In this document: positions 1-64,000 of the stretch, piece by piece
Position numbering within the stretch: position 1 is the first letter of the stretch
Layout: each line of letters begins with the position of its first letter
NCBI GenBank assembly: GCA_019828595.1
Contig: JAHQRK010000051.1
Coordinates: 1-64,000, forward strand
Length of the DNA: 64,000 nucleotides
Reading direction: 5' to 3'
DNA from: Aphanomyces cochlioides
Lineage: Eukaryota > Oomycota > Saprolegniomycetes > Saprolegniales > Verrucalvaceae
Made by a program: the position numbers and the translations under genes
The notes under the pieces: model-generated
The model's database searches: none
Told to the model about the DNA's origin: nothing
Seen by the model: only the letters and a program-made list of their open reading frames with translations

Positions 1-3000
1 AGGTTGCAAGTAGAACAAGCGCGAGTTGACAGGCAGCATGTTGAACAACAGTCGAAACCAAACGTCGCCATGGAGGGAAGCGGCCAACGGCATGTTTTGC
101 GGATGAGTCGCACGTAGGTCGCAATATCTTGTTGCTCGACGCGGGACGATGTCGCCACTGGGTGCGGTTTTCCATCCGAAGGGGCGTGATGCGCCAAACG
201 TGATACGAGTCGCTTGGGCCAACGCTCGAAGGATAGCAATTGATCTTTGAAAAGTGCCTTGAAAGGGTGACTGTTGTATCGATATCGGTCAAAGCAGTTC
301 CAGTTCGAACGCCAGACGTGCGGAGGACTTGGTCGAATATCTTGGTGAGGTGGCTATAAACTTGACCAGCACGTTCGGGTGCTGCAAATCCCATCGCGCC
401 GTTCGCTTGTAACGTCACTTGTGCCGCACGGTTGTTGGATGACAGTCGATCAATAAACGCAGCTCTTGTAGGCCATGTCCCTTGCCGTGTCAAGAAGTCT
501 TTGAGGCAGTGGAAACCGTTTTGAGACGCATGTCTACACCATCGACGACACAGAGCAGTCTTCACGACATTTGATGTAGCACCCGCAGGACCAACTTGCA
601 GAGCGGGTAGGGATGTCAGCCACACGGGGAGGTTCAAAAGTTCTTCGAGGCTTGGTGGCGAAGCGGTTCGCTTGGCCATAGGTGTGGCGGCCCATTGATG
701 CCAAATGTCGTGCCAAAGAGGATGCAGCTCCCACAAAAACAACCACTTGGAGCTGTGGTTGGGGAAGTACGTGAGAAAGTCGAACGGGTGGGTGTCGCGA
801 TACAGCTTGTTCATGACACGGGAAAATTGTCTCTTGACAAGCAACTTCCATGGGGCAAATGTGTTGGGTGAATTGGGCTGCATCAAGAGTTGGAGCCGCA
901 GCAGTCGCTGAGTCCGAAGCTTCGAAGCCACATGCGGAATACCGAGGCCGAGTTTTTGATCGAACTGCCACTTGCGGCAAATAGTTGAGCGATGATGGTC
1001 GGTGATTTGCGTCTTCCGACCAAGGATGTACTTGTTGACCATTCTTTGCCAAACGGCAACCATCGTTGGAGGCACATACACTGCAGCCGTGACATGCCAT
1101 AACAACGACAACAACATGGTCGATACGATGAGTTTGCGGCCTTGGATGGTTCGCGCACGACTTCCCCACGTTTGAAACGCAGCCAGAAACTTGTCGTTCA
1201 GTTGCTGGACTTGAAAATCGCGCGGCAGTCGGTGGCCAAAGAGAATACCAAGGTATTTCACTGGCTTCTCGCTCGGCAAGACGTTCAAGAGGCCACCATC
1301 GTCGATGTCTTCGATATCGAGATTGTTGTTGAGCGCCAAAGTCATGCACTTGGCAACGTTGAGACGAGCTCCAGACACAGAGCAAAAGTCTTCGACAATT
1401 GCCATTTGCTCGACCGCCGCTTGGAGGGATGACGAGAGTAGAGTCGTGTCGTCGGCAAAGTAGATGCTCGTCAGTGAGTCTCCATTTGGAAGGGGAATAC
1501 CAAAATCAGGAGATCCGCGTAGCATTTCGCCGAGTGGCTCGAGGTAAAGTACGAAGAGCATGCACGATAGGGGGCAACCTTGCTTGACTCCGCGGGTAGG
1601 CCGTATGGTAGGGCCAAGACCGTCGTTGAAAATGATCTGGACCAGAGGCGTATTGTAAAGCAACTGAACCCAAGACACAAATGTGGGACCGATGTTCATC
1701 TCCTTGAGTACGTCGAAGAGAAAGCCTTGGTCAACCATATCGTATGCCTTGGAAAAGTCGAGAAACGTCGCGTAGTAGTCGTGGTCTTCATTGGTACAGA
1801 AAGTCTGCAATGCTTGTACCAGCATCACGTGGTCGTGCAAGCGACGGCCAGGGACAAAACCAGCTTGGCTTGGGTGAGCGAGGTATGGGCAACTTGTGCA
1901 AGACGGTAGGCCAGCGCCCGCGATAGAATCTTGACTTCAACCGACATGAGAGTAATCGGCCGATAGTTGCCAGGGTCGCCTCTGTCTCCAGCCTTGAACA
2001 AGAGCGCCACTGCACTTCGGCGTTGTTGGAGCAGGAGGTGACCGTGATGGGTGAGTTGGTAGTTGAACACCTTGAGCAGGATTTGGGCGAATACGTCCGG
2101 GGAGACTTGAAAGAAAGCTGCAGGCCAGCCGTCTGAACCAGGAGACTTGTTCGGGTTCATAGACTTGAGCGCGCCGCACAGGTCTTCCGCCGTGAGAGGA
2201 CTTTCCAGAGCGTCGCGCTGTTCTTGAGTGAGACGTCGAGTAATGGCTCGAATGATAGCTCGGCGACGGGCCCGATTCAACGGTGGTTGGTCTCTTGGAG
2301 TGACCATGATGTTTTTCCAATGAGACGTAAAACCAGCCTTGACTTCAGACGGGTCAGTCGACGTTACACCGTTGATTGTCACGGACGAGAGCGGCACTTT
2401 GATCCCCTTGGGTCGACGAAAAAAGTGACTGGTACCTCGCTCGTTGACGTTGGCGTGAAAGTCGAATTGCTGATCCAGGTTGAACTGTCGGTACTCGCTG
2501 CGGGCAGTGTCAAGGGCTTGACGGGCGGTATTAACAATGGATGTCTCAACGAGTCCCATGTCGAATGCTCGGCGGGAAGTAAGCCACTTCATCTTGAGGC
2601 TGTTGAGTGTGTACTTCATCGAGTCAATGTACTGGCGATGACTGACTTGGAGACGCTTCTTCATTCTCTTCAACCAGCCGTACCACTTTGCGCCAAAGTT
2701 TTGAGTGTCGTCTGCGCGCATCTCGTCCAAAAGTTGATTGGCTTCGGCCTTGATCGCTGCGACTACTTGAGGGTTCTTTAAGAGCTCACGGGGGAGGCGC
2801 CAGTAACTTCGGTCGGGAGCTCGCTGCTCGCAGGAGAGGACCACTTTGTGTTCCATGTGGTCGCCTGCAAAGCTGCTTGGGGAATAGCTTGAACGTGCGT
2901 ACGTTTGAGCGACGATATCTTGGTCCACAAACAGGTAGTCGAGGCGGTTGCTTCGACCAGGGCCGCTGTAAACGCGCTCGTTGGGGTGGTGCATCCTCCA

Positions 3001-3648
3001 CGCATCGATAACACCAAGTGCTGAAAGCCAGGCAATGCATTCCGCCTTACCAGCGTTGTGGTCTTGGCGAGGTCGAGTCGCGTCCAGATGCTCCTCCAGG
3101 GGTAAGTTGAAATCGCCTCCGACAAAGTGAATGCTGTCGTCTTCAAAGTCGCGAGGCAGATCGTCGAAAAACGGTGCTCGAGAGTGAGCGATAACCGGGG
3201 CATAGACGTTGTGAAAGTACACAGGAACGCCGTCCCACTGAGTTCGAACAACCATGTATCTTCCAGGTCGGTCATGGGTGGTCAAGTGTTGCAGGTCGAG
3301 GAATCCAGGCATGGATCCATGGAAATACGATGCCACACCGCAGCGCCGATTGTTGAGTGAGTCGACGCGATCAGTGCGGAGATCGTTGGTGAAGAGCTTG
3401 TATTTGCCAACGCCTACTTCGTTGTTGAGGTGGAGTTGGAAGGTTTCGAGATGTTTGATGTTATTGATTTTGGTTTCTTGAAAGAAAACGGCTTGGGTCG
3501 GAATTTGGAGTCGCCGCGCCACAAGATGTCCGTTGTCTTTCAGCCCATTGAGGTTGGCAGTGGTCAGTTCGAGTATGGGGAACTTGGTGAAGAGACCGGC
3601 CGCGACCACCTTAGCCACGGAACGCGACAGACGTTGCGTTCGCAACAT
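1..3648 (-). pseudogene. Element A ORF2 (endonuclease-reverse transcriptase), A0 copy, frameshifted and partial
   Basis: The reading frame starts at 3648 (MLRTQRL). It holds the AP-endonuclease domain and the first part of the reverse transcriptase. It leaves frame near 1887-1889, where a G run has three bases instead of the four seen in other copies. Further one-base changes against A1 lie near 605-612 (two, compensating), 271 and 74-80. The C-terminal ~170 residues are outside the window. The protein is described in full under the intact copy at 36589-40743. Either this is a decayed copy or the changes are homopolymer errors at a poorly covered sequence edge. Confidence 0.85.
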
Positions 3649-6647
3649 CTCCCAGCATGAGTGTCTGAGTGTCGGGTTGGAACATCACTTGGTTGTCGAA
3701 GGTGGGGTCCAGGGAGCCAGCCTCATGGAATTCCAGGATCGTGGTCAAGACGTATCGCGACTTCTCGTCTTCGCCGGCATACAACGTTTCCATGATATTC
3801 CAAATCAAGAGGCCGAAGCTCGTGTCAAGCAATATGGCAGATAGCGATACGCCCGACAAACAGCGGGAGCCCAAATGAGAAGCCAGTGCAGTGACCGGGT
3901 ACTTGGTAGAGGCCACGATCGCAGCATCACTGTTGTAGTACGTTGGAGCATGAATGGCCAAGAGAACTTCTGCCACAGCCAACACTTCTTCCAGGTCGCC
4001 GCGGTGGAGGGAAATCTCGTCGCCGTCAATGGTAGTATCGATGAAGTCGATGTTCTTGAATAGCTCGATGTTGCTGAAGATGGCTTGAACGTGCTCGCGG
4101 GTCATACGCACACCCCACGTCAATGAGTACAGCTGGGAGAACGGTTTGTCTCCACCCCAAGTCGCTCGAAGCCACCGATGGAGGAGGCGTTGTCTCACAA
4201 AGTACTCAAAGCATGCACGGTCTTCATCAAAAAGTCGGTGCAGTTGCAAGCCAAATTCAATCGGGGAACGCTCGAGATGGCTACACAGCATGTCGACGCG
4301 GCCGTCGTTGATGAGTTGGGCAAGGTTGAACGAGCTGTTGGTCACTGCATCTTCGACTTGGGTTGAGAGATGCAATGGAACTTTGGCTGTCTTGGTGTCG
4401 AGGTCTTGTAGTTCGGCGAGAATTTCGTCAAGAGACATTTCTATGCGCTTGGGAACGCCATCTTGGATCTTGGTGCCGCCGACAAATTGACCGGACGTAG
4501 GGAGGTGGGGAGGGTCATCCGAGACGTCCAGCTTGGGTACAATCGTTGAGATCTTGTAATCGCCAAACTGAGCAACGTGTTCCTCGGGGTTGACACACAC
4601 ACGTTCGTCGAGGGCTTCAAACATGTTGGGCGAAATCCAAGAGCGGCCATGCTCGGGGGAATCCACTTGCTGTTGCGTCTTCTTGCGCTTGCCTCTCGAC
4701 GCCTTGACGCCAGTCCACTGCGGAGGGTTGGCTTGCGCAGTTTTCGACGTTTTGGCGCCTTGGGAGTCGAAGAAGGCGGGTTGGTTGGGCTGGGAGCTGG
4801 CTTGTTCAATCCATATTGGCGGGACGTTGCATCAAGGTCCAAACGAACCAAGTTCTTGTCACGAAAATACCACCCTTGACCGTACACGCGGAGACAACGG
4901 CCCTTGAAAAGAATTTCTTCGACGAGACGGCCGTCGCGCTGTATGGTCGTTGGTACGGAGGTTCCTTCAAAGTAAAGGCGGTACCGAGAGCTCGCCATAC
5001 CGCTTGAAGAGGAAACGTTGGGGTAGGAGCCCCACAGGAAGCGTGGCTCCAACTTGGTCATGACGTCGAAGATCAGGCGCTCTTCGTCTTGATCTTGAAG
5101 GCCTTGAGGGATGTCCATGAAAAATCCGCCGAGGACGTGCGGAACGTTCATCGTGAAGTGTTGGGACGAGCCATCTCGAGCGACTTGAATCTTAAACGCG
5201 ATGCCTCGCAGCTTCGTCATCGCTTCGTGAGAGGCAACACCCACTTGAGCATGCGGTTCGGGATGTCCTTCTCGCATCTCACAATGTCAGCAATCGCAGT
5301 GTCGAGGCCGAGGGCTTGGTTGTCGAAAAGGATCGATGCCATGGCAGCTGAAACATCGATGGTCTTCGTGTGTGCACCCGTGGGCATCTGCAACCAGCCG
5401 ACGATGCCGCGCGCCGAGTGCTTCTGGATCGGGAGGGTGTCTTCAAACGTGAGGGTTCCAGCAGCACGCTTGCGAAGGAGGGGTTCGAGTTCCTCCATCG
5501 TGGGCTGGTAAGGAGCAACGTCCTTGGTCTTGATGGCCTTGGCAGACTGAGACCGCTGTTGCGCTTGGAAGGCCCATACGTCGTTGGGGGCCTGGCGGTT
5601 GTTGGGTTGGCCACGGCCAGGTGTCTGGGCTCCGCCAGATTGAGAATGTTTTCCAAATGCGATCCGGGTGAAGCCTGAGACGATGGCTGGCGGACTGAGT
5701 GAGAGTCCGAGTCGTGCGTCAGACCAACACTCAAGCGTGCGTCAGAGGCTTGGTCTTGTCCGGACCCTGTCCCATGGTGGACAGAGTCACACGTTTGACC
5801 TTCACTCGCGTTGGACTTCGAGAAGCTTCCATGGGTGACTTGGTCTTGAGTATTCCATGACCAACACTGGCCACAGGGTTGTTCGCGATTGTTCCAGATC
5901 TTGCCCGATGATTCTTCGAGAAGAGACCATCACTCATGGAGCGACTAGTCTCGATGGGATCTTGACCTGTCGCCAGAGTGGACTTGTCGCTCGGGGGATT
6001 CTTCGAGAAGGGACCTTCACTCAGGGATGGACTGTTCTCGAATCTTCCTTGACATGTCGTCATGTTGACGTCGGTGCTTGAGCGAGTCTTCGAGAAGCCA
6101 CTATCACTCGTCGAGAGAACATTCTCGAAAGGAACAGAACCCAACGGAGTCTTGCCAGGCAAGCCACCATCACTCACGATGGACGTGGTTGATGGAGATT
6201 CTTCGGGCAAGGTCGTTGACGTCATGAGCACATCTTCCGAGGTTGGAACGCCGTCTTGCCAGGCTTCGTCGCAAGTGTCAGAGGTCGTTGGATCATTCGC
6301 GGGATCGCAAGCCTTCGTCGAGCGAGTCACAGGCAAGGGTTCAAAACGGCGCGGTTTCGAAGGGGTTGCACGTTGACGTGGAAACGGAACGCGCGTTGGA
6401 GTAGGGAGCGGATTCGTAGACGCGTCATGATGCGAAGCGTTGGAAGCATCGTCGACGTCCTCTTCCAACGACGACGCCATGTCGGTATCGCTTGGGATGG
6501 GTCAGCAACGACGATGACGTCCATATCGCTGGGGCTGGACGCCGAGGGAGAGAACGCGGAGGAGCAAGATGGGGCACGAGGGTTGGTCGAGCGGGTAGCA
6601 ACCATATTGTCAGATAGCGTAGAGTGGTACTGCGGGGTAGCTGGCAA
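3611..6647 (-). pseudogene. Element A ORF1, A0 copy, multiply frameshifted
   Basis: This is the same protein as the intact ORF1 at 10947-13988. It is broken by single-base losses near 4745 (C), 5240-5242 (C run), 5645-5646 (A run), 5855-5856 (C run) and 6494-6496 (G run). The C-terminal 351 residues (3611-4666) remain open. All five lesions shorten short homopolymer runs, a pattern more typical of long-read consensus error than of random decay. The start at 6647 lies about 11 bases inside the element's 5' end. Confidence 0.85.
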
Positions 6648-6658
6648 ATTGGAAACTG

Positions 6659-6672
6659 GGTCGTATAGCTCA
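6659..6672 (+). repeat. tRNA-Ile 5' remnant (target-site duplication) between A0 and A1
   Basis: GGTCGTATAGCTCA, tRNA positions 1-14, ends exactly where the A1 3' end begins. It lacks the rest of the tRNA. It is the left duplication of the A1 insertion and, at the same time, the right duplication of A0. Confidence 0.92.
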
Positions 6673-6829
6673 CTGCAATGGGGAGGTATATTAATAGACT
6701 TTCAATATCTACTAATACTAATATTGCCTACTAACGGCTCATCCCACTTCCAAATGCTTCAGCAGATTTTCTACTTTGGGCTTTGGAGTACAGCGATTTT
6801 TGACTTGTTGAATAAATACTTGGGGCTTG

Positions 6830-9800
6830 TTAATTTGGGGCTGAAGGTTGGAGCGCGAGCAAAGTCGGGTACTTGGCTACCAGTGGGCGATAGACAGGTT
6901 GTCTATGCAAAGTATTGATTGCTGAAATTGCTTCCACTCGTTGAGGGCTGTCAACTTCTTGGAGGCGAAGCCATCTGCGGATCGATGCATGCCATCGGAT
7001 GAAGCTGACTTCTTGCCAAATTTCTGGCGGAGGCGGCTTCTTCGATTCGAACTTGGCGGCGTTGTGCGTTGTCCAAATATAGTGAAGGTTGGAAGCACAC
7101 AGAAGAGCCCAGAGCACAAACAGTATGTCTTGAAGCTGGCTACCGCGTTCGTTGACTTGAAAGCGGTCGATGTTGGTGATGGCAGTCCAATCGAAATTGA
7201 CACCGAAGCATCGCCAAGCGGTCGCGTGAAAACGCCAAAGGGGATACACGCGAGAGCAGGTGTGGAAGGCGTGGTGTTGGTTCTCCGGTGCGTCGCAATT
7301 GGTATAGACACAGCAAATTACGTCTGGCTGCTGAGGTTGCAAGTAGAACAAGCGCGAGTTGACAGGCAGCATGTTGAACAACAGTCGAAACCAAACGTCG
7401 CCATGGAGGGGAGGCGGCCAACGGCATGTTTTGCGGATGAGTCGCACGTAGGTCGCAATATCTTGTTGCTCGACGCGGGACGATGTCGCCACTGGGTGCG
7501 GTTTTCCATCCGAAGGGGCGTGATGCGCCAAACGTGATACGAGTCGCTTGGGCCAACGCTCGAAGGATAGCAATTGATCTTTGAAAAGTGCCTTGAAAGG
7601 GTGACTTGTTGTATCGATATCGGTCAAAGCAGTTCCAGTTCGAACGCCAGACGTGCGGAGGACTTGGTCGAATATCTTGGTGAGGTGGCTATAAACTTGA
7701 CCAGCACGTTCGGGTGCTGCAAATCCCATCGCGCCGTTCGCTTGTAACGTCACTTGTGCCGCACGGTTGTTGGATGACAGTCGATCAATAAACGCAGCTC
7801 TTGTAGGCCATGTCCCTTGCCGTGTCAAGAAGTCTTTGAGGCAGTGGAAACCGTTTTGAGACGCATGTCTACACCATCGACGACACAGAGCAGTCTTCAC
7901 GACATTTGATGTAGCACCCGCAGGACCAACTTGCAGAGCGGGGTAGGATGTCAGCCACACGGGGAGGTTCAAAAGTTCTTCGAGGCTTGGTGGCGAAGCG
8001 GTTCGCTTGGCCATAGGTGTGGCGGCCCATTGATGCCAAATGTCGTGCCAAAGAGGATGCAGCTCCCACAAAAACAACCACTTGGAGCTGTGGTTGGGGA
8101 AGTACGTGAGAAAGTCGAACGGGTGGGTGTCGCGATACAGCTTGTTCATGACACGGGAAAATTGTCTCTTGACAAGCAACTTCCATGGGGCAAATGTGTT
8201 GGGTGAATTGGGCTGCATCAAGAGTTGGAGCCGCAGCAGTCGCTGAGTCCGAAGCTTCGAAGCCACATGCGGAATACCGAGGCCGAGTTTTTGATCGAAC
8301 TGCCACTTGCGGCAAATAGTTGAGCGATGATGGTCGGTGATTTGCGTCTTCCGACCAAGGATGTACTTGTTGACCATTCTTTGCCAAACGGCAACCATCG
8401 TTGGAGGCACATACACTGCAGCCGTGACATGCCATAACAACGACAACAACATGGTCGATACGATGAGTTTGCGGCCTTGGATGGTTCGCGCACGACTTCC
8501 CCACGTTTGAAACGCAGCCAGAAACTTGTCGTTCAGTTGCTGGACTTGAAAATCGCGCGGCAGTCGGTGGCCAAAGAGAATACCAAGGTATTTCACTGGC
8601 TTCTCGCTCGGCAAGACGTTCAAGAGGCCACCATCGTCGATGTCTTCGATATCGAGATTGTTGTTGAGCGCCAAAGTCATGCACTTGGCAACGTTGAGAC
8701 GAGCTCCAGACACAGAGCAAAAGTCTTCGACAATTGCCATTTGCTCGACCGCCGCTTGGAGGGATGACGAGAGTAGAGTCGTGTCGTCGGCAAAGTAGAT
8801 GCTCGTCAGTGAGTCTCCATTTGGAAGGGGAATACCAAAATCAGGAGATCCGCGTAGCATTTCGCCGAGTGGCTCGAGGTAAAGTACGAAGAGCATGCAC
8901 GATAGGGGGCAACCTTGCTTGACTCCGCGGGTAGGCCGTATGGTAGGGCCAAGACCGTCGTTGAAAATGATCTGGACCAGAGGCGTATTGTAAAAGCAAC
9001 TGAACCCAAGACACAAATGTGGGACCGATGTTCATCTCCTTGAGTACGTCGAAGAGAAAGCCTTGGTCAACCATATCGTATGCCTTGGAAAAGTCGAGAA
9101 ACGTCGCGTAGTAGTCGTGGTCTTCATTGGTACAGAAAGTCTGCAATGCTTGTACCAGCATCACGTGGTCGTGCAAGCGACGGCCAGGGACAAAACCAGC
9201 TTGGCTTGGGTGAGCGAGGTATGGGGCAACTTGTGCAAGACGGTAGGCCAGCGCCCGCGATAGAATCTTGACTTCAACCGACATGAGAGTAATCGGCCGA
9301 TAGTTGCCAGGGTCGCCTCTGTCTCCAGCCTTGAACAAGAGCGCCACTGCACTTCGGCGTTGTTGGAGCAGGAGGTGACCGTGATGGGTGAGTTGGTAGT
9401 TGAACACCTTGAGCAGGATTTGGGCGAATACGTCCGGGGAGACTTGAAAGAAAGCTGCAGGCCAGCCGTCTGAACCAGGAGACTTGTTCGGGTTCATAGA
9501 CTTGAGCGCGCCGCACAGGTCTTCCGCCGTGAGAGGACTTTCCAGAGCGTCGCGCTGTTCTTGAGTGAGACGTCGAGTAATGGCTCGAATGATAGCTCGG
9601 CGACGGGCCCGATTCAACGGTGGTTGGTCTCTTGGAGTGACCATGATGTTTTTCCAATGAGACGTAAAACCAGCCTTGACTTCAGACGGGTCAGTCGACG
9701 TTACACCGTTGATTGTCACGGACGAGAGCGGCACTTTGATCCCCTTGGGTCGACGAAAAAAGTGACTGGTACCTCGCTCGTTGACGTTGGCGTGAAAGTC

Positions 9801-10984
9801 GAATTGCTGATCCAGGTTGAACTGTCGGTACTCGCTGCGGGCAGTGTCAAGGGCTTGACGGGCGGTATTAACAATGGATGTCTCAACGAGTCCCATGTCG
9901 AATGCTCGGCGGGAAGTAAGCCACTTCATCTTGAGGCTGTTGAGTGTGTACTTCATCGAGTCAATGTACTGGCGATGACTGACTTGGAGACGCTTCTTCA
10001 TTCTCTTCAACCAGCCGTACCACTTTGCGCCAAAGTTTTGAGTGTCGTCTGCGCGCATCTCGTCCAAAAGTTGATTGGCTTCGGCCTTGATCGCTGCGAC
10101 TACTTGAGGGTTCTTTAAGAGCTCACGGGGAGGCGCCAGTAACTTCGGTCGGGAGCTCGCTGCTCGCAGGAGAGGACCACTTTGTGTTCCATGTGGTCGC
10201 CTGCAAAGCTGCTTGGGGAATAGCTTGAACGTGCGTACGTTTGAGCGACGATATCTTGGTCCACAAACAGGTAGTCGAGGCGGTTGCTTCGACCAGGGCC
10301 GCTGTAAACGCGCTCGTTGGGGTGGTGCATCCTCCACGCATCGATAACACCAAGTGCTGAAAGCCAGGCAATGCATTCCGCCTTACCAGCGTTGTGGTCT
10401 TGGCGAGGTCGAGTCGCGTCCAGATGCTCTTCCAGGGGTAAGTTGAAATCGCCTCCGACAAAGTGAATGCTGTCGTCTTCAAAGTCGCGAGGCAGATCGT
10501 CGAAAAACGGTGCTCGAGAGTGAGCGATAACCGGGGCATAGACGTTGTGAAAGTACACAGGAACGCCGTCCCACTGAGTTCGAACAACCATGTATCTTCC
10601 AGGTCGGTCATGGGTGGTCAAGTGTTGCAGGTCGAGGAATCCAGGCATGGATCCATGGAAATACGATGCCACACCGCAGCGCCGATTGTTGAGTGAGTCG
10701 ACGCGATCAGTGCGGAGATCGTTGGTGAAGAGCTTGTATTTGCCAACGCCTACTTCGTTGTTGAGGTGGAGTTGGAAGGTTTCGAGATGTTTGATGTTAT
10801 TGATTTTGGTTTCTTGAAAGAAAACGGCTTGGGTCGGAATTTGGAGTCGCCGCGCCACAAGATGTCCGTTGTCTTTCAGCCCATTGAGGTTGGCAGTGGT
10901 CAGTTCGAGTATGGGGAACTTGGTGAAGAGACCGGCCGCGACCACCTTAGCCACGGAACGCGACAGACGTTGCGTTCGCAACAT
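6830..10984 (-). pseudogene. Element A ORF2, A1 copy, two compensating-sign frameshifts
   Basis: The copy is full length (4155 nt), with start MLRTQRL at 10984 and stop at 6830. Two one-base indels break it. A G run at 10127-10130 has four bases where others have five, right after the endonuclease domain. An A run at 8992-8995 has four bases where others have three, inside the reverse transcriptase between the FSKAYD and GVKQG motifs. The three pieces 10115-10984, ~9000-10120 and 6830-9016 together cover the whole protein. The two changes cancel in length. Both lie in homopolymers, so sequencing error is possible. Confidence 0.9.
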
Positions 10985-13900
10985 CTCCCAGCATGAGTGT
11001 CTGAGTGTCGGGTTGGAACATCACTTGGTTGTCGAAGGTGGGGTCCAGGGAGCCAGCCTCATGGAATTCCAGGATCGTGGTCAAGACGTATCGCGACTTC
11101 TCGTCTTCGCCGGCATACAACGTTTCCATGATATTCCAAATCAAGAGGCCGAAGCTCGTGTCAAGCAATATGGCAGATAGCGATACGCCCGACAAACAGC
11201 GGGAGCCCAAATGAGAAGCCAGTGCAGTGACCGGGTACTTGGTAGAGGCCACGATCGCAGCATCACTGTTGTAGTACGTTGGAGCATGAATGGCCAAGAG
11301 AACTTCTGCCACAGCCAACACTTCTTCCAGGTCGCCGCGGTGGAGGGAAATCTCGTCGCCGTCAATGGTAGTATCGATGAAGTCGATGTTCTTGAATAGC
11401 TCGATGTTGCTGAAGATGGCTTGAACGTGCTCGCGGGTCATACGCACACCCCACGTCAATGAGTACAGCTGGGAGAACGGTTTGTCTCCACCCCAAGTCG
11501 CTCGAAGCCACCGATGGAGGAGGCGTTGTCTCACAAAGTACTCAAAGCATGCACGGTCTTCATCAAAAAGTCGGTGCAGTTGCAAGCCAAATTCAATCGG
11601 GGAACGCTCGAGATGGCTACACAGCATGTCGACGCGGCCGTCGTTGATGAGTTGGGCAAGGTTGAACGAGCTGTTGGTCACTGCATCTTCGACTTGGGTT
11701 GAGAGATGCAATGGAACTTTGGCTGTCTTGGTGTCGAGGTCTTGTAGTTCGGCGAGAATTTCGTCAAGAGACATTTCTATGCGCTTGGGAACGCCATCTT
11801 GGATCTTGGTGCCGCCGACAAATTGACCGGACGTAGGGAGGTGGGGAGGGTCATCCGAGACGTCCAGCTTGGGTACAATCGTTGAGATCTTGTAATCGCC
11901 AAACTGAGCAACGTGTTCCTCGGGGTTGACACACACACGTTCGTCGAGGGCTTCAAACATGTTGGGCGAAATCCAAGAGCGGCCATGCTCGGGGGAATCC
12001 ACTTGCTGTTGCGTCTTCTTGCGCTTGCCTCTCGACGCCTTGACGCCAGTCCACTGCGGAGGGTTGGCTTGCGCAGTTTTCCGACGTTTTGGCGCCTTGG
12101 GAGTCGAAGAAGGCGGGTTGGTTGGGCTGGGAGCTGGCTTGTTCAATCCATATTGGCGGGACGTTGCATCAAGGTCCAAACGAACCAAGTTCTTGTCACG
12201 AAAATACCACCCTTGACCGTACACGCGGAGACAACGGCCCTTGAAAAGAATTTCTTCGACGAGACGGCCGTCGCGCTGTATGGTCGTTGGTACGGAGGTT
12301 CCTTCAAAGTAAAGGCGGTACCGAGAGCTCGCCATACCGCTTGAAGAGGAAACGTTGGGGTAGGAGCCCCACAGGAAGCGTGGCTCCAACTTGGTCATGA
12401 CGTCGAAGATCAGGCGCTCTTCGTCTTGATCTTGAAGGCCTTGAGGGATGTCCATGAAAAATCCGCCGAGGACGTGCGGAACGTTCATCGTGAAGTGTTG
12501 GGACGAGCCATCTCGAGCGACTTGAATCTTAAACGCGATGCCTCGCAGCTTCGTCATCGCTTCGTGAGAGGCAACACCCCACTTGAGCATGCGGTTCGGG
12601 ATGTCCTTCTCGCATCTCACAATGTCAGCAATCGCAGTGTCGAGGCCGAGGGCTTGGTTGTCGAAAAGGATCGATGCCATGGCAGCTGAAACATCGATGG
12701 TCTTCGTGTGTGCACCCGTGGGCATCTGCAACCAGCCGACGATGCCGCGCGCCGAGTGCTTCTGGATCGGGAGGGTGTCTTCAAACGTGAGGGTTCCAGC
12801 AGCACGCTTGCGAAGGAGGGGTTCGAGTTCCTCCATCGTGGGCTGGTAAGGAGCAACGTCCTTGGTCTTGATGGCCTTGGCAGACTGAGACCGCTGTTGC
12901 GCTTGGAAGGCCCATACGTCGTTGGGGGCCTGGCGGTTGTTGGGTTGGCCACGGCCAGGTGTCTGGGCTCCGCCAGATTGAGAAATGTTTTCCAAATGCG
13001 ATCCGGGTGAAGCCTGAGACGACGGCTGGCGGACTGAGTGAGAGTCCGAGTCGTGCGTCAGACCAACACTCAAGCGTGCGTCAGAGGCTTGGTCTTGTCC
13101 GGACCCTGTCCCATGGTGGACAGAGTCACACGTTTGACCTTCACTCGCGTTGGACTTCGAGAAGCTTCCATGGGTGACTTGGTCTTGAGTATTCCCATGA
13201 CCAACACTGGCCACAGGGTTGTTCGCGATTGTTCCAGATCTTGCCCGATGATTCTTCGAGAAGAGACCATCACTCATGGAGCGACTAGTCTCGATGGGAT
13301 CTTGACCTGTCGCCAGAGTGGACTTGTCGCTCGGGGGATTCTTCGAGAAGGGACCTTCACTCAGGGATGGACTGTTCTCGAATCTTCCTTGACATGTCGT
13401 CATGTTGACGTCGGTGCTTGAGCGAGTCTTCGAGAAGCCACTATCACTCGTCGAGAGAACATTCTCGAAAGGAACAGAACCCAACGGAGTCTTGCCAGGC
13501 AAGCCACCATCACTCACGATGGACGTGGTTGATGGAGATTCTTCGGGCAAGGTCGTTGACGTCATGAGCACATCTTCCGAGGTTGGAACGCCGTCTTGCC
13601 AGGCTTCGTCGCAAGTGTCAGAGGTCGTTGGATCATTCGCGGGATCGCAAGCCTTCGTCGAGCGAGTCACAGGCAAGGGTTCAAAACGGCGCGGTTTCGA
13701 AGGGGTTGCACGTTGACGTGGAAACGGAACGCGCGTTGGAGTAGGGAGCGGATTCGTAGACGCGTCATGATGCGAAGCGTTGGAAGCATCGTCGACGTCC
13801 TCTTCCAACGACGACGCCATGTCGGTATCGCTTGGGGATGGGTCAGCAACGACGATGACGTCCATATCGCTGGGGCTGGACGCCGAGGGAGAGAACGCGG

Positions 13901-13988
13901 AGGAGCAAGATGGGGCACGAGGGTTGGTCGAGCGGGTAGCAACCATATTGTCAGATAGCGTAGAGTGGTACTGCGGGGTAGCTGGCAA
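10947..13988 (-). CDS. Element A ORF1 protein, intact (1013 aa), putative RNA-binding/particle protein
   Basis: LINE ORF1 proteins bind the element RNA and form the particle used for retrotransposition; that role is inferred from position and order. Residues 1-380 are rich in Ser, Thr, Pro and Asp and look disordered. They contain a degenerate repeat of about 29 residues ending in G-x-FSK, near residues 184-187, 212-216, 241-245 and 274-278. Residues ~380-610 form a folded region with an alternating hydrophobic pattern that may be RRM-like. Basic stretches KAPKRRK (631-637) and RGKRKK (653-658) resemble nuclear localisation signals. The C-terminal ~350 residues are globular and conserved among copies. 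I see no CCHC zinc knuckle. The stop overlaps the ORF2 start by 38 nt. The second Met, at residue 15, is an alternative start. Confidence 0.85.
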   Translation of the reverse strand: MPATPQYHSTLSDNMVATRSTNPRAPSCSSAFSPSASSPSDMDVIVVADPSPSDTDMASSLEEDVDDASNASHHDASTNPLPTPTRVPFPRQRATPSKPRRFEPLPVTRSTKACDPANDPTTSDTCDEAWQDGVPTSEDVLMTSTTLPEESPSTTSIVSDGGLPGKTPLGSVPFENVLSTSDSGFSKTRSSTDVNMTTCQGRFENSPSLSEGPFSKNPPSDKSTLATGQDPIETSRSMSDGLFSKNHRARSGTIANNPVASVGHGNTQDQVTHGSFSKSNASEGQTCDSVHHGTGSGQDQASDARLSVGLTHDSDSHSVRQPSSQASPGSHLENISQSGGAQTPGRGQPNNRQAPNDVWAFQAQQRSQSAKAIKTKDVAPYQPTMEELEPLLRKRAAGTLTFEDTLPIQKHSARGIVGWLQMPTGAHTKTIDVSAAMASILFDNQALGLDTAIADIVRCEKDIPNRMLKWGVASHEAMTKLRGIAFKIQVARDGSSQHFTMNVPHVLGGFFMDIPQGLQDQDEERLIFDVMTKLEPRFLWGSYPNVSSSSGMASSRYRLYFEGTSVPTTIQRDGRLVEEILFKGRCLRVYGQGWYFRDKNLVRLDLDATSRQYGLNKPAPSPTNPPSSTPKAPKRRKTAQANPPQWTGVKASRGKRKKTQQQVDSPEHGRSWISPNMFEALDERVCVNPEEHVAQFGDYKISTIVPKLDVSDDPPHLPTSGQFVGGTKIQDGVPKRIEMSLDEILAELQDLDTKTAKVPLHLSTQVEDAVTNSSFNLAQLINDGRVDMLCSHLERSPIEFGLQLHRLFDEDRACFEYFVRQRLLHRWLRATWGGDKPFSQLYSLTWGVRMTREHVQAIFSNIELFKNIDFIDTTIDGDEISLHRGDLEEVLAVAEVLLAIHAPTYYNSDAAIVASTKYPVTALASHLGSRCLSGVSLSAILLDTSFGLLIWNIMETLYAGEDEKSRYVLTTILEFHEAGSLDPTFDNQVMFQPDTQTLMLGDVANATSVAFRG

Positions 13989-14001
13989 ATTGGAAACTGG
14001 G

Positions 14002-14074
14002 GGTCGTATAGCTCAGTCGGTAGAGCATGGTGCTAATAACGCCAGGGTCCTGGGTTCGAGCCCCAGTATGACCA
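14002..14074 (+). tRNA. trnI(aau): tRNA-Ile (anticodon AAU), copy 1
   Basis: The 73-nt gene folds as a standard cloverleaf. The acceptor stem is GGTCGTA/TATGACC with one G-T pair and discriminator A. The D arm is GCTC/GAGC, the anticodon stem TGGTG/CGCCA with loop CTAATAA, and the T stem CTGGG/CCCAG with loop TTCGAGC. The anticodon AAT (A34 expected to become inosine) reads isoleucine codons. The internal Pol III promoter is the A box TAGCTCAGTCGG at 14009-14020 and the B box GGTTCGAGCCC at 14053-14063. No CCA is encoded. The gene reads away from the A1 element, whose 5' end touches its first base. All eight copies in the window are identical over these 73 bases. Confidence 0.97.
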
Positions 14075-14077
14075 ACG

Positions 14078-14083
14078 TTTTTT
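14078..14083 (+). terminator. Pol III T6 terminator of tRNA copy 1
   Basis: A run of six T begins four bases after the discriminator base, the usual eukaryotic Pol III stop signal. Confidence 0.9.
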
Positions 14084-15067
14084 CCCCTTTTCTCCGATTT
14101 CGTCCTCTCCTCTCAACATTCTTGCCTTTCCTTAGGATTCCTCCTGTATTCTTCTCAGCTCTTACTAGTCACCTCATGCCACGTCCAGCACGAAAAGATG
14201 TGCTCACCTCTACGCACATATGGATAAGACATTCCTTGAATCTCTCTTTCACGGACTGTGGTCCATCTGCAGTGTCCATCTATACTCTTGACAAGACAAA
14301 TGCAGTCTTGTTTTTGTTCTGTTGAGTCTCTTCGCGAGGCTTGCTCCAAACGCTCGTGTGTTTACGATGGTTGACACATCGAGATACGCCGACATGTCTT
14401 GATGTAGTCATGCAATCGTTTGCAATGATCTCTGAGTCTGTGAATTTCATTTGAATCACCTCAACGTGGCAGCCAAGGCATGCATCCAAAATACATGTAA
14501 ATAGGAATCTACACGGATAAACAAAACGAAGCATCTCGAATGGGATCGACAATCTTTTCAAGATCGTGTAGCTTTGCCTTCACAAAGCTCTGTCCTGGCT
14601 TGTTGGCGTTATATGAATGAGCCACTTGACAGTGGTCGACAACGACGATGAACTTTTCTCCATACTGAAGCAAAGTATTTGAGTTTTGATAAGAAATTTG
14701 ACCCGCCGAATATGAATTTCATGAGGATTTGCATGCAATAAGAAATAACTTGGAAAACATTATAGCGTTTGAGAAACATGACTTTAAAGACGAAAATGTA
14801 GGTCAAAACTCTCTGCTAATAATAACGTTTATAATTAAATAGTATGCGTGTAAAAGGATATGGACAGAGGACACGAGGAATGAAGCTTGGGACTGTCGAG
14901 GGCTGACGACGAGCGGATGCCAAATTGAATTGCGTAGGTTTTGTTTTGTTGGGAGAGTGGATGGTGTGTGGGATATGTTGTAGGTTTCTTTTGTGTGTGG
15001 AAAAAAAGTGTGTGTGTCAATGTGTTTGAGAACGTGTGTTGTGTGATGTGGTGTGTATGGGAATAAG

Positions 15068-15074
15068 TATAATA
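15068..15074 (+). promoter_or_regulatory. TATA-like element at native tRNA 5' flank
   Basis: TATAATA ends immediately before tRNA position 1 and occurs in every spacer. In all units it is now separated from the intact tRNA by elements B and A, so it faces only the 14-bp remnant. A promoter role is inference from position. Confidence 0.35.
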
Positions 15075-15088
15075 GGTCGTATAGCTCA
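15075..15088 (+). repeat. tRNA-Ile 5' remnant (left target duplication of B1)
   Basis: GGTCGTATAGCTCA in its native upstream context (spacer S1), followed directly by the B1 3' end. Confidence 0.93.
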
Positions 15089-16779
15089 ATGACAATCGGG
15101 GTATATTTGACCTTTAACCCCTATAAATATTTGCCTAGACGACCCAATGGGGAACAAGGACTACTAAGTTCTACTCGAAAGCCACTTGAATCGTTGCGTG
15201 AGTTCGATTGAGCTCTTGCATTGTCTTGAAATCTTGAGACTTCTTTACACAAGTGTCGCTCGCAAGTTCTTCTCCCAAAACCAAGTGTAGTTGGTATGAG
15301 ACTTGAGTTTTTCGACTATCTCGGAGACTTGCATTGCTTCATCACTGTCCATTGTAGGATCACGGAGCATTCGTCTGATATTTGCGGTCCACGAAACAAG
15401 AGATACTTCCTTGACCGCCTGGATGTATGGCACTGTTTTGCCTTCAAACTTGGTTCGATTGCGATGAATCCAAAAGTCCCGTAGCAAAGATGAAACGAGA
15501 AGGACCCACAAACGACGAATCACTGAAAAATGAGACACCCATTCTTCAGAAACCGCGAATTCGTCGAGGTTGATAATCGTATTCCATGTAAATGGAATAC
15601 CAAACGGCCGCCACGCTGCTTGATGCCAATTCCACACAGGCTTGACAAACTTGCAGTCGAACAGGATGTGTTGTATCGTTTCGACGGCTGAGCAACCAGG
15701 AAAGGAGCATTCGATAATGCTAGGGTTGGTGTCTTGAAGGAAAAAGAAGCGAGAGTTGACGGGTAGCATCCGAAACAAGATTCGCCACCACACATCGGCT
15801 TGAACAGGAGTTGGATATCGCATCAAAGGTTTCACAGTCTTGTTCATGTATTTCTTGATCGCCAAATCATTGTTTCTTGAATCGCTCGACAAGGGGTGCT
15901 GTTTGGTGAGTAGTGGCGCGCAAAAGCAAATCGATCGGATGTACTTGCGCGGCCATTGTTGAAAAGGAACAAAGACATTCTTCCAAACTTGTCCGACGGG
16001 GATTTGAACTTCATGATTGGGAGGCACAGCTTCCACGAGAGGGATACCCAGTACTTGCCATACAGTGGTCGCAATGAGTGAAAGCAGGGAATACAAATGG
16101 CGAAACACGCGTGGAAAATCATCGCCAGGGAACCGCCAAACGTAAGGCTCCATTTGCAACTTGAATTCTTCATAGGAGGGCCACACGCGTTGTGTGGTGA
16201 CGAAATCGTCCAAGCAATGCAAGCCTTCTTGGGCGAGGAACTTGTAGAAGGGACGATGATGTTTGAGGGCGACAGCAAGCGAGGTTGGTCCATTGGAACC
16301 AGGAACCAAAAACAGCGGATGAATTTGCAGCCAAACAGACATGGTAGGGAGCTGAGATTGTGTCGGCGTTTCAGGACATTTGCGCGTAAGGGGGATACGA
16401 TGCCAGTTGGCCCAGATTTTCCGCCACAACAAAGGGAGTACTTCAAGTCGCATGTGATTTGTGTTGTGGTTGGGATGATACATGAGGCAGTCCCACGACG
16501 AGTATCTTGCGAACGGCTCCATGCACCTTCGAAAGAGCTGCTTCGGGAGAACAGACCATAACGATGGTTCTTCGTTGTCGGTCTGAACAAGGAATTGAAG
16601 TCGCTGAACACGTTGAGCACGAATTCTTGACGCAATATGCGGAATCCTGAGACCCAGGCTGGGATGATACGCCACGCCAGAGTTGATCAAGGACATGTGC
16701 TTGTCTTCCTTGTGTCGCTTTCTTGTCAAGATGAACTTGTACACCATGGACTGCCACTTGGCGACCGAGTCTTCAGGGA
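15089..16779 (-). mobile_element. Element B copy B1, 5'-truncated LINE (1691 bp)
   Basis: B is a second LINE family at the same tRNA site. Only its 3' portion is present: about 510 codons of the ORF2 C-terminus and a 156-nt 3' UTR (15089-15244) without poly(A). The 3'-terminal bases resemble those of A: TGnCAATnGGGG followed by GTATATT on the plus strand. The 5' truncation point is the same in all eight copies. So B inserted once and was then amplified with its tRNA and spacer. Confidence 0.92.
15245..16777 (-). pseudogene. Element B ORF2 C-terminal fragment (B1)
   Basis: This is an open frame of about 510 codons (500 from the first Met at 16747) with no endonuclease or polymerase catalytic motifs. 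It aligns with residues ~860-1384 of the element A ORF2. Shared motifs include MVxKxILxRK, LGLxIPHxAS, DVWxRxLFxMLPVNSR and a finger of form C-x4-C-x7-H-x4-C. Identity is clearly partial, so B is a sister family rather than a copy of A. The frame runs open into the truncation. The fragment cannot be active on its own. Confidence 0.88.
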
Positions 16780-16793
16780 GGTCGTATAGCTCA
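16780..16793 (+). repeat. tRNA-Ile 5' remnant between B1 and A2
   Basis: The 14-bp target copy was made by the B insertion and then reused by A. It is followed directly by the A2 3' end. Confidence 0.93.
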
Positions 16794-16950
16794 CTGCAAT
16801 GGGGAGGTATATTAATAGACTTTCAATATCTACTAATACTAATATTGCCTACTAACGGCTCATCCCACTTCCAAATGCTTCAGCAGATTTTCTACTTTGG
16901 GCTTTGGAGTACAGCGATTTTTGACTTGTTGAATAAATACTTGGGGCTTG

Positions 16951-19900
16951 TTAATTTGGGGCTGAAGGTTGGAGCGCGAGCAAAGTCGGGTACTTGGCTA
17001 CCAGTGGGCGATAGACAGGTTGTCTATGCAAAGTATTGATTGCTGAAATTGCTTCCACTCGTTGAGGGCTGTCAACTTCTTGGAGGCGAAGCCATCTGCG
17101 GATCGATGCATGCCATCGGATGAAGCTGACTTCTTGCCAAATTTCTGGCGGAGGCGGCTCCTTCGATTCGAACTTGGCGGCGTTGTGCGTTGTCCAAATA
17201 TAGTGAAGGTTGGAAGCACACAGAAGAGCCCAGAGCACAAACAGTATGTCTTGAAGCTGGCTACCGCGTTCGTTGACTTGAAAGCGGTCGATGTTGGTGA
17301 TGGCAGTCCAATCGAAATTGACACCGAAGCATCGCCAAGCGGTCGCGTGAAAACGCCAAAGGGGATACACGCGAGAGCAGGTGTGGAAGGCGTGGTGTTG
17401 GTTCTCCGGTGCGTCGCAATTGGTATAGACACAGCAAATTACGTCTGGCTGCTGAGGTTGCAAGTAGAACAAGCGCGAGTTGACAGGCAGCATGTTGAAC
17501 AACAGTCGAAACCAAACGTCGCCATGGAGGGGAGGCGGCCAACGGCATGTTTTGCGGATGAGTCGCACGTAGGTCGCAATATCTTGTTGCTCGACGCGGG
17601 ACGATGTCGCCACTGGGTGCGGTTTTCCATCCGAAGGGGCGTGATGCGCCAAACGTGATACGAGTCGCTTGGGCCAACGCTCGAAGGATAGCAATTGATC
17701 TTTGAAAAGTGCCTTGAAAGGGTGACTTGTTGTATCGATATCGGTCAAAGCAGTTCCAGTTCGAACGCCAGACGTGCGGAGGACTTGGTCGAATATCTTG
17801 GTGAGGTGGCTATAAACTTGACCAGCACGTTCGGGTGCTGCAAATCCCATCGCGCCGTTCGCTTGTAACGTCACTTGTGCCGCACGGTTGTTGGATGACA
17901 GTCGATCAATAAACGCAGCTCTTGTAGGCCATGTCCCTTGCCGTGTCAAGAAGTCTTTGAGGCAGTGGAAACCGTTTTGAGACGCATGTCTACACCATCG
18001 ACGACACAGAGCAGTCTTCACGACATTTGATGTAGCACCCGCAGGACCAACTTGCAGAGCGGGGTAGGATGTCAGCCACACGGGGAGGTTCAAAAGTTCT
18101 TCGAGGCTTGGTGGCGAAGCGGTTCGCTTGGCCATAGGTGTGGCGGCCCATTGATGCCAAATGTCGTGCCAAAGAGGATGCAGCTCCCACAAAAACAACC
18201 ACTTGGAGCTGTGGTTGGGGAAGTACGTGAGAAAGTCGAACGGGTGGGTGTCGCGATACAGCTTGTTCATGACACGGGAAAATTGTCTCTTGACAAGCAA
18301 CTTCCATGGGGCAAATGTGTTGGGTGAATTGGGCTGCATCAAGAGTTGGAGCCGCAGCAGTCGCTGAGTCCGAAGCTTCGAAGCCACATGCGGAATACCG
18401 AGGCCGAGTTTTTGATCGAACTGCCACTTGCGGCAAATAGTTGAGCGATGATGGTCGGTGATTTGCGTCTTCCGACCAAGGATGTACTTGTTGACCATTC
18501 TTTGCCAAACGGCAACCATCGTTGGAGGCACATACACTGCAGCCGTGACATGCCATAACAACGACAACAACATGGTCGATACGATGAGTTTGCGGCCTTG
18601 GATGGTTCGCGCACGACTTCCCCACGTTTGAAACGCAGCCAGAAACTTGTCGTTCAGTTGCTGGACTTGAAAATCGCGCGGCAGTCGGTGGCCAAAGAGA
18701 ATACCAAGGTATTTCACTGGCTTCTCGCTCGGCAAGACGTTCAAGAGGCCACCATCGTCGATGTCTTCGATATCGAGATTGTTGTTGAGCGCCAAAGTCA
18801 TGCACTTGGCAACGTTGAGACGAGCTCCAGACACAGAGCAAAAGTCTTCGACAATTGCCATTTGCTCGACCGCCGCTTGGAGGGATGACGAGAGTAGAGT
18901 CGTGTCGTCGGCAAAGTAGATGCTCGTCAGTGAGTCTCCATTTGGAAGGGGAATACCAAAATCAGGAGATCCGCGTAGCATTTCGCCGAGTGGCTCGAGG
19001 TAAAGTACGAAGAGCATGCACGATAGGGGGCAACCTTGCTTGACTCCGCGGGTAGGCCGTATGGTAGGGCCAAGACCGTCGTTGAAAATGATCTGGACCA
19101 GAGGCGTATTGGAAAGCAACTGAACCCAAGACACAAATGTGGGACCGATGTTCATCTCCTTGAGTACGTCGAAGAGAAAGCCTTGGTCAACCATATCGTA
19201 TGCCTTGGAAAAGTCGAGAAACGTCGCGTAGTAGTCGTGGTCTTCATTGGTACAGAAAGTCTGCAATGCTTGTACCAGCATCACGTGGTCGTGCAAGCGA
19301 CGGCCAGGGACAAAACCAGCTTGGCTTGGGTGAGCGAGGTATGGGGCAACTTGTGCAAGACGGTAGGCCAGCGCCCGCGATAGAATCTTGACTTCAACCG
19401 ACATGAGAGTAATCGGCCGATAGTTGCCAGGGTCGCCTCTGTCTCCAGCCTTGAACAAGAGCGCCACTGCACTTCGGCGTTGTTGGAGCAGGAGGTGACC
19501 GTGATGGGTGAGTTGGTAGTTGAACACCTTGAGCAGGATTTGGGCGAATACGTCCGGGGAGACTTGAAAGAAAGCTGCAGGCCAGCCGTCTGAACCAGGA
19601 GACTTGTTCGGGTTCATAGACTTGAGCGCGCCGCACAGGTCTTCCGCCGTGAGAGGACTTTCCAGAGCGTCGCGCTGTTCTTGAGTGAGACGTCGAGTAA
19701 TGGCTCGAATGATAGCTCGGCGACGGGCCCGATTCAACGGTGGTTGGTCTCTTGGAGTGACCATGATGTTTTTCCAATGAGACGTAAAACCAGCCTTGAC
19801 TTCAGACGGGTCAGTCGACGTTGCACCGTTGATTGTCACGGACGAGAGCGGCACTTTGATCCCCTTGGGTCGACGAAAAAAGTGACTGGTACCTCGCTCG

Positions 19901-21104
19901 TTGACGTTGGCGTGAAAGTCGAATTGCTGATCCAGGTTGAACTGTCGGTACTCGCTGCGGGCAGTGTCAAGGGCTTGACGGGCGGTATTAACAATGGATG
20001 TCTCAACGAGTCCCATGTCGAATGCTCGGCGGGAAGTAAGCCACTTCATCTTGAGGCTGTTGAGTGTGTACTTCATCGAGTCAATGTACTGGCGATGACT
20101 GACTTGGAGACGCTTCTTCATTCTCTTCAACCAGCCGTACCACTTTGCGCCAAAGTTTTGAGTGTCGTCTGCGCGCATCTCGTCCAAAAGTTGATTGGCT
20201 TCGGCCTTGATCGCTGCGACTACTTGAGGGTTCTTTAAGAGCTCACGGGGGAGGCGCCAGTAACTTCGGTCGGGAGCTCGCTGCTCGCAGGAGAGGACCA
20301 CTTTGTGTTCCATGTGGTCGCCTGCAAAGCTGCTTGGGGAATAGCTTGAACGTGCGTACGTTTGAGCGACGATATCTTGGTCCACAAACAGGTAGTCGAG
20401 GCGGTTGCTTCGACCAGGGCCGCTGTAAACGCGCTCGTTGGGGTGGTGCATCCTCCACGCATCGATAACACCAAGTGCTGAAAGCCAGGCAATGCATTCC
20501 GCCTTACCAGCGTTGTGGTCTTGGCGAGGTCGAGTCGCGTCCAGATGCTCCTCCAGGGGTAAGTTGAAATCGCCTCCGACAAAGTGAATGCTGTCGTCTT
20601 CAAAGTCGCGAGGCAGATCGTCGAAAAACGGTGCTCGAGAGTGAGCGATAACCGGGGCATAGACGTTGTGAAAGTACACAGGAACGCCGTCCCACTGAGT
20701 TCGAACAACCATGTATCTTCCAGGTCGGTCATGGGTGGTCAAGTGTTGCAGGTCGAGGAATCCAGGCATGGATCCATGGAAATACGATGCCACACCGCAG
20801 CGCCGATTGTTGAGTGAGTCGACGCGATCAGTGCGGAGATCGTTGGTGAAGAGCTTGTATTTGCCAACGCCTACTTCGTTGTTGAGGTGGAGTTGGAAGG
20901 TTTCGAGATGTTTGATGTTATTGATTTTGGTTTCTTGAAAGAAAACGGCTTGGGTCGGAATTTGGAGTCGCCGCGCCACAAGATGTCCGTTGTCTTTCAG
21001 CCCATTGAGGTTGGCAGTGGTCAGTTGAGTATGGGGAACTTGGTGAAGAGACCGGCCGCGACCACCTTAGCCACGGAACGCGACAGACGTTGCGTTCGCA
21101 ACAT
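16951..21104 (-). pseudogene. Element A ORF2, A2 copy, one frameshift near the start
   Basis: One C is missing between 21026 and 21027, about 26 codons after the start at 21104. Downstream, 1342 residues are open from an internal Met at 20979, covering most of the endonuclease, the reverse transcriptase and the finger. A Tyr-to-Ser change sits in the VQLLYNTP segment of the reverse transcriptase. Starting at 20979 would lose the N-terminal catalytic Asn of the endonuclease. Confidence 0.9.
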
Positions 21105-22189
21105 CTCCCAGCATGAGTGTCTGAGTGTCGGGTTGGAACATCACTTGGTTGTCGAAGGTGGGGTCCAGGGAGCCAGCCTCATGGAATTCCAGGATCGTGG
21201 TCAAGACGTATCGCGACTTCTCGTCTTCGCCGGCATACAACGTTTCCATGATATTCCAAATCAAGAGGCCGAAGCTCGTGTCAAGCAATATGGCAGATAG
21301 CGATACGCCCGACAAACAGCGGGAGCCCAAATGAGAAGCCAGTGCAGTGACCGGGTACTTGGTAGAGGCCACGATCGCAGCATCACTGTTGTAGTACGTT
21401 GGAGCATGAATGGCCAAGAGAACTTCTGCCACAGCCAACACTTCTTCCAGGTCGCCGCGGTGGAGGGAAATCTCGTCGCCGTCAATGGTAGTATCGATGA
21501 AGTCGATGTTCTTGAATAGCTCGATGTTGCTGAAGATGGCTTGAACGTGCTCGCGGGTCATACGCACACCCCACGTCAATGAGTACAGCTGGGAGAACGG
21601 TTTGTCTCCACCCCAAGTCGCTCGAAGCCACCGATGGAGGAGGCGTTGTCTCACAAAGTACTCAAAGCATGCACGGTCTTCATCAAAAAGTCGGTGCAGT
21701 TGCAAGCCAAATTCAATCGGGGAACGCTCGAGATGGCTACACAGCATGTCGACGCGGCCGTCGTTGATGAGTTGGGCAAGGTTGAACGAGCTGTTGGTCA
21801 CTGCATCTTCGACTTGGGTTGAGAGATGCAATGGAACTTTGGCTGTCTTGGTGTCGAGGTCTTGTAGTTCGGCGAGAATTTCGTCAAGAGACATTTCTAT
21901 GCGCTTGGGAACGCCATCTTGGATCTTGGTGCCGCCGACAAATTGACCGGACGTAGGGAGGTGGGGAGGGTCATCCGAGACGTCCAGCTTGGGTACAATC
22001 GTTGAGATCTTGTAATCGCCAAACTGAGCAACGTGTTCCTCGGGGTTGACACACACACGTTCGTCGAGGGCTTCAAACATGTTGGGCGAAATCCAAGAGC
22101 GGCCATGCTCGGGGGAATCCACTTGCTGTTGCGTCTTCTTGCGCTTGCCTCTCGACGCCTTGACGCCAGTCCACTGCGGAGGGTTGGCT
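21067..22189 (-). pseudogene. Element A ORF1 C-terminal fragment (A2)
   Basis: About 374 codons remain open to the truncation point (first Met at 22122), corresponding to ORF1 residues ~640-1013. The disordered repeat region and the putative RNA-binding region are missing. Confidence 0.88.
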
Positions 22190-22190
22190 A

Positions 22191-22263
22191 GGTCGTATAG
22201 CTCAGTCGGTAGAGCATGGTGCTAATAACGCCAGGGTCCTGGGTTCGAGCCCCAGTATGACCA
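22191..22263 (+). tRNA. trnI(aau): tRNA-Ile (anticodon AAU), copy 2
   Basis: Sequence identical to copy 1. It is preceded by the truncated 5' end of A2 rather than by native flank. Confidence 0.97.
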
Positions 22264-23261
22264 ACGTTTTTTCCCTTTCTCCGATTTCGTCCTCTCCTCC
22301 CAACATTCTTGCCTTTCCTTAGGATTCCTCCTGTATTCTTCTCAGCTCTTACTAGTCACCTCATGCCACGTCCAGCACGAAAAGATGTGCTCACCTCTAC
22401 GCACATATGGATAAGACATTCCTTGAATCTCTCTTTCACGGACTGTGGTCCATCTGCAGTGTCCATCTATACTCTTGACAAGACAAATGCAGTCTTGTTT
22501 TTGTTCTGTTGAGTCTCTTCGCGAGGCTTGCTCCAAACGCTCGTGTGTTTACAATGGTTGACACATCGAGATACGCCGACATGTCTTGATGTAGTCATGC
22601 AATCGTTTGCAATGATCTCTGAGTCTGTGAATTTCATTTGAATCACCTCAACGTGGCAGCCAAGGCATGCATCCAAAATACATGTAAATAGGAATCTACA
22701 CGGATAAACAAAACGAAGCATCTCGAATGGGATCGACAATCTTTTCAAGATCGTGTAGCTTTGCCTTCACAAAGCTCTGTCCTGGCTTGTTGGCGTTATA
22801 TGAATGAGCCACTTGACAGTGGTCGACAACGACGATGAACTTTTCTCCATACTGAAGCAAAGTATTTGAGTTTTGATAAGAAATTTGACCCGCCGAATAT
22901 GAATTTCATGAGGATTTGCATGCAATAAGAAATAACTTGGAAAACATTATAGCCTTTGAGAAACATGACTTTAAAGACGAAAATGTAGGTCAAAACTCTC
23001 TGCTAATAATAACGTTTATAATTAAATAGTATGCGTGTAAAAGGATATGGACAGAGGACACGAGGAATGAAGCTTGGGACTGTCGAGGGCTGACGACGAG
23101 CGGATGCCAAATTGAATTGCGTAGGTTTTGTTTTGTTGGGAGAGTGGATGGTGTGTGGGATATGTTGTAGGTTTCTTTTGTGTGTGGAAAAAAAGTGTGT
23201 GTGTCAATGTGTTTGAGAACGTGTGTTGTGTGATGTGGTGTGTATGGGAATAAGTATAATA
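22264..23261. repeat. Intergenic tRNA spacer S2 (998 bp)
   Basis: Near-identical to S1. It carries the CTCCTCCC variant shared with S5, S7 and S8, and a private G-to-A change near 22553. Confidence 0.85.
22267..22272 (+). terminator. Pol III T6 terminator of tRNA copy 2
   Basis: Six T in a row four bases after the tRNA. The following C/T tract is slightly shorter than in copy 1. Confidence 0.9.
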
Positions 23262-23275
23262 GGTCGTATAGCTCA
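23262..23275 (+). repeat. tRNA-Ile 5' remnant (left target duplication of B2)
   Basis: The 14-bp target in native spacer context, followed by the B2 3' end. Confidence 0.93.
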
Positions 23276-24966
23276 ATGACAATCGGGGTATATTTGACCT
23301 TTAACCCCTATAAATATTTGCCTAGACGACCCAATGGGGAACAAGGACTACTAAGTTCTACTCGAAAGCCACTTGAATCGTTGCGTGAGTTCGATTGAGC
23401 TCTTGCATTGTCTTGAAATCTTGAGACTTCTTTACACAAGTGTCGCTCGCAAGTTCTTCTCCCAAAACCAAGTGTAGTTGGTATGAGACTTGAGTTTTTC
23501 GACTATCTCGGAGACTTGCATTGCTTCATCACTGTCCATTGTAGGATCACGGAGCATTCGTCTGATATTTGCGGTCCACGAAACAAGAGATACTTCCTTG
23601 ACCGCCTGGATGTATGGCACTGTTTTGCCTTCAAACTTGGTTCGATTGCGATGAATCCAAAAGTCCCGTAGCAAAGATGAAACGAGAAGGACCCACAAAC
23701 GACGAATCACTGAAAAATGAGACACCCATTCTTCAGAAACCGCGAATTCGTCGAGGTTGATAATCGTATTCCATGTAAATGGAATACCAAACGGCCGCCA
23801 CGCTGCTTGATGCCAATTCCACACAGGCTTGACAAACTTGCAGTCGAACAGGATGTGTTGTATCGTTTCGACGGCTGAGCAACCAGGAAAGGAGCATTCG
23901 ATAATGCTAGGGTTGGTGTCTTGAAGGAAAAAGAAGCGAGAGTTGACGGGTAGCATCCGAAACAAGATTCGCCACCACACATCGGCTTGAACAGGAGTTG
24001 GATATCGCATCAAAGGTTTCACAGTCTTGTTCATGTATTTCTTGATCGCCAAATCATTGTTTCTTGAATCGCTCGACAAGGGGTGCTGTTTGGTGAGTAG
24101 TGGCGCGCAAAAGCAAATCGATCGGATGTACTTGCGCGGCCATTGTTGAAAAGGAACAAAGACATTCTTCCAAACTTGTCCGACGGGGATTTGAACTTCA
24201 TGATTGGGAGGCACAGCTTCCACGAGAGGGATACCCAGTACTTGCCATACAGTGGTCGCAATGAGTGAAAGCAGGGAATACAAATGGCGAAACACGCGTG
24301 GAAAATCATCGCCAGGGAACCGCCAAACGTAAGGCTCCATTTGCAACTTGAATTCTTCATAGGAGGGCCACACGCGTTGTGTGGTGACGAAATCGTCCAA
24401 GCAATGCAAGCCTTCTTGGGCGAGGAACTTGTAGAAGGGACGATGATGTTTGAGGGCGACAGCAAGCGAGGTTGGTCCATTGGAACCAGGAACCAAAAAC
24501 AGCGGATGAATTTGCAGCCAAACAGACATGGTAGGGAGCTGAGATTGTGTCGGCGTTTCAGGACATTTGCGCGTAAGGGGGATACGATGCCAGTTGGCCC
24601 AGATTTTCCGCCACAACAAAGGGAGTACTTCAAGTCGCATGTGATTTGTGTTGTGGTTGGGATGATACATGAGGCAGTCCCACGACGAGTATCTTGCGAA
24701 CGGCTCCATGCACCTTCGAAAGAGCTGCTTCGGGAGAACAGACCATAACGATGGTTCTTCGTTGTCGGTCTGAACAAGGAATTGAAGTCGCTGAACACGT
24801 TGAGCACGAATTCTTGACGCAATATGCGGAATCCTGAGACCCAGGCTGGGATGATACGCCACGCCAGAGTTGATCAAGGACATGTGCTTGTCTTCCTTGT
24901 GTCGCTTTCTTGTCAAGATGAACTTGTACACCATGGACTGCCACTTGGCGACCGAGTTTTCAGGGA
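23276..24966 (-). mobile_element. Element B copy B2 (1691 bp)
   Basis: Same ends as B1. It carries a T-for-C change near the 5' end (GAGTTTTCAGG), shared with B5 and B7. Those copies also follow the 5.4-kb A type, which marks a block duplicated together. Confidence 0.92.
23432..24964 (-). pseudogene. Element B ORF2 C-terminal fragment (B2)
   Basis: Open 500-residue frame from Met 24934, protein identical to B1 from that Met. The CCHC finger is intact. Confidence 0.87.
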
Positions 24967-24980
24967 GGTCGTATAGCTCA
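24967..24980 (+). repeat. tRNA-Ile 5' remnant between B2 and A3
   Basis: 14-bp target copy, followed by the A3 3' end. Confidence 0.93.
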
Positions 24981-27914
24981 CTGCAATGGGGAGGTATATT
25001 AATAGACTTTCAATATCTACTAATACTAATATTGCCTACTAACGGCTCATCCCACTTCCAAATGCTTCAGCAGATTTTCTACTTTGGGCTTTGGAGTACA
25101 GCGATTTTTGACTTGTTGAATAAATACTTGGGGCTTGTTAATTTGGGGCTGAAGGTTGGAGCGCGAGCAAAGTCGGGTACTTGGCTACCAGTGGGCGATA
25201 GACAGGTTGTCTATGCAAAGTATTGATTGCTGATATTGCTTCCACTCGTTGAGGGCTGTCAACTTCTTGGAGGCGAAGCCATCTGCGGATCGATGCATGC
25301 CATCGGATGAAGCTGACTTCTTGCCAAATTTCTGGCGGAGGCGGCTTCTTCGATTCGAACTTGGCGGCGTTGTGCGTTGTCCAAATATAGTGAAGGTTGG
25401 AAGCACACAGAAGAGCCCAGAGCACAAACAGTATGTCTTGAAGCTGGCTACCGCGTTCGTTGACTTGAAAGCGGTCGATGTTGGTGATGGCAGTCCAATC
25501 GAAATTGACACCGAAGCATCGCCAAGCGGTCGCGTGAAAACGCCAAAGGGGATACACGCGAGAGCAGGTGTGGAAGGCGTGGTGTTGGTTCTCCGGTGCG
25601 TCGCAATTGGTATAGACACAGCAAATTACGTCTGGCTGCTGAGGTTGCAAGTAGAACAAGCGCGAGTTGACAGGCAGCATGTTGAACAACAGTCGAAACC
25701 AAACGTCGCCATGGAGGGGAGGCGGCCAACGGCATGTTTTGCGGATGAGTCGCACGTAGGTCGCAATATCTTGTTGCTCGACGCGGGACGATGTCGCCAC
25801 TGGGTGCGGTTTTCCATCCGAAGGGGCGTGATGCGCCAAACGTGATACGAGTCGCTTGGGCCAACGCTCGAAGGATAGCAATTGATCTTTGAAAAGTGCC
25901 TTGAAAGGGTGACTTGTTGTATCGATATCGGTCAAAGCAGTTCCAGTTCGAACGCCAGACGTGCGGAGGACTTGGTCGAATATCTTGGTGAGGTGGCTAT
26001 AAACTTGACCAGCACGTTCGGGTGCTGCAAATCCCATCGCGCCGTTCGCTTGTAACGTCACTTGTGCCGCACGGTTGTTGGATGACAGTCGATCAATAAA
26101 CGCAGCTCTTGTAGGCCATGTCCCTTGCCGTGTCAAGAAGTCTTTGAGGCAGTGGAAACCGTTTTGAGACGCATGTCTACACCATCGACGACACAGAGCA
26201 GTCTTCACGACATTTGATGTAGCACCCGCAGGACCAACTTGCAGAGCGGGGTAGGATGTCAGCCACACGGGGAGGTTCAAAAGTTCTTCGAGGCTTGGTG
26301 GCGAAGCGGTTCGCTTGGCCATAGGTGTGGCGGCCCATTGATGCCAAATGTCGTGCCAAAGAGGATGCAGCTCCCACAAAAACAACCACTTGGAGCTGTG
26401 GTTGGGGAAGTACGTGAGAAAGTCGAACGGGTGGGTGTCGCGATACAGCTTGTTCATGACACGGGAAAATTGTCTCTTGACAAGCAACTTCCATGGGGCA
26501 AATGTGTTGGGTGAATTGGGCTGCATCAAGAGTTGGAGCCGCAGCAGTCGCTGAGTCCGAAGCTTCGAAGCCACATGCGGAATACCGAGGCCGAGTTTTT
26601 GATCGAACTGCCACTTGCGGCAAATAGTTGAGCGATGATGGTCGGTGATTTGCGTCTTCCGACCAAGGATGTACTTGTTGACCATTCTTTGCCAAACGGC
26701 AACCATCGTTGGAGGCACATACACTGCAGCCGTGACATGCCATAACAACGACAACAACATGGTCGATACGATGAGTTTGCGGCCTTGGATGGTTCGCGCA
26801 CGACTTCCCCACGTTTGAAACGCAGCCAGAAACTTGTCGTTCAGTTGCTGGACTTGAAAATCGCGCGGCAGTCGGTGGCCAAAGAGAATACCAAGGTATT
26901 TCACTGGCTTCTCGCTCGGCAAGACGTTCAAGAGGCCACCATCGTCGATGTCTTCGATATCGAGATTGTTGTTGAGCGCCAAAGTCATGCACTTGGCAAC
27001 GTTGAGACGAGCTCCAGACACAGAGCAAAAGTCTTCGACAATTGCCATTTGCTCGACCGCCGCTTGGAGGGATGACGAGAGTAGAGTCGTGTCGTCGGCA
27101 AAGTAGATGCTCGTCAGTGAGTCTCCATTTGGAAGGGGAATACCAAAATCAGGAGATCCGCGTAGCATTTCGCCGAGTGGCTCGAGGTAAAGTACGAAGA
27201 GCATGCACGATAGGGGGCAACCTTGCTTGACTCCGCGGGTAGGCCGTATGGTAGGGCCAAGACCGTCGTTGAAAATGATCTGGACCAGAGGCGTATTGTA
27301 AAGCAACTGAACCCAAGACACAAATGTGGGACCGATGTTCATCTCCTTGAGTACGTCGAAGAGAAAGCCTTGGTCAACCATATCGTATGCCTTGGAAAAG
27401 TCGAGAAACGTCGCGTAGTAGTCGTGGTCTTCATTGGTACAGAAAGTCTGCAATGCTTGTACCAGCATCACGTGGTCGTGCAAGCGACGGCCAGGGACAA
27501 AACCAGCTTGGCTTGGGTGAGCGAGGTATGGGGCAACTTGTGCAAGACGGTAGGCCAGCGCCCGCGATAGAATCTTGACTTCAACCGACATGAGAGTAAT
27601 CGGCCGATAGTTGCCAGGGTCGCCTCTGTCTCCAGCCTTGAACAAGAGCGCCACTGCACTTCGGCGTTGTTGGAGCAGGAGGTGACCGTGATGGGTGAGT
27701 TGGTAGTTGAACACCTTGAGCAGGATTTGGGCGAATACGTCCGGGGAGACTTGAAAGAAAGCTGCAGGCCAGCCGTCTGAACCAGGAGACTTGTTCGGGT
27801 TCATAGACTTGAGCGCGCCGCACAGGTCTTCCGCCGTGAGAGGACTTTCCAGAGCGTCGCGCTGTTCTTGAGTGAGACGTCGAGTAATGGCTCGAATGAT
27901 AGCTCGGCGACGGA
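24981..27914 (-). mobile_element. Element A copy A3, 5'-truncated in ORF2 (2.93 kb)
   Basis: Truncated at about ORF2 residue 460, between the endonuclease and the reverse transcriptase. It abuts the intact tRNA at 27915. The breakpoint is shared with A4. Confidence 0.92.
25138..27912 (-). pseudogene. Element A ORF2 fragment with RT and finger, no endonuclease (A3)
   Basis: About 924 codons are open to the truncation (888 from the first Met at 27804). The reverse transcriptase motifs and finger are present and the endonuclease is absent. It differs from A4 by KK versus KE near residue 1316 and by a private Phe-to-Tyr change near the C-terminus in an overlapping frame only. Confidence 0.88.
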
Positions 27915-27987
27915 GGTCGTATAGCTCAGTCGGTAGAGCATGGTGCTAATAACGCCAGGGTCCTGGGTTCGAGCCCCAGTATGACCA
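27915..27987 (+). tRNA. trnI(aau): tRNA-Ile (anticodon AAU), copy 3
   Basis: Identical to copy 1, directly after the A3 truncation point (CGACGG then AGGTCG). Confidence 0.97.
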
Positions 27988-28987
27988 ACGTTTTTTCCCC
28001 TTTTCTCCGATTTCGTCCTCTCCTCTCAACATTCTTGCCTTTCCTTAGGATTCCTCCTGTATTCTTCTCAGCTCTTACTAGTCACCTCATGCCACGTCCA
28101 GCACGAAAAGATGTGCTCACCTCTACGCACATATGGATAAGACATTCCTTGAATCTCTCTTTCACGGACTGTGGTCCATCTGCAGTGTCCATCTATACTC
28201 TTGACAAGACAAATGCAGTCTTGTTTTTGTTCTGTTGAGTCTCTTCGCGAGGCTTGCTCCAAACGCTCGTGTGTTTACGATGGTTGACACATCGAGATAC
28301 GCCGACATGTCTTGATGTAGTCATGCAATCGTTTGCAATGATCTCTGAGTCTGTGAATTTCATTTGAATCACCTCAACGTGGCAGCCAAGGCATGCATCC
28401 AAAATACATGTAAATAGGAATCTACACGGATAAACAAAACGAAGCATCTCGAATGGGATCGACAATCTTTTCAAGATCGTGTAGCTTTGCCTTCACAAAG
28501 CTCTGTCCTGGCTTGTTGGCGTTATATGAATGAGCCACTTGACAGTGGTCGACAACGACGATGAACTTTTCTCCATACTGAAGCAAAGTATTTGAGTTTT
28601 GATAAGAAATTTGACCCGCCGAATATGAATTTCATGAGGATTTGCATGCAATAAGAAATAACTTGGAAAACATTATAGCCTTTGAGAAACATGACTTTAA
28701 AGACGAAAATGTAGGTCAAAACTCTCTGCTAATAATAACGTTTATAATTAAATAGTATGCGTGTAAAAGGATATGGACAGAGGACACGAGGAATGAAGCT
28801 TGGGACTGTCGAGGGCTGACGACGAGCGGATGCCAAATTGAATTGCGTAGGTTTTGTTTTGTTGGGAGAGTGGATGGTGTGTGGGATATGTTGTAGGTTT
28901 CTTTTGTGTGTGGAAAAAAAGTGTGTGTGTCAATGTGTTTGAGAACGTGTGTTGTGTGATGTGGTGTGTATGGGAATAAGTATAATA
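27988..28987. repeat. Intergenic tRNA spacer S3 (1000 bp)
   Basis: Same organisation as S1, with the CTCCTCTC variant shared with S1, S4 and S6. No gene seen. Confidence 0.85.
27991..27996 (+). terminator. Pol III T6 terminator of tRNA copy 3
   Basis: Six T in a row four bases after the tRNA. Confidence 0.9.
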
Positions 28988-29001
28988 GGTCGTATAGCTC
29001 A
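28988..29001 (+). repeat. tRNA-Ile 5' remnant (left target duplication of B3)
   Basis: 14-bp target in spacer context, followed by the B3 3' end. Confidence 0.93.
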
Positions 29002-30692
29002 ATGACAATCGGGGTATATTTGACCTTTAACCCCTATAAATATTTGCCTAGACGACCCAATGGGGAACAAGGACTACTAAGTTCTACTCGAAAGCCACTT
29101 GAATCGTTGCGTGAGTTCGATTGAGCTCTTGCATTGTCTTGAAATCTTGAGACTTCTTTACACAAGTGTCGCTCGCAAGTTCTTCTCCCAAAACCAAGTG
29201 TAGTTGGTATGAGACTTGAGTTTTTCGACTATCTCGGAGACTTGCATTGCTTCATCACTGTCCATTGTAGGATCACGGAGCATTCGTCTGATATTTGCGG
29301 TCCACGAAACAAGAGATACTTCCTTGACCGCCTGGATGTATGGCACTGTTTTGCCTTCAAACTTGGTTCGATTGCGATGAATCCAAAAGTCCCGTAGCAA
29401 AGATGAAACGAGAAGGACCCACAAACGACGAATCACTGAAAAATGAGACACCCATTCTTCAGAAACCGCGAATTCGTCGAGGTTGATAATCGTATTCCAT
29501 GTAAATGGAATACCAAACGGCCGCCACGCTGCTTGATGCCAATTCCACACAGGCTTGACAAACTTGCAGTCGAACAGGATGTGTTGTATCGTTTCGACGG
29601 CTGAGCAACCAGGAAAGGAGCATTCGATAATGCTAGGGTTGGTGTCTTGAAGGAAAAAGAAGCGAGAGTTGACGGGTAGCATCCGAAACAAGATTCGCCA
29701 CCACACATCGGCTTGAACAGGAGTTGGATATCGCATCAAAGGTTTCACAGTCTTGTTCATGTATTTCTTGATCGCCAAATCATTGTTTCTTGAATCGCTC
29801 GACAAGGGGTGCTGTTTGGTGAGTAGTGGCGCGCAAAAGCAAATCGATCGGATGTACTTGCGCGGCCATTGTTGAAAAGGAACAAAGACATTCTTCCAAA
29901 CTTGTCCGACGGGGATTTGAACTTCATGATTGGGAGGCACAGCTTCCACGAGAGGGATACCCAGTACTTGCCATACAGTGGTCGCAATGAGTGAAAGCAG
30001 GGAATACAAATGGCGAAACACGCGTGGAAAATCATCGCCAGGGAACCGCCAAACGTAAGGCTCCATTTGCAACTTGAATTCTTCATAGGAGGGCCACACG
30101 CGTTGTGTGGTGACGAAATCGTCCAAGCAATGCAAGCCTTCTTGGGCGAGGAACTTGTAGAAGGGACGATGATGTTTGAGGGCGACAGCAAGCGAGGTTG
30201 GTCCATTGGAACCAGGAACCAAAAACAGCGGATGAATTTGCAGCCAAACAGACATGGTAGGGAGCTGAGATTGTGTCGGCGTTTCAGGACATTTGCGCGT
30301 AAGGGGGATACGATGCCAGTTGGCCCAGATTTTCCGCCACAACAAAGGGAGTACTTCAAGTCGCATGTGATTTGTGTTGTGGTTGGGATGATACATGAGG
30401 CAGTCCCACGACGAGTATCTTGCGAACGGCTCCATGCACCTTCGAAAGAGCTGCTTCGGGAGAACAGACCATAACGATGGTTCTTCGTTGTCGGTCTGAA
30501 CAAGGAATTGAAGTCGCTGAACACGTTGAGCACGAATTCTTGACGCAATATGCGGAATCCTGAGACCCAGGCTGGGATGATACGCCACGCCAGAGTTGAT
30601 CAAGGACATGTGCTTGTCTTCCTTGTGTCGCTTTCTTGTCAAGATGAACTTGTACACCATGGACTGCCACTTGGCGACCGAGTCTTCAGGGA
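29002..30692 (-). mobile_element. Element B copy B3 (1691 bp)
   Basis: Same ends and length as B1, with the GAGTCTTCAGG variant near the 5' end. Confidence 0.92.
29158..30690 (-). pseudogene. Element B ORF2 C-terminal fragment (B3)
   Basis: Open from Met 30660 for 500 residues, same protein as B1. Confidence 0.87.
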
Positions 30693-30706
30693 GGTCGTAT
30701 AGCTCA
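30693..30706 (+). repeat. tRNA-Ile 5' remnant between B3 and A4
   Basis: 14-bp target copy, followed by the A4 3' end. Confidence 0.93.
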
Positions 30707-33640
30707 CTGCAATGGGGAGGTATATTAATAGACTTTCAATATCTACTAATACTAATATTGCCTACTAACGGCTCATCCCACTTCCAAATGCTTCAGCAGA
30801 TTTTCTACTTTGGGCTTTGGAGTACAGCGATTTTTGACTTGTTGAATAAATACTTGGGGCTTGTTAATTTGGGGCTGAAGGTTGGAGCGCGAGCAAAGTC
30901 GGGTACTTGGCTACCAGTGGGCGATAGACAGGTTGTCTATGCAAAGTATTGATTGCTGAAATTGCTTCCACTCGTTGAGGGCTGTCAACTTCTTGGAGGC
31001 GAAGCCATCTGCGGATCGATGCATGCCATCGGATGAAGCTGACTTCTTGCCAAATTTCTGGCGGAGGCGGCTCCTTCGATTCGAACTTGGCGGCGTTGTG
31101 CGTTGTCCAAATATAGTGAAGGTTGGAAGCACACAGAAGAGCCCAGAGCACAAACAGTATGTCTTGAAGCTGGCTACCGCGTTCGTTGACTTGAAAGCGG
31201 TCGATGTTGGTGATGGCAGTCCAATCGAAATTGACACCGAAGCATCGCCAAGCGGTCGCGTGAAAACGCCAAAGGGGATACACGCGAGAGCAGGTGTGGA
31301 AGGCGTGGTGTTGGTTCTCCGGTGCGTCGCAATTGGTATAGACACAGCAAATTACGTCTGGCTGCTGAGGTTGCAAGTAGAACAAGCGCGAGTTGACAGG
31401 CAGCATGTTGAACAACAGTCGAAACCAAACGTCGCCATGGAGGGGAGGCGGCCAACGGCATGTTTTGCGGATGAGTCGCACGTAGGTCGCAATATCTTGT
31501 TGCTCGACGCGGGACGATGTCGCCACTGGGTGCGGTTTTCCATCCGAAGGGGCGTGATGCGCCAAACGTGATACGAGTCGCTTGGGCCAACGCTCGAAGG
31601 ATAGCAATTGATCTTTGAAAAGTGCCTTGAAAGGGTGACTTGTTGTATCGATATCGGTCAAAGCAGTTCCAGTTCGAACGCCAGACGTGCGGAGGACTTG
31701 GTCGAATATCTTGGTGAGGTGGCTATAAACTTGACCAGCACGTTCGGGTGCTGCAAATCCCATCGCGCCGTTCGCTTGTAACGTCACTTGTGCCGCACGG
31801 TTGTTGGATGACAGTCGATCAATAAACGCAGCTCTTGTAGGCCATGTCCCTTGCCGTGTCAAGAAGTCTTTGAGGCAGTGGAAACCGTTTTGAGACGCAT
31901 GTCTACACCATCGACGACACAGAGCAGTCTTCACGACATTTGATGTAGCACCCGCAGGACCAACTTGCAGAGCGGGGTAGGATGTCAGCCACACGGGGAG
32001 GTTCAAAAGTTCTTCGAGGCTTGGTGGCGAAGCGGTTCGCTTGGCCATAGGTGTGGCGGCCCATTGATGCCAAATGTCGTGCCAAAGAGGATGCAGCTCC
32101 CACAAAAACAACCACTTGGAGCTGTGGTTGGGGAAGTACGTGAGAAAGTCGAACGGGTGGGTGTCGCGATACAGCTTGTTCATGACACGGGAAAATTGTC
32201 TCTTGACAAGCAACTTCCATGGGGCAAATGTGTTGGGTGAATTGGGCTGCATCAAGAGTTGGAGCCGCAGCAGTCGCTGAGTCCGAAGCTTCGAAGCCAC
32301 ATGCGGAATACCGAGGCCGAGTTTTTGATCGAACTGCCACTTGCGGCAAATAGTTGAGCGATGATGGTCGGTGATTTGCGTCTTCCGACCAAGGATGTAC
32401 TTGTTGACCATTCTTTGCCAAACGGCAACCATCGTTGGAGGCACATACACTGCAGCCGTGACATGCCATAACAACGACAACAACATGGTCGATACGATGA
32501 GTTTGCGGCCTTGGATGGTTCGCGCACGACTTCCCCACGTTTGAAACGCAGCCAGAAACTTGTCGTTCAGTTGCTGGACTTGAAAATCGCGCGGCAGTCG
32601 GTGGCCAAAGAGAATACCAAGGTATTTCACTGGCTTCTCGCTCGGCAAGACGTTCAAGAGGCCACCATCGTCGATGTCTTCGATATCGAGATTGTTGTTG
32701 AGCGCCAAAGTCATGCACTTGGCAACGTTGAGACGAGCTCCAGACACAGAGCAAAAGTCTTCGACAATTGCCATTTGCTCGACCGCCGCTTGGAGGGATG
32801 ACGAGAGTAGAGTCGTGTCGTCGGCAAAGTAGATGCTCGTCAGTGAGTCTCCATTTGGAAGGGGAATACCAAAATCAGGAGATCCGCGTAGCATTTCGCC
32901 GAGTGGCTCGAGGTAAAGTACGAAGAGCATGCACGATAGGGGGCAACCTTGCTTGACTCCGCGGGTAGGCCGTATGGTAGGGCCAAGACCGTCGTTGAAA
33001 ATGATCTGGACCAGAGGCGTATTGTAAAGCAACTGAACCCAAGACACAAATGTGGGACCGATGTTCATCTCCTTGAGTACGTCGAAGAGAAAGCCTTGGT
33101 CAACCATATCGTATGCCTTGGAAAAGTCGAGAAACGTCGCGTAGTAGTCGTGGTCTTCATTGGTACAGAAAGTCTGCAATGCTTGTACCAGCATCACGTG
33201 GTCGTGCAAGCGACGGCCAGGGACAAAACCAGCTTGGCTTGGGTGAGCGAGGTATGGGGCAACTTGTGCAAGACGGTAGGCCAGCGCCCGCGATAGAATC
33301 TTGACTTCAACCGACATGAGAGTAATCGGCCGATAGTTGCCAGGGTCGCCTCTGTCTCCAGCCTTGAACAAGAGCGCCACTGCACTTCGGCGTTGTTGGA
33401 GCAGGAGGTGACCGTGATGGGTGAGTTGGTAGTTGAACACCTTGAGCAGGATTTGGGCGAATACGTCCGGGGAGACTTGAAAGAAAGCTGCAGGCCAGCC
33501 GTCTGAACCAGGAGACTTGTTCGGGTTCATAGACTTGAGCGCGCCGCACAGGTCTTCCGCCGTGAGAGGACTTTCCAGAGCGTCGCGCTGTTCTTGAGTG
33601 AGACGTCGAGTAATGGCTCGAATGATAGCTCGGCGACGGA
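30707..33640 (-). mobile_element. Element A copy A4, 5'-truncated in ORF2 (2.93 kb)
   Basis: Length and 5' breakpoint match A3, so units 3 and 4 are probably a tandem duplication. A4 nevertheless has the KE variant near residue 1316 where A3 has KK, which points to later exchange with another copy. Confidence 0.92.
30864..33638 (-). pseudogene. Element A ORF2 fragment with RT and finger (A4)
   Basis: Open for about 924 codons to the truncation point; first Met at 33530. No indels inside. Confidence 0.88.
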
Positions 33641-33713
33641 GGTCGTATAGCTCAGTCGGTAGAGCATGGTGCTAATAACGCCAGGGTCCTGGGTTCGAGC
33701 CCCAGTATGACCA
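33641..33713 (+). tRNA. trnI(aau): tRNA-Ile (anticodon AAU), copy 4
   Basis: Identical to copy 1, same left junction as copy 3. Confidence 0.97.
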
Positions 33714-34712
33714 ACGTTTTTTCCCTTTTCTCCGATTTCGTCCTCTCCTCTCAACATTCTTGCCTTTCCTTAGGATTCCTCCTGTATTCTTCTCAGCTCT
33801 TACTAGTCACCTCATGCCACGTCCAGCACGAAAAGATGTGCTCACCTCTACGCACATATGGATAAGACATTCCTTGAATCTCTCTTTCACGGACTGTGGT
33901 CCATCTGCAGTGTCCATCTATACTCTTGACAAGACAAATGCAGTCTTGTTTTTGTTCTGTTGAGTCTCTTCGCGAGGCTTGCTCCAAACGCTCGTGTGTT
34001 TACGATGGTTGACACATCGAGATACGCCGACATGTCTTGATGTAGTCATGCAATCGTTTGCAATGATCTCTGAGTCTGTGAATTTCATTTGAATCACCTC
34101 AACGTGGCAGCCAAGGCATGCATCCAAAATACATGTAAATAGGAATCTACACGGATAAACAAAACGAAGCATCTCGAATGGGATCGACAATCTTTTCAAG
34201 ATCGTGTAGCTTTGCCTTCACAAAGCTCTGTCCTGGCTTGTTGGCGTTATATGAATGAGCCACTTGACAGTGGTCGACAACGACGATGAACTTTTCTCCA
34301 TACTGAAGCAAAGTATTTGAGTTTTGATAAGAAATTTGACCCGCCGAATATGAATTTCATGAGGATTTGCATGCAATAAGAAATAACTTGGAAAACATTA
34401 TAGCCTTTGAGAAACATGACTTTAAAGACGAAAATGTAGGTCAAAACTCTCTGCTAATAATAACGTTTATAATTAAATAGTATGCGTGTAAAAGGATATG
34501 GACAGAGGACACGAGGAATGAAGCTTGGGACTGTCGAGGGCTGACGACGAGCGGATGCCAAATTGAATTGCGTAGGTTTTGTTTTGTTGGGAGAGTGGAT
34601 GGTGTGTGGGATATGTTGTAGGTTTCTTTTGTGTGTGGAAAAAAAGTGTGTGTGTCAATGTGTTTGAGAACGTGTGTTGTGTGATGTGGTGTGTATGGGA
34701 ATAAGTATAATA
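33714..34712. repeat. Intergenic tRNA spacer S4 (999 bp)
   Basis: One base shorter than S3 in the C run after the terminator, otherwise of the S1/S3 type. No gene seen. Confidence 0.85.
33717..33722 (+). terminator. Pol III T6 terminator of tRNA copy 4
   Basis: Six T in a row four bases after the tRNA. Confidence 0.9.
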
Positions 34713-34726
34713 GGTCGTATAGCTCA
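34713..34726 (+). repeat. tRNA-Ile 5' remnant (left target duplication of B4)
   Basis: 14-bp target in spacer context, followed by the B4 3' end. Confidence 0.93.
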
Positions 34727-36417
34727 ATGACAATCGGGGTATATTTGACCTTTAACCCCTATAAATATTTGCCTAGACGACCCAATGGGGAACAAGGACT
34801 ACTAAGTTCTACTCGAAAGCCACTTGAATCGTTGCGTGAGTTCGATTGAGCTCTTGCATTGTCTTGAAATCTTGAGACTTCTTTACACAAGTGTCGCTCG
34901 CAAGTTCTTCTCCCAAAACCAAGTGTAGTTGGTATGAGACTTGAGTTTTTCGACTATCTCGGAGACTTGCATTGCTTCATCACTGTCCATTGTAGGATCA
35001 CGGAGCATTCGTCTGATATTTGCGGTCCACGAAACAAGAGATACTTCCTTGACCGCCTGGATGTATGGCACTGTTTTGCCTTCAAACTTGGTTCGATTGC
35101 GATGAATCCAAAAGTCCCGTAGCAAAGATGAAACGAGAAGGACCCACAAACGACGAATCACTGAAAAATGAGACACCCATTCTTCAGAAACCGCGAATTC
35201 GTCGAGGTTGATAATCGTATTCCATGTAAATGGAATACCAAACGGCCGCCACGCTGCTTGATGCCAATTCCACACAGGCTTGACAAACTTGCAGTCGAAC
35301 AGGATGTGTTGTATCGTTTCGACGGCTGAGCAACCAGGAAAGGAGCATTCGATAATGCTAGGGTTGGTGTCTTGAAGGAAAAAGAAGCGAGAGTTGACGG
35401 GTAGCATCCGAAACAAGATTCGCCACCACACATCGGCTTGAACAGGAGTTGGATATCGCATCAAAGGTTTCACAGTCTTGTTCATGTATTTCTTGATCGC
35501 CAAATCATTGTTTCTTGAATCGCTCGACAAGGGGTGCTGTTTGGTGAGTAGTGGCGCGCAAAAGCAAATCGATCGGATGTACTTGCGCGGCCATTGTTGA
35601 AAAGGAACAAAGACATTCTTCCAAACTTGTCCGACGGGGATTTGAACTTCATGATTGGGAGGCACAGCTTCCACGAGAGGGATACCCAGTACTTGCCATA
35701 CAGTGGTCGCAATGAGTGAAAGCAGGGAATACAAATGGCGAAACACGCGTGGAAAATCATCGCCAGGGAACCGCCAAACGTAAGGCTCCATTTGCAACTT
35801 GAATTCTTCATAGGAGGGCCACACGCGTTGTGTGGTGACGAAATCGTCCAAGCAATGCAAGCCTTCTTGGGCGAGGAACTTGTAGAAGGGACGATGATGT
35901 TTGAGGGCGACAGCAAGCGAGGTTGGTCCATTGGAACCAGGAACCAAAAACAGCGGATGAATTTGCAGCCAAACAGACATGGTAGGGAGCTGAGATTGTG
36001 TCGGCGTTTCAGGACATTTGCGCGTAAGGGGGATACGATGCCAGTTGGCCCAGATTTTCCGCCACAACAAAGGGAGTACTTCAAGTCGCATGTGATTTGT
36101 GTTGTGGTTGGGATGATACATGAGGCAGTCCCACGACGAGTATCTTGCGAACGGCTCCATGCACCTTCGAAAGAGCTGCTTCGGGAGAACAGACCATAAC
36201 GATGGTTCTTCGTTGTCGGTCTGAACAAGGAATTGAAGTCGCTGAACACGTTGAGCACGAATTCTTGACGCAATATGCGGAATCCTGAGACCCAGGCTGG
36301 GATGATACGCCACGCCAGAGTTGATCAAGGACATGTGCTTGTCTTCCTTGTGTCGCTTTCTTGTCAAGATGAACTTGTACACCATGGACTGCCACTTGGC
36401 GACCGAGTCTTCAGGGA
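34727..36417 (-). mobile_element. Element B copy B4 (1691 bp)
   Basis: Same ends and length as B1; GAGTCTTCAGG variant. Confidence 0.92.
34883..36415 (-). pseudogene. Element B ORF2 C-terminal fragment (B4)
   Basis: Open from Met 36385 for 500 residues, same protein as B1. Confidence 0.87.
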
Positions 36418-36431
36418 GGTCGTATAGCTCA
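36418..36431 (+). repeat. tRNA-Ile 5' remnant between B4 and A5
   Basis: 14-bp target copy, followed by the A5 3' end. Confidence 0.93.
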
Positions 36432-36588
36432 CTGCAATGGGGAGGTATATTAATAGACTTTCAATATCTACTAATACTAATATTGCCTACTAACGGCTCA
36501 TCCCACTTCCAAATGCTTCAGCAGATTTTCTACTTTGGGCTTTGGAGTACAGCGATTTTTGACTTGTTGAATAAATACTTGGGGCTTG

Positions 36589-39500
36589 TTAATTTGGGGC
36601 TGAAGGTTGGAGCGCGAGCAAAGTCGGGTACTTGGCTACCAGTGGGCGATAGACAGGTTGTCTATGCAAAGTATTGATTGCTGAAATTGCTTCCACTCGT
36701 TGAGGGCTGTCAACTTCTTGGAGGCGAAGCCATCTGCGGATCGATGCATGCCATCGGATGAAGCTGACTTCTTGCCAAATTTCTGGCGGAGGCGGCTCCT
36801 TCGATTCGAACTTGGCGGCGTTGTGCGTTGTCCAAATATAGTGAAGGTTGGAAGCACACAGAAGAGCCCAGAGCACAAACAGTATGTCTTGAAGCTGGCT
36901 ACCGCGTTCGTTGACTTGAAAGCGGTCGATGTTGGTGATGGCAGTCCAATCGAAATTGACACCGAAGCATCGCCAAGCGGTCGCGTGAAAACGCCAAAGG
37001 GGATACACGCGAGAGCAGGTGTGGAAGGCGTGGTGTTGGTTCTCCGGTGCGTCGCAATTGGTATAGACACAGCAAATTACGTCTGGCTGCTGAGGTTGCA
37101 AGTAGAACAAGCGCGAGTTGACAGGCAGCATGTTGAACAACAGTCGAAACCAAACGTCGCCATGGAGGGGAGGCGGCCAACGGCATGTTTTGCGGATGAG
37201 TCGCACGTAGGTCGCAATATCTTGTTGCTCGACGCGGGACGATGTCGCCACTGGGTGCGGTTTTCCATCCGAAGGGGCGTGATGCGCCAAACGTGATACG
37301 AGTCGCTTGGGCCAACGCTCGAAGGATAGCAATTGATCTTTGAAAAGTGCCTTGAAAGGGTGACTTGTTGTATCGATATCGGTCAAAGCAGTTCCAGTTC
37401 GAACGCCAGACGTGCGGAGGACTTGGTCGAATATCTTGGTGAGGTGGCTATAAACTTGACCAGCACGTTCGGGTGCTGCAAATCCCATCGCGCCGTTCGC
37501 TTGTAACGTCACTTGTGCCGCACGGTTGTTGGATGACAGTCGATCAATAAACGCAGCTCTTGTAGGCCATGTCCCTTGCCGTGTCAAGAAGTCTTTGAGG
37601 CAGTGGAAACCGTTTTGAGACGCATGTCTACACCATCGACGACACAGAGCAGTCTTCACGACATTTGATGTAGCACCCGCAGGACCAACTTGCAGAGCGG
37701 GGTAGGATGTCAGCCACACGGGGAGGTTCAAAAGTTCTTCGAGGCTTGGTGGCGAAGCGGTTCGCTTGGCCATAGGTGTGGCGGCCCATTGATGCCAAAT
37801 GTCGTGCCAAAGAGGATGCAGCTCCCACAAAAACAACCACTTGGAGCTGTGGTTGGGGAAGTACGTGAGAAAGTCGAACGGGTGGGTGTCGCGATACAGC
37901 TTGTTCATGACACGGGAAAATTGTCTCTTGACAAGCAACTTCCATGGGGCAAATGTGTTGGGTGAATTGGGCTGCATCAAGAGTTGGAGCCGCAGCAGTC
38001 GCTGAGTCCGAAGCTTCGAAGCCACATGCGGAATACCGAGGCCGAGTTTTTGATCGAACTGCCACTTGCGGCAAATAGTTGAGCGATGATGGTCGGTGAT
38101 TTGCGTCTTCCGACCAAGGATGTACTTGTTGACCATTCTTTGCCAAACGGCAACCATCGTTGGAGGCACATACACTGCAGCCGTGACATGCCATAACAAC
38201 GACAACAACATGGTCGATACGATGAGTTTGCGGCCTTGGATGGTTCGCGCACGACTTCCCCACGTTTGAAACGCAGCCAGAAACTTGTCGTTCAGTTGCT
38301 GGACTTGAAAATCGCGCGGCAGTCGGTGGCCAAAGAGAATACCAAGGTATTTCACTGGCTTCTCGCTCGGCAAGACGTTCAAGAGGCCACCATCGTCGAT
38401 GTCTTCGATATCGAGATTGTTGTTGAGCGCCAAAGTCATGCACTTGGCAACGTTGAGACGAGCTCCAGACACAGAGCAAAAGTCTTCGACAATTGCCATT
38501 TGCTCGACCGCCGCTTGGAGGGATGACGAGAGTAGAGTCGTGTCGTCGGCAAAGTAGATGCTCGTCAGTGAGTCTCCATTTGGAAGGGGAATACCAAAAT
38601 CAGGAGATCCGCGTAGCATTTCGCCGAGTGGCTCGAGGTAAAGTACGAAGAGCATGCACGATAGGGGGCAACCTTGCTTGACTCCGCGGGTAGGCCGTAT
38701 GGTAGGGCCAAGACCGTCGTTGAAAATGATCTGGACCAGAGGCGTATTGTAAAGCAACTGAACCCAAGACACAAATGTGGGACCGATGTTCATCTCCTTG
38801 AGTACGTCGAAGAGAAAGCCTTGGTCAACCATATCGTATGCCTTGGAAAAGTCGAGAAACGTCGCGTAGTAGTCGTGGTCTTCATTGGTACAGAAAGTCT
38901 GCAATGCTTGTACCAGCATCACGTGGTCGTGCAAGCGACGGCCAGGGACAAAACCAGCTTGGCTTGGGTGAGCGAGGTATGGGGCAACTTGTGCAAGACG
39001 GTAGGCCAGCGCCCGCGATAGAATCTTGACTTCAACCGACATGAGAGTAATCGGCCGATAGTTGCCAGGGTCGCCTCTGTCTCCAGCCTTGAACAAGAGC
39101 GCCACTGCACTTCGGCGTTGTTGGAGCAGGAGGTGACCGTGATGGGTGAGTTGGTAGTTGAACACCTTGAGCAGGATTTGGGCGAATACGTCCGGGGAGA
39201 CTTGAAAGAAAGCTGCAGGCCAGCCGTCTGAACCAGGAGACTTGTTCGGGTTCATAGACTTGAGCGCGCCGCACAGGTCTTCCGCCGTGAGAGGACTTTC
39301 CAGAGCGTCGCGCTGTTCTTGAGTGAGACGTCGAGTAATGGCTCGAATGATAGCTCGGCGACGGGCCCGATTCAACGGTGGTTGGTCTCTTGGAGTGACC
39401 ATGATGTTTTTCCAATGAGACGTAAAACCAGCCTTGACTTCAGACGGGTCAGTCGACGTTGCACCGTTGATTGTCACGGACGAGAGCGGCACTTTGATCC

Positions 39501-40743
39501 CCTTGGGTCGACGAAAAAAGTGACTGGTACCTCGCTCGTTGACGTTGGCGTGAAAGTCGAATTGCTGATCCAGGTTGAACTGTCGGTACTCGCTGCGGGC
39601 AGTGTCAAGGGCTTGACGGGCGGTATTAACAATGGATGTCTCAACGAGTCCCATGTCGAATGCTCGGCGGGAAGTAAGCCACTTCATCTTGAGGCTGTTG
39701 AGTGTGTACTTCATCGAGTCAATGTACTGGCGATGACTGACTTGGAGACGCTTCTTCATTCTCTTCAACCAGCCGTACCACTTTGCGCCAAAGTTTTGAG
39801 TGTCGTCTGCGCGCATCTCGTCCAAAAGTTGATTGGCTTCGGCCTTGATCGCTGCGACTACTTGAGGGTTCTTTAAGAGCTCACGGGGGAGGCGCCAGTA
39901 ACTTCGGTCGGGAGCTCGCTGCTCGCAGGAGAGGACCACTTTGTGTTCCATGTGGTCGCCTGCAAAGCTGCTTGGGGAATAGCTTGAACGTGCGTACGTT
40001 TGAGCGACGATATCTTGGTCCACAAACAGGTAGTCGAGGCGGTTGCTTCGACCAGGGCCGCTGTAAACGCGCTCGTTGGGGTGGTGCATCCTCCACGCAT
40101 CGATAACACCAAGTGCTGAAAGCCAGGCAATGCATTCCGCCTTACCAGCGTTGTGGTCTTGGCGAGGTCGAGTCGCGTCCAGATGCTCCTCCAGGGGTAA
40201 GTTGAAATCGCCTCCGACAAAGTGAATGCTGTCGTCTTCAAAGTCGCGAGGCAGATCGTCGAAAAACGGTGCTCGAGAGTGAGCGATAACCGGGGCATAG
40301 ACGTTGTGAAAGTACACAGGAACGCCGTCCCACTGAGTTCGAACAACCATGTATCTTCCAGGTCGGTCATGGGTGGTCAAGTGTTGCAGGTCGAGGAATC
40401 CAGGCATGGATCCATGGAAATACGATGCCACACCGCAGCGCCGATTGTTGAGTGAGTCGACGCGATCAGTGCGGAGATCGTTGGTGAAGAGCTTGTATTT
40501 GCCAACGCCTACTTCGTTGTTGAGGTGGAGTTGGAAGGTTTCGAGATGTTTGATGTTATTGATTTTGGTTTCTTGAAAGAAAACGGCTTGGGTCGGAATT
40601 TGGAGTCGCCGCGCCACAAGATGTCCGTTGTCTTTCAGCCCATTGAGGTTGGCAGTGGTCAGTTCGAGTATGGGGAACTTGGTGAAGAGACCGGCCGCGA
40701 CCACCTTAGCCACGGAACGCGACAGACGTTGCGTTCGCAACAT
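36589..40743 (-). CDS. Element A ORF2 protein, intact 1384 aa: AP endonuclease, reverse transcriptase, CCHC finger
   Basis: This is the LINE enzyme that nicks the target and copies element RNA at the nick. The AP-like endonuclease spans residues ~25-285. Likely catalytic residues are Asn32 (ANLNG), Glu58 (QETK), Tyr149 (VYAP), Asp179/Asn181 (GGDFN), Asp237 (RLDYLF) and Asp263/His264 (GDH). The reverse transcriptase spans ~490-870. It has NYRPI (561-565), QAGFVPGR (595-602), FLDFSKAYD with Asp631, GVKQGCPLS (687-695), FADD (731-734) and VKYLGILFG (797-805). A C-x4-C-x7-H-x4-C finger uses Cys1225, Cys1230, His1238 and Cys1243. All polymerase aspartates are present. The start at 40743 lies 38 nt inside the end of ORF1, in the +1 frame. 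The protein is presumably responsible for tRNA-Ile site choice. ORF1 of this copy is truncated, so autonomy is unlikely. Confidence 0.93.
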   Translation of the reverse strand: MLRTQRLSRSVAKVVAAGLFTKFPILELTTANLNGLKDNGHLVARRLQIPTQAVFFQETKINNIKHLETFQLHLNNEVGVGKYKLFTNDLRTDRVDSLNNRRCGVASYFHGSMPGFLDLQHLTTHDRPGRYMVVRTQWDGVPVYFHNVYAPVIAHSRAPFFDDLPRDFEDDSIHFVGGDFNLPLEEHLDATRPRQDHNAGKAECIAWLSALGVIDAWRMHHPNERVYSGPGRSNRLDYLFVDQDIVAQTYARSSYSPSSFAGDHMEHKVVLSCEQRAPDRSYWRLPRELLKNPQVVAAIKAEANQLLDEMRADDTQNFGAKWYGWLKRMKKRLQVSHRQYIDSMKYTLNSLKMKWLTSRRAFDMGLVETSIVNTARQALDTARSEYRQFNLDQQFDFHANVNERGTSHFFRRPKGIKVPLSSVTINGATSTDPSEVKAGFTSHWKNIMVTPRDQPPLNRARRRAIIRAITRRLTQEQRDALESPLTAEDLCGALKSMNPNKSPGSDGWPAAFFQVSPDVFAQILLKVFNYQLTHHGHLLLQQRRSAVALLFKAGDRGDPGNYRPITLMSVEVKILSRALAYRLAQVAPYLAHPSQAGFVPGRRLHDHVMLVQALQTFCTNEDHDYYATFLDFSKAYDMVDQGFLFDVLKEMNIGPTFVSWVQLLYNTPLVQIIFNDGLGPTIRPTRGVKQGCPLSCMLFVLYLEPLGEMLRGSPDFGIPLPNGDSLTSIYFADDTTLLSSSLQAAVEQMAIVEDFCSVSGARLNVAKCMTLALNNNLDIEDIDDGGLLNVLPSEKPVKYLGILFGHRLPRDFQVQQLNDKFLAAFQTWGSRARTIQGRKLIVSTMLLSLLWHVTAAVYVPPTMVAVWQRMVNKYILGRKTQITDHHRSTICRKWQFDQKLGLGIPHVASKLRTQRLLRLQLLMQPNSPNTFAPWKLLVKRQFSRVMNKLYRDTHPFDFLTYFPNHSSKWLFLWELHPLWHDIWHQWAATPMAKRTASPPSLEELLNLPVWLTSYPALQVGPAGATSNVVKTALCRRWCRHASQNGFHCLKDFLTRQGTWPTRAAFIDRLSSNNRAAQVTLQANGAMGFAAPERAGQVYSHLTKIFDQVLRTSGVRTGTALTDIDTTSHPFKALFKDQLLSFERWPKRLVSRLAHHAPSDGKPHPVATSSRVEQQDIATYVRLIRKTCRWPPPLHGDVWFRLLFNMLPVNSRLFYLQPQQPDVICCVYTNCDAPENQHHAFHTCSRVYPLWRFHATAWRCFGVNFDWTAITNIDRFQVNERGSQLQDILFVLWALLCASNLHYIWTTHNAAKFESKEPPPPEIWQEVSFIRWHASIRRWLRLQEVDSPQRVEAISAINTLHRQPVYRPLVAKYPTLLALQPSAPN

Positions 40744-41829
40744 CTCCCAGCATGAGTGTCTGAGTGTCGGGTTGGAACATCACTTGGTTGTCGAAGGTGG
40801 GGTCCAGGGAGCCAGCCTCATGGAATTCCAGGATCGTGGTCAAGACGTATCGCGACTTCTCGTCTTCGCCGGCATACAACGTTTCCATGATATTCCAAAT
40901 CAAGAGGCCGAAGCTCGTGTCAAGCAATATGGCAGATAGCGATACGCCCGACAAACAGCGGGAGCCCAAATGAGAAGCCAGTGCAGTGACCGGGGTACTT
41001 GGTAGAGGCCACGATCGCAGCATCACTGTTGTAGTACGTTGGAGCATGAATGGCCAAGAGAACTTCTGCCACAGCCAACACTTCTTCCAGGTCGCCGCGG
41101 TGGAGGGAAATCTCGTCGCCGTCAATGGTAGTATCGATGAAGTCGATGTTCTTGAATAGCTCGATGTTGCTGAAGATGGCTTGAACGTGCTCGCGGGTCA
41201 TACGCACACCCCACGTCAATGAGTACAGCTGGGAGAACGGTTTGTCTCCACCCCAAGTCGCTCGAAGCCACCGATGGAGGAGGCGTTGTCTCACAAAGTA
41301 CTCAAAGCATGCACGGTCTTCATCAAAAAGTCGGTGCAGTTGCAAGCCAAATTCAATCGGGGAACGCTCGAGATGGCTACACAGCATGTCGACGCGGCCG
41401 TCGTTGATGAGTTGGGCAAGGTTGAACGAGCTGTTGGTCACTGCATCTTCGACTTGGGTTGAGAGATGCAATGGAACTTTGGCTGTCTTGGTGTCGAGGT
41501 CTTGTAGTTCGGCGAGAATTTCGTCAAGAGACATTTCTATGCGCTTGGGAACGCCATCTTGGATCTTGGTGCCGCCGACAAATTGACCGGACGTAGGGAG
41601 GTGGGGAGGGTCATCCGAGACGTCCAGCTTGGGTACAATCGTTGAGATCTTGTAATCGCCAAACTGAGCAACGTGTTCCTCGGGGTTGACACACACACGT
41701 TCGTCGAGGGCTTCAAACATGTTGGGCGAAATCCAAGAGCGGCCATGCTCGGGGGAATCCACTTGCTGTTGCGTCTTCTTGCGCTTGCCTCTCGACGCCT
41801 TGACGCCAGTCCACTGCGGAGGGTTGGCT
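40706..41829 (-). pseudogene. Element A ORF1 C-terminal fragment with frameshift (A5)
   Basis: A G run at 40992-40995 has four bases where other copies have three. This splits the ~374-codon fragment into 40920-41762 and a shorter downstream piece. The lesion is in a homopolymer. Confidence 0.86.
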
Positions 41830-41830
41830 A

Positions 41831-41903
41831 GGTCGTATAGCTCAGTCGGTAGAGCATGGTGCTAATAACGCCAGGGTCCTGGGTTCGAGCCCCAGTATGA
41901 CCA
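41831..41903 (+). tRNA. trnI(aau): tRNA-Ile (anticodon AAU), copy 5
   Basis: Identical to copy 1; left junction (GGTTGGCT then AGGTCG) as for copies 2 and 7. Confidence 0.97.
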
Positions 41904-42903
41904 ACGTTTTTTCCCCTTTTCTCCGATTTCGTCCTCTCCTCCCAACATTCTTGCCTTTCCTTAGGATTCCTCCTGTATTCTTCTCAGCTCTTACTAGTCA
42001 CCTCATGCCACGTCCAGCACGAAAAGATGTGCTCACCTCTACGCACATATGGATAAGACATTCCTTGAATCTCTCTTTCACGGACTGTGGTCCATCTGCA
42101 GTGTCCATCTATACTCTTGACAAGACAAATGCAGTCTTGTTTTTGTTCTGTTGAGTCTCTTCGCGAGGCTTGCTCCAAACGCTCGTGTGTTTACGATGGT
42201 TGACACATCGAGATACGCCGACATGTCTTGATGTAGTCATGCAATCGTTTGCAATGATCTCTGAGTCTGTGAATTTCATTTGAATCACCTCAACGTGGCA
42301 GCCAAGGCATGCATCCAAAATACATGTAAATAGGAATCTACACGGATAAACAAAACGAAGCATCTCGAATGGGATCGACAATCTTTTCAAGATCGTGTAG
42401 CTTTGCCTTCACAAAGCTCTGTCCTGGCTTGTTGGCGTTATATGAATGAGCCACTTGACAGTGGTCGACAACGACGATGAACTTTTCTCCATACTGAAGC
42501 AAAGTATTTGAGTTTTGATAAGAAATTTGACCCGCCGAATATGAATTTCATGAGGATTTGCATGCAATAAGAAATAACTTGGAAAACATTATAGCCTTTG
42601 AGAAACATGACTTTAAAGACGAAAATGTAGGTCAAAACTCTCTGCTAATAATAACGTTTATAATTAAATAGTATGCGTGTAAAAGGATATGGACAGAGGA
42701 CACGAGGAATGAAGCTTGGGACTGTCGAGGGCTGACGACGAGCGGATGCCAAATTGAATTGCGTAGGTTTTGTTTTGTTGGGAGAGTGGATGGTGTGTGG
42801 GATATGTTGTAGGTTTCTTTTGTGTTTGGAAAAAAAGTGTGTGTGTCAATGTGTTTGAGAACGTGTGTTGTGTGATGTGGTGTGTATGGGAATAAGTATA
42901 ATA
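41904..42903. repeat. Intergenic tRNA spacer S5 (1000 bp)
   Basis: CTCCTCCC variant as in S2 and S7. In the GT-rich tract it has GTGTTTGG where most spacers have GTGTGTGG, shared only with S6. No gene seen. Confidence 0.85.
41907..41912 (+). terminator. Pol III T6 terminator of tRNA copy 5
   Basis: Six T in a row four bases after the tRNA. Confidence 0.9.
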
Positions 42904-42917
42904 GGTCGTATAGCTCA
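42904..42917 (+). repeat. tRNA-Ile 5' remnant (left target duplication of B5)
   Basis: 14-bp target in spacer context, followed by the B5 3' end. Confidence 0.93.
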
Positions 42918-44608
42918 ATGACAATCGGGGTATATTTGACCTTTAACCCCTATAAATATTTGCCTAGACGACCCAATGGGGAACAAGGACTACTAAGTTC
43001 TACTCGAAAGCCACTTGAATCGTTGCGTGAGTTCGATTGAGCTCTTGCATTGTCTTGAAATCTTGAGACTTCTTTACACAAGTGTCGCTCGCAAGTTCTT
43101 CTCCCAAAACCAAGTGTAGTTGGTATGAGACTTGAGTTTTTCGACTATCTCGGAGACTTGCATTGCTTCATCACTGTCCATTGTAGGATCACGGAGCATT
43201 CGTCTGATATTTGCGGTCCACGAAACAAGAGATACTTCCTTGACCGCCTGGATGTATGGCACTGTTTTGCCTTCAAACTTGGTTCGATTGCGATGAATCC
43301 AAAAGTCCCGTAGCAAAGATGAAACGAGAAGGACCCACAAACGACGAATCACTGAAAAATGAGACACCCATTCTTCAGAAACCGCGAATTCGTCGAGGTT
43401 GATAATCGTATTCCATGTAAATGGAATACCAAACGGCCGCCACGCTGCTTGATGCCAATTCCACACAGGCTTGACAAACTTGCAGTCGAACAGGATGTGT
43501 TGTATCGTTTCGACGGCTGAGCAACCAGGAAAGGAGCATTCGATAATGCTAGGGTTGGTGTCTTGAAGGAAAAAGAAGCGAGAGTTGACGGGTAGCATCC
43601 GAAACAAGATTCGCCACCACACATCGGCTTGAACAGGAGTTGGATATCGCATCAAAGGTTTCACAGTCTTGTTCATGTATTTCTTGATCGCCAAATCATT
43701 GTTTCTTGAATCGCTCGACAAGGGGTGCTGTTTGGTGAGTAGTGGCGCGCAAAAGCAAATCGATCGGATGTACTTGCGCGGCCATTGTTGAAAAGGAACA
43801 AAGACATTCTTCCAAACTTGTCCGACGGGGATTTGAACTTCATGATTGGGAGGCACAGCTTCCACGAGAGGGATACCCAGTACTTGCCATACAGTGGTCG
43901 CAATGAGTGAAAGCAGGGAATACAAATGGCGAAACACGCGTGGAAAATCATCGCCAGGGAACCGCCAAACGTAAGGCTCCATTTGCAACTTGAATTCTTC
44001 ATAGGAGGGCCACACGCGTTGTGTGGTGACGAAATCGTCCAAGCAATGCAAGCCTTCTTGGGCGAGGAACTTGTAGAAGGGACGATGATGTTTGAGGGCG
44101 ACAGCAAGCGAGGTTGGTCCATTGGAACCAGGAACCAAAAACAGCGGATGAATTTGCAGCCAAACAGACATGGTAGGGAGCTGAGATTGTGTCGGCGTTT
44201 CAGGACATTTGCGCGTAAGGGGGATACGATGCCAGTTGGCCCAGATTTTCCGCCACAACAAAGGGAGTACTTCAAGTCGCATGTGATTTGTGTTGTGGTT
44301 GGGATGATACATGAGGCAGTCCCACGACGAGTATCTTGCGAACGGCTCCATGCACCTTCGAAAGAGCTGCTTCGGGAGAACAGACCATAACGATGGTTCT
44401 TCGTTGTCGGTCTGAACAAGGAATTGAAGTCGCTGAACACGTTGAGCACGAATTCTTGACGCAATATGCGGAATCCTGAGACCCAGGCTGGGATGATACG
44501 CCACGCCAGAGTTGATCAAGGACATGTGCTTGTCTTCCTTGTGTCGCTTTCTTGTCAAGATGAACTTGTACACCATGGACTGCCACTTGGCGACCGAGTT
44601 TTCAGGGA
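42918..44608 (-). mobile_element. Element B copy B5 (1691 bp)
   Basis: GAGTTTTCAGG variant shared with B2 and B7. Confidence 0.92.
43074..44606 (-). pseudogene. Element B ORF2 C-terminal fragment (B5)
   Basis: Open from Met 44576 for 500 residues, same protein as B1. Confidence 0.87.
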
Positions 44609-44622
44609 GGTCGTATAGCTCA
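44609..44622 (+). repeat. tRNA-Ile 5' remnant between B5 and A6
   Basis: 14-bp target copy, followed by the A6 3' end. Confidence 0.93.
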
Positions 44623-45046
44623 CTGCAATGGGGAGGTATATTAATAGACTTTCAATATCTACTAATACTAATATTGCCTACTAACGGCTCATCCCACTTC
44701 CAAATGCTTCAGCAGATTTTCTACTTTGGGCTTTGGAGTACAGCGATTTTTGACTTGTTGAATAAATACTTGGGGCTTGTTAATTTGGGGCTGAAGGTTG
44801 GAGCGCGAGCAAAGTCGGGTACTTGGCTACCAGTGGGCGATAGACAGGTTGTCTATGCAAAGTATTGATTGCTGAAATTGCTTCCACTCGTTGAGGGCTG
44901 TCAACTTCTTGGAGGCGAAGCCATCTGCGGATCGATGCATGCCATCGGATGAAGCTGACTTCTTGCCAAATTTCTGGCGGAGGCGGCTCCTTCGATTCGA
45001 ACTTGGCGGCGTTGTGCGTTGTCCAAATATAGTGAAGGTTGGAAGA
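44623..45046 (-). mobile_element. Element A copy A6, strongly 5'-truncated (424 bp)
   Basis: Only the 157-nt 3' UTR and the last ~88 codons of ORF2 remain. The breakpoint (GGTTGGAAG then AGGTCG) is unique in the window, while the 3' junction is the same as in every other copy. Confidence 0.92.
44780..45046 (-). pseudogene. Element A ORF2 C-terminal stub (A6)
   Basis: Encodes residues ~1297-1384, after the finger. The frame continues into the antisense strand of the neighbouring tRNA, where nine codons starting with ATG (45073) precede it. No function is expected. Confidence 0.85.
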
Positions 45047-45119
45047 GGTCGTATAGCTCAGTCGGTAGAGCATGGTGCTAATAACGCCAGGGTCCTGGGT
45101 TCGAGCCCCAGTATGACCA
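45047..45119 (+). tRNA. trnI(aau): tRNA-Ile (anticodon AAU), copy 6
   Basis: Identical to copy 1. Because A6 is so short, this gene lies only about 440 bp from the preceding B5. Confidence 0.97.
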
Positions 45120-46119
45120 ACGTTTTTTCCCCTTTTCTCCGATTTCGTCCTCTCCTCTCAACATTCTTGCCTTTCCTTAGGATTCCTCCTGTATTCTTCT
45201 CAGCTCTTACTAGTCACCTCATGCCACGTCCAGCACGAAAAGATGTGCTCACCTCTACGCACATATGGATAAGACATTCCTTGAATCTCTCTTTCACGGA
45301 CTGTGGTCCATCTGAAGTGTCCATCTATACTCTTGACAAGACAAATGCAGTCTTGTTTTTGTTCTGTTGAGTCTCTTCGCGAGGCTTGCTCCAAACGCTC
45401 GTGTGTTTACGATGGTTGACACATCGAGATACGCCGACATGTCTTGATGTAGTCATGCAATCGTTTGCAATGATCTCTGAGTCTGTGAATTTCATTTGAA
45501 TCACCTCAACGTGGCAGCCAAGGCATGCATCCAAAATACATGTAAATAGGAATCTACACGGATAAACAAAACGAAGCATCTCGAATGGGATCGACAATCT
45601 TTTCAAGATCGTGTAGCTTTGCCTTCACAAAGCTCTGTCCTGGCTTGTTGGCGTTATATGAATGAGCCACTTGACAGTGGTCGACAACGACGATGAACTT
45701 TTCTCCATACTGAAGCAAAGTATTTGAGTTTTGATAAGAAATTTGACCCGCCGAATATGAATTTCATGAGGATTTGCATGCAATAAGAAATAACTTGGAA
45801 AACATTATAGCCTTTGAGAAACATGACTTTAAAGACGAAAATGTAGGTCAAAACTCTCTGCTAATAATAACGTTTATAATTAAATAGTATGCGTGTAAAA
45901 GGATATGGACAGAGGACACGAGGAATGAAGCTTGGGACTGTCGAGGGCTGACGACGAGCGGATGCCAAATTGAATTGCGTAGGTTTTGTTTTGTTGGGAG
46001 AGTGGATGGTGTGTGGGATATGTTGTAGGTTTCTTTTGTGTTTGGAAAAAAAGTGTGTGTGTCAATGTGTTTGAGAACGTGTGTTGTGTGATGTGGTGTG
46101 TATGGGAATAAGTATAATA
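45120..46119. repeat. Intergenic tRNA spacer S6 (1000 bp)
   Basis: Mosaic of variants: CTCCTCTC as in S1/S3/S4, GTGTTTGG as in S5, and CATCTGAAG (not CATCTGCAG) as in S7 and S8. No gene seen. Confidence 0.85.
45123..45128 (+). terminator. Pol III T6 terminator of tRNA copy 6
   Basis: Six T in a row four bases after the tRNA. Confidence 0.9.
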
Positions 46120-46133
46120 GGTCGTATAGCTCA
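46120..46133 (+). repeat. tRNA-Ile 5' remnant (left target duplication of B6)
   Basis: 14-bp target in spacer context, followed by the B6 3' end. Confidence 0.93.
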
Positions 46134-47818
46134 ATGACAATCGGGGTATATTTGACCTTTAACCCCTATAAATATTTGCCTAGACGACCCAATGGGGAAC
46201 AAGGACTACTAAGTTCTACTCGAAAGCCACTTGAATCGTTGCGTGAGTTCGATTGAGCTCTTGCATTGTCTTGAAATCTTGAGACTTCTTTACACAAGTG
46301 TCGCTCGCAAGTTCTTCTCCCAAAACCAAGTGTAGTTGGTATGAGACTTGAGTTTTTCGACTATCTCGGAGACTTGCATTGCTTCATCACTGTCCATTGT
46401 AGGATCACGGAGCATTCGTCTGATATTTGCGGTCCACGAAACAAGAGATACTTCCGCCTGGATGTATGGCACTGTTTTGCCTTCAAACTTGGTTCGATTG
46501 CGATGAATCCAAAAGTCCCGTAGCAAAGATGAAACGAGAAGGACCCACAAACGACGAATCACTGAAAAATGAGACACCCATTCTTCAGAAACCGCGAATT
46601 CGTCGAGGTTGATAATCGTATTCCATGTAAATGGAATACCAAACGGCCGCCACGCTGCTTGATGCCAATTCCACACAGGCTTGACAAACTTGCAGTCGAA
46701 CAGGATGTGTTGTATCATTTCGACGGCTGAGCAACCAGGAAAGGAGCATTCGATAATGCTAGGGTTGGTGTCTTGAAGGAAAAAGAAGCGAGAGTTGACG
46801 GGTAGCATCCGAAACAAGATTCGCCACCACACATCGGCTTGAACAGGAGTTGGATATCGCATCAAAGGTTTCACAGTCTTGTTCATGTATTTCTTGATCG
46901 CCAAATCATTGTTTCTTGAATCGCTCGACAAGGGGTGCTGTTTGGTGAGTAGTGGCGCGCAAAAGCAAATCGATCGGATGTACTTGCGCGGCCATTGTTG
47001 AAAAGGAACAAAGACATTCTTCCAAACTTGTCCGACGGGGATTTGAACTTCATGATTGGGAGGCACAGCTTCCACGAGAGGGATACCCAGTACTTGCCAT
47101 ACAGTGGTCGCAATGAGTGAAAGCAGGGAATACAAATGGCGAAACACGCGTGGAAAATCATCGCCAGGGAACCGCCAAACGTAAGGCTCCATTTGCAACT
47201 TGAATTCTTCATAGGAGGGCCACACGCGTTGTGTGGTGACGAAATCGTCCAAGCAATGCAAGCCTTCTTGGGCGAGGAACTTGTAGAAGGGACGATGATG
47301 TTTGAGGGCGACAGCAAGCGAGGTTGGTCCATTGGAACCAGGAACCAAAAACAGCGGATGAATTTGCAGCCAAACAGACATGGTAGGGAGCTGAGATTGT
47401 GTCGGCGTTTCAGGACATTTGCGCGTAAGGGGGATACGATGCCAGTTGGCCCAGATTTTCCGCCACAACAAAGGGAGTACTTCAAGTCGCATGTGATTTG
47501 TGTTGTGGTTGGGATGATACATGAGGCAGTCCCACGACGAGTATCTTGCGAACGGCTCCATGCACCTTCGAAAGAGCTGCTTCGGGAGAACAGACCATAA
47601 CGATGGTTCTTCGTTGTCGGTCTGAACAAGGAATTGAAGTCGCTGAACACGTTGAGCACGAATTCTTGACGCAATATGCGGAATCCTGAGACCCAGGCTG
47701 GGATGATACGCCACGCCAGAGTTGATCAAGGACATGTGCTTGTCTTCCTTGTGTCGCTTTCTTGTCAAGATGAACTTGTACACCATGGACTGCCACTTGG
47801 CGACCGAGTCTTCAGGGA
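46134..47818 (-). mobile_element. Element B copy B6 (1685 bp)
   Basis: Six bases shorter than B1-B5 because of an in-frame deletion near 46455, shared with B7. Confidence 0.92.
46290..47816 (-). pseudogene. Element B ORF2 C-terminal fragment (B6)
   Basis: 498 residues from Met 47786. Two residues (Val-Lys of QAVKEV) are lost through the 6-bp deletion. A private Thr-to-Met change lies within the finger (AVEMIQH). The zinc ligands are kept. Confidence 0.87.
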
Positions 47819-47832
47819 GGTCGTATAGCTCA
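47819..47832 (+). repeat. tRNA-Ile 5' remnant between B6 and A7
   Basis: 14-bp target copy, followed by the A7 3' end. Confidence 0.93.
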
Positions 47833-47989
47833 CTGCAATGGGGAGGTATATTAATAGACTTTCAATATCTACTAATACTAATATTGCCTACTAACGGCTC
47901 ATCCCACTTCCAAATGCTTCAGCAGATTTTCTACTTTGGGCTTTGGAGTACAGCGATTTTTGACTTGTTGAATAAATACTTGGGGCTTG

Positions 47990-50900
47990 TTAATTTGGGG
48001 CTGAAGGTTGGAGCGCGAGCAAAGTCGGGTACTTGGCTACCAGTGGGCGATAGACAGGTTGTCTATGCAAAGTATTGATTGCTGAAATTGCTTCCACTCG
48101 TTGAGGGCTGTCAACTTCTTGGAGGCGAAGCCATCTGCGGATCGATGCATGCCATCGGATGAAGCTGACTTCTTGCCAAATTTCTGGCGGAGGCGGCTCC
48201 TTCGATTCGAACTTGGCGGCGTTGTGCGTTGTCCAAATATAGTGAAGGTTGGAAGCACACAGAAGAGCCCAGAGCACAAACAGTATGTCTTGAAGCTGGC
48301 TACCGCGTTCGTTGACTTGAAAGCGGTCGATGTTGGTGATGGCAGTCCAATCGAAATTGACACCGAAGCATCGCCAAGCGGTCGCGTGAAAACGCCAAAG
48401 GGGATACACGCGAGAGCAGGTGTGGAAGGCGTGGTGTTGGTTCTCCGGTGCGTCGCAATTGGTATAGACACAGCAAATTACGTCTGGCTGCTGAGGTTGC
48501 AAGTAGAACAAGCGCGAGTTGACAGGCAGCATGTTGAACAACAGTCGAAACCAAACGTCGCCATGGAGGGGAGGCGGCCAACGGCATGTTTTGCGGATGA
48601 GTCGCACGTAGGTCGCAATATCTTGTTGCTCGACGCGGGACGATGTCGCCACTGGGTGCGGTTTTCCATCCGAAGGGGCGTGATGCGCCAAACGTGATAC
48701 GAGTCGCTTGGGCCAACGCTCGAAGGATAGCAATTGATCTTTGAAAAGTGCCTTGAAAGGGTGACTTGTTGTATCGATATCGGTCAAAGCAGTTCCAGTT
48801 CGAACGCCAGACGTGCGGAGGACTTGGTCGAATATCTTGGTGAGGTGGCTATAAACTTGACCAGCACGTTCGGGTGCTGCAAATCCCATCGCGCCGTTCG
48901 CTTGTAACGTCACTTGTGCCGCACGGTTGTTGGATGACAGTCGATCAATAAACGCAGCTCTTGTAGGCCATGTCCCTTGCCGTGTCAAGAAGTCTTTGAG
49001 GCAGTGGAAACCGTTTTGAGACGCATGTCTACACCATCGACGACACAGAGCAGTCTTCACGACATTTGATGTAGCACCCGCAGGACCAACTTGCAGAGCG
49101 GGGTAGGATGTCAGCCACACGGGGAGGTTCAAAAGTTCTTCGAGGCTTGGTGGCGAAGCGGTTCGCTTGGCCATAGGTGTGGCGGCCCATTGATGCCAAA
49201 TGTCGTGCCAAAGAGGATGCAGCTCCCACAAAAACAACCACTTGGAGCTGTGGTTGGGGAAGTACGTGAGAAAGTCGAACGGGTGGGTGTCGCGATACAG
49301 CTTGTTCATGACACGGGAAAATTGTCTCTTGACAAGCAACTTCCATGGGGCAAATGTGTTGGGTGAATTGGGCTGCATCAAGAGTTGGAGCCGCAGCAGT
49401 CGCTGAGTCCGAAGCTTCGAAGCCACATGCGGAATACCGAGGCCGAGTTTTTGATCGAACTGCCACTTGCGGCAAATAGTTGAGCGATGATGGTCGGTGA
49501 TTTGCGTCTTCCGACCAAGGATGTACTTGTTGACCATTCTTTGCCAAACGGCAACCATCGTTGGAGGCACATACACTGCAGCCGTGACATGCCATAACAA
49601 CGACAACAACATGGTCGATACGATGAGTTTGCGGCCTTGGATGGTTCGCGCACGACTTCCCCACGTTTGAAACGCAGCCAGAAACTTGTCGTTCAGTTGC
49701 TGGACTTGAAAATCGCGCGGCAGTCGGTGGCCAAAGAGAATACCAAGGTATTTCACTGGCTTCTCGCTCGGCAAGACGTTCAAGAGGCCACCATCGTCGA
49801 TGTCTTCGATATCGAGATTGTTGTTGAGCGCCAAAGTCATGCACTTGGCAACGTTGAGACGAGCTCCAGACACAGAGCAAAAGTCTTCGACAATTGCCAT
49901 TTGCTCGACCGCCGCTTGGAGGGATGACGAGAGTAGAGTCGTGTCGTCGGCAAAGTAGATGCTCGTCAGTGAGTCTCCATTTGGAAGGGGAATACCAAAA
50001 TCAGGAGATCCGCGTAGCATTTCGCCGAGTGGCTCGAGGTAAAGTACGAAGAGCATGCACGATAGGGGGCAACCTTGCTTGACTCCGCGGGTAGGCCGTA
50101 TGGTAGGGCCAAGACCGTCGTTGAAAATGATCTGGACCAGAGGCGTATTGTAAAGCAACTGAACCCAAGACACAAATGTGGGACCGATGTTCATCTCCTT
50201 GAGTACGTCGAAGAGAAAGCCTTGGTCAACCATATCGTATGCCTTGGAAAAGTCGAGAAACGTCGCGTAGTAGTCGTGGTCTTCATTGGTACAGAAAGTC
50301 TGCAATGCTTGTACCAGCATCACGTGGTCGTGCAAGCGACGGCCAGGGACAAAACCAGCTTGGCTTGGGTGAGCGAGGTATGGGGCAACTTGTGCAAGAC
50401 GGTAGGCCAGCGCCCGCGATAGAATCTTGACTTCAACCGACATGAGAGTAATCGGCCGATAGTTGCCAGGGTCGCCTCTGTCTCCAGCCTTGAACAAGAG
50501 CGCCACTGCACTTCGGCGTTGTTGGAGCAGGAGGTGACCGTGATGGGTGAGTTGGTAGTTGAACACCTTGAGCAGGATTTGGGCGAATACGTCCGGGGAG
50601 ACTTGAAAGAAAGCTGCAGGCCAGCCGTCTGAACCAGGAGACTTGTTCGGGTTCATAGACTTGAGCGCGCCGCACAGGTCTTCCGCCGTGAGAGGACTTT
50701 CCAGAGCGTCGCGCTGTTCTTGAGTGAGACGTCGAGTAATGGCTCGAATGATAGCTCGGCGACGGGCCCGATTCAACGGTGGTTGGTCTCTTGGAGTGAC
50801 CATGATGTTTTTCCAATGAGACGTAAAACCAGCCTTGACTTCAGACGGGTCAGTCGACGTTGCACCGTTGATTGTCACGGACGAGAGCGGCACTTTGATC

Positions 50901-52144
50901 CCCTTGGGTCGACGAAAAAAGTGACTGGTACCTCGCTCGTTGACGTTGGCGTGAAAGTCGAATTGCTGATCCAGGTTGAACTGTCGGTACTCGCTGCGGG
51001 CAGTGTCAAGGGCTTGACGGGCGGTATTAACAATGGATGTCTCAACGAGTCCCATGTCGAATGCTCGGCGGGAAGTAAGCCACTTCATCTTGAGGCTGTT
51101 GAGTGTGTACTTCATCGAGTCAATGTACTGGCGATGACTGACTTGGAGACGCTTCTTCATTCTCTTCAACCAGCCGTACCACTTTGCGCCAAAGTTTTGA
51201 GTGTCGTCTGCGCGCATCTCGTCCAAAAGTTGATTGGCTTCGGCCTTGATCGCTGCGACTACTTGAGGGTTCTTTAAGAGCTCACGGGGGAGGCGCCAGT
51301 AACTTCGGTCGGGAGCTCGCTGCTCGCAGGAGAGGACCACTTTGTGTTCCATGTGGTCGCCTGCAAAGCTGCTTGGGGAATAGCTTGAACGTGCGTACGT
51401 TTGAGCGACGATATCTTGGTCCACAAACAGGTAGTCGAGGCGGTTGCTTCGACCAGGGCCGCTGTAAACGCGCTCGTTGGGGTGGTGCATCCTCCACGCA
51501 TCGATAACACCAAGTGCTGAAAGCCAGGCAATGCATTCCGCCTTACCAGCGTTGTGGTCTTGGCGAGGTCGAGTCGCGTCCAGATGCTCCTCCAGGGGTA
51601 AGTTGAAATCGCCTCCGACAAAGTGAATGCTGTCGTCTTCAAAGTCGCGAGGCAGATCGTCGAAAAACGGTGCTCGAGAGTGAGCGATAACCGGGGCATA
51701 GACGTTGTGAAAGTACACAGGAACGCCGTCCCACTGAGTTCGAACAACCATGTATCTTCCAGGTCGGTCATGGGTGGTCAAGTGTTGCAGGTCGAGGAAT
51801 CCAGGCATGGATCCATGGAAATACGATGCCACACCGCAGCGCCGATTGTTGAGTGAGTCGACGCGATCAGTGCGGAGATCGTTGGTGAAGAGCTTGTATT
51901 TGCCAACGCCTACTTCGTTGTTGAGGTGGAGTTGGAAGGTTTCGAGATGTTTGATGTTATTGATTTTGGTTTCTTGAAAGAAAACGGCTTGGGTCGGAAT
52001 TTGGAGTCGCCGCGCCACAAGATGTCCGTTGTCTTTCAGCCCATTGAGGTTGGCAGTGGTCAGTTCGAGTATGGGGAACTTGGTGAAGAGACCGGCCGCG
52101 ACCACCTTAGCCACGGAACGCGACAGACGTTGCGTTCGCAACAT
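47990..52144 (-). CDS. Element A ORF2 protein, intact 1384 aa (A7)
   Basis: The protein appears identical to the intact ORF2 at 36589-40743, including all endonuclease, reverse transcriptase and finger residues listed there. The full open frame of 4155 nt shows that this part of the copy is young or corrected by exchange with other copies. Confidence 0.93.
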   Translation of the reverse strand: MLRTQRLSRSVAKVVAAGLFTKFPILELTTANLNGLKDNGHLVARRLQIPTQAVFFQETKINNIKHLETFQLHLNNEVGVGKYKLFTNDLRTDRVDSLNNRRCGVASYFHGSMPGFLDLQHLTTHDRPGRYMVVRTQWDGVPVYFHNVYAPVIAHSRAPFFDDLPRDFEDDSIHFVGGDFNLPLEEHLDATRPRQDHNAGKAECIAWLSALGVIDAWRMHHPNERVYSGPGRSNRLDYLFVDQDIVAQTYARSSYSPSSFAGDHMEHKVVLSCEQRAPDRSYWRLPRELLKNPQVVAAIKAEANQLLDEMRADDTQNFGAKWYGWLKRMKKRLQVSHRQYIDSMKYTLNSLKMKWLTSRRAFDMGLVETSIVNTARQALDTARSEYRQFNLDQQFDFHANVNERGTSHFFRRPKGIKVPLSSVTINGATSTDPSEVKAGFTSHWKNIMVTPRDQPPLNRARRRAIIRAITRRLTQEQRDALESPLTAEDLCGALKSMNPNKSPGSDGWPAAFFQVSPDVFAQILLKVFNYQLTHHGHLLLQQRRSAVALLFKAGDRGDPGNYRPITLMSVEVKILSRALAYRLAQVAPYLAHPSQAGFVPGRRLHDHVMLVQALQTFCTNEDHDYYATFLDFSKAYDMVDQGFLFDVLKEMNIGPTFVSWVQLLYNTPLVQIIFNDGLGPTIRPTRGVKQGCPLSCMLFVLYLEPLGEMLRGSPDFGIPLPNGDSLTSIYFADDTTLLSSSLQAAVEQMAIVEDFCSVSGARLNVAKCMTLALNNNLDIEDIDDGGLLNVLPSEKPVKYLGILFGHRLPRDFQVQQLNDKFLAAFQTWGSRARTIQGRKLIVSTMLLSLLWHVTAAVYVPPTMVAVWQRMVNKYILGRKTQITDHHRSTICRKWQFDQKLGLGIPHVASKLRTQRLLRLQLLMQPNSPNTFAPWKLLVKRQFSRVMNKLYRDTHPFDFLTYFPNHSSKWLFLWELHPLWHDIWHQWAATPMAKRTASPPSLEELLNLPVWLTSYPALQVGPAGATSNVVKTALCRRWCRHASQNGFHCLKDFLTRQGTWPTRAAFIDRLSSNNRAAQVTLQANGAMGFAAPERAGQVYSHLTKIFDQVLRTSGVRTGTALTDIDTTSHPFKALFKDQLLSFERWPKRLVSRLAHHAPSDGKPHPVATSSRVEQQDIATYVRLIRKTCRWPPPLHGDVWFRLLFNMLPVNSRLFYLQPQQPDVICCVYTNCDAPENQHHAFHTCSRVYPLWRFHATAWRCFGVNFDWTAITNIDRFQVNERGSQLQDILFVLWALLCASNLHYIWTTHNAAKFESKEPPPPEIWQEVSFIRWHASIRRWLRLQEVDSPQRVEAISAINTLHRQPVYRPLVAKYPTLLALQPSAPN

Positions 52145-53228
52145 CTCCCAGCATGAGTGTCTGAGTGTCGGGTTGGAACATCACTTGGTTGTCGAAGGTG
52201 GGGTCCAGGGAGCCAGCCTCATGGAATTCCAGGATCGTGGTCAAGACGTATCGCGACTTCTCGTCTTCGCCGGCATACAACGTTTCCATGATATTCCAAA
52301 TCAAGAGGCCGAAGCTCGTGTCAAGCAATATGGCAGATAGCGATACGCCCGACAAACAGCGGGAGCCCAAATGAGAAGCCAGTGCAGTGACCGGGTACTT
52401 GGTAGAGGCCACGATCGCAGCATCACTGTTGTAGTACGTTGGAGCATGAATGGCCAAGAGAACTTCTGCCACAGCCAACACTTCTTCCAGGTCGCCGCGG
52501 TGGAGGGAAATCTCGTCGCCGTCAATGGTAGTATCGATGAAGTCGATGTTCTTGAATAGCTCGATGTTGCTGAAGATGGCTTGAACGTGCTCGCGGGTCA
52601 TACGCACACCCCACGTCAATGAGTACAGCTGGGAGAACGGTTTGTCTCCACCCAAGTCGCTCGAAGCCACCGATGGAGGAGGCGTTGTCTCACAAAGTAC
52701 TCAAAGCATGCACGGTCTTCATCAAAAAGTCGGTGCAGTTGCAAGCCAAATTCAATCGGGGAACGCTCGAGATGGCTACACAGCATGTCGACGCGGCCGT
52801 CGTTGATGAGTTGGGCAAGGTTGAACGAGCTGTTGGTCACTGCATCTTCGACTTGGGTTGAGAGATGCAATGGAACTTTGGCTGTCTTGGTGTCGAGGTC
52901 TTGTAGTTCGGCGAGAATTTCGTCAAGAGACATTTCTATGCGCTTGGGAACGCCATCTTGGATCTTGGTGCCGCCGACAAATTGACCGGACGTAGGGAGG
53001 TGGGGAGGGTCATCCGAGACGTCCAGCTTGGGTACAATCGTTGAGATCTTGTAATCGCCAAACTGAGCAACGTGTTCCTCGGGGTTGACACACACACGTT
53101 CGTCGAGGGCTTCAAACATGTTGGGCGAAATCCAAGAGCGGCCATGCTCGGGGGAATCCACTTGCTGTTGCGTCTTCTTGCGCTTGCCTCTCGACGCCTT
53201 GACGCCAGTCCACTGCGGAGGGTTGGCT
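52107..53228 (-). pseudogene. Element A ORF1 C-terminal fragment with frameshift (A7)
   Basis: A C run at 52651-52653 has three bases instead of four. This splits the fragment into 52616-53161 and 52107-52670. The break differs from that in A5, so the lesions arose after the block was copied, or are sequence errors. Confidence 0.86.
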
Positions 53229-53229
53229 A

Positions 53230-53302
53230 GGTCGTATAGCTCAGTCGGTAGAGCATGGTGCTAATAACGCCAGGGTCCTGGGTTCGAGCCCCAGTATGAC
53301 CA
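53230..53302 (+). tRNA. trnI(aau): tRNA-Ile (anticodon AAU), copy 7
   Basis: Identical to copy 1; left junction as for copies 2 and 5. Confidence 0.97.
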
Positions 53303-54301
53303 ACGTTTTTTCCCTTTTCTCCGATTTCGTCCTCTCCTCCCAACATTCTTGCCTTTCCTTAGGATTCCTCCTGTATTCTTCTCAGCTCTTACTAGTCACC
53401 TCATGCCACGTCCAGCACGAAAAGAGGTGCTCACCTCTACGCACATATGGATAAGACATTCCTTGAATCTCTCTTTCACGGACTGTGGTCCATCTGAAGT
53501 GTCCATCTATACTCTTGACAAGACAAATGCAGTCTTGTTTTTGTTCTGTTGAGTCTCTTCGCGAGGCTTGCTCCAAACGCTCGTGTGTTTACGATGGTTG
53601 ACACATCGAGATACGCCGACATGTCTTGATGTAGTCATGCAATCGTTTGCAATGATCTCTGAGTCTGTGAATTTCATTTGAATCACCTCAACGTGGCAGC
53701 CAAGGCATGCATCCAAAATACATGTAAATAGGAATCTACACGGATAAACAAAACGAAGCATCTCGAATGGGATCGACAATCTTTTCAAGATCGTGTAGCT
53801 TTGCCTTCACAAAGCTCTGTCCTGGCTTGTTGGCGTTATATGAATGAGCCACTTGACAGTGGTCGACAACGACGATGAACTTTTCTCCATACTGAAGCAA
53901 AGTATTTGAGTTTTGATAAGAAATTTGACCCGCCGAATATGAATTTCATGAGGATTTGCATGCAATAAGAAATAACTTGGAAAACATTATAGCCTTTGAG
54001 AAACATGACTTTAAAGACGAAAATGTAGGTCAAAACTCTCTGCTAATAATAACGTTTATAATTAAATAGTATGCGTGTAAAAGGATATGGACAGAGGACA
54101 CGAGGAATGAAGCTTGGGACTGTCGAGGGCTGACGACGAGCGGATGCCAAATTGAATTGCGTAGGTTTTGTTTTGTTGGGAGAGTGGATGGTGTGTGGGA
54201 TATGTTGTAGGTTTCTTTTGTGTGTGGAAAAAAAGTGTGTGTGTCAATGTGTTTGAGAACGTGTGTTGTGTGATGTGGTGTGTATGGGAATAAGTATAAT
54301 A
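53303..54301. repeat. Intergenic tRNA spacer S7 (999 bp)
   Basis: Has AAAGAGGTGC (not AAAGATGTGC) and CATCTGAAG, both shared with S8, and CTCCTCCC as in S2/S5. No gene seen. Confidence 0.85.
53306..53311 (+). terminator. Pol III T6 terminator of tRNA copy 7
   Basis: Six T in a row four bases after the tRNA. Confidence 0.9.
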
Positions 54302-54315
54302 GGTCGTATAGCTCA
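54302..54315 (+). repeat. tRNA-Ile 5' remnant (left target duplication of B7)
   Basis: 14-bp target in spacer context, followed by the B7 3' end. Confidence 0.93.
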
Positions 54316-56000
54316 ATGACAATCGGGGTATATTTGACCTTTAACCCCTATAAATGTTTGCCTAGACGACCCAATGGGGAACAAGGACTACTAAGTTCTA
54401 CTCGAAAGCCACTTGAATCGTTGCGTGAGTTCGATTGAGCTCTTGCATTGTCTTGAAATCTTGAGACTTCTTTACACAAGTGTCGCTCGCAAGTTCTTCT
54501 CCCAAAACCAAGTGTAGTTGGTATGAGACTTGAGTTTTTCGACTATCTCGGAGACTTGCATTGCTTCATCACTGTCCATTGTAGGATCACGGAGCATTCG
54601 TCTGATATTTGCGGTCCACGAAACAAGAGATACTTCCGCCTGGATGTATGGCACTGTTTTGCCTTCAAACTTGGTTCGATTGCGATGAATCCAAAAGTCC
54701 CGTAGCAAAGATGAAACGAGAAGGACCCACAAACGACGAATCACTGAAAAATGAGACACCCATTCTTCAGAAACCGCGAATTCGTCGAGGTTGATAATCG
54801 TATTCCATGTAAATGGAATACCAAACGGCCGCCACGCTGCTTGATGCCAATTCCACACAGGCTTGACAAACTTGCAGTCGAACAGGATGTGTTGTATCGT
54901 TTCGACGGCTGAGCAACCAGGAAAGGAGCATTCGATAATGCTAGGGTTGGTGTCTTGAAGGAAAAAGAAGCGAGAGTTGACGGGTAGCATCCGAAACAAG
55001 ATTCGCCACCACACATCGGCTTGAACAGGAGTTGGATATCGCATCAAAGGTTTCACAGTCTTGTTCATGTATTTCTTGATCGCCAAATCATTGTTTCTTG
55101 AATCGCTCGACAAGGGGTGCTGTTTGGTGAGTAGTGGCGCGCAAAAGCAAATCGATCGGATGTACTTGCGCGGCCATTGTTGAAAAGGAACAAAGACATT
55201 CTTCCAAACTTGTCCGACGGGGATTTGAACTTCATGATTGGGAGGCACAGCTTCCACGAGAGGGATACCCAGTACTTGCCATACAGTGGTCGCAATGAGT
55301 GAAAGCAGGGAGTACAAATGGCGAAACACGCGTGGAAAATCATCGCCAGGGAACCGCCAAACGTAAGGCTCCATTTGCAACTTGAATTCTTCATAGGAGG
55401 GCCACACGCGTTGTGTGGTGACGAAATCGTCCAAGCAATGCAAGCCTTCTTGGGCGAGGAACTTGTAGAAGGGACGATGATGTTTGAGGGCGACAGCAAG
55501 CGAGGTTGGTCCATTGGAACCAGGAACCAAAAACAGCGGATGAATTTGCAGCCAAACAGACATGGTAGGGAGCTGAGATTGTGTCGGCGTTTCAGGACAT
55601 TTGCGCGTAAGGGGGATACGATGCCAGTTGGCCCAGATTTTCCGCCACAACAAAGGGAGTACTTCAAGTCGCATGTGATTTGTGTTGTGGTTGGGATGAT
55701 ACATGAGGCAGTCCCACGACGAGTATCTTGCGAACGGCTCCATGCACCTTCGAAAGAGCTGCTTCGGGAGAACAGACCATAACGATGGTTCTTCGTTGTC
55801 GGTCTGAACAAGGAATTGAAGTCGCTGAACACGTTGAGCACGAATTCTTGACGCAATATGCGGAATCCTGAGACCCAGGCTGGGATGATACGCCACGCCA
55901 GAGTTGATCAAGGACATGTGCTTGTCTTCCTTGTGTCGCTTTCTTGTCAAGATGAACTTGTACACCATGGACTGCCACTTGGCGACCGAGTTTTCAGGGA
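54316..56000 (-). mobile_element. Element B copy B7 (1685 bp)
   Basis: Carries the 6-bp deletion of B6 (near 54637) together with the GAGTTTTCAGG variant of B2 and B5, a combination that suggests recombination between units. A private A-to-G change lies in the 3' UTR (AAATGTTTGCC). Confidence 0.92.
54472..55998 (-). pseudogene. Element B ORF2 C-terminal fragment (B7)
   Basis: 498 residues from Met 55968, with the same two-residue loss as B6 but the ancestral Thr in the finger. Confidence 0.87.
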
Positions 56001-56014
56001 GGTCGTATAGCTCA
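56001..56014 (+). repeat. tRNA-Ile 5' remnant between B7 and A8
   Basis: 14-bp target copy, followed by the A8 3' end. Confidence 0.93.
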
Positions 56015-56702
56015 CTGCAATGGGGAGGTATATTAATAGACTTTCAATATCTACTAATACTAATATTGCCTACTAACGGCTCATCCCACTTCCAAATGCT
56101 TCAGCAGATTTTCTACTTTGGGCTTTGGAGTACAGCGATTTTTGACTTGTTGAATAAATACTTGGGGCTTGTTAATTTGGGGCTGAAGGTTGGAGCGCGA
56201 GCAAAGTCGGGTACTTGGCTACCAGTGGGCGATAGACAGGTTGTCTATGCAAAGTATTGATTGCTGAAATTGCTTCCACTCGTTGAGGGCTGTCAACTTC
56301 TTGGAGGCGAAGCCATCTGCGGATCGATGCATGCCATCGGATGAAGCTGACTTCTTGCCAAATTTCTGGCGGAGGCGGCTTCTTCGATTCGAACTTGGCG
56401 GCGTTGTGCGTTGTCCAAATATAGTGAAGGTTGGAAGCACACAGAAGAGCCCAGAGCACAAACAGTATGTCTTGAAGCTGGCTACCGCGTTCGTTGACTT
56501 GAAAGCGGTCGATGTTGGTGATGGCAGTCCAATCGAAATTGACACCGAAGCATCGCCAAGCGGTCGCGTGAAAACGCCAAAGGGGATACACGCGAGAGCA
56601 GGTGTGGAAGGCGTGGTGTTGGTTCTCCGGTGCGTCGCAATTGGTATAGACACAGCAAATTACGTCTGGCTGCTGAGGTTGCAAGTAGAACAAGCGCGAG
56701 TG
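56015..56702 (-). mobile_element. Element A copy A8, strongly 5'-truncated (688 bp)
   Basis: A fifth distinct 5' end (GCGCGAGTG then GGTCG) in front of an intact tRNA. Here the base before the tRNA is G, not A, so the duplication is 14 bp. KK variant near residue 1316, as in A1 and A3. Confidence 0.92.
56172..56702 (-). pseudogene. Element A ORF2 C-terminal fragment (A8)
   Basis: Encodes residues ~1209-1384, including the complete CCHC finger. As in A6 the frame continues into the antisense tRNA, which supplies an ATG at 56729. No function is expected. Confidence 0.86.
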
Positions 56703-56775
56703 GGTCGTATAGCTCAGTCGGTAGAGCATGGTGCTAATAACGCCAGGGTCCTGGGTTCGAGCCCCAGTATGACCA
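56703..56775 (+). tRNA. trnI(aau): tRNA-Ile (anticodon AAU), copy 8
   Basis: Identical to copy 1. Confidence 0.97.
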
Positions 56776-57775
56776 ACGTTTTTTCCCCTTTTCTCCGATT
56801 TCGTCCTCTCCTCCCAACATTCTCGCCTTTCCTTAGGATTCCTCCTGTATTCTTCTCAGCTCTTACTAGTCACCTCATGCCACGTCCAGCACGAAAAGAG
56901 GTGCTCACCTCTACGCACATATGGATAAGACATTCCTTGAATCTCTCTTTCACGGACTGTGGTCCATCTGAAGTGTCCATCTATACTCTTGACAAGACAA
57001 ATGCAGTCTTGTTTTTGTTCTGTTGAGTCTCTTCGCGAGGCTTGCTCCAAACGCTCGTGTGTTTACGATGGTTGACACATCGAGATACGCCGACATGTCT
57101 TGATGTAGTCATGCAATCGTTTGCAATGATCTCTGAGTCTGTGAATTTCATTTGAATCACCTCAACGTGGCAGCCAAGGCATGCATCCAAAATACATGTA
57201 AATAGGAATCTACACGGATAAACAAAACGAAGCATCTCGAATGGGATCGACAATCTTTTCAAGATCGTGTAGCTTTGCCTTCACAAAGCTCTGTCCTGGC
57301 TTGTTGGCGTTATATGAATGAGCCACTTGACAGTGGTCGACAACGACGATGAACTTTTCTCCATACTGAAGCAAAGTATTTGAGTTTTGATAAGAAATTT
57401 GACCCGCCGAATATGAATTTCATGAGGATTTGCATGCAATAAGAAATAACTTGGAAAACATTATAGCGTTTGAGAAACATGACTTTAAAGACGAAAATGT
57501 AGGTCAAAACTCTCTGCTAATAATAACGTTTATAATTAAATAGTATGCGTGTAAAAGGATATGGACAGAGGACACGAGGAATGAAGCTTGGGACTGTCGA
57601 GGGCTGACGACGAGCGGATGCCAAATTGAATTGCGTAGGTTTTGTTTTGTTGGGAGAGTGGATGGTGTGTGAGATATGTTGTAGGTTTCTTTTGTGTGTG
57701 GAAAAAAAGTGTGTGTGTCAATGTGTTTGAGAACGTGTGTTGTGTGATGTGGTGTGTATGGGAATAAGTATAATA
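56776..57775. repeat. Intergenic tRNA spacer S8 (1000 bp)
   Basis: Shares AAAGAGGTGC and CATCTGAAG with S7, but TATAGCGTTTG with the distant S1. Private changes are ATTCTCGCC near 56823 and GTGTGAGAT near 57670. No gene seen. Confidence 0.85.
56779..56784 (+). terminator. Pol III T6 terminator of tRNA copy 8
   Basis: Six T in a row four bases after the tRNA. Confidence 0.9.
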
Positions 57776-57789
57776 GGTCGTATAGCTCA
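57776..57789 (+). repeat. tRNA-Ile 5' remnant (left target duplication of B8)
   Basis: 14-bp target in spacer context, followed by the B8 3' end. Confidence 0.93.
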
Positions 57790-59480
57790 ATGACAATCGG
57801 GGTATATTTGACCTTTAACCCCTATAAATATTTGCCTAGACGACCCAATGGGGAACAAGGACTACTAAGTTCTACTCGAAAGCCACTTGAATCGTTGCGT
57901 GAGTTCGATTGAGCTCTTGCATTGTCTTGAAATCTTGAGACTTCTTTACACAAGTGTCGCTCGCAAGTTCTTCTCCCAAAACCAAGTGTAGTTGGTATGA
58001 GACTTGAGTTTTTCGACTATCTCGGAGACTTGCATTGCTTCATCACTGTCCATTGTAGGATCACGGAGCATTCGTCTGATATTTGCGGTCCACGAAACAA
58101 GAGATACTTCCTTGACCGCCTGGATGTATGGCACTGTTTTGCCTTCAAACTTGGTTCGATTGCGATGAATCCAAAAGTCCCGTAGCAAAGATGAAACGAG
58201 AAGGACCCACAAACGACGAATCACTGAAAAATGAGACACCCATTCTTCAGAAACCGCGAATTCGTCGAGGTTGATAATCGTATTCCATGTAAATGGAATA
58301 CCAAACGGCCGCCACGCTGCTTGATGCCAATTCCACACAGGCTTGACAAACTTGCAGTCGAACAGGATGTGTTGTATCGTTTCGACGGCTGAGCAACCAG
58401 GAAAGGAGCATTCGATAATGCTAGGGTTGGTGTCTTGAAGGAAAAAGAAGCGAGAGTTGACGGGTAGCATCCGAAACAAGATTCGCCACCACACATCGGC
58501 TTGAACAGGAGTTGGATATCGCATCAAAGGTTTCACAGTCTTGTTCATGTATTTCTTGATCGCCAAATCATTGTTTCTTGAATCGCTCGACAAGGGGTGC
58601 TGTTTGGTGAGTAGTGGCGCGCAAAAGCAAATCGATCGGATGTACTTGCGCGGCCATTGTTGAAAAGGAACAAAGACATTCTTCCAAACTTGTCCGACGG
58701 GGATTTGAACTTCATGATTGGGAGGCACAGCTTCCACGAGAGGGATACCCAGTACTTGCCATACAGTGGTCGCAATGAGTGAAAGCAGGGAATACAAATG
58801 GCGAAACACGCGTGGAAAATCATCGCCAGGGAACCGCCAAACGTAAGGCTCCATTTGCAACTTGAATTCTTCATAGGAGGGCCACACGCGTTGTGTGGTG
58901 ACGAAATCGTCCAAGCAATGCAAGCCTTCTTGGGCGAGGAACTTGTAGAAGGGACGATGATGTTTGAGGGCGACAGCAAGCGAGGTTGGTCCATTGGAAC
59001 CAGGAACCAAAAACAGCGGATGAATTTGCAGCCAAACAGACATGGTAGGGAGCTGAGATTGTGTCGGCGTTTCAGGACATTTGCGCGTAAGGGGGATACG
59101 ATGCCAGTTGGCCCAGATTTTCCGCCACAACAAAGGGAGTACTTCAAGTCGCATGTGATTTGTGTTGTGGTTGGGATGATACATGAGGCAGTCCCACGAC
59201 GAGTATCTTGCGAACGGCTCCATGCACCTTCGAAAGAGCTGCTTCGGGAGAACAGACCATAACGATGGTTCTTCGTTGTCGGTCTGAACAAGGAATTGAA
59301 GTCGCTGAACACGTTGAGCACGAATTCTTGACGCAATATGCGGAATCCTGAGACCCAGGCTGGGATGATACGCCACGCCAGAGTTGATCAAGGACATGTG
59401 CTTGTCTTCCTTGTGTCGCTTTCTTGTCAAGATGAACTTGTACACCATGGACTGCCACTTGGCGACCGAGTCTTCAGGGA
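57790..59480 (-). mobile_element. Element B copy B8 (1691 bp)
   Basis: Lacks the 6-bp deletion of B6/B7 and has the GAGTCTTCAGG variant, so it is of the B1 type. Confidence 0.92.
57946..59478 (-). pseudogene. Element B ORF2 C-terminal fragment (B8)
   Basis: Open from Met 59448 for 500 residues, same protein as B1. Confidence 0.87.
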
Positions 59481-59494
59481 GGTCGTATAGCTCA
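59481..59494 (+). repeat. tRNA-Ile 5' remnant between B8 and A9
   Basis: 14-bp target copy, followed by the A9 3' end. Confidence 0.93.
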
Positions 59495-59651
59495 CTGCAA
59501 TGGGGAGGTATATTAATAGACTTTCAATATCTACTAATACTAATATTGCCTACTAACGGCTCATCCCACTTCCAAATGCTTCAGCAGATTTTCTACTTTG
59601 GGCTTTGGAGTACAGCGATTTTTGACTTGTTGAATAAATACTTGGGGCTTG

Positions 59652-62600
59652 TTAATTTGGGGCTGAAGGTTGGAGCGCGAGCAAAGTCGGGTACTTGGCT
59701 ACCAGTGGGCGATAGACAGGTTGTCTATGCAAAGTATTGATTGCTGAAATTGCTTCCACTCGTTGAGGGCTGTCAACTTCTTGGAGGCGAAGCCATCTGC
59801 GGATCGATGCATGCCATCGGATGAAGCTGACTTCTTGCCAAATTTCTGGCGGAGGCGGCTCCTTCGATTCGAACTTGGCGGCGTTGTGCGTTGTCCAAAT
59901 ATAGTGAAGGTTGGAAGCACACAGAAGAGCCCAGAGCACAAACAGTATGTCTTGAAGCTGGCTACCGCGTTCGTTGACTTGAAAGCGGTCGATGTTGGTG
60001 ATGGCAGTCCAATCGAAATTGACACCGAAGCATCGCCAAGCGGTCGCGTGAAAACGCCAAAGGGGATACACGCGAGAGCAGGTGTGGAAGGCGTGGTGTT
60101 GGTTCTCCGGTGCGTCGCAATTGGTATAGACACAGCAAATTACGTCTGGCTGCTGAGGTTGCAAGTAGAACAAGCGCGAGTTGACAGGCAGCATGTTGAA
60201 CAACAGTCGAAACCAAACGTCGCCATGGAGGGGAGGCGGCCAACGGCATGTTTTGCGGATGAGTCGCACGTAGGTCGCAATATCTTGTTGCTCGACGCGG
60301 GACGATGTCGCCACTGGGTGCGGTTTTCCATCCGAAGGGGCGTGATGCGCCAAACGTGATACGAGTCGCTTGGGCCAACGCTCGAAGGATAGCAATTGAT
60401 CTTTGAAAAGTGCCTTGAAAGGGTGACTTGTTGTATCGATATCGGTCAAAGCAGTTCCAGTTCGAACGCCAGACGTGCGGAGGACTTGGTCGAATATCTT
60501 GGTGAGGTGGCTATAAACTTGACCAGCACGTTCGGGTGCTGCAAATCCCATCGCGCCGTTCGCTTGTAACGTCACTTGTGCCGCACGGTTGTTGGATGAC
60601 AGTCGATCAATAAACGCAGCTCTTGTAGGCCATGTCCCTTGCCGTGTCAAGAAGTCTTTGAGGCAGTGGAAACCGTTTTGAGACGCATGTCTACACCATC
60701 GACGACACAGAGCAGTCTTCACGACATTTGATGTAGCACCCGCAGGACCAACTTGCAGAGCGGGGTAGGATGTCAGCCACACGGGGAGGTTCAAAAGTTC
60801 TTCGAGGCTTGGTGGCGAAGCGGTTCGCTTGGCCATAGGTGTGGCGGCCCATTGATGCCAAATGTCGTGCCAAAGAGGATGCAGCTCCCACAAAAACAAC
60901 CACTTGGAGCTGTGGTTGGGGAAGTACGTGAGAAAGTCGAACGGGTGGGTGTCGCGATACAGCTTGTTCATGACACGGGAAAATTGTCTCTTGACAAGCA
61001 ACTTCCATGGGGCAAATGTGTTGGGTGAATTGGGCTGCATCAAGAGTTGGAGCCGCAGCAGTCGCTGAGTCCGAAGCTTCGAAGCCACATGCGGAATACC
61101 GAGGCCGAGTTTTTGATCGAACTGCCACTTGCGGCAAATAGTTGAGCGATGATGGTCGGTGATTTGCGTCTTCCGACCAAGGATGTACTTGTTGACCATT
61201 CTTTGCCAAACGGCAACCATCGTTGGAGGCACATACACTGCAGCCGTGACATGCCATAACAACGACAACAACATGGTCGATACGATGAGTTTGCGGCCTT
61301 GGATGGTTCGCGCACGACTTCCCCACGTTTGAAACGCAGCCAGAAACTTGTCGTTCAGTTGCTGGACTTGAAAATCGCGCGGCAGTCGGTGGCCAAAGAG
61401 AATACCAAGGTATTTCACTGGCTTCTCGCTCGGCAAGACGTTCAAGAGGCCACCATCGTCGATGTCTTCGATATCGAGATTGTTGTTGAGCGCCAAAGTC
61501 ATGCACTTGGCAACGTTGAGACGAGCTCCAGACACAGAGCAAAAGTCTTCGACAATTGCCATTTGCTCGACCGCCGCTTGGAGGGATGACGAGAGTAGAG
61601 TCGTGTCGTCGGCAAAGTAGATGCTCGTCAGTGAGTCTCCATTTGGAAGGGGAATACCAAAATCAGGAGATCCGCGTAGCATTTCGCCGAGTGGCTCGAG
61701 GTAAAGTACGAAGAGCATGCACGATAGGGGGCAACCTTGCTTGACTCCGCGGGTAGGCCGTATGGTAGGGCCAAGACCGTCGTTGAAAATGATCTGGACC
61801 AGAGGCGTATTGTAAAGCAACTGAACCCAAGACACAAATGTGGGACCGATGTTCATCTCCTTGAGTACGTCGAAGAGAAAGCCTTGGTCAACCATATCGT
61901 ATGCCTTGGAAAAGTCGAGAAACGTCGCGTAGTAGTCGTGGTCTTCATTGGTACAGAAAGTCTGCAATGCTTGTACCAGCATCACGTGGTCGTGCAAGCG
62001 ACGGCCAGGGACAAAACCAGCTTGGCTTGGGTGAGCGAGGTATGGGGCAACTTGTGCAAGACGGTAGGCCAGCGCCCGCGATAGAATCTTGACTTCAACC
62101 GACATGAGAGTAATCGGCCGATAGTTGCCAGGGTCGCCTCTGTCTCCAGCCTTGAACAAGAGCGCCACTGCACTTCGGCGTTGTTGGAGCAGGAGGTGAC
62201 CGTGATGGGTGAGTTGGTAGTTGAACACCTTGAGCAGGATTTGGGCGAATACGTCCGGGGAGACTTGAAAGAAAGCTGCAGGCCAGCCGTCTGAACCAGG
62301 AGACTTGTTCGGGTTCATAGACTTGAGCGCGCCGCACAGGTCTTCCGCCGTGAGAGGACTTTCCAGAGCGTCGCGCTGTTCTTGAGTGAGACGTCGAGTA
62401 ATGGCTCGAATGATAGCTCGGCGACGGGCCCGATTCAACGGTGGTTGGTCTCTTGGAGTGACCATGATGTTTTTCCAATGAGACGTAAAACCAGCCTTGA
62501 CTTCAGACGGGTCAGTCGACGTTGCACCGTTGATTGTCACGGACGAGAGCGGCACTTTGATCCCCTTGGGTCGACGAAAAAAGTGACTGGTACCTCGCTC

Positions 62601-63806
62601 GTTGACGTTGGCGTGAAAGTCGAATTGCTGATCCAGGTTGAACTGTCGGTACTCGCTGCGGGCAGTGTCAAGGGCTTGACGGGCGGTATTAACAATGGAT
62701 GTCTCAACGAGTCCCATGTCGAATGCTCGGCGGGAAGTAAGCCACTTCATCTTGAGGCTGTTGAGTGTGTACTTCATCGAGTCAATGTACTGGCGATGAC
62801 TGACTTGGAGACGCTTCTTCATTCTCTTCAACCAGCCGTACCACTTTGCGCCAAAGTTTTGAGTGTCGTCTGCGCGCATCTCGTCCAAAAGTTGATTGGC
62901 TTCGGCCTTGATCGCTGCGACTACTTGAGGGTTCTTTAAGAGCTCACGGGGGAGGCGCCAGTAACTTCGGTCGGGAGCTCGCTGCTCGCAGGAGAGGACC
63001 ACTTTGTGTTCCATGTGGTCGCCTGCAAAGCTGCTTGGGGAATAGCTTGAACGTGCGTACGTTTGAGCGACGATATCTTGGTCCACAAACAGGTAGTCGA
63101 GGCGGTTGCTTCGACCAGGGCCGCTGTAAACGCGCTCGTTGGGGTGGTGCATCCTCCACGCATCGATAACACCAAGTGCTGAAAGCCAGGCAATGCATTC
63201 CGCCTTACCAGCGTTGTGGTCTTGGCGAGGTCGAGTCGCGTCCAGATGCTCCTCCAGGGGTAAGTTGAAATCGCCTCCGACAAAGTGAATGCTGTCGTCT
63301 TCAAAGTCGCGAGGCAGATCGTCGAAAAACGGTGCTCGAGAGTGAGCGATAACCGGGGCATAGACGTTGTGAAAGTACACAGGAACGCCGTCCCACTGAG
63401 TTCGAACAACCATGTATCTTCCAGGTCGGTCATGGGTGGTCAAGTGTTGCAGGTCGAGGAATCCAGGCATGGATCCATGGAAATACGATGCCACACCGCA
63501 GCGCCGATTGTTGAGTGAGTCGACGCGATCAGTGCGGAGATCGTTGGTGAAGAGCTTGTATTTGCCAACGCCTACTTCGTTGTTGAGGTGGAGTTGGAAG
63601 GTTTCGAGATGTTTGATGTTATTGATTTTGGTTTCTTGAAAGAAAACGGCTTGGGTCGGAATTTGGAGTCGCCGCGCCACAAGATGTCCGTTGTCTTTCA
63701 GCCCATTGAGGTTGGCAGTGGTCAGTTCGAGTATGGGGAACTTGGTGAAGAGACCGGCCGCGACCACCTTAGCCACGGAACGCGACAGACGTTGCGTTCG
63801 CAACAT
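59652..63806 (-). CDS. Element A ORF2 protein, intact 1384 aa (A9)
   Basis: Third uninterrupted ORF2, appearing identical in protein to those of A5 and A7. If the part beyond the window carries a complete ORF1, A9 would be the best candidate for a complete, active element in this array. Confidence 0.93.
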   Translation of the reverse strand: MLRTQRLSRSVAKVVAAGLFTKFPILELTTANLNGLKDNGHLVARRLQIPTQAVFFQETKINNIKHLETFQLHLNNEVGVGKYKLFTNDLRTDRVDSLNNRRCGVASYFHGSMPGFLDLQHLTTHDRPGRYMVVRTQWDGVPVYFHNVYAPVIAHSRAPFFDDLPRDFEDDSIHFVGGDFNLPLEEHLDATRPRQDHNAGKAECIAWLSALGVIDAWRMHHPNERVYSGPGRSNRLDYLFVDQDIVAQTYARSSYSPSSFAGDHMEHKVVLSCEQRAPDRSYWRLPRELLKNPQVVAAIKAEANQLLDEMRADDTQNFGAKWYGWLKRMKKRLQVSHRQYIDSMKYTLNSLKMKWLTSRRAFDMGLVETSIVNTARQALDTARSEYRQFNLDQQFDFHANVNERGTSHFFRRPKGIKVPLSSVTINGATSTDPSEVKAGFTSHWKNIMVTPRDQPPLNRARRRAIIRAITRRLTQEQRDALESPLTAEDLCGALKSMNPNKSPGSDGWPAAFFQVSPDVFAQILLKVFNYQLTHHGHLLLQQRRSAVALLFKAGDRGDPGNYRPITLMSVEVKILSRALAYRLAQVAPYLAHPSQAGFVPGRRLHDHVMLVQALQTFCTNEDHDYYATFLDFSKAYDMVDQGFLFDVLKEMNIGPTFVSWVQLLYNTPLVQIIFNDGLGPTIRPTRGVKQGCPLSCMLFVLYLEPLGEMLRGSPDFGIPLPNGDSLTSIYFADDTTLLSSSLQAAVEQMAIVEDFCSVSGARLNVAKCMTLALNNNLDIEDIDDGGLLNVLPSEKPVKYLGILFGHRLPRDFQVQQLNDKFLAAFQTWGSRARTIQGRKLIVSTMLLSLLWHVTAAVYVPPTMVAVWQRMVNKYILGRKTQITDHHRSTICRKWQFDQKLGLGIPHVASKLRTQRLLRLQLLMQPNSPNTFAPWKLLVKRQFSRVMNKLYRDTHPFDFLTYFPNHSSKWLFLWELHPLWHDIWHQWAATPMAKRTASPPSLEELLNLPVWLTSYPALQVGPAGATSNVVKTALCRRWCRHASQNGFHCLKDFLTRQGTWPTRAAFIDRLSSNNRAAQVTLQANGAMGFAAPERAGQVYSHLTKIFDQVLRTSGVRTGTALTDIDTTSHPFKALFKDQLLSFERWPKRLVSRLAHHAPSDGKPHPVATSSRVEQQDIATYVRLIRKTCRWPPPLHGDVWFRLLFNMLPVNSRLFYLQPQQPDVICCVYTNCDAPENQHHAFHTCSRVYPLWRFHATAWRCFGVNFDWTAITNIDRFQVNERGSQLQDILFVLWALLCASNLHYIWTTHNAAKFESKEPPPPEIWQEVSFIRWHASIRRWLRLQEVDSPQRVEAISAINTLHRQPVYRPLVAKYPTLLALQPSAPN

Positions 63807-64000
63807 CTCCCAGCATGAGTGTCTGAGTGTCGGGTTGGAACATCACTTGGTTGTCGAAGGTGGGGTCCAGGGAGCCAGCCTCATGGAATTCCAGGATCGT
63901 GGTCAAGACGTATCGCGACTTCTCGTCTTCGCCGGCATACAACGTTTCCATGATATTCCAAATCAAGAGGCCGAAGCTCGTGTCAAGCAATATGGCAGAT
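63769..64000 (-). CDS. Element A ORF1, C-terminal part only (A9)
   Basis: The last ~76 codons of ORF1 are open to the window edge and overlap the ORF2 start by 38 nt. The sequence agrees with the C-terminus of the intact ORF1 of A1. The 5' part lies outside. Confidence 0.85.
   Translation of the reverse strand, partial: SAILLDTSFGLLIWNIMETLYAGEDEKSRYVLTTILEFHEAGSLDPTFDNQVMFQPDTQTLMLGDVANATSVAFRG

Follow-up and report, generated by a model that had tools for sequence, protein, structure and literature searches.

Insertion inside tRNA genes is known from Dada DNA transposons and from LINEs of the NeSL/LIN group. In the portions of the cited papers available to us, which underlie all comparisons made here, Dada elements are described as DDE DNA transposons with 6-7 bp duplications, several families of which hit the tRNA A box at nucleotides 8-13, some of them at TAGCTC, with targets that include tRNA-Ile and tRNA-Tyr (PMC8869645, PMC3706591); an earlier note on the present DNA had erroneously given them a restriction-like endonuclease. 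Among the NeSL-related LINEs, NeSL-1_TV resides in tRNA-Pro, LIN15_SM in tRNA-Arg and LIN25_SM in tRNA-Glu; these belong to early-branched groups with a restriction-like endonuclease, and one tRNA is reported for each (PMC4640811). Utopia LINEs, also equipped with a restriction-like endonuclease, occupy U2 snRNA genes of oomycetes (PMC4640811). The dictyostelid TRE5, TRE3, NLTR-A and NLTR-B are AP-endonuclease LINEs tied to tRNA genes, and insert beside the gene at distances that vary, ~50 bp upstream, ~100 bp downstream or 2-6 bp upstream (PMC5911963, PMC5006619).

The elements described here form four LINE families, termed A, B, C and D, in the genome of the oomycete Aphanomyces cochlioides; the window is the 64,000-nucleotide stretch of contig JAHQRK010000051.1 (positions 1 to 64,000) that was analyzed. 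All four are very probably non-LTR retrotransposons with a single insertion point within tRNA genes. LINE A resembles the NeSL/LIN elements as a LINE sitting in tRNA genes, but it carries an AP-type endonuclease and a single family occupies many tRNAs; this endonuclease, together with a reverse transcriptase nearer to L1 than to R2, probably places it outside NeSL, LIN and Utopia. With Utopia it shares an oomycete host and a constant site in small-RNA genes that form arrays, and differs in endonuclease and in the U2 target. In contrast to the DDE transposase and short duplications of Dada, LINE A shows a reverse transcriptase, 5' truncation and a duplication of ~15 bp over the tRNA 5' part; the reverse transcriptase and AP endonuclease, and a duplication of 14-16 bp, rule out membership in Dada. 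TRE5 is oriented opposite to the tRNA (PMC5911963, PMC5006619), as is LINE A; the dictyostelid elements are located outside the gene at variable distance, whereas LINE A occupies one exact base inside it, and this fixed internal position separates it from the TREs. Mutsu, Keno and Dewa belong to the Tx1 clade. Their targets are 5S rRNA, U2 snRNA and a tRNA-Leu spacer (PMC3706591); they are likewise LINEs with fixed small-RNA sites, although, on the same partial source, these sites are not tRNA A boxes. An AP-endonuclease LINE lineage inside tRNA genes was not found in the literature searched.

Arrangement of the window

The full-length copy of LINE A (7329 bp) extends over positions 6673-14001 on the minus strand, with its 3' end at 6673 and its 5' end at 14001. 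Its 3' junction is formed by a plus-strand stub of tRNA-Ile nucleotides 1-14 (6659-6672), one copy of the target site duplication, and another A copy (1-6658) has its 5' end just before this stub; the 5' end adjoins a plus-strand tRNA-Ile(AAT) gene called by ARAGORN (14002-14074). Further plus-strand stubs of tRNA nucleotides 1-14 are found at 15075-15088, at the 3' end of a 5'-truncated LINE B (15089-16779, minus strand), and at 16780-16793, where the following A copy has its 3' end. This 5'-truncated copy of ~5397 bp, delimited by BLAST (16794-22190, minus strand), is followed by a plus-strand tRNA-Ile called by ARAGORN (22191-22263). The remaining 5'-truncated A copies, all on the minus strand, measure ~2934 bp (24981-27914 and 30707-33640, followed by tRNA-Ile at 27915-27987 and 33641-33713), ~5397 bp (36432-41830 and 47833-53229, followed by tRNA-Ile at 41831-41903 and 53230-53302), ~423 bp (44623-45046, tRNA-Ile at 45047-45119) and ~687 bp (56015-56702, tRNA-Ile at 56703-56775); the window end cuts a last minus-strand copy, recognized by BLAST (59495-64000).

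The earlier note had described LINE A as joining tRNA nucleotides 1-14 with its 3' end and a complete tRNA with its 5' end. This holds for the full-length copy and throughout the window, where all nine A 3' ends directly follow tRNA nucleotides 1-14 (GGTCGTATAGCTCA) and all eight tRNA-Ile genes adjoin an A 5' end; a BLAST search with A returned the same nine 3' ends and none besides. The window contains 25 (T)CGTATAGCTCA heads. Nine lead into the 3' end of A (CTGCAATGGGG...), eight into that of B (ATGACAATCGGGG...), and the other eight into the remainder of an ARAGORN-called tRNA-Ile(AAT).

Coding regions and classification

An uninterrupted A ORF2 of 1384 amino acids is located at 36589-40743 (minus strand). 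Its reverse transcriptase (residues 559-802) matches PF00078 (RVT_1; E 3.4e-34), and its AP endonuclease spans residues ~25-270; the match to PF03372 (E 7.6e-4) falls short of the cut-off in this copy, and the cut-off is passed in the relatives P0010 and P0020. ORF2 matches human L1 ORF2p (E 5e-57) ahead of R2 (E 6e-25), and in a comparison of profile A1 with solved structures L1 was closest (E 2.9e-93, vs. 3.9e-39 for R2). The predicted endonuclease model (pLDDT 82.6) returned human L1 ORF2p and the L1 endonuclease domain as the best-ranking matches in a fold search; on this model the A endonuclease is of the L1 type, with the L1/exonuclease III fold, as the earlier proposal of a LINE with an AP-type endonuclease had it. 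The ORF1 region (1013 amino acids; 10947-13988, minus strand) has no Pfam match. The RVT_1 domain, fixed 3' end, variable 5' truncation and target site duplication identify LINE A as a non-LTR retrotransposon; such variable truncation is the customary signature of target-primed reverse transcription.

The B copy at 15089-16779 contains an ORF of 500 amino acids with a match to the C-terminal portion of A ORF2. By ORF2 identity, A is closer to C (64%) than to D (38%). C was considered as A with a longer 3' region, on the basis of locus L061, and this was rejected since the long C copy in L099 has its own ORF2; L061 is a lone C/A chimera, and a tblastn hit in L052 taken as support for C is in fact the A copy at that locus. 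D is not a non-coding family either, because its long copy carries ORF2. In the phylogenetic tree, D and P0024 stand at the base of A's group in a loose branching order, and the long rows P0041, P0042 and P0044 are placed unsurely. A search for relatives in IMG/VR yielded 13 pattern matches, none of them confirmed.

Insertion site and target range in the genome

Junctions were counted with a TAGCTCA-headed pattern (at most three mismatches) against tails without the head, and with a backward pattern as control. LINE A was found at 222 TAGCTCA-headed places vs. 225 tails counted without the head, B at 50 vs. 50, and C at 203 vs. 204; the backward pattern found no places for A, B and C alike. 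Three A tails and one C tail remain outside the headed counts; C15:1207852 (L082) had been taken for such a C tail, but its TGGCTCA head lies within the tolerance. In D, 75 of 78 tails share the insertion point and two have a head unlike an A box; some D heads have no evident tRNA gene around them. The junction between A14 and G15 is thus common to A, B, C and D, as in the original proposal of a cut between tRNA nucleotides 14 and 15 inside the A box, and 3' junctions lie at one point instead of scattering.

The proposal that tRNA-Ile is the target of LINE A did not survive: only 46 of its 225 3' ends lie at tRNA-Ile, so that most are outside it, and the others in several tRNA types rule out this specificity. 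Sites were read one by one on contigs up to C36 and at tRNA-Ile, and later ones were counted; those read comprise Ile, Phe, Tyr, Lys, Asn and Ala-like genes. Twenty further A sites all follow TAGCTCA, in seven non-Ile tRNA-type heads, two of the sites being without a settled tRNA type. At the 5' junction, ARAGORN called tRNA-Ile, Phe and Lys-CTT, and Tyr with the intron option.

That the Pol III apparatus (TFIIIC/TFIIIB) on tRNA genes provides most of the guidance, with the endonuclease merely picking the base, is a fair possibility, though less likely than not. By chance, TAGCTCAG alone would turn up ~2,325 times in 76.2 Mb, tRNA-type heads mark both the 20 further A sites, with the reservation on two of them, and the 46 tRNA-Ile sites, and Dictyostelium TRE5 requires the B box, according to the available part of the source (PMC5911963). 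Yet, among the exact-tail matches listed, the head reads exactly TAGCTCA in 100 of 100 cases for A and in 99 of 100 for C, and it does so in 49 of 50 among the matches listed for B; D, by contrast, uses other spellings in 17 of 79 (TGGCTCA, TAGCGCA, TAGCTTA, TAGGTCA, TAGATCA). The position is also fixed in the sites read, whereas that of TREs varies, and one target (L053) consists of an Ala-like body with no normal T arm or B box, which may reflect later loss.

Target site duplication and gene restoration

Considering 5' junctions whose upstream 20-mer is an exact A match, 23 distinct insertion events (combinations of head and length) were recognized at the one point, spanning five tRNA head types and a chimeric Asn locus; this set omits B, C except the chimera, D, L081 and L086. 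The 14-nt heads are identical in 20 of the 21 events that have both heads in one sequence. The target site duplication is usually 15 bp (range 14-16 bp) because it takes in the base ahead of the tRNA as well. Thirteen distinct events have both heads present and a single extra base at the 5' junction; in ten of them this base is the same as the -1 base of the target itself, and in three it differs. The duplication of 14-15 bp over the tRNA 5' part that had been proposed is therefore right in kind, with a length of mostly 15 bp.

An empty tRNA-Tyr unit compared with a filled one shows that the gene was rebuilt after insertion; the two are identical upstream (60/60 bp) and from the tRNA start onward (222/222 bp). 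Rebuilding each time, as first suggested, stands as a rule and not without exception. At L054, an A insertion lost its duplication by microhomology, leaving a tRNA without acceptor stem and a chimeric tRNA-Asn head (CGAATGATAGCTCA); a later A used the leftover A box and duplicated this chimeric head. This reuse with duplication implies that tRNA nucleotides 1-7 are not needed and that the stagger is set by distance. At L081, ~104 bp of other sequence separate A from tRNA-Lys(TTT). L098 was rejected as an example of clean insertion of B into tRNA-Lys, since TAGTTTA stands in the A box of the tRNA-Lys following that copy.

It is very improbable that the arrays arose by tandem duplication of a few units into which a LINE had landed once or twice without site preference. 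The units are near-identical, LINE B has the identical truncation in all eight window units, and the A truncations of 5397 and 2934 bp occur repeatedly; but A copies of 423, 687, 2934, 5397 and 7329 bp have one common end point by BLAST in the window, which plain tandem duplication cannot explain, and the same junction recurs across many truncations, many tRNA types and several contigs, and in B, C and D. These independent truncations refute tandem duplication as the only cause, although duplication of units still adds copies. Separate families for one tRNA species each (A for Ile), in the manner of most Dada families, deserve hardly any credence: 44 of 50 B copies do lie on contigs carrying Ile arrays, but A copies within 2 of 419 bases of the window copy occur at seven other heads (GGGGTTG, of unsettled tRNA type, TCCCGTT, GCCGCGA, GGGGATG, CGAATGA, CCGGTCA and GCCCGTC), which refutes this model for A in a comparison of 63 rows, some of them one copy present twice, with seven rows of more than 100 ungapped mismatches (indel or short copy) excluded.

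Proposed mechanism

Nicking, strand order and activity are deduced from the junctions alone. The AP endonuclease would nick the A box on its tRNA-sense strand (5'-TAGCTCA^G-3', A14/G15), and the TAGCTCA-3'OH set free would prime reverse transcription of an element RNA with a fixed 3' end and no poly(A); the tRNA sense strand ending in TAGCTCA had been suggested as primer, and the headed A junctions counted above agree with it. The second strand would be cut ~15 bp upstream, at tRNA nucleotide 1 or just before. The junctions show that, as this stagger covers the tRNA 5' part, the gene is normally restored at the 5' end of the element, with a 14-nt stub left at the 3' end. The restored gene serves again as target, and head-to-tail piles result, with the newest element adjoining the tRNA; unequal exchange may then multiply whole tRNA units including their insertions. 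A bolder reading, somewhat less likely than not, is an old AP-endonuclease LINE lineage of four families that cut many tRNA genes at one common base, with a self-renewing A-box site, in which the gene is usually restored and TAGCTCA is read twice. One reading would be by the endonuclease, the other through base pairing between the nicked primer and TGAGCTA beside source copies, which could enter the element RNA by read-through.

Significance

With these families, the elements known to cut within tRNA genes would come to include an AP-endonuclease (L1-type) lineage. Natural variants, strict in A, B and C and looser in D, make this fixed-site L1-type endonuclease well suited to studies of how such enzymes recognize DNA. 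The element stacks beside each tRNA record the order of insertion, with past events marked by 14-nt stubs; since the duplication covers the 5' part of the gene, a host gene present in many copies normally escapes damage, and the supply of targets is kept.

Insertion Site and Target Duplication of LINE A

The genome comprises 76.2 Mb in 94 contigs, and the window is a portion of a tRNA-Ile(AAT) array whose units run, on the plus strand, from a tRNA-Ile through a spacer of ~1 kb, a 14-nt stub (a copy of tRNA nt 1–14, the head, left at a LINE 3' end), LINE B, a second 14-nt stub and LINE A to the next tRNA-Ile. Both LINEs lie on the minus strand; B carries the identical 5' truncation every time, and A is truncated to differing lengths. 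Nine A 3' ends, eight B 3' ends and eight tRNAs account for every one of the window's 25 stubs or tRNA starts. TAGCTCA (tRNA nt 8–14, tRNA strand) precedes each A 3' end here, and the remainder of the tRNA, from G15 onward, is located beyond the A 5' end; copies of 423, 687, 2934, 5397 and 7329 bp each terminate at a tRNA-Ile.

The 27 junction rows from the window and the loci compared reduce to 23 different combinations of head and length, of which 22 belong to A and one to a C/A chimera. The 14-nt heads were identical in 20 of the 21 distinct events with both heads within one sequence; 13 of these 21 had one additional base ahead of the head, which was the target's −1 base in ten (a 15-bp duplication) and differed in three, and the tRNA-Tyr event of length 433 had two additional bases, both matching. 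The rebuilt gene is seen directly in the tRNA-Tyr array on contig C13, where empty units are spaced ~1184 bp and occupied units are longer: the empty unit at C13:1400561 matches the filled unit that follows it (C13:1401742 to 1409079) at 60/60 bp upstream and at 222/222 bp from the tRNA start onward, and both ends of the ~7.32 kb A in the filled unit (ends only were read) are flanked by CCGGTCATAGCTCA.

Genome-Wide Junctions and tRNA Targets

Genome-wide, 225 A tails (3' ends; ≤3 mismatches) and 222 places with the headed pattern were found, including 46 exact tRNA-Ile junctions; since listed exact tails and listed exact headed places coincide, TAGCTCA precedes 100/100 A tails among the matches listed. 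LINE B had a head in 50/50 cases (≤3 mismatches; TAGCTCA exactly in 49, TAGCTTA in one), with 44 of the 50 copies on Ile-array contigs. LINE C had 204 tails and 203 headed places; 99 of 100 exact tails among the matches listed followed TAGCTCA and one TGGCTCA (C15:1207852, locus L082), a head type used by D too, next to a tRNA-like body (L067). For LINE D, 79 places matched with the head and 78 without it, 75 being common to both; 62 of the 79 heads read TAGCTCA, and the other 17 read TGGCTCA (8), TAGCTTA (4), TAGCGCA (2), TAGATCA (2) or TAGGTCA (1). The backward control pattern gave 0 matches in every pattern search. Three headless-only D places were read: two had heads unlike the A box, where ARAGORN found no tRNA, and the third was inserted 7 bp further on, in another D 3' end. 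At L089, insertion of a D copy 7 bp within the 3' end of a second D has doubled GTGTACA; at L072, L076 and L078, D lies within repeated sequence with the head ACTTCTGTAGCTTA, not an evident tRNA gene; and paired D 3' ends merely 55–57 bp apart (L084, L075) represent D copies cut to ~40 bp.

Twenty A sites, drawn from the listed exact tails on 10 contigs, showed seven heads: Tyr CCGGTCA, Phe GCCGCGA, Asn TCCTCTA, Ala-like GGGGATG, Lys GCCCGTC and TCCCGTT, and GGGGTTG (2/20), entered without a tRNA type. ARAGORN names the downstream genes as Phe, Lys-CTT, Lys-TTT and chimeric Asn loci, and Tyr via its intron option. At L065, two divergently oriented C copies have 3' ends ~0.9 kb apart, each at a TCCTCTATAGCTCA head.

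Damaged Genes

Gene rescue is not universal. At L054, a 2926-bp A terminates in its own internal ...ATAGCTC, fused with the TAGCTCA of the tRNA; the duplication is absent, and A sequence stands in place of tRNA nt 1–7, so that the acceptor stem is gone. A second, later A lies at the remaining TAGCTCAG, with CGAATGATAGCTCA duplicated; tRNA nt 1–7 are therefore dispensable for targeting, and the second cut is set by distance. At L053, an Ala-like tRNA body has a normal 5' half and no normal T arm; this unit with its A insertion occurs twice in tandem. The tRNA-Lys(CTT) at the 5' junction of a B copy (L098:2821–2923) has an A box spelled TAGTTTA; this would fit either a duplication that changed afterwards or a microhomology junction. 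At L081, ~104 bp of intervening sequence separates A from a tRNA-Lys(TTT).

Proteins of the LINE Families

The full-length A copy (6673–14001) has an open ORF1, which had no Pfam match, and an ORF2 broken up into 6830–9016, 8841–10376 and 10115–10984; uninterrupted ORF2 occurs in its 5'-truncated A neighbours, for example at 36589–40743 (1384 aa, containing RVT_1). Among solved structures this protein is nearest to L1 ORF2p (E 5.3e-57, residues 125–812), with R2 far behind (5.8e-25); a 13-sequence profile gave 2.9e-93 for L1 and 3.9e-39 for R2. The first 300 residues were modelled at pLDDT 82.6, with human L1 ORF2p and its endonuclease domain as top fold matches (TM by target 0.72–0.76 for the isolated domain). 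QE (57–58), GDFN (178–181), LDY (236–238) and DH (263–264), which we take to be the catalytic motifs, are invariant or nearly so among relatives; those bearing names come from Aphanomyces astaci, A. invadans, Achlya hypogyna and Thraustotheca clavata, so that an oomycete host belonging to this group (Saprolegniales) is very likely. The A ORF2 is 64% identical to that of C, 38% to that of D and 34% to the C-terminal part of that of B; the insertion site is therefore common to deeply diverged families. Diverged LINE fragments with 48–69% protein identity to A and its relatives (L068:2–145, L071:1337–1480) adjoin the upstream side of tRNA-type heads of D insertions, an arrangement suggesting that older families may have used this site too.

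RNA Ends, Chimeras and Relative Age

In the sense orientation, the tails end in ...CCCCATTGCAG (A), ...CCCCGATTGTCAT (B), ...CCCCATTGACAT (C) and ...GCGATTGTACAC (D); all four have ATTG near the end, and poly(A) is absent. We infer that a nick after TAGCTCA would come first and prime reverse transcription, and that rebuilt tRNA genes may be expressed. TGAGCTA comes directly after source copies; one idea for the specificity is that element RNA reading through into TGAGCTA might pair with the primer TAGCTCA-OH. A single chimera (L061:101–1647) joins a C 3' region (~958 bp) to A 151–742 (99.5%), followed by a tRNA-Phe head, as would be expected if the template had switched between a C and an A RNA. 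At L099, A and C are alike at the 5' terminus (A 7250–7327, 83%), and their bodies are only ~66% alike in DNA.

Only 0–2 of 419 bases differ from the window A copy in 56 of 63 rows, in eight head contexts, and A is therefore recent. Because the restored tRNA is at the 5' side of the element, later insertions separate the tRNA from the older element; the stacking orders, older then newer, are B then A (window units), A then C (L010), A then A (L051) and C then A (L066), and thus A and C overlap in time.

Comparison With Known Elements

Dada DNA transposons target tRNA nt 8–13, NeSL-1_TV, LIN15_SM and LIN25_SM are LINEs within tRNA genes, dictyostelid LINEs are located beside tRNA genes, and Dewa is located in a tRNA-Leu spacer. 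An AP-endonuclease LINE inside tRNA genes was not found in the literature searched, Repbase reports and most subscription papers lying outside its coverage. LINEs A–D are target-specific LINEs; the tRNA A box is a real, strict, multi-family in-gene target of L1-type LINEs, and the gene is usually restored. Tandem tRNA arrays are described for the oomycete Phytophthora infestans (PMC9584435), and arrays of this kind would provide plentiful targets.
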